A stretch of DNA of 39,392 nucleotides from Microcaldota archaeon. Its GTDB lineage: Archaea; Micrarchaeota; Micrarchaeia; Norongarragalinales; UBA8480. The translations under genes and the position numbers were made by a program. Location: contig JACCLL010000085.1 in NCBI GenBank assembly GCA_013425325.1, positions 1 through 39,392 on the forward strand, in the 5' to 3' direction. Of the stretch, positions 1 to 39,392 are shown one piece after another. Position 1 is the first letter of the stretch. Every line of letters begins with the position of its first letter. The notes below the pieces were generated by a model, which did no database searches, was not told the DNA's origin, and worked only from the letters and a program-made list of their open reading frames with translations.

Positions 1-608
1 CTGGTGTTCCAGTCGAAAGTCGCGTTGGCCATCCTGCTTCCGAATTCGTCGGTTGCGTAAGCGCTTACCGTGGCGTTGTCGCCGGAGTTCAAGTAAGCCG
101 TTGAAGTGTTTATGTAAACGCGAGTCGGCTGGCGGGGAATGTGGATGTCGGGAACGCGAGCCTCTTCAAAACGGTCGTCGAAAAGGTCGGCGACGGGAGC
201 TATTGGCGAGCCTCCGCCGGAAGTGATTATAACGGACGCGGTTGCGTTCACTCTCCTGGCCGGCACAAGCTGCCAAGGCTCGGCGGAGAGGCTGGGCGTC
301 GAGGCGGTTACCGTAACGGTTCCCTCGCTCACGGCAGTCAGCAAGCCCTTTGAGGAAATGGTGGCCTGCGGGCCGGAAACGCTCCACGTTATTGAAGCGT
401 TTTTGACGAGTTTTCCATTAGAGTAGTAATAGGCGGTGAACTGCTGGGTTTCGCCAACGTCAAGAGATACGTTGATCGGAGAGAGCTTGATGTACTCCCT
501 CTTAACGTCTTTTACAACTGATTTCGTCACGAAAACGGCGCTCGCCTGAGCGGCGAGGCCGATTATCAAAACTAGTGCTACGAAAGTGAATACGTTCCGC
601 CAATTCAT
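1..608 (-). CDS. Secreted/surface protein with BIG2-like Ig domain, 3' end truncated by left window edge
   Basis: Open minus frame from ATG at 608 to base 1, absent from the ORF track because it has no stop in the window: MNWRNVFTFVALVLIIGLAAQASAVFVTKS... (signal-peptide-like), then YIKLSPINVSLDVGETQQFTAYYYSNGKLVKNASITWSVSGPQATISSKGLLTAVSEGTVTVTAS, a BIG2-type pattern. TATA-like box upstream. Confidence 0.85.
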   Translation of the reverse strand, partial: MNWRNVFTFVALVLIIGLAAQASAVFVTKSVVKDVKREYIKLSPINVSLDVGETQQFTAYYYSNGKLVKNASITWSVSGPQATISSKGLLTAVSEGTVTVTASTPSLSAEPWQLVPARRVNATASVIITSGGGSPIAPVADLFDDRFEEARVPDIHIPRQPTRVYINTSTAYLNSGDNATVSAYATDEFGSRMANATFDWNT

Positions 609-650
609 TTCAATGCCCACCTTTGCCGGATAGTATTAGCGAAAAACTAG

Positions 651-659
651 TATTTAAAG
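651..659 (-). promoter_or_regulatory. TATA-like box (CTTTAAATA) for the BIG2-like gene
   Basis: AT-rich box about 45 nt upstream of the ATG at 608. Confidence 0.5.
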
Positions 660-688
660 TATGCACTCCGCAGTAGTTACAAACCTAA

Positions 689-1600
689 CTACTGTTTAGT
701 GGGAACCAGCGGCTTGCAGCCGTTTTCTTCCACTACCACGGTGGTTTCGCTTTGGGAAACCACGCCTCCCGTCGACTCGCGCAGGCCGTGATACGGATAG
801 ATTACTTCCTGACGGACCAAGTCGGCTACCGCCAGCTTGAATTGAGTAGAGGAAACGTCGAACTTGGGCGCCAGCCAGCGCACGGCGAAAGGCAGTAGCT
901 TGTACTCTTCTCCCGCGTACTCGGCTAGCGCGCGGCTTGACGGCAGGCGGACTTTCTTTTCGCCGACCATCGAGTAAATCTGCAGGAAATCCGAGTCGGA
1001 AACCCTTCCTTTTCCGGTTGTTGCAAAGGGTTCGACTGCAAAAAAGTCTCCTTCCTGCAGCACGTAGGAACCGGTTTCAATGTTGGGAATCTCTTCGCCC
1101 GCGTGCAAAACGTAGGGGAGGAGAGAGTGGCCGCACAAGTTGGAAATAGGCTCGTAGCCCCTTCCCCTTATTTCAAAAGCAATGGCTTTGCCGACTTCGC
1201 TGACTGAAACGCCTGCCTTTATTTTTGACAACGCCGCTTCGAGGGCCGCGTCGCTTGCTTCAATCAAGTCCGCGTGCTCTCCTGAAAAGTCGACGGTAAA
1301 CGCGACGTCGGCAATGCATCCTTCCACGTGGCAGCCGAAGTCCACTTTCAGCACGTCTTTCTCGCCCACGAAACAAACGTCGCCGGCGCAGGGAGTGAAG
1401 TGAGCGGCTTCGTCGTTGCGCGACAAGTTCGTCGGAAAAGCAGGTTGGGCGCCGAGTTCGCGGATTTTTGCCTCGATTTTCTCCGCTAACTCCAAGAGTT
1501 TCACGCCGGGCTTTGTTTCGGCTCGCGCGAACGCCTTGACGCCAGCGGCTATTTCGCCTGCTTTCAAGTAGTTTTTGAGTTCTTCCTCGAAGCCTTCCAT
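689..1600 (-). CDS. map: Methionine aminopeptidase type II (archaeal)
   Basis: 303 aa; FPTNLSRNDEAAHFTP, VLKVDFGCHVEGCIADVAFTVDF, NLCGHSL, VEPFAT and SQSETTVVV carry the expected metal-ligand motifs of MetAP2. Confidence 0.95.
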   Translation of the reverse strand: MEGFEEELKNYLKAGEIAAGVKAFARAETKPGVKLLELAEKIEAKIRELGAQPAFPTNLSRNDEAAHFTPCAGDVCFVGEKDVLKVDFGCHVEGCIADVAFTVDFSGEHADLIEASDAALEAALSKIKAGVSVSEVGKAIAFEIRGRGYEPISNLCGHSLLPYVLHAGEEIPNIETGSYVLQEGDFFAVEPFATTGKGRVSDSDFLQIYSMVGEKKVRLPSSRALAEYAGEEYKLLPFAVRWLAPKFDVSSTQFKLAVADLVRQEVIYPYHGLRESTGGVVSQSETTVVVEENGCKPLVPTKQ

Positions 1601-1623
1601 GCAAGGTTTTTCGTCGGCGCTTC

Positions 1624-1632
1624 AATAAAAAG
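1624..1632 (-). promoter_or_regulatory. TATA-like box for map
   Basis: CTTTTTATT centred about 27 nt upstream of the start codon. Confidence 0.45.
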
Positions 1633-1640
1633 CAGTAGCG

Positions 1641-4052
1641 TCACCAGTCGCCGAGTCCCTTCTGCGTTCCCTTGGTCTTCAGGTCTTCGGCGTCGACGCC
1701 AAGCGCCCCGAGTATTTTCAGCACCGCCGGAAGCACTTGGTTGTTTACGTAGTAGTCGGCGTCGTAGTCTTTCGCGAGTTCGATGGGCTGGGCTTTTTCG
1801 GAAATGCTTTTGCCAGAGCGGGTAATCACGTAGCCTATGGTTGAGTACTCGCCGTAAGGCAAACCAGCTTCCTGGGCTTTCTGCAGCGCCGACACTTCGG
1901 GGCTCATTATTTCGTATGCCTTTATTTTTTTCCTGACTTGAGTGTAGATGACGCAGTCTTCCAAAGGAGTTTTTCCGCTCTTGAGTTCTACAATGACTTT
2001 CAAAACCATTTCCTTCGCCTTCTTGACGTCGCCTTCCTTCAACAGCACTTCCAACACGCTGCGCTGCAGCCTGCGGGCAACGCGGCTCCAATCGCGTCGA
2101 ACGAGTTCGAATCCGCGTATCTTTATTTTCCCGTCCCGGTTGATCAACGCGTATTTCTTTTTCGCTCCGGCGTCGCCTTGTTTCTTGGAAACGAATATTC
2201 CGCGGGGGTAAAAGTCCTCCAACTCGAGTTCCATGCGCTCCGGAAGCAGTGAATTGACGGATTTCCTGAATTCTTCTATCTTCTTTTCCTCGCCCGGCTT
2301 GAACTGCAGCAACGCCGAGTCGGTGTCGGCGTACAACACTTTGAACCCCGCCTTTTCGGCTTGCTCAATAGCCTGCTTGATGTAGTGCCGCGCCCAGGCG
2401 GTAGTGCTTTCCGCGCATTCGCGCGAGTACCAGCGAGCGCGTGCATAGCCGAGGAAACCGTAGTAACTGTTTGCTAAAATCTTAAGTCCCCACTGGCGTG
2501 CGTACAACTGCTTGTACTCGTTGCTTTCCTTCGGCGTTTTCTTCATTTGCGCCTGCACCGCGCGGCGCGCGTCAATTATTTCTTCAAGCGTAGTGGGAAC
2601 CAGTCCCTTTATTTTGGAACAAAACTTGTGGCCCTGCGGCGAAACGTGCGCTTCCTTCGAGCAACAATCGCAGTTCAAAGCAAACGGGTCTATGTTGTGG
2701 GAAATGATTATCGACGGATACATTGACTTGAAGTCGAGCATGGCCAGGTTCTCGTAAACCCCGGCTTCCGGAGTTTTTACGTACGCTCCTTCAATCGGGT
2801 TCTGCTGACGGGCCTGAACTTCCGGCTCTTTGGGCTTGTTTGGAATGACTTCGCCGCGCTCGAACGAACGCCGCATCAACAGGCTCTCGACCAACTGTCC
2901 GGTAGTGCTGCGCGAGGTGTCGAAAAGCGTTTCGCCCGACAAGCGCGACAACTCGACTTCCAAGGAAAGAGTATGCTGCGCCAGCTCCAGGCACGCGACC
3001 GAGTCGTGCAAGTTGTATTTCGCCAGGTGTTCTAACGCAGCTCCGCCCGCGTCCCACGCCTTGTGGATTTCAAGCTTGTTTATGTCCGTCTTCTGCTTGC
3101 CGAGTATTTCCGCGTAAGCGTGGCCGAGAGTCATGCGGGGCAACCTCACCGCCCCCACGGTGTCGAGAAAATCTACTACCGGGTAGACGTCGTAGTGGAT
3201 TCTTCCCGGAACGCGGGTTACCGGACGGATTCCGGCTTGACGAGTTCGCAGGTTGGACAATACCCTTCCCGGGTAGAAAGACGCGTGGATTTTCTTGGAC
3301 CGCTCGCGCAAGTAAGGCAAGTCAAAGGCGTCGCCGTTGTACGAGCAAAGCAAGTCCACTTTCTTTTCGCGCAGCAGTTCGCAGAACCGCTCAATAGCCG
3401 CTTTTTCCGAAGGCACTGTTTCGACGAAGTCGGCGGAAAACTTTTTGGAGTAAGAGATAACCATCGGGGAATCTCCAGGCGAAGCGGCTGAAATCATTAT
3501 CACCGGGTCTTTCGCAGGGTTTGGGGCGTTGGCGGGAGTGTAGACTTCAATGTCAAACGCAAGAGTGCTGAACTCCGGCTGCGCAGGCGATTCAATGGGT
3601 TTTATCGACTTGATCATGCGGCCGTCCAACTCGACTTCGCACAGCGAGCACGGAAAGAGTCCGTTGTCTATCAGAAAACGTTTGGCGAAGGAAATGCGGT
3701 GTTCGTAACTCTGGCCGAATTCCTTCGTCGCCTCGTGCAGCTTCGGCACGTGCAACGGATCCTGCGCAAACACTTTCAAGAGCTGTACGCGCTTGCGGCC
3801 GATGACGCGCTCGACTTCTTCAACGGAAGTCGCGCCGAATTCCTTTCCCCGATCGCGGACTTTCAGGGAAACAATTTTTTTGGCCACTGCCTTGAAGTCG
3901 CCTTTGGGCAGCAGGTAGTAGTAGGGCTTGAAGGCGTTGTCGTAGGCGGGGAAGCTGCGCTTCGTCTTCTCGTCTTTCAGGAAAAGCCGCAGGGCGTGCT
4001 TTCCCCTGAGCGAAGTGCTTTCGACGTCCAGGAGGAAAGCGCGTGTTTTCAT
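1641..4052 (-). CDS. polB: Family B DNA polymerase
   Basis: ExoI LAFDIEVYTP, ExoII YNGDAFDLPYL, motif A DFKSMYPSIIISHNI, motif B LKILANSYYGFLGY, motif C YADTDSALLQF; C-terminal QKGLGDW resembles a PCNA-interacting peptide. Start set at the second Met (MKTRAFLLDVES) because the TATA-like box lies about 27 nt upstream of it; the ORF track uses 4061. Confidence 0.96.
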   Translation of the reverse strand: MKTRAFLLDVESTSLRGKHALRLFLKDEKTKRSFPAYDNAFKPYYYLLPKGDFKAVAKKIVSLKVRDRGKEFGATSVEEVERVIGRKRVQLLKVFAQDPLHVPKLHEATKEFGQSYEHRISFAKRFLIDNGLFPCSLCEVELDGRMIKSIKPIESPAQPEFSTLAFDIEVYTPANAPNPAKDPVIMISAASPGDSPMVISYSKKFSADFVETVPSEKAAIERFCELLREKKVDLLCSYNGDAFDLPYLRERSKKIHASFYPGRVLSNLRTRQAGIRPVTRVPGRIHYDVYPVVDFLDTVGAVRLPRMTLGHAYAEILGKQKTDINKLEIHKAWDAGGAALEHLAKYNLHDSVACLELAQHTLSLEVELSRLSGETLFDTSRSTTGQLVESLLMRRSFERGEVIPNKPKEPEVQARQQNPIEGAYVKTPEAGVYENLAMLDFKSMYPSIIISHNIDPFALNCDCCSKEAHVSPQGHKFCSKIKGLVPTTLEEIIDARRAVQAQMKKTPKESNEYKQLYARQWGLKILANSYYGFLGYARARWYSRECAESTTAWARHYIKQAIEQAEKAGFKVLYADTDSALLQFKPGEEKKIEEFRKSVNSLLPERMELELEDFYPRGIFVSKKQGDAGAKKKYALINRDGKIKIRGFELVRRDWSRVARRLQRSVLEVLLKEGDVKKAKEMVLKVIVELKSGKTPLEDCVIYTQVRKKIKAYEIMSPEVSALQKAQEAGLPYGEYSTIGYVITRSGKSISEKAQPIELAKDYDADYYVNNQVLPAVLKILGALGVDAEDLKTKGTQKGLGDW

Positions 4053-4074
4053 GCAACGCATTAGGGGAAACGCG

Positions 4075-4083
4075 GATTAAATC
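4075..4083 (-). promoter_or_regulatory. TATA-like box (GATTTAATC) for polB
   Basis: Centred about 27 nt upstream of ATG 4052. Confidence 0.4.
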
Positions 4084-4106
4084 GTTTGCCGCAAGCCTTC
4101 GAAAGG

Positions 4107-4116
4107 GTTTAATAAT
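4107..4116 (+). promoter_or_regulatory. TATA-like box for the divergent coiled-coil gene
   Basis: GTTTAATAAT centred about 36 nt upstream of ATG 4148; a GGTGA Shine-Dalgarno-like element lies at 4136-4140. Confidence 0.45.
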
Positions 4117-4147
4117 TGGCCAAGGTGGTTTCTGCGGTGAAACAATA

Positions 4148-4531
4148 ATGCCCGAGCCAATACGTCCTTTGGATGCAATAAAAGCGGACATGCGGACGCT
4201 CGACTCCAAAATCAACTTGATTGCCCAGAAAATCCGCATGATGGAAAAAAACGAGGAAGTCATCGGCAGGACAATGGTCGCGCTGAACGAAAAAATCAAG
4301 AAACTCGAGGAAGGCGGGGCAAGGACCGCGGCCGGAGCCGCCAAGGCAGGCGAGTCAAGCGCGGACATGGAGTCGCTGAAAGAACAGCTGAAAGCCTTGG
4401 AAGAAAAAGTAGAGGCTGCTCACTCGCAGTTACTTGAATTAAAGTACGTAATCGACTCGATCAACCCCTTGGAGTACGCTTCGCTCGACCAAGTAAAGGA
4501 ACTCCTGGAAGAAAAACTGGGCAAAAAGTAG
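4148..4531 (+). CDS. Small coiled-coil protein, unknown function
   Basis: MPEPIRPLDAIKADMRTLDSKINLIAQKIRMMEKNEEVIGRTMVALNEKIKKLEE... heptad-like pattern. ATG 4148 is preferred over 4043 because it has GGTGA 7 nt upstream and a promoter-like element. Confidence 0.8.
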   Translation: MPEPIRPLDAIKADMRTLDSKINLIAQKIRMMEKNEEVIGRTMVALNEKIKKLEEGGARTAAGAAKAGESSADMESLKEQLKALEEKVEAAHSQLLELKYVIDSINPLEYASLDQVKELLEEKLGKK

Positions 4532-4534
4532 CGA

Positions 4535-6253
4535 CTATATTTTTTCGACTGTCAACGACCCTTCCTCAACCGGCTCTTCCGGAGCGGGCGCCGCGGGCTT
4601 CTCCTCTTTCTTCTCTTCAACAGCCTTTCTGCCGAAGCCGAACAGGGACTTTTTCTGCGGAGCAGGCTGTGGCGCCGGCGCGGTTGGCTTAGGCACCGGC
4701 GAAGGCAGCATCTGCTGCGCGACCGGCTTTTGCTGAAGCGCTTGCAAAGCGGACGGGGACTGAACAGGCGCCGCGGGAGCCGCAACGACTGCAACTGCCT
4801 CCGTGCAAGCGGAGTACGCAGGGCGGAGAGTGAAACGCGTCTGGCGTTCTCCTGCTTCGGCTCCTATTGCCGCTCCGTCGACTGCCTCGAACCTTACGTT
4901 GAAGTCGCCGAGCTTCTGCAAGTCCACCTCGTGCTGCGCGTGAACAACCATTCCAACTCCCTGTTTCTTGTACTTTGAGACGACCATTGCCGCCTCGTGC
5001 GCGATTTGCTCGGCATCCTCCTCGAACGCCAAAACCAGCGAAAGCGACGTCGTCGGAGGAACGGGAATCGACTCTATTATAGTCGCGATGAGCATGCGCT
5101 GTATTTCAATAGGATACTTCTTCATGCTCAGCATGAAGACTTTGCCTATCGCGTCGCGCCACGGCGTAGCCAGGTCCGCCGAAATGTTTTTGGCGAAAAG
5201 CGAGGGATAGATTTTCTGCAGCACCAGCAGAGTGCGCACCGCCCGCTTGATGTTGAAGAGAGTGACCGCCTTTGTTTCGCGCATTGAAGACAATTCAGTG
5301 ATTACGTCCGACAGAGAGAACAGCGAAGCGCGCTTCGAGTCGTAAGCCGCCTTGATTGGTTCGGCCACCTCGCTTCCGGTCAAGCCGAAGGCGCGGAGGA
5401 AGACGTCGGAATCCATTTTGCTCATGTCAACGTACAGTCCTTCGCCTAAGTCGAACGCCTTGAACGGAAATCCAGTCGGAGTTCCAGAAATGCCGAATTC
5501 GGCGAAGTGCGACGCGTCCTTGTTCGGCAAGGCAAATCCCTTGAACGACTCGTGAGCATCGAAAATCAGTACGGGAACGCTGTTCTGCAGCGCGCCCTCG
5601 AGCAAAAGGTGCATCAAGTGCAGCCTTGACTCGCGGTTTCCGCCGGTTATCGCAGCGGAGTATAGCGACTCTAGTTTCACTTCAAAGTCTTTTTTCTCGC
5701 GGTCCAGCCCGAGCATGAGCTTCGGAATGCGGAAGGCAGTTTCCACTCCCGTGCCCAACGGCCCTCCGCCGCCGATTGAAGTGTATGAAAACAGCGTAAA
5801 GGGGTCGCCAAGCAGCACCTGGGCTCTTGCGTCGTCGACTGCGCTCAAGTCCTGTATCTTGAATCCGTAAGCGGCGGCAGTGTCTTTCGTCAGAGAAGTT
5901 ATTCCCTCAAGTTCCAAGTGCTGTTTCTTAATCATTTCAACAAGCGCGTCCTGCGAGTAAGGCGCGTACTCCGGCGTTCCTCCCACCAACAAGTAGCGGC
6001 CCGCGTTTTCCTTGGAGTATTTTTCCACCAACGTGACTTCGCGTTTTTGGGCCTGCATGAAGCGCGCCAAGTCGCCTTCCACGTAAAAGATTTTCTTGAG
6101 AAGCATTACCACGCCGGTAATCTTGTCCTCCTGTTTTTCGAACACGAGGAGTAAAACAAGTTTTTCGGGGTTTTGGTAGATGGCCATGGGGTACTTGCCC
6201 CACTGGGCGCTGACCAGCCGAGTCCAAGGCCCGAAGGGCAAATCTAGTTCCAT
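4535..6253 (-). CDS. HerA/FtsK-like protein with degenerate Walker motifs and disordered C-terminal tail
   Basis: 572 aa; AITGGNRESRLHLMHLLLEGALQNSVPVLIFDAHESF matches the layout of HerA Walker A plus following strand, but lacks GxxxxGK[ST]; SLVLAFEEDAEQIAHEAAMVVSKYKKQGVGMVVHAQHEVDLQKLGDFNVRF resembles the HerA Walker B/sensor region. Pro/Ala/Gln-rich tail. Confidence 0.75.
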   Translation of the reverse strand: MELDLPFGPWTRLVSAQWGKYPMAIYQNPEKLVLLLVFEKQEDKITGVVMLLKKIFYVEGDLARFMQAQKREVTLVEKYSKENAGRYLLVGGTPEYAPYSQDALVEMIKKQHLELEGITSLTKDTAAAYGFKIQDLSAVDDARAQVLLGDPFTLFSYTSIGGGGPLGTGVETAFRIPKLMLGLDREKKDFEVKLESLYSAAITGGNRESRLHLMHLLLEGALQNSVPVLIFDAHESFKGFALPNKDASHFAEFGISGTPTGFPFKAFDLGEGLYVDMSKMDSDVFLRAFGLTGSEVAEPIKAAYDSKRASLFSLSDVITELSSMRETKAVTLFNIKRAVRTLLVLQKIYPSLFAKNISADLATPWRDAIGKVFMLSMKKYPIEIQRMLIATIIESIPVPPTTSLSLVLAFEEDAEQIAHEAAMVVSKYKKQGVGMVVHAQHEVDLQKLGDFNVRFEAVDGAAIGAEAGERQTRFTLRPAYSACTEAVAVVAAPAAPVQSPSALQALQQKPVAQQMLPSPVPKPTAPAPQPAPQKKSLFGFGRKAVEEKKEEKPAAPAPEEPVEEGSLTVEKI

Positions 6254-6272
6254 TGCAAAGCCACTTTCCTGC

Positions 6273-6282
6273 GTTTAAGAAA
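6273..6282 (-). promoter_or_regulatory. TATA-like box for the HerA-like gene
   Basis: TTTCTTAAAC centred about 25 nt upstream of ATG 6253. Confidence 0.4.
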
Positions 6283-6331
6283 CACTACTTGCGTTGTCAA
6301 TAAATAGGTTGCGGGCTTTGCCGCAAAGCAG

Positions 6332-6340
6332 GTTTAAAAA
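6332..6340 (+). promoter_or_regulatory. TATA-like box for the 145-aa coiled-coil gene
   Basis: GTTTAAAAA centred about 27 nt upstream of ATG 6363. Confidence 0.45.
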
Positions 6341-6362
6341 CAGCTTGCAGTAATTAGTTTCG

Positions 6363-6800
6363 ATGGACGTAAAACTCATTGTTCGCCAAATGAAGGCAAG
6401 GGGACTCAGCGAAGACGAAATAAAGAAAAACCTCGAGGCACTTGGAGTCCCGAACCCGGACGAAGTGTACGCGCAGGCAGTCGAACGCGCGACCGAAGTG
6501 CAGCTCGAACCCGCTCCAAAGGAAGAAGAAAAACCGGCCAAGGAAGCTCCAGAGGAAGCGCCTTTTGTCATGACGAGCATAAGCGGCGAAGAGGAAAAGT
6601 CTGTTGAAGTCGGCAAAAAAGCCGCATCGTCAATGCCCGCAGAGGCAGCGGAACTCATGACCGCCATGCCGAAAACCGTTTCTTCAGACGTTGGCGCGAA
6701 AATGGATGAAACCATTGCGTTGCTGAAGGCGCTTCAGGACGTGAACAAAAAGATTCTCGAAACAAACCGGGAAATGCTCATGCGCCTGAAAATGCAGTGA
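6363..6800 (+). CDS. Small protein with acidic/disordered centre and C-terminal helix, unknown function
   Basis: 145 aa; MDVKLIVRQMKARGLSEDEIKKNLEALGV N-terminal helical segment, Glu/Pro/Ala-rich middle, C-terminal amphipathic helix. Confidence 0.8.
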   Translation: MDVKLIVRQMKARGLSEDEIKKNLEALGVPNPDEVYAQAVERATEVQLEPAPKEEEKPAKEAPEEAPFVMTSISGEEEKSVEVGKKAASSMPAEAAELMTAMPKTVSSDVGAKMDETIALLKALQDVNKKILETNREMLMRLKMQ

Positions 6801-6813
6801 GCAAAAGAAGTAC

Positions 6814-7158
6814 TCACTTTTTTTTGGGTTCGTAGTGTATTACATACTCGGGAACGTTTTTTTTCTTCTCAGGCTCTTTGCCGAAAGAATTCCAGAAAAA
6901 GCCGAACAACTGGCCCAAGAAATTCAAGAACAAGCCGAAGCGCTCGCCCAACTCTTTTTCGCCGCCGAACGCCTTCTTCTCGGTTCCGCCCAAGCCCGAA
7001 GGCGCGTGCTGCGACGCGGAAGGCCGTGCTCCGCCGGAGCTTTCAAGCAACAGTGCCACCGCAAGGGCGGCTATAACTAAAAACGCGAAGAACACCTGCC
7101 CCGAGTACAGGAAGAAAAGCGCAACCCCAAGCAGAATCAGCGTAATGAATGCGTTCAA
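6814..7158 (-). CDS. Small membrane protein
   Basis: 114 aa; two closely spaced N-terminal hydrophobic segments and a basic tail; TTG start in a 4-nt TTGA overlap with the upstream gene's stop. Confidence 0.7.
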   Translation of the reverse strand: MNAFITLILLGVALFFLYSGQVFFAFLVIAALAVALLLESSGGARPSASQHAPSGLGGTEKKAFGGEKELGERFGLFLNFLGQLFGFFWNSFGKEPEKKKNVPEYVIHYEPKKK

Positions 7159-7436
7159 GCATACCCGCCTCCGTAGCCTTCCGGCTTTGCAGTGTCTCCC
7201 TTAATCAACAAAACAAGCACGATAAACAAGCCTATTAAGTAAACCCACGGGGGAACGCCGCTGCCGCCGAAGTAAACCAGTGCAACCAGCACTCCGCCGA
7301 CTGCCGCCGCCAGAAGCAGGAGCTTGCTCTTGGCAATCAACAGCAGCACGACAAGCAGGCCTACGGCAACCCACCACAAGCCGCTTTGGACCGCTATTAT
7401 CATGAGAACGATTATGAACAGGAAAGTAAAGTCCAA
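7155..7436 (-). CDS. Small membrane protein (about 3 TM segments)
   Basis: 93 aa, almost entirely hydrophobic; TTG start; same-strand gene run. Confidence 0.7.
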   Translation of the reverse strand: MDFTFLFIIVLMIIAVQSGLWWVAVGLLVVLLLIAKSKLLLLAAAVGGVLVALVYFGGSGVPPWVYLIGLFIVLVLLIKGDTAKPEGYGGGYA

Positions 7437-7446
7437 GTTTTTTGCC

Positions 7447-7647
7447 TCACCATCTCAACAAAAAGAACTCCTTTATTCCCACCAAGTTGATCCACATCAT
7501 GCCAAGCAAGTCGTCCGCGCGGACTGCAAAGACCAACAAGGCGCATAACGCTAATATAGAAAGCGTCAAGTCTACGAACTCGGCGAACACGGCGACGGCA
7601 ATAGCCGCAATCAGGAAAGTGCTCCAGCCAAACACGCCTTCAGCCAT
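7447..7647 (-). CDS. Small membrane protein
   Basis: 66 aa hydrophobic ORF with ATG start, tightly spaced within the run. Confidence 0.65.
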   Translation of the reverse strand: MAEGVFGWSTFLIAAIAVAVFAEFVDLTLSILALCALLVFAVRADDLLGMMWINLVGIKEFFLLRW

Positions 7648-7653
7648 TTTGCA

Positions 7654-7917
7654 TCACTTGAGCCACTCGCCGGGCTTCATTACGGTAAACATTCCGTACA
7701 TTACGAGCACGACGAACAACAAGTACTTGAACCAGTCGTAGGGAATCACGAGTAAAAACATTACCAGCGCGGTTACGAGAAGCGCGAGAAGAGGGTGGCG
7801 GATGAAGTTGTTGGTAAGCAGGTTGTACAACGTAAAGAAAATCAGTATGAGCGCGATCAAGCCGAAGGCTTCCCAGAAGTCAGCGTAGAACAACACTGGA
7901 AGCAGCGAGAACGGCAT
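7654..7917 (-). CDS. Small membrane protein
   Basis: 87 aa with hydrophobic segments; 6-nt gap to the downstream gene. Confidence 0.68.
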   Translation of the reverse strand: MPFSLLPVLFYADFWEAFGLIALILIFFTLYNLLTNNFIRHPLLALLVTALVMFLLVIPYDWFKYLLFVVLVMYGMFTVMKPGEWLK

Positions 7918-7958
7918 GAATACGTTTTTGGAATTCCGTGGATTTAAAGCCTGCTGCT

Positions 7959-8342
7959 CTAACGCCGTTTCGCCGGCTTTTTCCCGATTTTGCCGGAAGG
8001 AAAGAACTTGACGAACTCTTTTTCAAGCTCTTTCGACACTTTCCGAGTTCCCAGGAAGAATTCGCCTTCCAGGAGAACCGCGAACAACAGCGCGCCAAGC
8101 ATCAGCCCGCCCGCGAACCACGAGAAAACCCGTTCCCCGAGCATCATCCCCGGCTGCAGGTCGGAAACCACCGCGCCGTTGTACTGCGGGTATTCAGTAC
8201 TCAGGTGCTGCCACACGAAAAACGAAATGACTACCGCAGCCAGGATTACGGCGAGCCGCCACTTCGCGTTAAACCAATTTGCGCGCTGCAGGCTCGCGAA
8301 GTGGTACAAGTCGTAGAAACCTATCTTCTGTTTTTCATCCAT
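7959..8342 (-). CDS. Membrane protein with two TM segments and basic C-terminus
   Basis: 127 aa; WRLAVILAAVVISFFVW and FAGGLMLGALLFAVLLEGEFFL hydrophobic segments; KIGKKPAKRR tail. Confidence 0.7.
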   Translation of the reverse strand: MDEKQKIGFYDLYHFASLQRANWFNAKWRLAVILAAVVISFFVWQHLSTEYPQYNGAVVSDLQPGMMLGERVFSWFAGGLMLGALLFAVLLEGEFFLGTRKVSKELEKEFVKFFPSGKIGKKPAKRR

Positions 8343-8364
8343 TCAAAACAACTCCCTCAAAAAC

Positions 8365-8628
8365 TCACTTCGGCCTGGCGCGGAACAGGAAAGGCGCGAA
8401 AACGGCGCCCATGAACAGCAAGCCGGAGAACATTATGATTGAAACAAACCAGCCGAGCAACCCCGCCCACGGGTAGACTATCACGAGGTAGTAAATGAGG
8501 ATTGCGGCGACGACGAGCGTGAGAACAGGAGAAAACGCCAGGTGTTCCTGCGCCCAGTTGTAGTAATAGTAGGCCATGAGGAAGATAATTATCCACCACA
8601 CCCACTGCAGTTCTTCCAAGAAAAGCAT
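8365..8628 (-). CDS. Small membrane protein
   Basis: Internal ATG at 8628 gives MLFLEELQWVWWIIIFLMAYYYYNW...FRARPK (87 aa), hydrophobic. The longer ORF to 9054 is antisense-like Arg-rich translation overlapping the next gene. Confidence 0.7.
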   Translation of the reverse strand: MLFLEELQWVWWIIIFLMAYYYYNWAQEHLAFSPVLTLVVAAILIYYLVIVYPWAGLLGWFVSIIMFSGLLFMGAVFAPFLFRARPK

Positions 8629-8633
8629 TAGTT

Positions 8634-9125
8634 TTACCCCATTCTGCGCCGCATCTGCTGTTCCTGCATCTGGCCGGTCATCTGCTGCGCCCTCATCTGC
8701 TTTGCGCTGTACTGCTGCATGAAATTCATTTCGCTTGCGCCCAATGTCTCGCCCTGCGCAACCTTCTGCTCCAAGCGCATGAACTCGTTCTGCTCCAAGT
8801 GAAACCTTCCGGAACCGATTCCGAACACGCCCAGCAACGGCTCTAGACCGAACATTACGAGCATCTGCAGCTGGTTGCCGAATACCACGAACAGGAAGAA
8901 ACACAGCATGAGAATGGTTACGGAGACGGCGTGCACGAAAATAAAGTACGCGGAAACGATTACGGCCATTCCGAAAATGATTTGGCTGTCGCGGAACATC
9001 AAGTACAACTGAAACAAGAGGTAAGAGAAAACGAGTATGCGCACTACGAACCACAAGTCGGCGGTCACTTGAAGCAACGGCAGTGCGGCTAATTCAATCA
9101 ATCGAATGCACTCTCGCACAAACAA
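8634..9125 (-). CDS. Membrane protein with Gln/Met/Arg-rich C-terminal tail
   Basis: 163 aa; several hydrophobic segments, then MQQYSAKQMRAQQMTGQMQEQQMRRRMG. Start uncertain: TTG 9125 or GTG 9119. Confidence 0.7.
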   Translation of the reverse strand: MFVRECIRLIELAALPLLQVTADLWFVVRILVFSYLLFQLYLMFRDSQIIFGMAVIVSAYFIFVHAVSVTILMLCFFLFVVFGNQLQMLVMFGLEPLLGVFGIGSGRFHLEQNEFMRLEQKVAQGETLGASEMNFMQQYSAKQMRAQQMTGQMQEQQMRRRMG

Positions 9126-9193
9126 ACAGTCACGCGGTTAAAAAACGTTTTCAGCGCCTTCCTGCGAAGCAATTAAAAGCCGCGAAAAAGAAC

Positions 9194-9200
9194 TATTTAA
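9194..9200 (+). promoter_or_regulatory. TATA-like box upstream of the 9222-15680 operon
   Basis: TATTTAA centred about 25 nt upstream of ATG 9222; also GGGGAGGA at 9203-9210. Confidence 0.5.
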
Positions 9201-9221
9201 CCGGGGAGGAACGAGAGTAAA

Positions 9222-10445
9222 ATGCCGCTGAAAATGCTTGTCCGAAGACCGGAAACCTTCAGGACGGAAGCAGTCGAAACAAACGTCGCCGTGCACGCGC
9301 TGACGGAAGGAAAAACTCTTTGGGGCAGAAAAGAAAAAAGACTGCAGCAGATAGGCGGCGACCTGGCCGACATGGTGAACGCGCCTTCTCCGGCAGTCGA
9401 GCACTGGCTTCACCACGTGTTCAAGAACTCCGGTTACTTCCAAGACCACCAGGCTAAAAACCTGGCCGGGTACTTGGCTTTCGACAGAAACTTGCTTGGT
9501 AGAGTAGCGCAAGACGGAGTAGTACACCAAGCGATTCTCGAGCAAACGCGCGCCATTCCGGCAAGCAGCAAAGTGTGGGGAAAAGAACCGCGCATAAAAG
9601 TGCCCGCGACAACCGAGGCAATAGTCAAGCTAAAGTCACCCCGCGTCGCAGACGCGTTAATAAAAGCGCTGGAAGCAAGGCAAGACGGCAGGGAATTACT
9701 TGAAGAAATACGCCGCGCGCCAGCCGAGCCAGAGCACTTTCCGGTCCCCGAAGAACCCGGGGAAAAAGAAGGCGGAGCCGAAGAAGAACCCGCAGGAAAA
9801 GGCGGCAAGCCTCCCTACGGCGTAGAAGAAGGCGAAGAACCACGCGGCGCAAAGGAAGAGCCAGAAAAACCAGCGGAAAAACAAGTTTCTTTACGCGACC
9901 TCATTTGGAAGCACGCGCTCGCCCACCACATTCAACAAAAAGACTCTTCAACGCTTCCGGCGCTGGGCAAAGTCAACGCCAGTCTCCAAGAAAAAAGGCT
10001 TACCGAACTGCTCTTGCGCTCACAGATGTTCGTAAACGAAATGTTTCCGGCGTTGAGGCCGCACAACGTGGAAAACCTGTTTAACGCGGCAGTGCACGCG
10101 GAAGACCACGGCGCGTTCATGAAAAAACTCGGCCAAATGATTGAAGCCAGCACCGGCGAAGACGGCGAACAATACGTTGAAGACCACCGGTTTGAAGGAA
10201 AGCTGCACGAAGACCACAAAACCATTTCCATACTCAACGCCCACAAGCTCAAAGACGAGACGGGAAGGGAGTTGACGGAAAAACAGAAGAACGCCCACGC
10301 GTTTCAGCTGCTCGCAAAATATTTTTCGCACGCTCTGCCGGAGGAAAGGGCGGCGTTGCACAATTACTTGCTCGGCGAAGCCACGGACCAAAACAAGGCC
10401 GCGGCACAAGTCCTGCGTAAGAAAATAGTTGTTTCAGAGGAATGA
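9222..10445 (+). CDS. Uncharacterised protein, C-terminal module shared with the next gene
   Basis: 407 aa; charged/Pro/Gly-rich linker, then VSLRDLIWKHALAHHIQQKDSSTLPALGKVN...HALPEERAALHNYLL, clearly similar to the 10470 product. Confidence 0.85.
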   Translation: MPLKMLVRRPETFRTEAVETNVAVHALTEGKTLWGRKEKRLQQIGGDLADMVNAPSPAVEHWLHHVFKNSGYFQDHQAKNLAGYLAFDRNLLGRVAQDGVVHQAILEQTRAIPASSKVWGKEPRIKVPATTEAIVKLKSPRVADALIKALEARQDGRELLEEIRRAPAEPEHFPVPEEPGEKEGGAEEEPAGKGGKPPYGVEEGEEPRGAKEEPEKPAEKQVSLRDLIWKHALAHHIQQKDSSTLPALGKVNASLQEKRLTELLLRSQMFVNEMFPALRPHNVENLFNAAVHAEDHGAFMKKLGQMIEASTGEDGEQYVEDHRFEGKLHEDHKTISILNAHKLKDETGRELTEKQKNAHAFQLLAKYFSHALPEERAALHNYLLGEATDQNKAAAQVLRKKIVVSEE

Positions 10446-10469
10446 TTGTCTAGAGGGAGGTAGAAGTGC

Positions 10470-12569
10470 TTGACATGGTATGAAACGGAGAAAGGAATCT
10501 ACAAGAAAATGACTGGCAGCTCTCCGCTGGCTCCGCGCGACATTAAAACCGCGGTCTTGAACATCGGAACTCAAGTGGCGGGCGTTGCGCTCGCGGGAGC
10601 GCTTTCGGGAGGAATCACTCTTCCAGCGGCAATGGTTGCCGCAAACGGCTTGCGCCGCATAGACGAGTCAACCGTTTCAATGCTGCCCGCGCGCCGAACG
10701 CGCGACATGGTCGACCACGCGCTGGTAGGCAATTTGACTCCCCGCGACGTCGTCTTGAGCAAGCAAACCAGGCAAACGCTCGACCGCGTTTTCGGAAGCC
10801 ACGACGTGTTCCACATCTGGCAGACGCACGGCCCGGCCGCGGCGGACTCCCTCGCCGTAAGACGCAAGTACACCCTCAGAAGCCAGCAGGACCCCACTGT
10901 TCCCGCGTCCGAAAGAACAGTCGGCGAACGAGCGTACTCGGAAGCCGTGAGCGCGCTCGGAATAGTGGCTCTGCACGACTGGGCCCGAAACCGCGTTGTT
11001 CCGCACATGGGCGGCCCCGTAGCAGGAGCGTCGCACTACAAAACCATAAAGGCAATGACGCCGCACCAGCGAACTGAGTTCTGGAGAAACCTCGACACTC
11101 ACTTGACTCCTGAAGAAAAAGAGATTTACCACAACCTGTGGATCACTAAAATGCAGTCCGGCGCGCAGTTCAGCGGAAGCATGAGCAAAATGATCGGCGG
11201 CTTCCTCGCAATCGGAGCCGGCTCGTGGCTGGAAGGCAAGTTCGGAGTAAACGCCCACACTCACCAGATTTCAATGCAGCATAACCTGAACCAGCTCTCG
11301 CAGGCGGCGCAGGACTTCAGAAGCGCGGCGGACGCAATGCAAAACCTGCACATCGACCCCACTTCGCACACGCCGGTTTTGACCGGCGCGGAAGTAAAGC
11401 TGCAGGGAATAGTCGGACGAGTCGACCCTGAGTTGGTTGCCCGCATCGACGCAGGCGCAGGACAACTTGCTTCCCACGCCGCGCTTCAAGCGCCGGCGAA
11501 CATGGGTTTGCTCGTGCAGTCGCTGCACATGCAAGGCGTTCCCGTGGACGTCGCGCTCGGCTACGCTCTGAACAAAGCCGGGCCCGAAGCAGTGGCGAAT
11601 TACTTGAGCCAGGCCGCAAACCACTTGGACGGAATTACGGCAACGCTTTCATCCGGCGGAATAATGACTCCCGCGCAGTTCGCTTCGCTTCCAGCAGCAT
11701 TGGTTCCACTTATTGCAAGCTACTCGCGCAAGCAATTCCCGCAGTGGCCCCGCGCGCCCGAGGGAACCGGGCCGTACGGCGCGCCCTACGGAAAAACGCC
11801 TTACGGAGCAGGACCGTACGGCGCCCCCGAAGGAAAAGGGCCTTACGGCGCCGAACCAAAAGGCGGTGCTTACGGCGTTTCCGAAGAAGAACCGACGGCG
11901 CCGAAAGGCGGAAAGAAAGCGAAGCCGAAAGCACCCAAGCCAAAGACAACAAAAGAACCCTTGGAAGCAGAGGAAGGCGAAGAAACCGAGGCAGCCGGCG
12001 GAAGGGAAGTCACTTTACGCAACTTCCTGTGGGAATTGGTGCGCAACCACCACTTGACGGAAGCCGACACTTCAACGCTTCCCGCGCTGGGCAAAGTCAA
12101 TTCCAGCCAGCAGGAACAACGGCTTGCAGAGTTATTGGACGGCTCGCTGCGCTTCCTCTACACAATCCACCCGTCGATGAGACAGCACTCCATTGAAACG
12201 TTCTTCAACAAAGCCGGTTCCGCGGAAGGCCATGAGCAGTTCATCGCAAACATGAAGGCCGCGATAAACACGAGCGTAGGCGAAGACCCGGAGCAATACC
12301 TTGACCAACACCACTTCAAAGGAGAACTGCACGACCGCCACAAAATAGTCTCGATAGTAAACCTGCACCAACTGCGGGACAACAAGGAAACCCTCTTGCC
12401 CCAAGAACAACGCGACGCCTTCTCTTTCCACTACCTGTCAAAGCTGTTGAACAACGCCCTGCCCGAAGAAAGGACGGCGTTCGTCAACTTCATGCTCGAC
12501 CACGCGCAGGACTCGCACGACGAACTCAAGCGCGCTCTGCGCACGAAACTCAAGATAGCCCCGGCGTAA
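10470..12569 (+). CDS. Uncharacterised protein with PYG-rich linker, C-terminal module shared with the previous gene
   Basis: 699 aa; TTG start with upstream GAGGGAGGT; Gly/Ala-rich hydrophobic segments in the N-terminal half; VTLRNFLWELVRNHHLTEADTSTLPALGKVN...NALPEERTAFVNFML at the C-terminus. Confidence 0.85.
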   Translation: MTWYETEKGIYKKMTGSSPLAPRDIKTAVLNIGTQVAGVALAGALSGGITLPAAMVAANGLRRIDESTVSMLPARRTRDMVDHALVGNLTPRDVVLSKQTRQTLDRVFGSHDVFHIWQTHGPAAADSLAVRRKYTLRSQQDPTVPASERTVGERAYSEAVSALGIVALHDWARNRVVPHMGGPVAGASHYKTIKAMTPHQRTEFWRNLDTHLTPEEKEIYHNLWITKMQSGAQFSGSMSKMIGGFLAIGAGSWLEGKFGVNAHTHQISMQHNLNQLSQAAQDFRSAADAMQNLHIDPTSHTPVLTGAEVKLQGIVGRVDPELVARIDAGAGQLASHAALQAPANMGLLVQSLHMQGVPVDVALGYALNKAGPEAVANYLSQAANHLDGITATLSSGGIMTPAQFASLPAALVPLIASYSRKQFPQWPRAPEGTGPYGAPYGKTPYGAGPYGAPEGKGPYGAEPKGGAYGVSEEEPTAPKGGKKAKPKAPKPKTTKEPLEAEEGEETEAAGGREVTLRNFLWELVRNHHLTEADTSTLPALGKVNSSQQEQRLAELLDGSLRFLYTIHPSMRQHSIETFFNKAGSAEGHEQFIANMKAAINTSVGEDPEQYLDQHHFKGELHDRHKIVSIVNLHQLRDNKETLLPQEQRDAFSFHYLSKLLNNALPEERTAFVNFMLDHAQDSHDELKRALRTKLKIAPA
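11748..11880 (+). repeat. In-frame degenerate tandem repeat encoding PYGA/PYGK-type units
   Basis: Encodes APEGTGPYGAPYGKTPYGAGPYGAPEGKGPYGAEPKGGAYG; recurrent cc(g/t)tacgg(c/a) codon strings. Confidence 0.8.
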
Positions 12570-12579
12570 GATGGTTTGA

Positions 12580-14331
12580 ATGGCTGAAAGGCTCCGCGTG
12601 AGGCCCCGCGGCCGGCTGCGCCTCGGCGGCGCGCCCGAAGCCCAGCGGGAAGAAAAAGAAGAGCGGAAGCCCCCTGTTTTTGCCCCAAAGCCGTCTTTAG
12701 GCAAGCCAAGCGGACTAAGGCTGCCAGTCGAAAGGCCCCGCCTGCGAATCCCGGTTCCAAAACCCGCTGAAGAAAAGCCCGTTGAAAAACCCGCGGCGAA
12801 ACCGATTGAACCGGCGGCCGAAGAAAAACCGCTGGCGCCAACTCCAGCCCCAAAAAAGCCGGTTGCTCTTTTTCCCGAGTCCAATCACGTGGTCGTAATT
12901 CCAACGCGCAACCGCCCGGGAAGACTGGCGACGCTGCTTGAAAGTATTCTTGAGAACACCAAGAAATTCGGTTACGACAAGCGCATCAAAATAGTGGTGG
13001 TCGACGACTCGGACGCGGCGGAGGCGGCGAGAAACCAGGCAAGGGTAAGCACGCTCGAGAAAAAGTCCGGCGGACGGCTCGAGCTCCACTACTACGACAA
13101 GTCGGACCAACAGCGTTTGGTGAAATCGCTGGAAGAACAACTCGCGTTGTCGGGAATAGACCCCAAGGAATTCATTTACGAGGAAGGAAACCGCAAGGGA
13201 TTCGGCGGAGTGCGCAACATGGCGTCGTTGATTGCGCAAAGACATGCCAAGACCGACAGCATCCTCACTTTCCTGGACGACGACACCATGCTGAAGAACC
13301 TAGTGTTCAAAGGCGGGGAACACAAGCTGGCGTACACAAAGAGCTTCTTCCACGAGCTCGACAAAACTTTTGCCGCTCCCGACGTGAACATGATCGGCGG
13401 CGAAGTGACGGGCGACGGAAGCGGCGGAATGTTCTACCGCGTTTCCGACGGCTTGAGTTACTTGGAAAAGTTTTTCCTCAACGCCCGCGAAAAAAGCCCG
13501 CGTTCTTCCTCGGACGACGCCCAGAGGCAAATGATTGGAACCGTCGCGTTGCCCGGGCTTTCAATGAAAGACGGGCTCAAGAAAATGGGCAGCCTCACGG
13601 CACAACTTCCTTCAGGAAGAGACCGCTTCAGGGTAATCACTACCGACGTCCTCTCCAAGCAATACAAGTTCGACAAGAAAACCGTGCACCGGACGGACTT
13701 GGTTCCCGGCGCGAACGTCAGCCTCCGCGCCAGCGTAGTAAACCAGATTCCCTACTTCCAGTACAAGGGCCTGCGCGGGGAAGACGTGATAATGAGCTGC
13801 GCGGTCAACTCACTTCTCGGAGGAGTGTACATAATCAACAACCCCGTCGCGCACTTCAGGGACCAGGCAAACCGCGACGTCGTCCGCGAGTCAATTGCGG
13901 ACATGACGTGCCACCCAGTAATAGAAGCGCTGAGGGAAGCAGCTGGCGGCAAGGGAAGCTTCGTCGAAGCACTAAAAGCGTATTCTACTGACAAGGCAAA
14001 GCCACACGTCGAAGGCATTCTTTACTCCTACCCCGGCAACCGCATAAGCATCTGGCAGAACAGGCTGCCGATGCTCAAGCAAATAATTCACGGGGAGAAA
14101 AGCGCGTGGTGGCTCAAGCCCGAGCACGCGAACTCAATGAAGAAAATCAATTCATTCCTGCAGCACCTGGAAACACGCCTGCCAACAGCAAGAAGGGAAT
14201 TGCATGACAGCATTTCCGCCGACAAAGTCGCGCAGGCGCTGCGCAAGTACGGCAGAATGCTTGAAACCTGGCGCCAGGTAACCGAAGCGGCCCGGTTGGC
14301 AGAATTGAAGGAACGGAGGCGCGCGGCTTGA
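12580..14331 (+). CDS. GT2-like (GT-A fold) glycosyltransferase with long Pro/Lys/Glu-rich N-terminal extension
   Basis: NHVVVIPTRNRPGRLATLLESILENTKKFGYDKRIKIVVVDDS and ILTFLDDDTML (DxD-like) are GT2 signatures. Confidence 0.85.
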   Translation: MAERLRVRPRGRLRLGGAPEAQREEKEERKPPVFAPKPSLGKPSGLRLPVERPRLRIPVPKPAEEKPVEKPAAKPIEPAAEEKPLAPTPAPKKPVALFPESNHVVVIPTRNRPGRLATLLESILENTKKFGYDKRIKIVVVDDSDAAEAARNQARVSTLEKKSGGRLELHYYDKSDQQRLVKSLEEQLALSGIDPKEFIYEEGNRKGFGGVRNMASLIAQRHAKTDSILTFLDDDTMLKNLVFKGGEHKLAYTKSFFHELDKTFAAPDVNMIGGEVTGDGSGGMFYRVSDGLSYLEKFFLNAREKSPRSSSDDAQRQMIGTVALPGLSMKDGLKKMGSLTAQLPSGRDRFRVITTDVLSKQYKFDKKTVHRTDLVPGANVSLRASVVNQIPYFQYKGLRGEDVIMSCAVNSLLGGVYIINNPVAHFRDQANRDVVRESIADMTCHPVIEALREAAGGKGSFVEALKAYSTDKAKPHVEGILYSYPGNRISIWQNRLPMLKQIIHGEKSAWWLKPEHANSMKKINSFLQHLETRLPTARRELHDSISADKVAQALRKYGRMLETWRQVTEAARLAELKERRRAA

Positions 14332-15680
14332 AAGAAAAACTTCCGGAACTGAAGATAATCGGCCACTCCACCGGCGCAGTCGGCGAAGTGACGAACGCCT
14401 CCAAAATACTCGGAATAGCGCGCGAACACGGAATCCGCGCTTCGCTTCACGACGTGTACCACGCGCTCGACGTTTCCGAAGAAGAGTTGAACAGCGTATC
14501 CGACTACCACTGGAAAGTCCTCAACAAGGGAGGCGTCGTGAAAAGCGTTCAAGAAATCAAGGACATGGGCCCGAGAGTAAACGCAATGCGCGTAAACGCC
14601 GGAATCAAGTCGCTTGTCGACCCCGACGCGCCCCGCGGCCAGCAAGTCGCCTACTTGATTACAATGCCCTGGCGCCAGATAGGCATCATTGCTTCCGGCG
14701 TAACCAAGGAAATGCCCACAATTTCAAGGTACTACCCGACCAAAGTAGAGAACTCCAACACCTACGCAAAAGCCCTTTCCGCCGCCCACGTGGTAAGCAC
14801 AATCAGCCCAACTGGCTTGTTGAGCGCCGAGCGAATAGGCATTCCAGCTGGAAAAACCATTTTGATCCAACACAGCTACCCCCCTGAAGCCGACGCGTTG
14901 TTCAAGACAAGCGAGGAAGAACGCGAGGAAGGAAAACGCCGGCTCATCCAAGGCGTTGCAGCCGCGATGGGAAAGAAAACCAGCGTTTCCAAGAACGCCG
15001 TCTTGTTCGCGTCAGTCAACCGGCTCGTTCCTGAAAAAAACCAAGTGCAGTTGATTCGCGCGTTCAAGAAAATAGCGGCAGAAAACCCCAACGCGTTTCT
15101 CCTGATTAAAGACGAGGGATGGCGCACGCCCCACGAGCGCGAGGAATTCGAGAAAGTCATCGAGGAAGTGAAGGACGAGCCGTGGTTCCTGTGGGACAAG
15201 ACGCGAACGCCTTTCCCGGACGTGCTGCGCACGCACTACCTGCCGGCGGACGTGATGGTCAACTTGAGCGGAAGCGAAGGCGCGGCCACCAACTTGATTG
15301 AAGCAGCCGCGCTCGGAAGGCCCATTCTCACTCTCGACGCAACAACCCACCCCCATTTATTCAAGGGAGCCGCGTTGTTCGCGAAAAGCACTCCCGAAAG
15401 GAAGATAGGACCGGTTTACTCCGCAGGAGTTGACGAAGAAGACCTGGCGCAAAAGCTGTCGCTGCTGGCGAAAGACGAGGGCCTGCGCAGGGAACTCGGC
15501 GGCAAAGCCAGGCAAGCGGCAGTAAACCGTTTTTCCAGGGAAGCCGTTCGCAGGAAAATAGAGACCGCAATTCAAGCAGCGCGCGCGTTCCACTCGGGAA
15601 ACGCGGAAGAACGGGAAAAGTACAAGCGCATTCTGGAAAAAATGCGGGAAGACGACTTGAAGCTGTTCGGCTTGAAGTAA
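14328..15680 (+). CDS. GT-B fold glycosyltransferase (GT4-like)
   Basis: FASVNRLVPEKNQVQLIRAFKKIAAENPNAFLLIKDEG and LPADVMVNLSGSEGAATNLIEAAALGRPILTLDA match GT4 C-terminal motifs; TTG start in a TTGA overlap with the upstream stop. Confidence 0.85.
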   Translation: MKEKLPELKIIGHSTGAVGEVTNASKILGIAREHGIRASLHDVYHALDVSEEELNSVSDYHWKVLNKGGVVKSVQEIKDMGPRVNAMRVNAGIKSLVDPDAPRGQQVAYLITMPWRQIGIIASGVTKEMPTISRYYPTKVENSNTYAKALSAAHVVSTISPTGLLSAERIGIPAGKTILIQHSYPPEADALFKTSEEEREEGKRRLIQGVAAAMGKKTSVSKNAVLFASVNRLVPEKNQVQLIRAFKKIAAENPNAFLLIKDEGWRTPHEREEFEKVIEEVKDEPWFLWDKTRTPFPDVLRTHYLPADVMVNLSGSEGAATNLIEAAALGRPILTLDATTHPHLFKGAALFAKSTPERKIGPVYSAGVDEEDLAQKLSLLAKDEGLRRELGGKARQAAVNRFSREAVRRKIETAIQAARAFHSGNAEEREKYKRILEKMREDDLKLFGLK

Positions 15681-15695
15681 AAAAAAGAGGAAGTT

Positions 15696-15716
15696 GAGCG
15701 GGAAAAAGACCCGCTC
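15696..15716. terminator. Perfect 7-bp inverted repeat between convergent genes
   Basis: GAGCGGG-AAAAAGA-CCCGCTC in the 46-nt gap between the 14328 (+) and 15727 (-) genes. Confidence 0.45.
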
Positions 15717-15726
15717 TGTAAAGAAG

Positions 15727-16194
15727 TTAGCGCCGGATTTTCGTCCAGATTTTCTTGAACCACGCGCCGCGCGCTTGTTTCTTGCGGAGCTTGAGTTCCA
15801 GTCCGCGGGTGTACGCCTGCGCGTAGCTGCGGTGAAGCTTTGCTTCTTCCTGATAGTTGGTAATGGCTTTTTCGACCAGCGACTTGGCCGTGCTCGGGTC
15901 CACTAAGTGGGCTTGCGAAATTACGTGGTGCTTCGTTGCCTCGAAGAGCCTCTTTTTCTCGGGAGATTCCTTTATCACGCGAGCCGTCAGGTCCTTCGTC
16001 CAGTTGTGTATAAAGTGGTTTTTGTTGCCGTGAATGAAATTAGCTTTCTTCTCGCTTTCCTCGGCCATTGCCAAGTGCCTTTCAACTGCCTTCTGGGTTC
16101 CCTTGATAGTAACTTTCGTCATGACCAAGGGCTTGTTGAACTTTGCCGGCTCTCTTTTCGCGAGAGCGGCTTCGGCTGGTTTCGCGGGCTCCAT
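15727..16194 (-). CDS. Basic helical protein, unknown function
   Basis: About 155 aa; Lys/Arg-rich C-terminus; ATG 16194 preferred over TTG 16197; AAGGTGAT SD-like sequence and TATA-like box upstream. Confidence 0.75.
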   Translation of the reverse strand: MEPAKPAEAALAKREPAKFNKPLVMTKVTIKGTQKAVERHLAMAEESEKKANFIHGNKNHFIHNWTKDLTARVIKESPEKKRLFEATKHHVISQAHLVDPSTAKSLVEKAITNYQEEAKLHRSYAQAYTRGLELKLRKKQARGAWFKKIWTKIRR

Positions 16195-16228
16195 CAAAAA
16201 TCACCTTGCACTACTAGTGTCGCGAACG

Positions 16229-16236
16229 ATATAAAA
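16229..16236 (-). promoter_or_regulatory. TATA-like box for the 16194 gene
   Basis: TTTTATAT about 39 nt upstream of the ATG. Confidence 0.5.
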
Positions 16237-16260
16237 TGGTTTGCTGTCGAGGCAAAAAGG

Positions 16261-16270
16261 ATTTATTAAG
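16261..16270 (+). promoter_or_regulatory. TATA-like box for the FHA-like gene
   Basis: ATTTATTAAG about 49 nt upstream of ATG 16314; GGAGG SD-like element at about 16302. Confidence 0.45.
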
Positions 16271-16313
16271 CTGAAAAACCAACAGTTTTCCAAGTTAATG
16301 CGGAGGCAGCAAA

Positions 16314-17849
16314 ATGGAGAAATCAAGGTTTCCTCTCAAACTGGTAGGAATAGAGGGAGAGCTAAAGGGAAAGGAAATAGTCTTAAACCGCGAACACTCG
16401 AGCATCGGAACCAAGAAAGGATTCCACATACGCCTTTTGAAAGACCGCCGCATAGATGCCTTCCACGCCACGATAGAACGACGCGAGGGACCCAACGGCT
16501 TTGCGTACTCCATTTCCCCACGAGACGGCCTCGTTTTCTTAAACCACGATTTTATCTTTGACCGACGGCCCCTAAAGTACGGCGACGAAATAAAAGTAGG
16601 CAGAACGAAATTCGTATTACAAAAACACTACCAGCCAGAGTTCACGGACCAGGAAGTGCAGGACTTCTTCCTAAAAACCGCGGGAACGGCGCACGTTTGG
16701 TTCCCGCCCGCACTGAAGAAAAAAATATACTCCGCGTGGACTGTTGAAAAAGCAACAGGCTATTTTCTCCCAGACCGACTTAAGGAAAACGAGATTGCCC
16801 AGGCGGCGACCGCCGCGGAAACAATAGTGTCGGCCCTTGAAAAAGCCGGCGCGACGGGCGTAGGCCACAAAATAGTTAACAGCGTAATGAAAAAAGCAAA
16901 CGAAGCCATAACCCCCTCGGAAGCCATTAACGCACTAGAGTCGCTTGTTCCAATAGCCAAGCAAATTCCCTCGATAGTAAATCAGAGCGAGGCCTACACC
17001 TACTCGGACTTGGCCAAAAAATACCTCGATGACCAAGTAAAAAAACTTGCGGCGTTCCCCGACCAAGAACTAGACAAGACGAAAACGCCTCCAGAAATAA
17101 TAAAAGAGATTCACGCCCGCGGAGTCACTCCGGAAATACAGACACGAAGCGGCGAACCCACCTTAGTCCTGACGCTGCCAGAAATAACGCCCAGAGACAT
17201 GAGGGCAATGAAAGCGGAAATAGGCTGGGAAGCCGAATACCCGCAGTACGCGGCACGAATTGCAACCGACACGGCCACCGACTTGTTCTCCTCGACGCTC
17301 GACGCGCGGCACTTCGACTGGTGGCTCGAACATGAAAAAACCACCACTAAAAAAGGATGGAGCCTAGTAGTATCGCCGCGCACCAACGAAGGCACCAGGC
17401 TTCTGGCTAAAATGCGAACAACTATTCCAATGGAAGCCGGCAAGCACAAGGAAGCCGCGCAGGCCGTCATGGAAGCAATAGCGAAACAGCCCGTTCCTCT
17501 CGAGACCAGCGTGCAACTACTCGGAGAACCAAGGAAGCCGACCCTCATACTCAACATGCCGGCGGTCACCTACGAACACCTGAAGAAGGCAGGCTGGCCC
17601 GCCAAGGAAAAAGAAGTCAACGCCCACCGGGACGCCTTGACCGACCTCATGGCCGACCAAGTTAAAAGCAACCTGTTCACAAACGCGATAGACCGCTCCC
17701 ACTTCGCGGCAAAAATCCAAATTCCTTCCGTAATAATAGGAAACTCGGTAAGCCGGCAAATAATATTAACTCCCAAAACCAACGAGGGAGAACACTTGTT
17801 CGAACAACTCGCGAAAATAATTGAAGAAAAAGCACGCAAACGCAAGTAA
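16314..17849 (+). CDS. FHA-like domain protein with internally duplicated C-terminal region
   Basis: N-terminus LKLVGIEGELKGKEIVLNREHSSIGTKKGFHIRLLKDRRIDAFHATIERR...GLVFLNHDFIFDRRPLKYGDEIKVGRTKFVLQ follows the FHA strand order; two related C-terminal blocks PTLVLTLPEIT...VSPRTNEG and PTLILNMPAVT...LTPKTNEG. Confidence 0.75.
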   Translation: MEKSRFPLKLVGIEGELKGKEIVLNREHSSIGTKKGFHIRLLKDRRIDAFHATIERREGPNGFAYSISPRDGLVFLNHDFIFDRRPLKYGDEIKVGRTKFVLQKHYQPEFTDQEVQDFFLKTAGTAHVWFPPALKKKIYSAWTVEKATGYFLPDRLKENEIAQAATAAETIVSALEKAGATGVGHKIVNSVMKKANEAITPSEAINALESLVPIAKQIPSIVNQSEAYTYSDLAKKYLDDQVKKLAAFPDQELDKTKTPPEIIKEIHARGVTPEIQTRSGEPTLVLTLPEITPRDMRAMKAEIGWEAEYPQYAARIATDTATDLFSSTLDARHFDWWLEHEKTTTKKGWSLVVSPRTNEGTRLLAKMRTTIPMEAGKHKEAAQAVMEAIAKQPVPLETSVQLLGEPRKPTLILNMPAVTYEHLKKAGWPAKEKEVNAHRDALTDLMADQVKSNLFTNAIDRSHFAAKIQIPSVIIGNSVSRQIILTPKTNEGEHLFEQLAKIIEEKARKRK

Positions 17850-17852
17850 TCT

Positions 17853-18185
17853 TCAAACGCGATACACTTGAGCGTGCGGCACTCCCGCCACTTTCTTCAC
17901 GCTTTTTTCACCCAACGAAGGCAGTACCTTGCGCAGGCAGGCAACCGACTTTTCTCCAACCACGTTAAGGCTTGAGCGCGAGTCTTCCAAAGCGTTCTTC
18001 AGCATTTTTTCGGCTTCTTTTTCTCCGACTTTCTCTCCCTTGTAGAAGGAAGCATTTACCTTCAAATCCAAGACTACTTTTCCTTCCTCGAAAGACTTGC
18101 CTAACAGCGCAGCATCGCAGAGCGCAAGCACTCTGCGCGCCGAGCCGTCGGCGAAAGTGCGCGAATGCTTTTTGGCGTACAGCAA
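17853..18185 (-). CDS. DUF424 family protein
   Basis: LYAKKHSRTFADGSARRVLALCDAALLGKSFEEGKVVLDLKVNASFYKGEKVGEKEAEKMLKNALEDSRSSLNVVGEKSVACL...VAGVPHAQVYRV; GxPHAQ ending and LLGKxFxEG match DUF424. TTG 18185 begins 2 nt after the upstream TGA. Confidence 0.8.
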   Translation of the reverse strand: MLYAKKHSRTFADGSARRVLALCDAALLGKSFEEGKVVLDLKVNASFYKGEKVGEKEAEKMLKNALEDSRSSLNVVGEKSVACLRKVLPSLGEKSVKKVAGVPHAQVYRV

Positions 18186-18187
18186 AA

Positions 18188-18835
18188 TCAGCTCGTGCAG
18201 TTGAAAGTGGAGACCATGTAGTCGAAGGTCACGGAGTCTTGTTGAAGAGAATCCGGAATTGCGGCCATCAACGCGGCCACGTACGAAGTTCCATCCGGCT
18301 TCCTGCAGTTGAAGAAAGCGCCGCGCAGGAAAACCCGTTCGTCTTGCTCGACGAATCCCCTTGTTTCTCCTCTTCCGGTCCAAACCGTTTTTCCGCTTAA
18401 AGTGGTTTGGTTGAGTGAATAGCCTTCAACTCCCTCGAAGGCGTTGGCTGCAACTTCTTCGACTGAAAGCCGTTCGTTAACGCCGACGTCTATCACTTCA
18501 GCAGACAGGATCCTGTCGTAAGAAGAAAACGGGTTGTTCGCGGTAAAACGCAGGCGCAGGCCGAAGTCCGGGTCGACGTCCGCGCGGTATCCCGCGGGGT
18601 AATTGATTTCAAAACCGTACAAGTCGTCGTAGTAATGCATCATTTCAGTTGAAGCAACTTGCTGCGGCAGCGCCATTGGCTCGCCCCGCGCAGCCAACGC
18701 AACGGGAGTCTGGCCGGTCATCTGCTGTGCCTGCTGCTGGACGTAGAAAGACATTGCAACCATGAAGACGATTACGACAATAAACAACGCAATCAGCGTG
18801 CGCCTTCCTCTTTTCGCCAAAGTACTCAAAACCAT
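18188..18835 (-). CDS. Membrane-anchored extracytoplasmic protein, possibly PsbP/Mog1-like fold
   Basis: N-terminal TM TLIALFIVVIVFMVAMSFYV; YGFEINYPAGYRADVDPDFGLRLRF resembles the start of PsbP-like domains (weak). Confidence 0.7.
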   Translation of the reverse strand: MVLSTLAKRGRRTLIALFIVVIVFMVAMSFYVQQQAQQMTGQTPVALAARGEPMALPQQVASTEMMHYYDDLYGFEINYPAGYRADVDPDFGLRLRFTANNPFSSYDRILSAEVIDVGVNERLSVEEVAANAFEGVEGYSLNQTTLSGKTVWTGRGETRGFVEQDERVFLRGAFFNCRKPDGTSYVAALMAAIPDSLQQDSVTFDYMVSTFNCTS

Positions 18836-18846
18836 TTTTCTTCTCC

Positions 18847-21800
18847 TCAGCTAGCGCTTTCTCCGGCTCCCCTTCCAGTTCCCGTGTCCTCGCGCTGGCT
18901 CTGCAGCCTGCTTATTTCAGCGGCGCCAAGCGTTCCTCCCTTGACTGCCACGTTGGTCAGAGGCGCGTCGTCGGGCGCGAACACCGACTTGAAGAACTGC
19001 TCGGCGTTAACGCGCGGGTTGTTTATTGCCATCAGCAAGTCGTATCCCTGTGGCGAAGCGGCTGCAAACGACGTAACCGGCGTCTGCAGCAGGCACGCGG
19101 CGTAATTCGAGTTGCAGGCGTTGCCCAAGTAGAACGACTCTTCCGCAATGCAGCCCTGCGCCGTCTTGACGCAGAGCCTGTCGACGGTCGAGAAGTACGA
19201 GTCTCCGGGACTGCCGCTCAAGTGGTATGAAACAATGTGCGACGGAACAAGCGGGTCCAACTCGGCTTGCACTGGCCTCATGTCAGTAGTAAACAACAGC
19301 GTCGACGCAACCTGCAGTGCAATCCTGCCTGCCTGCGCGCGGCGCAGCGCGTCCCTTGCCCGTGAAATCCGTCCTCCGCTCGCGGCAGCGCCTGCGTCGG
19401 CGGCAGCAGCCGCGGCAGCCTCTTCTCCGGCAACGCGCGTTGCCGCTTCGGCGGCGGGAGTGCGGATTACCGAACGCTCTATCAGGTTAGTCGTTTCTAC
19501 CGCTCGGGCGGTAGTGAGCAGTTGTTGGTCTAACAGTCCTGCGGGCGAGTTGACAAAACCCGGCGTGCGCCATCGTTGAACGACTTGTCTTGCCACGTCT
19601 TCTGTGATGGTAGTAGTTGTAGGCAAGCCGGAAGTGCGTGCCAAGAAAGTTCTCTGGAAGTTTCCTTCAACGAATTGCGCGAGGCTGCCCTGTGACTCGG
19701 CTTCGGCAAGTAATTGTTCGAAAGCCATTCCAGGAGTGAGTTGCCCGTTGCTCGCAAATACTCTTTGCGCTATTTCAGCGCGGATTGGCGCGGGCGCGGC
19801 AGTAAGAGGAGATTGAGTGTAAAGCATGGTGTAGCCCCTGCCTCCCGCGGTACCGATGCCGTTTACGTTACCCATTTCACTAGCCAAAGCAACGTCATCG
19901 ATAATGTTCGCCGGAAGCCCTTGGGTTACCGTGACTCTGCTGAACGTGCCTGCGTCAATTAGTTCATCCGCGCCCCTCCTGAACAAAATGCGCAGTTCTC
20001 CTGCCGCAGTTCTTTCGACTGCAGCGTCGCCCACTAGCTGCCTCAGAAAATCTTCGGTTCTCTGCGCTCCAAGCACGCGAGCCCTGGCTAATCCAGTGAT
20101 TGCCGCATCGTCAGTCAAGGAAACGGCTTGCAGGCCGTGTTCTTGAGCGATTCCGTTCAGCGTATTCTGCGGCAGCCCCGCAAGTCTCGTTGCTTCCGCT
20201 TGAACCAGCGCGTCTTGCGCTTCACGCAAGGCCACGTCGGCAGCGGCCCCGCCCCTGACGCGGTTTCCTATTTCCCCGGCGAGGGCGCCGTCGGCAACTA
20301 TTCCGTTTGCCGCAAAGAAGGCAGCCAAGTCCGCTTCCGCTCCGGCAACGGCAGTGGGCGCGGTTGTTTGCGCAACTGCTTCCGCGGGCGTGGCCTTAAT
20401 TCTTGAGGCGTAAACTGCGCTTGCCGCAAGCGGAACCGTGGCCGAACTGGTTTCGCTAGCGTCCGAAGCAAGCAGGTTGACTGCCGCGCTGGTGCCGCCG
20501 GCAATTCCGGCTAAAACCAGTCCGCTGCGAAGCGCCTGGCGGCGCGTAATGTCTTCTGCAGTCCTCGTGACTATATTACTGCCTACTCTCGCGGCAAGGC
20601 CTCTTCCCAACGCAACTTGTCCTCCGGTGGGCAGCAGTGCGCTGACTATTCCGTATATTCCGGATGAAATGCAGTCGTTGACCATTCCACAAACGGCTCC
20701 GCCTGGCGGCGAAGTAGCCGTTTCGGCTATGCCCATGCCGGCGCATATTGCGACTGCCTGTGCCATGCCTTGGGCAACGCGTATGCACACGCCTTGCCCG
20801 CCTGGAATCAAGCAGGACGCCAGAAGGCCAGTGCCGATGCCGTACATGGTTCCGAGAATGTATTTTCCGTGGTCCCAGCAGAACTCGCCGTCGTCGTAGT
20901 AAGCAGCCGGCGCGGCGTAGTGTTCCTGGCCGCCGTACAAGTACTGGTACAACGACGTTGCCGCTTTAGCGTCGCGTTCGTTGGGTTCGGTTGCGTAAGG
21001 CCCGACGGCCATTACGCCGATGTCAAACATGTTGAGTAAAGTCGACGGACTCGAGAAGTCAACGCTGCGCGCGTTGCTCATGATGCGTTCGGGCAAGTCG
21101 AGGACTCTGCTGAATTCGCTTGGCCAGTCGGACAGCCTGTGCCCCACATTGACTCCGAGTTCGTCGGGCGAGTTGCCTCGCAGGAACAACGCGGCGTTGG
21201 CGAGGTTTTGCTCGCAGTCCTGTATTTTCTGCACGCGCACGCGGATGCCGACTTCGTTGCGCCAGCTGGCGTCGGCGTGAGAACCGGCGGCCTTGCACGC
21301 GTCGATGGTTGCAGTGACTTTGTACCACCCGCAGCCGCGCACGCTTCCGCCGGTAATGCCTTCGAAGTAGTCGCGGTAGCTGTTCGAGACTTGTGCGCCG
21401 CCCGCTTCCTGGCGAAGCATTTTGTTGAACTCGTCAAGCGACTGGTTTGCAGCAACTTTCTGTAAAATAATCGATTTAGTCAGCAGGCCCTGGCTTCCCA
21501 AGACCGTGTGCTCGCAGAAGAACGTGTTCGTTTCCTGCGACTTGGTTATGGAGTCCAGGTAGGACTTCATGTTCGAAAGGAATGAAACGTATGCGGAACG
21601 CGTTTGTTCGGCGTCGCAGAAAAACTTCTGGCACGTAATGAAACTCGTGTCCGCCTCGGGCATTTCTTCGACTGCGGACTGGACTACGACGCGTTCCTGA
21701 AGCGGGGCAGGGGGCTCGTCCGCTCCCTCGTCTTGCAGGCTTACTTTTTGTTTTGCGGCCATTTGCTCGCTTGAAGCGGCTTGGGTTACCGCCTGCGGGG

Positions 21801-24800
21801 GAGCGAGTTCGCCGACGGGCGAAGCCGAGTAAAGTTCGCGCGCTTCCGGCGTGGCGGGCTCCGGGAAGACGACCACCAATACGCTCTTTTCAGTCGAGTT
21901 TCCCGTGCGCGTTCCAGTGAAAGTGATTTTCAGGTTTCCGTCTCCCTGCCTTACGGAAGTGCAGCGCACGAGCTGCGCGTCCCCAGCGGACATTGAGGCG
22001 GGAAGCTCGCATTCGACTGGAGCGTCTCCGCTTGCGGAAATTTCCGCCGGCTCGAGCAAGTTGTTCGCAAGGGTCAGGAAGCGGTATTGGCCGGGCGACT
22101 TGAACGACAGTTTCATTGGGCCCTGGGTCCGCTCGTTGTTCCAGTCGTCCGCGTAGTTGACGAAAACGCCGTGCAGCGAGTTGTTGACGTCGAACACGCG
22201 GTTGTAGACGCAGCCGTTCCTGCTCCTTGAAATCTTTATTTTCACTGGAAGAGCCCAAGTGCCCTGCCAGTCCTTCTGGTTCTTTGCATGGAACGTGATC
22301 GAACCGTTTATCCAACCGTCTTTGGCGACGCAGCCGTTTGCGTCAATCCAATCCGAACTCGCGGCCGAGAGGCTGGCTTCAATTACGAGGCGGTTGCACT
22401 GGCGGTTCTGGAAGTCAAGCGCAAGGTTCGCGGGAGTTCCAACGAGTTGGCCCGAGAAGTAAATGCGGTCGCGGGAAATTATTTGGGAGAACGCCTGCTG
22501 GTCTATTGGCGACGAAATGCTTTCCACGTAATGCTCTCCCGAGTAGGGGTAGAGCAACTGGCTTCCTGAATTGTAGAGGCAGACTTCCTTCTTGTCGCTC
22601 TGGTGCTCGTCGCTAAGCGAGAAAGTGAGGTTGGCGGGCGAGCCGCTCAAGTAATCGCCGGTTCCGTGCACGCTGACCGGACCGGACGCGTCGCACGGCA
22701 GAATCGACCACTCTTCTCCTTCGGGAATGGTTGTTTCCCACAGCGTTGAACCGTCGGCTTGCTTGACTTCCCGGCCTATGGCACTTTCGGGGAAAACTAT
22801 TCTGCGGACTGACGAAACGCTTACGGCAACCGAGCCGCGTACGTCAAGCGGCATGCACGAGTCGAAGTCTACTTTATAGCGCCTCGGCGGTCCCTCGTAG
22901 CCCGGCGGAAGAATTATTGTCACCGGCTGGCGCTGGGTAATAGACAAAAGTTTTTGGTCGTCGTCGGTAATGTCGAGGCAGGTGTAAACCTTTATTTTAG
23001 AGCCGGGCGGAACGCGTATTCTTCCGCTCCTGCCGGTTCCTTCAAGGGAAGCGCCTTCGACGAAAACCGCTCTCGCTGCGGGCGTCGTGTGCGTGAACTT
23101 GCCGCTTTTCGCGCGAATAGTCAAACGAGTGCACTCGGACAAGTTTGCCATGACGCCGCCGGCGACTTGATAGGCTTGCGCGTCGGACGGGAGTTCGAGA
23201 ATCGTTTCCTCGTCGTACTGGAAATCCATTTCGCCCAAGTCGGTTCCCGTTCTTCCGAAGGCAACCGGAGTGTTGGGCGGAATTTGCGCGATTACTCCGT
23301 AGCCAGGCGCTTGCGCAATCGGAGTGTTCGGCGGAAGAATGACGTACGCATTGCGCAGGTTCACCCTCAAGCCCATTGCATCGGGTTGTTGCTGCGCGTC
23401 GGCCGGAAGCTGGATGAAAACCACTGTCGGAAAACGCACTATCACGCTGTTGCTCGACAGCGAGAGGGGCGAAACAGGGCCGACCGACTGGGCGTAGCGG
23501 GACGACATTACGAATGGAACGCCTGCCGGAACAACGGCCTGTTGCTGGTTTACTGAAGCCGTTTGTTCGAATGAAGTTCCCGACGAGTACAACGACGGGT
23601 CGCGGTAGTAAGCGGAAGTCGCGGTGGACGAGTAGTAAGGAGTATTGCCGTACGGGTCGTAGCTAAGCGAGTTCTGCGCGCGTTCGGCCGCGTAGCCGCC
23701 GTACATTGAAGAGCCTTGGTAGAACACGAGCTTGTCCTTCGAAGGCAGGAGCACTGGAATCGAGCCGTCGTCCGCAGGCTGTCCGCGGATTACGGTTCCA
23801 ACCGGGAACTTGAAGACAACCGGAACGGGAAGCGTGAACACGAGTCCGTCGTCCAGATAGCACCTCGAGGAAGCAAGGATTTCGACGTTGGCCTTGACGA
23901 GTTTCTTTACCGAAATGGACTGCATTGCAATCCTGAACTCGAGGTCCACTTCCTGCGTCGTGTCCTCGACTATGCAGCGGTCGTTCAGCGACTCGCGCGG
24001 AAGAGTTGCGGTGACGGTGAACTCGCGGGATTGCCCGGGAGCGATTTGGGCCGACAATGGCGTTATGCGGACGTTGCGCTGGCTCGACTGCTGGTTTACT
24101 ATTACGGGAAACGGACTGAGATTGGTTACGTTCAGTTTCTCGGTCTTCTTGGCTTCGCGAGGCGGGTTGATCGAAAAATCTATTTCTTCAGTCGACACTT
24201 CAACCAAGTCAGCCAACGCCTGTTGCTGAACAGAAGTCGAGGCGGTGAAGCGAACGTCGGCCTCTTGCGTGGTTTGCGCAAGCTGGCCCAACACGTGTAC
24301 TCTCCCCGAAACTTTTTCGGAAAGCGTCCCCGCCTTCATTGCAACAGTCAGAATCGCTTGGGAAACCACTGCGCTGAACCTCAACTGCTTTTCTTCCTTT
24401 GCGCGCAGCGTGAAAGCCGGTTCGCTCAGCAACAAATTAGTGTACAAGGGATTTTCGTCGGGAATTACCGCGGCGCTGACGCGCACGTCGTTCTCCAACA
24501 AGTTGGTCAAAGAAATTTCGGCGGGCTCCTGTTCGCCTTTCTCGGTTCCCGTAGTTACGCTGACTGAACTTGGTTCTATCGAAAACAGTTTTTGTGTCAC
24601 TACGTTCAGCGTTCCCTTCTTTGTACGGAAGCCTTCGGCGCTTACTTGGTAGTCGACTTCGCCGATTCTCTGCGGCTCTATTCCGTCTATTACGTAAACG
24701 CCTTCCGCGTGCTGCGCGCTTCCTTCCTCGGACGCGCCAGACGACTCGAAGGTTGTTCCGAGCGCGTCGTCCTCCACTCCCAACGAAACTCTTGCGCTGG

Positions 24801-27693
24801 AAACGGGTTGGCCGTACGCGTCGGTTACTGTAAACGTGACTTTGTTTTGCTCAAGCGCCTTCAGCAAGGTCGGCCTTACTTCGACTTTGAGGCTGTTGCG
24901 GCTGTTTGAAACGCTGACTGAAAAAGTTTTTTCAACCGAGTCCTCGCCGCTTGAAACAGCCAGCGAAAGCAGGGCGTCCTGCGCGTAAGCCCTTGCTTTT
25001 ATTCTGAAGCTTCCGTCGCCTGTGACGGACGGCAGCGAAATTTCCTGCGTGCCTTCCGCAGCGGGCTTGGCCGGCACGCGGCTGCCGCCGCTTATTGCCT
25101 CAATTAATTGCAGGGCAGTGCTCTCGGTTGAAAGCGTTGCCTGCGCCTTTGCCTGTGAAACTACTTTAAACTTTAAGTTGAATTCCTCGGGAACGACTGC
25201 CTCGAACGTCCCGGAACCCGTTTTTCCGGTCACGCCCTCCAAGTACGCCTGCACGCACAGGCTTCCGGAGCACTCGCCTTGGAAGCTTACTTCAAAGTTT
25301 CCCGACAGCGTGGTAGTTGCAAGGAGCTCTGGCTTGGAAACTCCCGCTGCCGCGTCCTGGGGGTCGCGCAGGACTCCCGTCGCAGTGGTGAAAGCAGTCC
25401 TGTGGCTGAGCGAAACAGTTGCCAAGGAAACTGCTTTCGTCCTGAACACTACCTTGATTTCTTTCGACCCGTTGAACGAGCCGAAGCGGAACCGCGCCCA
25501 CTTGTAGCCTTCCTGGTTCAAGGAATGGGAAGTGCCGACTGTCGACGGAAGCTGTGGAACGCCGCCGGTTGCGCTTGCATTGATTTGTTCGGTGGTGTTC
25601 AACACTTCAAGCGAAATGGGAGTGGGCGTAGCCGGAGTAGTTCCTTGTTCTTCGTAGGCCGCCGCGGAAAAGTCCGCGCCTCCCTCGACGAAAGCGTCGG
25701 GAGCGTAGTAATCAATTATTTCAGCAGGCTCCTGGTCGAGGCCGCCTTGCGGGTTTCCCAGCAAGACAAACGCTTCGGCCGAGTCGAACGAAGCGGGGGG
25801 CGCTCGAATCAAGTACTTCGCCGAGTAAACGGTTGCAGGATCGAGGGTTGAAACCTTCTTGCCCTTCGAGTCGAAGACGCCGAGGAAAGTCAAGCGAATC
25901 GACGCGGCGACCGCCGAGCTGACTATTCTAACCGACTCGTTCAACGAAGCGCCGCCCGTAACTTGAACGGTTGCAGAATGCGTTCCATAACCGGAAGCGG
26001 CGACGGAGTAGGTTGCGGTTCCTTCTTCCGCTTGAACCGAACACTTGCCGTTGTTGCCGGCAGTGCAGTTGACCGCGTTTCCGGCTGCATCGCTCAACGA
26101 AACCAGCGCGCCTGCAACGGGAGCGTTGGAATAGTAGTCGATTACTTCGAATTCAATGCTTGCCTTCGCGGGCGCAAGCTGTACTGCTACAATGTTAGTT
26201 TGGCCGGGCGTGAGCGTGAACTGCGTCGAGCCAACTTGGTTGCCGGAAGTGGCGCGGGCTTCGTAGCCGCCGACCGCGAAGTTAGTGAAACTGGTTTTTC
26301 CGTCCAACCCAGTGCGTTGCTCGGGAACTCCGGTCGGATAGCCGTTGGAATAGAATACGGCGACTTGAGCAGCCGGCGCCGGCACGCCGTTCTTGTCGGA
26401 AACTCTTACTTCCAGTTCAGCGGAGTTAGAGGAAGTAGGCGTTTCGAGGGTTAACGTGAATTCTCCTCCGCCGCCGACGAACAGCGACGACGGAAGCAGT
26501 CCTTGCTTGAAAGCAGTCACGAGACAGTCTTCGCCTGCCGGCGCGTCGAACGAAGTGACTCCCTCCGCCGGCGTTGACTCCTCTCTCTTCGACAAAGGCA
26601 GGCCGCAGTAAAGCATTATAGTCGGGCTTTCAACGAAATTGCCGTCCTCGTCAACCACGCTTACTGCAATGGCTTTTGAGTTGTCGGCGGTTTTTTTGAC
26701 TAGGCGGATGGTTACGTAGTTGTCGCCGGCTTCCGCGGTCTGCACTGCACTTGATTTTGACAGAAATCCGTCCGCTTTTGCCAAGACGCTGAACGAAGCG
26801 CCGACTGGAACGTCGACTGCCTCGGTTGCGCCGTCAGCGTCAGTAGAAAGAGTTGCGAGGGTGCCGTCGGTTCCGTTTACCCTGACTTCGACAGTAGCGT
26901 TTTCTATTGACGCGCCTTCCAAGCCCGTTGACTCGCGCACGAAAACGTGGAGTTTCGCCTGCGGCGTTTCCCCTATTTTCCACATTCTTATTACTTGAGG
27001 GGCAGTGTTAACCAAGCCAACCGGAATAGTTCTTTCCTCGGGCCTGTAACCGGGCGCGTCCGCAGTAACAACGTAGTTAGTGTTGGCGTCCACGTCGAAG
27101 GAAACAATTGAACCGAAACGCGTTTCTATCTGCCGGCCCTTGTTTTCCGTCCACAGCGAAACGTTGGCTGCAAGCGGGCCGTCTATCTGAATCCGGAGGG
27201 TAACCCGCAACAAAAGTTTTTTAGTCAGCTTGAGCGAACTGCTCTTCGGCGTTCCGGCCGCAAGAGTATACGAATCGGTAGTCGGCTCGTAGTCCGGGCC
27301 GGCATTCGCTTCGGCGGTCACTTCGCCGGCCGGAACATTGGAGAAGTAAACGTATCCGTTTTCGTCGGTAGTATTCTGGCCGATCGGGCCTACTCCCGCA
27401 AGGCGGAGTGCGACGACGGCTCCCGACAAGGGCGAGCCGGCTTCGTCGACTACCCGCAGCCTCAGCGTAGTGGAAGTCGGAATCAGCATGGGGCCGACTA
27501 CGCTGAACCACAGCGCGGCAAAAACGATTGCAAGAATGATTGCCACGAACAAGGGCAGGGCCGGAATTCCTCTTTCCTCAAGCGCGTCGCAAACGCCCCT
27601 GAGCGGAATGCCTTTTTCGTCGCACCACTCTAGAAAGCCTTCCCACTTTTCCTGCACGCCGGCATAGAATTCTTCCAAACTCAATCCTTTCAA
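18847..27693 (-). CDS. Giant single-pass surface protein (2948 aa) with carboxypeptidase-regulatory-like repeats
   Basis: About 45 aa N-terminal cytoplasmic segment, TM ALPLFVAIILAIVFAALWFSVVGPMLI, then repeats such as TLRLRVVDEAGSPLSGAVVALRLAGVGPIGQNTTDENGYVYFSNVPAGEVTAEA; uninterrupted frame; TTG start. Confidence 0.9.
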   Translation of the reverse strand: MKGLSLEEFYAGVQEKWEGFLEWCDEKGIPLRGVCDALEERGIPALPLFVAIILAIVFAALWFSVVGPMLIPTSTTLRLRVVDEAGSPLSGAVVALRLAGVGPIGQNTTDENGYVYFSNVPAGEVTAEANAGPDYEPTTDSYTLAAGTPKSSSLKLTKKLLLRVTLRIQIDGPLAANVSLWTENKGRQIETRFGSIVSFDVDANTNYVVTADAPGYRPEERTIPVGLVNTAPQVIRMWKIGETPQAKLHVFVRESTGLEGASIENATVEVRVNGTDGTLATLSTDADGATEAVDVPVGASFSVLAKADGFLSKSSAVQTAEAGDNYVTIRLVKKTADNSKAIAVSVVDEDGNFVESPTIMLYCGLPLSKREESTPAEGVTSFDAPAGEDCLVTAFKQGLLPSSLFVGGGGEFTLTLETPTSSNSAELEVRVSDKNGVPAPAAQVAVFYSNGYPTGVPEQRTGLDGKTSFTNFAVGGYEARATSGNQVGSTQFTLTPGQTNIVAVQLAPAKASIEFEVIDYYSNAPVAGALVSLSDAAGNAVNCTAGNNGKCSVQAEEGTATYSVAASGYGTHSATVQVTGGASLNESVRIVSSAVAASIRLTFLGVFDSKGKKVSTLDPATVYSAKYLIRAPPASFDSAEAFVLLGNPQGGLDQEPAEIIDYYAPDAFVEGGADFSAAAYEEQGTTPATPTPISLEVLNTTEQINASATGGVPQLPSTVGTSHSLNQEGYKWARFRFGSFNGSKEIKVVFRTKAVSLATVSLSHRTAFTTATGVLRDPQDAAAGVSKPELLATTTLSGNFEVSFQGECSGSLCVQAYLEGVTGKTGSGTFEAVVPEEFNLKFKVVSQAKAQATLSTESTALQLIEAISGGSRVPAKPAAEGTQEISLPSVTGDGSFRIKARAYAQDALLSLAVSSGEDSVEKTFSVSVSNSRNSLKVEVRPTLLKALEQNKVTFTVTDAYGQPVSSARVSLGVEDDALGTTFESSGASEEGSAQHAEGVYVIDGIEPQRIGEVDYQVSAEGFRTKKGTLNVVTQKLFSIEPSSVSVTTGTEKGEQEPAEISLTNLLENDVRVSAAVIPDENPLYTNLLLSEPAFTLRAKEEKQLRFSAVVSQAILTVAMKAGTLSEKVSGRVHVLGQLAQTTQEADVRFTASTSVQQQALADLVEVSTEEIDFSINPPREAKKTEKLNVTNLSPFPVIVNQQSSQRNVRITPLSAQIAPGQSREFTVTATLPRESLNDRCIVEDTTQEVDLEFRIAMQSISVKKLVKANVEILASSRCYLDDGLVFTLPVPVVFKFPVGTVIRGQPADDGSIPVLLPSKDKLVFYQGSSMYGGYAAERAQNSLSYDPYGNTPYYSSTATSAYYRDPSLYSSGTSFEQTASVNQQQAVVPAGVPFVMSSRYAQSVGPVSPLSLSSNSVIVRFPTVVFIQLPADAQQQPDAMGLRVNLRNAYVILPPNTPIAQAPGYGVIAQIPPNTPVAFGRTGTDLGEMDFQYDEETILELPSDAQAYQVAGGVMANLSECTRLTIRAKSGKFTHTTPAARAVFVEGASLEGTGRSGRIRVPPGSKIKVYTCLDITDDDQKLLSITQRQPVTIILPPGYEGPPRRYKVDFDSCMPLDVRGSVAVSVSSVRRIVFPESAIGREVKQADGSTLWETTIPEGEEWSILPCDASGPVSVHGTGDYLSGSPANLTFSLSDEHQSDKKEVCLYNSGSQLLYPYSGEHYVESISSPIDQQAFSQIISRDRIYFSGQLVGTPANLALDFQNRQCNRLVIEASLSAASSDWIDANGCVAKDGWINGSITFHAKNQKDWQGTWALPVKIKISRSRNGCVYNRVFDVNNSLHGVFVNYADDWNNERTQGPMKLSFKSPGQYRFLTLANNLLEPAEISASGDAPVECELPASMSAGDAQLVRCTSVRQGDGNLKITFTGTRTGNSTEKSVLVVVFPEPATPEARELYSASPVGELAPPQAVTQAASSEQMAAKQKVSLQDEGADEPPAPLQERVVVQSAVEEMPEADTSFITCQKFFCDAEQTRSAYVSFLSNMKSYLDSITKSQETNTFFCEHTVLGSQGLLTKSIILQKVAANQSLDEFNKMLRQEAGGAQVSNSYRDYFEGITGGSVRGCGWYKVTATIDACKAAGSHADASWRNEVGIRVRVQKIQDCEQNLANAALFLRGNSPDELGVNVGHRLSDWPSEFSRVLDLPERIMSNARSVDFSSPSTLLNMFDIGVMAVGPYATEPNERDAKAATSLYQYLYGGQEHYAAPAAYYDDGEFCWDHGKYILGTMYGIGTGLLASCLIPGGQGVCIRVAQGMAQAVAICAGMGIAETATSPPGGAVCGMVNDCISSGIYGIVSALLPTGGQVALGRGLAARVGSNIVTRTAEDITRRQALRSGLVLAGIAGGTSAAVNLLASDASETSSATVPLAASAVYASRIKATPAEAVAQTTAPTAVAGAEADLAAFFAANGIVADGALAGEIGNRVRGGAAADVALREAQDALVQAEATRLAGLPQNTLNGIAQEHGLQAVSLTDDAAITGLARARVLGAQRTEDFLRQLVGDAAVERTAAGELRILFRRGADELIDAGTFSRVTVTQGLPANIIDDVALASEMGNVNGIGTAGGRGYTMLYTQSPLTAAPAPIRAEIAQRVFASNGQLTPGMAFEQLLAEAESQGSLAQFVEGNFQRTFLARTSGLPTTTTITEDVARQVVQRWRTPGFVNSPAGLLDQQLLTTARAVETTNLIERSVIRTPAAEAATRVAGEEAAAAAAADAGAAASGGRISRARDALRRAQAGRIALQVASTLLFTTDMRPVQAELDPLVPSHIVSYHLSGSPGDSYFSTVDRLCVKTAQGCIAEESFYLGNACNSNYAACLLQTPVTSFAAASPQGYDLLMAINNPRVNAEQFFKSVFAPDDAPLTNVAVKGGTLGAAEISRLQSQREDTGTGRGAGESAS

Positions 27694-27720
27694 CCCATGT
27701 TTTACAATGCTTTTTCGTCC

Positions 27721-27728
27721 TTAAAAAA
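27721..27728 (-). promoter_or_regulatory. TATA-like box for the 2948-aa gene
   Basis: TTTTTTAA about 31 nt upstream of TTG 27693. Confidence 0.4.
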
Positions 27729-27742
27729 GGAAAGGAAAAAAA

Positions 27743-30700
27743 TCAAATGCTTGACAACGGCGCGTAAACCCACGCGCAGTGCTGCTGCACGGCCTCCGTT
27801 CTTCCGGAACGCGTGTGGATTGCACGGAGTTGTAAGTTGTGCGCGTTCTGGCTTATCACCCAGCCTTCTTCGCAGACGAACAACTCTATTATGAAGTTAG
27901 CCCACGAAGACGAGACGCCAGTTAGCGTGGCAGTCTGTTCGCCGGTGGCGTCACCTGAAGCCACTTTCTTCCACACCCAACCCGAGGAACCGCTTGTGTT
28001 AACAGCTGCAAGGACGTAGACGTTGCCTGGAGTTGCCTTAAAGCGAGCCGTGACGGTATTGCCTTGGCTTTGGAATTCAGCGCCGTCAATTGAAACGTCC
28101 CCGTCGCCACTCTGCGAGTGGCTTCCAATTGCTCTCGACCATCCGGAGGTGTACGTAAAGGAAGGTTGAGCGCTAATTGCTGGTTGGCTGCTCGACGGCT
28201 GCGCAAGTCCGCCGCCGGCTTCGACTGCAGGAACTTGCGGAATAGTGTACTCCAACAAGTTAGCCTGCATTCCGATGACGCTTACGCGCACAATTGTTTG
28301 GCCGTTATCGTCGCTGTTCAGTTGCTTGAGGCCTATGGCAAGAAGCAGCGTGTCTCCGAACGAGTTCGACTTCAAGTCTATTCCAGTACAGCCGGCGTCA
28401 CGATTCGCAGGCACGTCGGAGTGGCCGAGCAAAGCGATTCCGGAGTAAGTGCAGGTTTGCGTCCGGTCCGACTGGCCGGATGTTTTCTTGATCACATCTA
28501 TTTGTATTTTGCGGTTTGCTTTCACAAACGCGAAAGCAGGATAGGCTCGTGTAAATGAGGGTTGGTTTCCCCACGCGAAGATTATGTTCGGCTGGAATTC
28601 AACCGTCAAGCCGCACGTCGCAAAGGATGAAAGGGGACATGCGAGGTCGTAGTCGAATGCCGTAAACGCAGGCACGTGAATAGAGGTTACTGCAGACGTG
28701 GTTGGTGCCGACGGCTGCGTTGGCGGCCGTGGTTCGACAATGCGCAAGTGAGTAAGGCTGGCTCCGGCTGGGGTAATCTCTGCGCCCGGACAGCGTGCAA
28801 CTAGTTCGAAGGGTTCCTGGCTCTGCGACAGTATAATCGTCTTGCAAGGCAGGTTAGTTCCGCGGAAGTAGCTCAAGTCGTACGACTCGTCTGCGAAGTA
28901 CTGCAAAACGGCCTTCGTGAAGTTCAAAGCACTGTCGTCTTGCGCAACGCCGGCGGGGTATGCCCACGGGTGTTTCACGAACACTCTCAGCTCGGGCCTG
29001 CCGAAATCGCCTTCGGGCAGCATGCGGATGATTACTACGCCGTCGGTGGCGTTGATGCACTTCTTTCCGCTTACTTCGCCGCTTGCGGGGCAGTCGTTGT
29101 TCTGCCGCACGTCAAGCCAGGCCGGCGGAATACTATCGTCGTTGTAACCGCATTTTGCGGTCTCGATGTTTCCGCCCGTGTCCTCGCAGCTTACCACCAG
29201 AATTTCTTTGCCCGGCTTCAGCTCGGCGTTGGCGGACATGGGGGCGCTTACCGTTGTCGAGGTTGCAGAAGCAGCGGGAGCGCCAGTTGTTTGCGTTCCT
29301 GTTCCAGCTGGGGGCGTTTGCGTTCCAGTCGACGGCGAGCTCAGATCGCTCGCAGTCAATTGAGTAGCTGGCAAAATTATGTTTGAGTCAAGAGGAATGT
29401 TGTTGAAAGATTTTTTGTAGTTCGTACCACTACAATCAATGCCCGCGAAACCGATGGTCACGTGTTCATTGTCGCTCAACAAGACACTGAACAACAGGGA
29501 ATCGATAGTAAAACTGAAAACGGCCTGGCCCGCTTCGAAAGTATTGCCTACTTCTGAAGCATATACCGATGTTCCGTCACTCAGTTCTATCCACGCCATT
29601 TGCACGTCGCCGACGCAAGGTTGTCCTGAAGGATTGTTGAAAATAGCTGAAACGCCCACTTCTGTCTCGGCAGGAGACAGGCTCAACGGCAGTTCACTTC
29701 GAGCGTGTGAAACGGTGGCAGGCGCCTGGCCTGTTTGCGTTCCTTGCAGGAAGCCGACGATGTCGAGTTGGTCGTAGTTGATTTCCGCGGGCGTGCCTTT
29801 CACTGGTTCAGTGAGCGCCTTGAGCTTGTACTTGTTTAGCGTCGGCAGGGTTGGCGCGTCGCTGACTTGCACTTGGTAGTAGCCGCTTGGAGCTCCCGAT
29901 TGCTGGTTTGTCAAGCTCTTGTAAGCGAGGTAGGGGAAGCGGTTTTCTATTTCTGGCGTCGCCAGCCAGTCGCTTATGCCGGTTGCGGCATTGCCTATTA
30001 CGGTTTTTATCCAGCGGTAGGGCAGCGAACCGAGTTGCTGGAACCACTTGGGCTTGTTCGTTAACGTGAATGCTCCTGGCTCGTGGTAGACTGAAACCCA
30101 GTTTTGTCCGTTTGCGTCAGTGTTTCCGGCGGCTATTTGGTCGAGGATGCCCTGCAAGTCCTTTGCCCTGAGCTGCAGCAAGCGCGGCCCGTTTCCTTCC
30201 TCTCCTCCGCCGAGCGTGTCTGCTTTCTTCAGGACCAGGAAGAAGTCGGGCAACTCGCCTTGCTGGTCTATCAACGGCGACGCCGGCGGGGTAACCAATT
30301 GTCCCTGGCCCAGCGCTCTTCCAAACGCCTGGCGCAAGAGGTTTCTGGCGCGCTCGTCTCCGAAAATGCTTTCCATTGACTGCAGGTTTTGTCCCATTTG
30401 AGTTCCTTGGCAGAACACGTTCTCTATTGCGGTCCCAGCCGAGGAAGTTATTGAACCGAAGTTGACGTTTTCGTCTTCGCCTTCCTCTATTTCCTCTTCT
30501 TCTTCGTCGTAATTGTTGTCGCTGCAGGCTTTCATGAACGTCTTGCACACTGCTTCGCTCGCGCGGTCGGCAATCATTTCCGTAGCCAACTGGTTCAAGC
30601 AGTTTTCGAATCCCGCGTCCTGCAAGTCAGTGAAACTGCGTTTGTAGACGTACGGCACTTGAGAATAGGACTTGACTACGCCCAAGCGCACGGCTTCCTG

Positions 30701-33700
30701 GAACGCGTTCGCAGAAGCGTTGGTTTCGGCTTGCTTGCAGTACTTGGTTCCACTGCACTGCAAGGCAGTCTGCACGTCGTTCGAAGTGGCTGCGCCGCCA
30801 ACGCTTATTTTCTCTTTATCGTTGCCTACGCTTCCGACTACGTCGTAGTTAAGCAACTCGCTGTCTGTGATGGACGAAGGAATAGTAACGGAAGTGACGG
30901 GGGTTGTTAGTGTTAGCGTGAGTGGAACCGGCAGGGGCTGGTCTCCTATTTGCGTTACGTTTACAGTCAAGTCGCTTGCGGAAACCGAGGCGAAGCTTAG
31001 CTTGACTCTGTCTTCGCCGCTTCCCGGAAGATTCTGTTCAGTCTCGATTTGGCCGGTATTTTCGTTCACTCCCTTCATGCTGAAGACGACGGCTTTGTTG
31101 GGAATGTTGTTTATCAAGAAATATGGCTCCACCTGTTCCGTGTTGGGCTTGGCGCGAGTGACTATGTCTCCGCCCGCAGGCACTGCAAGCAAGTAGTAAG
31201 GCGCCGCGGGGTCGTCGGCCGGGTTGGTTCCTTCGACTTTAAGCGTCATGTAGTAATAGGATCCGACGCCGGTCGAGATCTTGAACCTGGCGCGTTTAAC
31301 TACTGGCTCTACGCCGAGCCGGCCGTCTTTGTAGACGTATTTGATGCATGCGTCGCGGTCGTTTTCGTTGAACAAAACCGCGAAGCTGCGCGTAAGTGGA
31401 ACTGCGGCCATGCCGGTAACTGCTTGGAATCCTCTGCCGAGAGCTTCTCCCAGGGAAGTGCCGGCGCCCATTAGTCCTTCCTTGTCCAAGTCTTTCAAGC
31501 GGTAGCAGCTTGCCAGCTGGGGGTCGACTTGTCCCTCGCCGGTGTCGGCAGTTGACATTGACACGTCCAAGTAAGGCAAGACGTTCATGTCAACGTTGTC
31601 GAACGCAATCGGAAAGCCGCCGTAGCGCATCATTGGAGTAATTTTTACTGTACAGTCGACTCCGCTAGAAGTAAACGTGCACATGCCAGGAATTTCCTTG
31701 GCCTGCGGCCAGCTCATTAACTGCTGGTTGCCGTAACACGAAGTGGGCTGCTGTAAGTAACCTCCTTGGCTGTAAGGACTTCCGCCATAGGACGAGCCAT
31801 AACCTCCGGTGCTGCCATACGCACCGACTTGGCCGTAGCCGCCTTGGGTTTGCCACATGCCGTTCGCGTAAGTGGAGCCTTGCGGCGCGCCGGTCCAACT
31901 CTGCGGAGCACAAGTTGGCATGCCGTTGTTGACGGCGCCGGTAGTCGACATGGCCGGGTTGGGGTACATCATGCGCGCTTGCTCGACGGGAATGCGTGAA
32001 AATCCGCCCAAGACGTTAACGTGGTAGGGAATGCTTGCAGCTACTTCCCACGCGCTTGCACCGAAGTTTACTATGTCGCCGAGCGGCGTTCCTTTCATCA
32101 CGTTTTCGCGGAACAAGCACGCGGCCATGAATCCCGAGTAGTAGCTCCAGCTGTGGTGCGGGCACCTGCTCTTTATTTTCAAGCGCGCTTCGTTGCCGTT
32201 TTCAAGCTTGCACTTGAACAGACCCGCTTTAGTGAAAAGGCCTACTACTATTGCGCCGGGGCCGAATTGCGCTTCGGTTGCGCCGAACACGACGTCACCC
32301 ACGCGGTTCTTGCATACGAAAGAATGGTTTACTGAGTCCTGGTTCCAGAACGACACGCTTACGTTAATTATTTCCGCGTTCGTGTCTTCGTTGATGTCGG
32401 TTGCGTTGACTTTCACGCGGGCGGGGTTGCTTCCGCCGTTGGGGTCGTACCAAATGCTTCCCTGCGCGCGGAAATAGAATTCAGTGCTGACGTTCGTCGG
32501 CAGGCCGATTATTCCCGCGTATTCGGTGCACAAGTTCGAGACTTCGTACTCGTAGTAGTAATTCGCTCCGGTCCGCGCGTCGCGCGACGAGAACGACACT
32601 GAACAGTCTCCGGGCGAAATCGGCGTGAGCTTCAAGCGCTTGCTTTTTCCGGCACGCAGGTTCTTGATTGCGTAAACGGCTTCGCCTTCCTCGCCGCCGC
32701 GGATTTTCGTCACTCCTATTCCGGAAATGTTTACGCAAGGCGTGTTCAAGTCGCCCGGCCCGACGCTGGCGATTACGTCAAGCGAAGAATCGAGAATGTT
32801 GTCTATAGTGACTTGCCCGCCGTTGCAGTCGAGCTCCGTTCCTTCTTCCGGCGAAAATCCGAGGAAGTCGCTGGTAGTGGAAGTGAGTTCCTCGGTTGTC
32901 TCGGCGTAGCCCTCCTTCCTTATTTTTATAATGAATATTCCAGGTGCCTTGGTTCGAATCTTGGGAATCTTGTAATAACCGTCGAGGCCGTTGTCTTCGG
33001 ACGCGTCGCCGACCGTTGCCGCAGGCGGTTCGCCGGCGAACGGCGCTCCGTCTGCTTCGTCGTCTGTTTCCTCTAAGGATATTCTGGCGTCTTCAATCGG
33101 CTGCTGTTCTCCCGAAAGAATGCGCAGCCTCACGTCTTTTTTCTTGCCTACCTCGAACGTCGTCGGTGAAAGCTCTGCTAGGACCAGCCTTCCTTTTCCT
33201 TCCACCATTACGAACGGGTTGCTTGTTGAAAGAATTGGTCCGCGGGCGTCGCCGAACTCAACTTGCAGGCGGGCGAGTTGAGTTGGAGAAATTCCTTCTG
33301 CTTGAAGGGTTCCCGCAAAGTCGGGGCCTGCGCTTCCCAAGACGATTCTGGAGTCGAAGTCCGAGTTCTTTACCGCGTTTCCGTCGCCCTCGTAGTTGCT
33401 CAAGCGCAGCACTTTGTCGGGACTGGAAATGCGTACGTAGGCCTCTGCGGCTTCGATTGGAGTGAAGGCGCGTACTTCGTAATTAACGTAAAACGATTCG
33501 CCCAGGCTTACCTTGAACGGAGAGGGATACTTCGTTTCTGGGTTGTTTGTGCTGCTGAACGAAACGACGAGGCAGGCGCTGCCTTCCGGGTTGCAGTAGT
33601 ACTTTCCGTCGGTAATCGCGTATGACTTGGAGTTTGACTTGGCGTACAAAAAGTCTTTTCCGCCGCCGGTTTGCGCAGTGCCCAGTATGTCGTCGCGGGG

Positions 33701-36097
33701 CGCGCGGTCGAACACCAGCCCGGTCTGCGACCAAGCGCGGTAATACAGTTTAACTTGGTCTTCCTGCGAGCGGGCGGTTGGTTTTATGAACACTCTTGCC
33801 GACAATTCCACGGTTCCGGAAAGCCCTTGGTACTCGACGTAAGCCCACTTGAATGGCTTTCCTGCTTCGGGCGAGTTTAGCAAGTCGGTCGAGGCGTCGC
33901 TGGATTCCTTGTATGAAACTCCTTTTGCTAGAGTCGGCTGGCCCAGTTCCTGCGGCGTGTAGTCAACGGCGGTGAAGTAAACGTTTTCTTCCGCAACGTT
34001 TTGCTTGTCGCCGACGCGCACGAAAACCCCTTGCTTCTCGTTCGTGCTCGGGAAGTTTGCGACAAGCCTGGCGGTATAGTAGCCTCCTTTGGAAAGCATT
34101 TCGTTCGCGGTCACGTCGTTGCCCTGCTCGTCGGTAACTTGAGCCAGGAAAATGGAGGTCTGGTTTGCGAGAGCAGAGGGAACCAGGTAAAAGCTTTTCT
34201 TCAAAGTCGATTCGGCGGTCGCCGCAAAGGAATCGCTTGAAAACGCGGCGTACCCGGAGGCAGTGACTCTAGCGACGTACTCGCGGTTTGCGACTACGGA
34301 GTCGATGCTGCAAGCGCCTTGGCTCGTAATGCAAGAGCCGCTTGGTTCGCGCACGTAATCAATTTCAACAATGGCGCCGTCAATCGGCTTGAGGGTCGCG
34401 ACGTCGTAGACCGAGAACTCGGTTTTTCCGGTTGCGTAAGAAAGCGTTAAGGAAACTATGCGTTCTTCGTCCGCCGCGGAGAGCGTGAAGACGTCGCTCG
34501 TTCCGTACTGGTTGTGGTACCTTGCCTTAGCGTGCAAGTTCACGCCAACAGGCATTTCGTTGAACCCAGCAAGGCCGGAGAAGTCGGTTTCAATCGTCGG
34601 CGCTCCGAAAAAGCGTCCGTCGCCGTCCACCAGCGACACCTTGGCGCCGCTTACTGTGAGTCCGTCGGGGTCGGTGACTTCGACGTCGAAAGCGGCGTTG
34701 TTGCCTGCGAGCAACGGATGCAAAACCATTGCAGACGAAGACGAAGTAATCAACAGATTCGCCGGAAGGAATCCCGACGCAGAAGCAGTTGCATAGAAAG
34801 AACCGAGTTCGAATGAAGACGAGATTACGAAGGATGCGTTGCCTTCCTCGTCGGCGGCCTGGCTGCCTATCAACGAGTTGGTTGAATCCGAGTAGAGCGT
34901 CACTGAAGCGTATTGAACCGGGTTTCCCTCGTCGTCTTTCACTACGACGCTGACGTCGCGGCTGGTTTCAACAGTCCTGGCTTCCAAGACGACGTTGAAC
35001 TCCAAGTCGCCGTCGGAAGTTGCAGTCTGCGCGTCGGTCGTCTGCGGAACAAATGCTTCAGCGTCTTCCGGCTGCACTACGGCGTACACTGAAGTTCCTG
35101 AGTCAACCGCGTCCTCGAAGTAGAACACGCCCGTGCTCTGCTTGTCCGAGTCAAGGGGCTCTCCCGTCTCGTCGTCGTACAACGTGACAGTCGAGGAAAC
35201 GCCGTTGTCGTTCTGGTCTTTTACGAAAATCCTCACCGAAACAGGGAACGGAGTTGAGTAATCGTTGTAGTCGCCGTAAGTCGACCCGCCAGTCGAATCG
35301 CCGGAAGTGTCGAATGAAGTTGCGGACGCTTGCACTAACGCCACTTCAACTGTTGCAGTGCGGGCTTGCGCGGCCTTGGAGCCGTCGACGTATCCCTCGG
35401 CGGTTACTGTAAGCATTAGAATCTGGTCTAAAGTCGACAACCCCAGCACGGCCTGGCCTGTTGAGTCAGTATACTTGGAGCCGCGGTCTCCTCCCCTGCT
35501 TGGACTCGAGTAACTAACCAACGCCCCCGAAATAGGCGTGCCTGAAGTGTCGACTACCTTAACCAGGAAATTGTATGCCGCTCTAGCGGGAGGAGTCGGA
35601 GTCGCGCCGGCGCCCCTCGTCTGAAGCGAAGCAGTAAGCGAAGTTGGTTCAAGCGAAAGAGACACGTCCTCCTCGTAAGTATCGTAACCCGACTTCAAAA
35701 CCCTGACTCGGTAAGCCCCTGCAACTGGAACGTTTTCGAAAGTCGCGACGCCGTCAACGCTTTTCGTGCGCTGGAACTCGTTCGAGTTCCTCAAAAGAAT
35801 TACGTCAGCGCCGTCTATCGGCGTTGTTCCGCTCATCACCTGGACTTCAAGCGTGGTTGTCGCGCCGCCGATTCCAAAAGCGGGAAGAACGACGAACGCA
35901 ACCGCGCCGACTATTGCAAGGCAGAGCAGCACGAAGAACGGGAAAGAGGGCAGGCCATTGCTTTCAATTGGGTCGACGAAATACTTTACAACCGGCAAGC
36001 CGACTTTGTCGTTCAGGAAATCGATTAAAGCATAATACTTGTCTTCAACCGCGTAATAGATTTTCTTCAAGAAATTAGGTTCCTTATCACTGGCCAT
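27743..36097 (-). CDS. Giant single-pass surface protein (2784 aa), same layout as the 2948-aa protein
   Basis: About 55 aa N-terminal cytoplasmic segment, TM LPSFPFFVLLCLAIVGAVAFVVLPAFGI, then TLEVQVMSGTTPIDGADVILLRNSNEFQRTKSVDGVATFENVPVAGAYRVRVLKSGYDTYEEDV and further CarboxypepD_reg-like repeats. Confidence 0.9.
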   Translation of the reverse strand: MASDKEPNFLKKIYYAVEDKYYALIDFLNDKVGLPVVKYFVDPIESNGLPSFPFFVLLCLAIVGAVAFVVLPAFGIGGATTTLEVQVMSGTTPIDGADVILLRNSNEFQRTKSVDGVATFENVPVAGAYRVRVLKSGYDTYEEDVSLSLEPTSLTASLQTRGAGATPTPPARAAYNFLVKVVDTSGTPISGALVSYSSPSRGGDRGSKYTDSTGQAVLGLSTLDQILMLTVTAEGYVDGSKAAQARTATVEVALVQASATSFDTSGDSTGGSTYGDYNDYSTPFPVSVRIFVKDQNDNGVSSTVTLYDDETGEPLDSDKQSTGVFYFEDAVDSGTSVYAVVQPEDAEAFVPQTTDAQTATSDGDLEFNVVLEARTVETSRDVSVVVKDDEGNPVQYASVTLYSDSTNSLIGSQAADEEGNASFVISSSFELGSFYATASASGFLPANLLITSSSSAMVLHPLLAGNNAAFDVEVTDPDGLTVSGAKVSLVDGDGRFFGAPTIETDFSGLAGFNEMPVGVNLHAKARYHNQYGTSDVFTLSAADEERIVSLTLSYATGKTEFSVYDVATLKPIDGAIVEIDYVREPSGSCITSQGACSIDSVVANREYVARVTASGYAAFSSDSFAATAESTLKKSFYLVPSALANQTSIFLAQVTDEQGNDVTANEMLSKGGYYTARLVANFPSTNEKQGVFVRVGDKQNVAEENVYFTAVDYTPQELGQPTLAKGVSYKESSDASTDLLNSPEAGKPFKWAYVEYQGLSGTVELSARVFIKPTARSQEDQVKLYYRAWSQTGLVFDRAPRDDILGTAQTGGGKDFLYAKSNSKSYAITDGKYYCNPEGSACLVVSFSSTNNPETKYPSPFKVSLGESFYVNYEVRAFTPIEAAEAYVRISSPDKVLRLSNYEGDGNAVKNSDFDSRIVLGSAGPDFAGTLQAEGISPTQLARLQVEFGDARGPILSTSNPFVMVEGKGRLVLAELSPTTFEVGKKKDVRLRILSGEQQPIEDARISLEETDDEADGAPFAGEPPAATVGDASEDNGLDGYYKIPKIRTKAPGIFIIKIRKEGYAETTEELTSTTSDFLGFSPEEGTELDCNGGQVTIDNILDSSLDVIASVGPGDLNTPCVNISGIGVTKIRGGEEGEAVYAIKNLRAGKSKRLKLTPISPGDCSVSFSSRDARTGANYYYEYEVSNLCTEYAGIIGLPTNVSTEFYFRAQGSIWYDPNGGSNPARVKVNATDINEDTNAEIINVSVSFWNQDSVNHSFVCKNRVGDVVFGATEAQFGPGAIVVGLFTKAGLFKCKLENGNEARLKIKSRCPHHSWSYYSGFMAACLFRENVMKGTPLGDIVNFGASAWEVAASIPYHVNVLGGFSRIPVEQARMMYPNPAMSTTGAVNNGMPTCAPQSWTGAPQGSTYANGMWQTQGGYGQVGAYGSTGGYGSSYGGSPYSQGGYLQQPTSCYGNQQLMSWPQAKEIPGMCTFTSSGVDCTVKITPMMRYGGFPIAFDNVDMNVLPYLDVSMSTADTGEGQVDPQLASCYRLKDLDKEGLMGAGTSLGEALGRGFQAVTGMAAVPLTRSFAVLFNENDRDACIKYVYKDGRLGVEPVVKRARFKISTGVGSYYYMTLKVEGTNPADDPAAPYYLLAVPAGGDIVTRAKPNTEQVEPYFLINNIPNKAVVFSMKGVNENTGQIETEQNLPGSGEDRVKLSFASVSASDLTVNVTQIGDQPLPVPLTLTLTTPVTSVTIPSSITDSELLNYDVVGSVGNDKEKISVGGAATSNDVQTALQCSGTKYCKQAETNASANAFQEAVRLGVVKSYSQVPYVYKRSFTDLQDAGFENCLNQLATEMIADRASEAVCKTFMKACSDNNYDEEEEEIEEGEDENVNFGSITSSAGTAIENVFCQGTQMGQNLQSMESIFGDERARNLLRQAFGRALGQGQLVTPPASPLIDQQGELPDFFLVLKKADTLGGGEEGNGPRLLQLRAKDLQGILDQIAAGNTDANGQNWVSVYHEPGAFTLTNKPKWFQQLGSLPYRWIKTVIGNAATGISDWLATPEIENRFPYLAYKSLTNQQSGAPSGYYQVQVSDAPTLPTLNKYKLKALTEPVKGTPAEINYDQLDIVGFLQGTQTGQAPATVSHARSELPLSLSPAETEVGVSAIFNNPSGQPCVGDVQMAWIELSDGTSVYASEVGNTFEAGQAVFSFTIDSLLFSVLLSDNEHVTIGFAGIDCSGTNYKKSFNNIPLDSNIILPATQLTASDLSSPSTGTQTPPAGTGTQTTGAPAASATSTTVSAPMSANAELKPGKEILVVSCEDTGGNIETAKCGYNDDSIPPAWLDVRQNNDCPASGEVSGKKCINATDGVVIIRMLPEGDFGRPELRVFVKHPWAYPAGVAQDDSALNFTKAVLQYFADESYDLSYFRGTNLPCKTIILSQSQEPFELVARCPGAEITPAGASLTHLRIVEPRPPTQPSAPTTSAVTSIHVPAFTAFDYDLACPLSSFATCGLTVEFQPNIIFAWGNQPSFTRAYPAFAFVKANRKIQIDVIKKTSGQSDRTQTCTYSGIALLGHSDVPANRDAGCTGIDLKSNSFGDTLLLAIGLKQLNSDDNGQTIVRVSVIGMQANLLEYTIPQVPAVEAGGGLAQPSSSQPAISAQPSFTYTSGWSRAIGSHSQSGDGDVSIDGAEFQSQGNTVTARFKATPGNVYVLAAVNTSGSSGWVWKKVASGDATGEQTATLTGVSSSWANFIIELFVCEEGWVISQNAHNLQLRAIHTRSGRTEAVQQHCAWVYAPLSSI

Positions 36098-36146
36098 ACA
36101 GTCGACCCCGCCCCTGGTTTTTACGAGTAAAAATTGCCTCGCTGCC

Positions 36147-36155
36147 TATAAAAAG
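36147..36155 (+). promoter_or_regulatory. TATA-like box for the YdjM-like gene
   Basis: TATAAAAAG about 33 nt upstream of GTG 36184. Confidence 0.5.
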
Positions 36156-36161
36156 AGTTCG

Positions 36162-36168
36162 TTTAAAC
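36162..36168 (-). promoter_or_regulatory. Possible TATA-like box for the 2784-aa gene
   Basis: GTTTAAA about 68 nt upstream of ATG 36097; interleaved with the divergent promoter. Confidence 0.3.
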
Positions 36169-36183
36169 CAATACGGAGATTGC

Positions 36184-36639
36184 GTGAATTCAACAGCACA
36201 CTTGATTGCAGGCTTTGCCGTCGCAATAGCCATCTCATTACTCTTGGCTCCCGTCGGGTGGGGCGCGCCGCTTTCAGTAGACCTTGTGGTGGTAGCGGGG
36301 TTGGGCGCGTTGCTCCCCGATCTTGATCATCGTCAAACGAAAATCTTCCGCTTTACGCTGGCGTTGTTGTTCGTCGCTGGCGTAATGCTCGCGTGGCCCA
36401 TCGCACCCTCGCTAACGCATTCTACCGACTTATTCCTCAACGCAGGGATTGCAGTCGCCGTCGGAGCGGTTGCTGCAGTTGCTTTCTTTGTGTTAAAGCC
36501 GCGGCACAGGGGGCCGACTCACTCGCTTGCCGCGGCAATCGCATTCGCCGCGATTGTCTTGGCGCTTACGCTGAACTGGGGATTGGGAATAGCCGCTTTC
36601 GTGGCGTACGCCAGCCACTTGGCGTTGGACCGGCTCTAG
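36184..36639 (+). CDS. YdjM/DUF457-like metal-dependent membrane hydrolase family protein, short C-terminus
   Basis: GTG start; AHLIAGF, GALLPDLDHRQT, HRGPTHSLAAA, ASHLALDRL motifs in a multi-TM protein. Confidence 0.8.
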   Translation: MNSTAHLIAGFAVAIAISLLLAPVGWGAPLSVDLVVVAGLGALLPDLDHRQTKIFRFTLALLFVAGVMLAWPIAPSLTHSTDLFLNAGIAVAVGAVAAVAFFVLKPRHRGPTHSLAAAIAFAAIVLALTLNWGLGIAAFVAYASHLALDRL

Positions 36640-36643
36640 CGGT

Positions 36644-39392
36644 TTAGTCGTGCCAGATTATGCACAGGCGGGCGTCTTCTTCTGCTGAAGTAACCGCGTC
36701 GCTTCCCGCGAAAAGGTTGCAGTTTATTCTAGTCTGTATTTCGCAGTTGAGATACCACGGCGCGCAACCCTCGGGGTTTACGTAAGCTAAATAGCAGTAA
36801 ATTGCATAACGCGTGGAGCCGATGGTTTTATCGAATATTTTGTGGGGGCACTGCAAGCCTTCCAACTCACCGCCGGATGAAGTCGAGCACCCCAAGCTGT
36901 CGTCATCAATGTTGGTCGAACCGGAGTTGTATGCAGTGTACGGCCCGGCTGCTATCTCAACGCTCTGCGCGTCTGCAACGCGAGTAACGCGGGCGCTATA
37001 ACCGGCGTAGTCGACAACGCCGCCAATAGAATCACAGCTGTCGTCGGTTATGAGGGAATACATCCCGGAATTTCCGTAAGTCGCGCTGGGCCGAAGAACC
37101 ACGTCGCGCGACTGTCCTGACCACAGGGGCGTGTCTTCAGCGTTGTAGCCGCCATAAGGCCTTACTGAAACGTGGAAAGCGGCAGGCGTCTGCGCAGGTG
37201 CTTGGCCGGCTCCGCCGTAGTGAGCCAAAATCTTGAGTGCCTGGCTCTGTTGCGTAACGAGGTTGCCGTCCGCGCCGACCCACCTTTCGAAAGTCCGGCC
37301 GTCGGAGTGGTGTATCGTGAGCTTTATCCTGGACAGCGTTTCGGCGGTTATCTGCGAGGGCAGCAGCCTGAAAACTTTTTGGACTGAAGTGAATGTTGTC
37401 TGGGCGTTTGTTATTTGGCAAGTGCCGCTGCCGCTTACCGGGAAACACTCCGCGGAAGCGCTGGTCAGCAAACCAGTAAAGGTGTACTGCAGTTCGCCAG
37501 ACTCCCATTCCGCATTGCCTTCAACCATCGACCAGCTTGGCGCGGAAACGACGTAAGTAAAGTCCGAGGGCGTTCCGGCGCCGGAGGTAGTTGAAGCGCA
37601 GCCGCTTACTGCCTCTTGGCTGATGGATATTGCGTCGGCCTCGTTTTGAACAAGAGTCGGATGACCTCCAGAATAGCCGACCCACCTCGGCACGGTGTCG
37701 CCGCTTACTTGAAACTCTAGCTTAATCTTGTACCGCCTGCCGCTAAGACTACACACGGGCACCAGAGTAAGGGCTCCACTTGACATAGTTAGATTAACAG
37801 AGACCGGGCCTGCCAATCGCTCACTGGTTGCTCCGCTGGCGTTAATCCACGTTACGGCAACGCTGGTTGCCGAAGTGAGTCCGGTATATCTTATTCTACC
37901 GTCGGAAGCCAGTACGTAAAGCCCGCCCGCAAACGAGAGAGTTCCTCCGGCGAAGCTGATTGCGCGCTCGTCTCTTCCCGCCAAAGTTCCCGCCGCAGTC
38001 AAACCCGTTGCCGAAGAACCGTAGTTTCCAAGCAGGGGGTCGCTGTGCGAGCCGCTTGGAGGATGATGAGTGCTTGGAGAGGCTCCGCTTCCAGCGGCAA
38101 CGCCGAAGTGAACTGAACTAACTCCACTGCACATTGGATCGGGGGCAAGGCCGTTGTTGCCCGCGTAGCCCGCGGCAATGCCTGCGCCGTAGACTATTGC
38201 GTCGGACTCGCCGCCTGAAGGCAGGCCGTAGCTCGTCTGCGTAGAAGCCGCGCGGCGGTCAAGAGGCCATGCCTGGCAGTAAAAGCGTTTCTGGAACTCG
38301 CTTATTCCAGTTGGAGTATAGTCGTAAAAGCGCGCAATCATCTGGCTTGCGTCAACTACGGTCTTGAGCGTTGCGCTGGATGAAGACAGCGAGTCAGCGA
38401 AATCACGCACTGGCCTTGAGTCGCTGCGGCAGTCGTAGAATTGCTTGGCATCGACCGAAACGCGAGTGCAGCTGAAGCGAATGTCCTTGTTGAAGTCAAC
38501 CAAAGAAATATCGCTCACTGAAGACGGAACGAATTTGACTTTAATTGGCGCGTTCGACAAGTCGCTTATTTGCTCGTCGCTGCGAATGCATACTCGGACG
38601 TATGCTTCGCTGTTCTGGTTCGAAAAGTGGTTGCCCGAAGTCCTAACTACTGCGTTGCCGCGAGCAACATTGTACACAACTATGTTGCGTATGGGGTGCA
38701 TGCTTGGCGTGTCGCAGAAGCTCGAGTACCGTCCCACTTCGGTTTCCAAGCTCGGCGGCTGGTTCGGCGCAGCCGGCTGGATCGGCGCGTAGACGATAAA
38801 CGGGCAGTCGGCTTGGCTCAGGCTTCCGCCCAAGTTGTAAATCATTCTCCAAATGTACTGACCGCCCGCTGCGTTGGACGGAATAGTGAACGCAGTTGAA
38901 GCCGAGTCGCGTATTGCCCCTAGGTTTATCATGCTTGACTGGCTTCCCTCTGGGTCGAGCAACACTAAGCTGTGTTCGGTGCTGCCTCGCGGGAACTGGT
39001 ACGTAAGCGCGGCCGCTTCGCCGCGCGCTATTTCTCCGTTCTGTGCATCGGTGTCAATGTTGCACAAGTACTGGATGCTAGTAGACGGCCGCATTGCCAA
39101 GCGCGGCACTTCGTCGGCGCCAGGCGTCTTGACTAAAACTATTTCAATCGTTGCTTGCAAGCGTGCGCTCGGGTTTTCCGGCGAAGCAATGTCGAGGTCG
39201 AGGTAAGCAACGGTTTCTCCATCAGGCATGTTCTGCTGGAATTGTTCGTCAAAGTTGCAGCTTACTTCGAGGCTGCCGCCTTGACCGGATGCCTTGCCTT
39301 CGACTTTGCAGACTTGCTGGTCGCCTTGCCCGGTTTCCATGCGCAGCGACGTGCGGGTCAACGGGAACGTGTACGGACAACTGTAGCTCAAG
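36644..39392 (-). CDS. Large extracellular protein, 5' end beyond right window edge
   Basis: Open minus frame reaches the edge (the ORF track starts at an arbitrary TTG); Cys-containing, Ser/Thr-rich, beta-type sequence; repeated RWVG modules. Confidence 0.85.
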   Translation of the reverse strand, partial: LSYSCPYTFPLTRTSLRMETGQGDQQVCKVEGKASGQGGSLEVSCNFDEQFQQNMPDGETVAYLDLDIASPENPSARLQATIEIVLVKTPGADEVPRLAMRPSTSIQYLCNIDTDAQNGEIARGEAAALTYQFPRGSTEHSLVLLDPEGSQSSMINLGAIRDSASTAFTIPSNAAGGQYIWRMIYNLGGSLSQADCPFIVYAPIQPAAPNQPPSLETEVGRYSSFCDTPSMHPIRNIVVYNVARGNAVVRTSGNHFSNQNSEAYVRVCIRSDEQISDLSNAPIKVKFVPSSVSDISLVDFNKDIRFSCTRVSVDAKQFYDCRSDSRPVRDFADSLSSSSATLKTVVDASQMIARFYDYTPTGISEFQKRFYCQAWPLDRRAASTQTSYGLPSGGESDAIVYGAGIAAGYAGNNGLAPDPMCSGVSSVHFGVAAGSGASPSTHHPPSGSHSDPLLGNYGSSATGLTAAGTLAGRDERAISFAGGTLSFAGGLYVLASDGRIRYTGLTSATSVAVTWINASGATSERLAGPVSVNLTMSSGALTLVPVCSLSGRRYKIKLEFQVSGDTVPRWVGYSGGHPTLVQNEADAISISQEAVSGCASTTSGAGTPSDFTYVVSAPSWSMVEGNAEWESGELQYTFTGLLTSASAECFPVSGSGTCQITNAQTTFTSVQKVFRLLPSQITAETLSRIKLTIHHSDGRTFERWVGADGNLVTQQSQALKILAHYGGAGQAPAQTPAAFHVSVRPYGGYNAEDTPLWSGQSRDVVLRPSATYGNSGMYSLITDDSCDSIGGVVDYAGYSARVTRVADAQSVEIAAGPYTAYNSGSTNIDDDSLGCSTSSGGELEGLQCPHKIFDKTIGSTRYAIYCYLAYVNPEGCAPWYLNCEIQTRINCNLFAGSDAVTSAEEDARLCIIWHD

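Follow-up and report, generated by a model that had tools for sequence, protein, structure and literature searches.

A shared C-terminal module on two adjacent, otherwise unrelated proteins encoded near giant surface proteins of a Micrarchaeota archaeon

Two neighbouring genes in a Micrarchaeota genome (G000) encode proteins, here called A and B, that carry the same C-terminal module on N-terminal domains of two separate families. The genes were analysed in a window, the whole stretch of 39,392 nucleotides, and compared with relatives in an order-level set of 29 genomes. The comparison points to one chromosomal site at which tails were copied to an adjacent position at least three times, a count that rests on three cases, with three unrelated modules. 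It is this recurrence of tail copying, next to genes for giant surface proteins, that makes the pattern interesting. Three unannotated protein families were defined: the A N-domain, the B N-domain and the module.

The module, its carriers and their locus

The two module copies align without a gap over 187 columns at 42% identity, and the similarity spans the whole module rather than a few short words. This agrees with an earlier note on this DNA, which had reported a C-terminal module of about 185 residues in both proteins, at 9885–10442 and 12009–12566; each copy is one codon longer (Table 1). The whole proteins match each other with a BLASTP E value of 1e-49, and their Smith–Waterman score of 413 compares with a mean of 36 and a maximum of 59 in 500 shuffles. 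The N-terminal halves, which had looked unrelated to the note, indeed have no detectable relation (score of 40, against 33 ± 5 in shuffles). The linker upstream of the module is rich in Pro, Tyr, Gly and Glu in A and B alike. The PYG repeats of B start just upstream of its linker (residues about 430–470) and are followed by a Lys/Glu/Pro-rich stretch, and the B N-domain has a Gly/Ala-rich hydrophobic stretch near residues 27–60.

At the 78 identical residues of the module copies (M and W excluded), the same codon is used 49 times, where codon usage predicts 36.7 (p of 0.001 by simulation), with the identical codons densest at STLPALGKVN. This excess indicates that the duplication is not old enough for saturation, or that a tract was converted later.

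The module is C-terminal, follows a flexible linker and is carried by different partners. The earlier proposal of a portable domain duplicated in tandem is supported by relatives in which the B or A N-domain lacks the module or has another tail. A paralogue of the B N-domain in the same genome (43% identical; contigs C93 and C81, which overlap by 141 bases) ends at about residue 436, before the linker and module. An orthologue in G017, which belongs to another family of the order, is 28% identical and has an unrelated tail, and the A orthologue of G001, from the same genus as G000, has a different tail, unrelated to the module. The A N-domain also recurs elsewhere in the order, in no fewer than five further genomes (G001, G002, G004, G018 and, more weakly, G022); in these and in G000 its gene is close to genes for giant surface proteins or to the gene that follows them. 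The B paralogue without the module is flanked by two genes for large extracellular proteins, judged by eye to be C25 (gingipain-like) peptidase-like.

A and B are genes 1 and 2 of an operon that continues with a family-2 and a family-1 glycosyltransferase (gaps of 24, 10 and −4 bases). The operon sits in a variable cassette (window positions 9138–18188) within a conserved backbone. One flank of this backbone encodes giant surface protein 1 together with the PsbP-like membrane protein; the other encodes small membrane proteins, DNA polymerase B, a HerA-like protein and a protein resembling peptidases. G007 has the backbone but lacks the cassette, and the cassette site, bounded by the gene for the PsbP-like protein and those for the small membrane proteins, is also variable in G001 and G014. 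Giant surface protein 1 has relatives in 28 of the 29 genomes, and the PsbP-like protein directly follows it in most genomes examined. Full-length homologues of the family-2 glycosyltransferase occur in G000, G003, G006 and G018, and in all four the gene directly adjoins the module gene or an A-type gene. Both giant proteins (18847–36097) contain Tyr/Gly-rich low-complexity stretches, like some of the A/B-type linkers.

Table 1 Features of the A/B locus in window coordinates.
Feature	Position	Strand	Remarks
HerA/DUF87-like protein	4535–6253		
Protein A gene	9222–10445	+	407 aa
A N-domain (about residues 1–173)	9222–9740	+	Order-level family
A linker	9741–9881	+	Pro/Glu/Gly-rich, one PYG motif
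Module copy 1	9882–10442	+	187 aa, predicted all-helical; stop codon 10443–10445
Protein B gene	10470–12569	+	699 aa; TTG start
B N-domain (about residues 1–437)	10470–11780	+	Paralogue in G000 (C93/C81), orthologue in G017
B linker	11781–12005	+	Low-complexity
Module copy 2	12006–12566	+	187 aa; stop codon 12567–12569
Family-2 glycosyltransferase	12580–14331	+	10 bases downstream of B
Family-1 glycosyltransferase	14328–15680	+	4-base overlap with family-2 gene; same operon
FHA-like protein, cassette neighbour	16314–17849	+	Weak FHA domain, below Pfam cut-off; internal duplicated domain
Membrane-anchored PsbP-like protein	18188–18835	−	
Giant surface protein 1	18847–27693	−	2948 aa
Giant surface protein 2	27743–36097	−	2784 aa

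Tails at the same site in related genomes

The B orthologue of G017 (927 aa) and its neighbour (577 aa) share a C-terminal module of their own (Z of 13, 0 of 1,000 shuffles as good), preceded in both proteins by a Pro/Tyr-rich linker. The gene for the 577-aa protein comes after giant protein 1 and the PsbP-like protein. When its tail was searched against the whole G017 genome, it matched exactly the neighbour (E of 2.7e-7, or 6e-17 with the linker included), and no relation to the module of the window was detectable. In G014, from the same genus as G017, a relative of the 577-aa protein occupies the same place, with a different tail and no B gene. A partial repeat of the tail of the A orthologue in G001 starts about 10 bases downstream (E of 3.5e-12 and 3.6e-8, Z of 8.4), and a stop codon interrupts it. 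Taken together, the cases of the window's genome, G017 and G001 amount to three unrelated tails, each copied next door at one site. No tail copy in a neighbour was seen in eight further genomes, which makes the event recurrent but not universal.

The module itself is present in two copies in the window's genome and in one copy each in G003 and G006, of the same family, both of which lack B. Beyond these, the 295 genomes of the phylum yielded no further copy except a collinear candidate of marginal similarity in G018, located where a module would be expected, for which 2–7 of 1,000 shuffles scored as well and hhalign gave no support. The single copies of G003 and G006 are 24–26% identical to that of A, against 42% between A and B, which places the duplication on the lineage of the window. 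A kinship of the N-domain of the G003 and G006 module proteins with that of A or B was considered and found unsupported.

Possible roles of the shared tail

Shared tails on unrelated proteins usually denote a common address, and different heads on flexible linkers, with the same tail and in one operon, are most simply read in this way. We tentatively favour the view that the A/B tail is a docking or oligomerization address, and that A and B may belong to a single complex associated with the giant surface proteins and with the glycosyltransferase encoded after B. Each protein consists of an N-domain and a predicted helical C-terminal module joined by a flexible, low-complexity linker, and the two would dock on each other or on a common partner, bringing two different N-domains into one complex. 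Because tails turn over among relatives yet agree inside any one genome, binding probably involves the tail itself, in a tail-to-tail contact, or else a partner that co-evolves with it. As partners, the glycosyltransferase whose gene comes next and the cytoplasmic ends of the giant proteins would be likeliest. The enzyme is the leading candidate, since its full-length homologues, in 4 of 29 genomes, each stand directly beside a module or A-type gene; docking on the tails of the giant proteins is guesswork from gene order.

Ancestrally, the module gene would have been single, as in the relatives with one copy beside the same glycosyltransferase. On the lineage of the window, the tail of A would then have been copied to the adjacent B, whose N-domain occurs elsewhere without the module. 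The simplest order would lead from a module on the core gene, through a tandem copy of the tail, to fusion of that copy with the B N-domain. We infer this order from the single copies of G003 and G006, which have no B, together with the module-free B N-domain, and the direction of copying rests on four genomes. A bolder version, which we consider rather unlikely, is that addresses are swapped: the core gene A would carry a docking module particular to each lineage, of which any gene newly joining the complex would gain a copy, so that matching tails would mark membership of one surface-associated complex, with rapid turnover as in a self-recognition or arms-race system.

Dockerins and the docking domains of polyketide synthases are known docking domains or tails of modular scaffolds. 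They resemble the module as short portable C-terminal units that follow flexible linkers and bring different activities into one complex; they differ in that the A/B module has no sequence or fold match, and its docking role is putative. The contact of Micrarchaeota with their hosts is poorly understood, and the pattern offers a way to find the partners of their giant surface proteins: as shared tails usually are addresses, the same trick with three unrelated modules would provide a testable route to them.

Bacterial type IV secretion effectors, whose C-terminal modules include BID and XVIPCD, share this layout, in which one helical module ends proteins whose N-terminal regions are otherwise unrelated. 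By analogy, A and B could be exported cargoes with different N-terminal activities, recognized by one such module. The machine would then consist of the giant surface proteins and of membrane proteins encoded nearby, and the Gly/Ala-rich hydrophobic stretch of B would fit this. We nevertheless regard secretion as improbable. The tail of A and B shows no sequence relation to BID or XVIPCD families, with no match in Pfam or NCBIfam, and it is swapped between close relatives instead of being conserved with the surface machinery, which is order-wide. The A N-domain behaves as a structural part would, being conserved and staying linked to the locus. The HerA/DUF87-like neighbour, conserved in the order, has no recognizable Walker A motif in four aligned orthologues, so that no motor is visible at the locus, and no VirD4 or VirB4 motor with an intact Walker A was found in the neighbourhood examined; the HerA-like protein may be an inactive ATPase that serves a structural purpose. 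The attraction of a secretion signal comes from Nanohaloarchaeota, in which giant, membrane-anchored surface proteins of the SPEARE type, with a VirB4/TraG-like ATPase, were read as part of type IV secretion (PMC10266531). At the locus next to A and B, a DPANN archaeon likewise has genes for giant proteins that are anchored in the membrane and carry repeated extracellular domains, but A and B are small accessory proteins, and no VirB4 domain was detected among the proteins scanned here. It appears equally improbable that the module is a recognition handle for the two co-encoded glycosyltransferases, which would modify Tyr, Ser and Thr of the A and B linkers. The direct neighbourhood of a module or A-type gene and the same glycosyltransferase in four genomes is consistent with this, as are the PYG or YGG-type motifs that recur in the linkers of B, G018 and G017. 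However, G003 has the glycosyltransferase yet no YG enrichment in its linker, the enrichment in A is trivial, and G017 combines PYG-rich linkers with the lack of a homologue of the family-2 enzyme.

The few recurrences (three) and the stop-interrupted copy in G001 mean that the tandem duplication could also be neutral: a duplication-prone site would copy the 3′ end of A, with the duplicate sometimes being fused to an incoming gene and having no functional meaning. The variability of the cassette site, which in G001 also holds toxin–antitoxin-like genes, is in keeping with such a by-product, but we consider it unlikely, as the duplicated part is the module every time and not a random stretch. 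Moreover, neither copy in the window is interrupted, and their 42% identity across 187 residues without a gap suggests that they are under purifying selection. The same variable cassette, together with the nucleotidyltransferase (MNT)/HEPN-like and AbiEii-like toxin–antitoxin genes inserted around the site in relatives (judged by eye), would suit a defence or toxin–antitoxin pair in a genomic hot spot. This is very improbable for A and B, given the absence of matches in PADLOC and in viral contigs and the tie of the A N-domain to surface genes.

Family, fold and origin searches

The earlier note had recognized no family, and the searches found no match to a well-described one. Neither A nor B has a match above the curated cut-offs of Pfam, PHROGs, NCBIfam and PADLOC, or any among PDB sequences; in the four profile collections, A gave zero matches and B only sub-threshold noise. 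The NCBIfam profile CPR_pilus_PamT on B (E of 0.005; score of 16 bits, cut-off 240) was taken as chance, and armadillo matches in the PDB reflect a 25-residue chance similarity to designed repeats. No viral contig matched, leaving a viral origin unsupported, and a module search of the genome contigs collection returned nothing. The literature yielded no description of such an arrangement in Micrarchaeota.

The AlphaFold2 model of the module, built as a single chain and not as a complex, is all-helical with moderate confidence (pLDDT of 72.8 and pTM of 0.77; one good model of five), and that of the B N-domain has a pLDDT of 37. Foldseek searches with the module model gave best E values of 2.1 (PDB) and 0.97 (viral structures, BFVD) against a threshold of E <0.001, a weak negative because the model itself is of moderate confidence.

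Further observations concern proteins around the locus and in relatives. Within the FHA-like protein, a domain is duplicated (Z of 12.8). The cassette of G003 also encodes an FHA-like domain, after an HPr-kinase-like domain, and both this domain and that of the window narrowly miss the Pfam cut-off. A domain common to the FHA-like protein and to G003 49122–50216, suspected by eye, was unsupported (Z of 0.5), as was a relation of the module to a domain of about 95 residues of the RHGxL type in G003 and G006 (hhalign probability of 0.1). The latter domain is expanded in genus g3 only, with 13 matches in G003 and 16 in G006, and is carried by numerous proteins; a methyltransferase and a P-loop-like protein encoded close to the surface-protein locus are among them (G003:C20 and G006).
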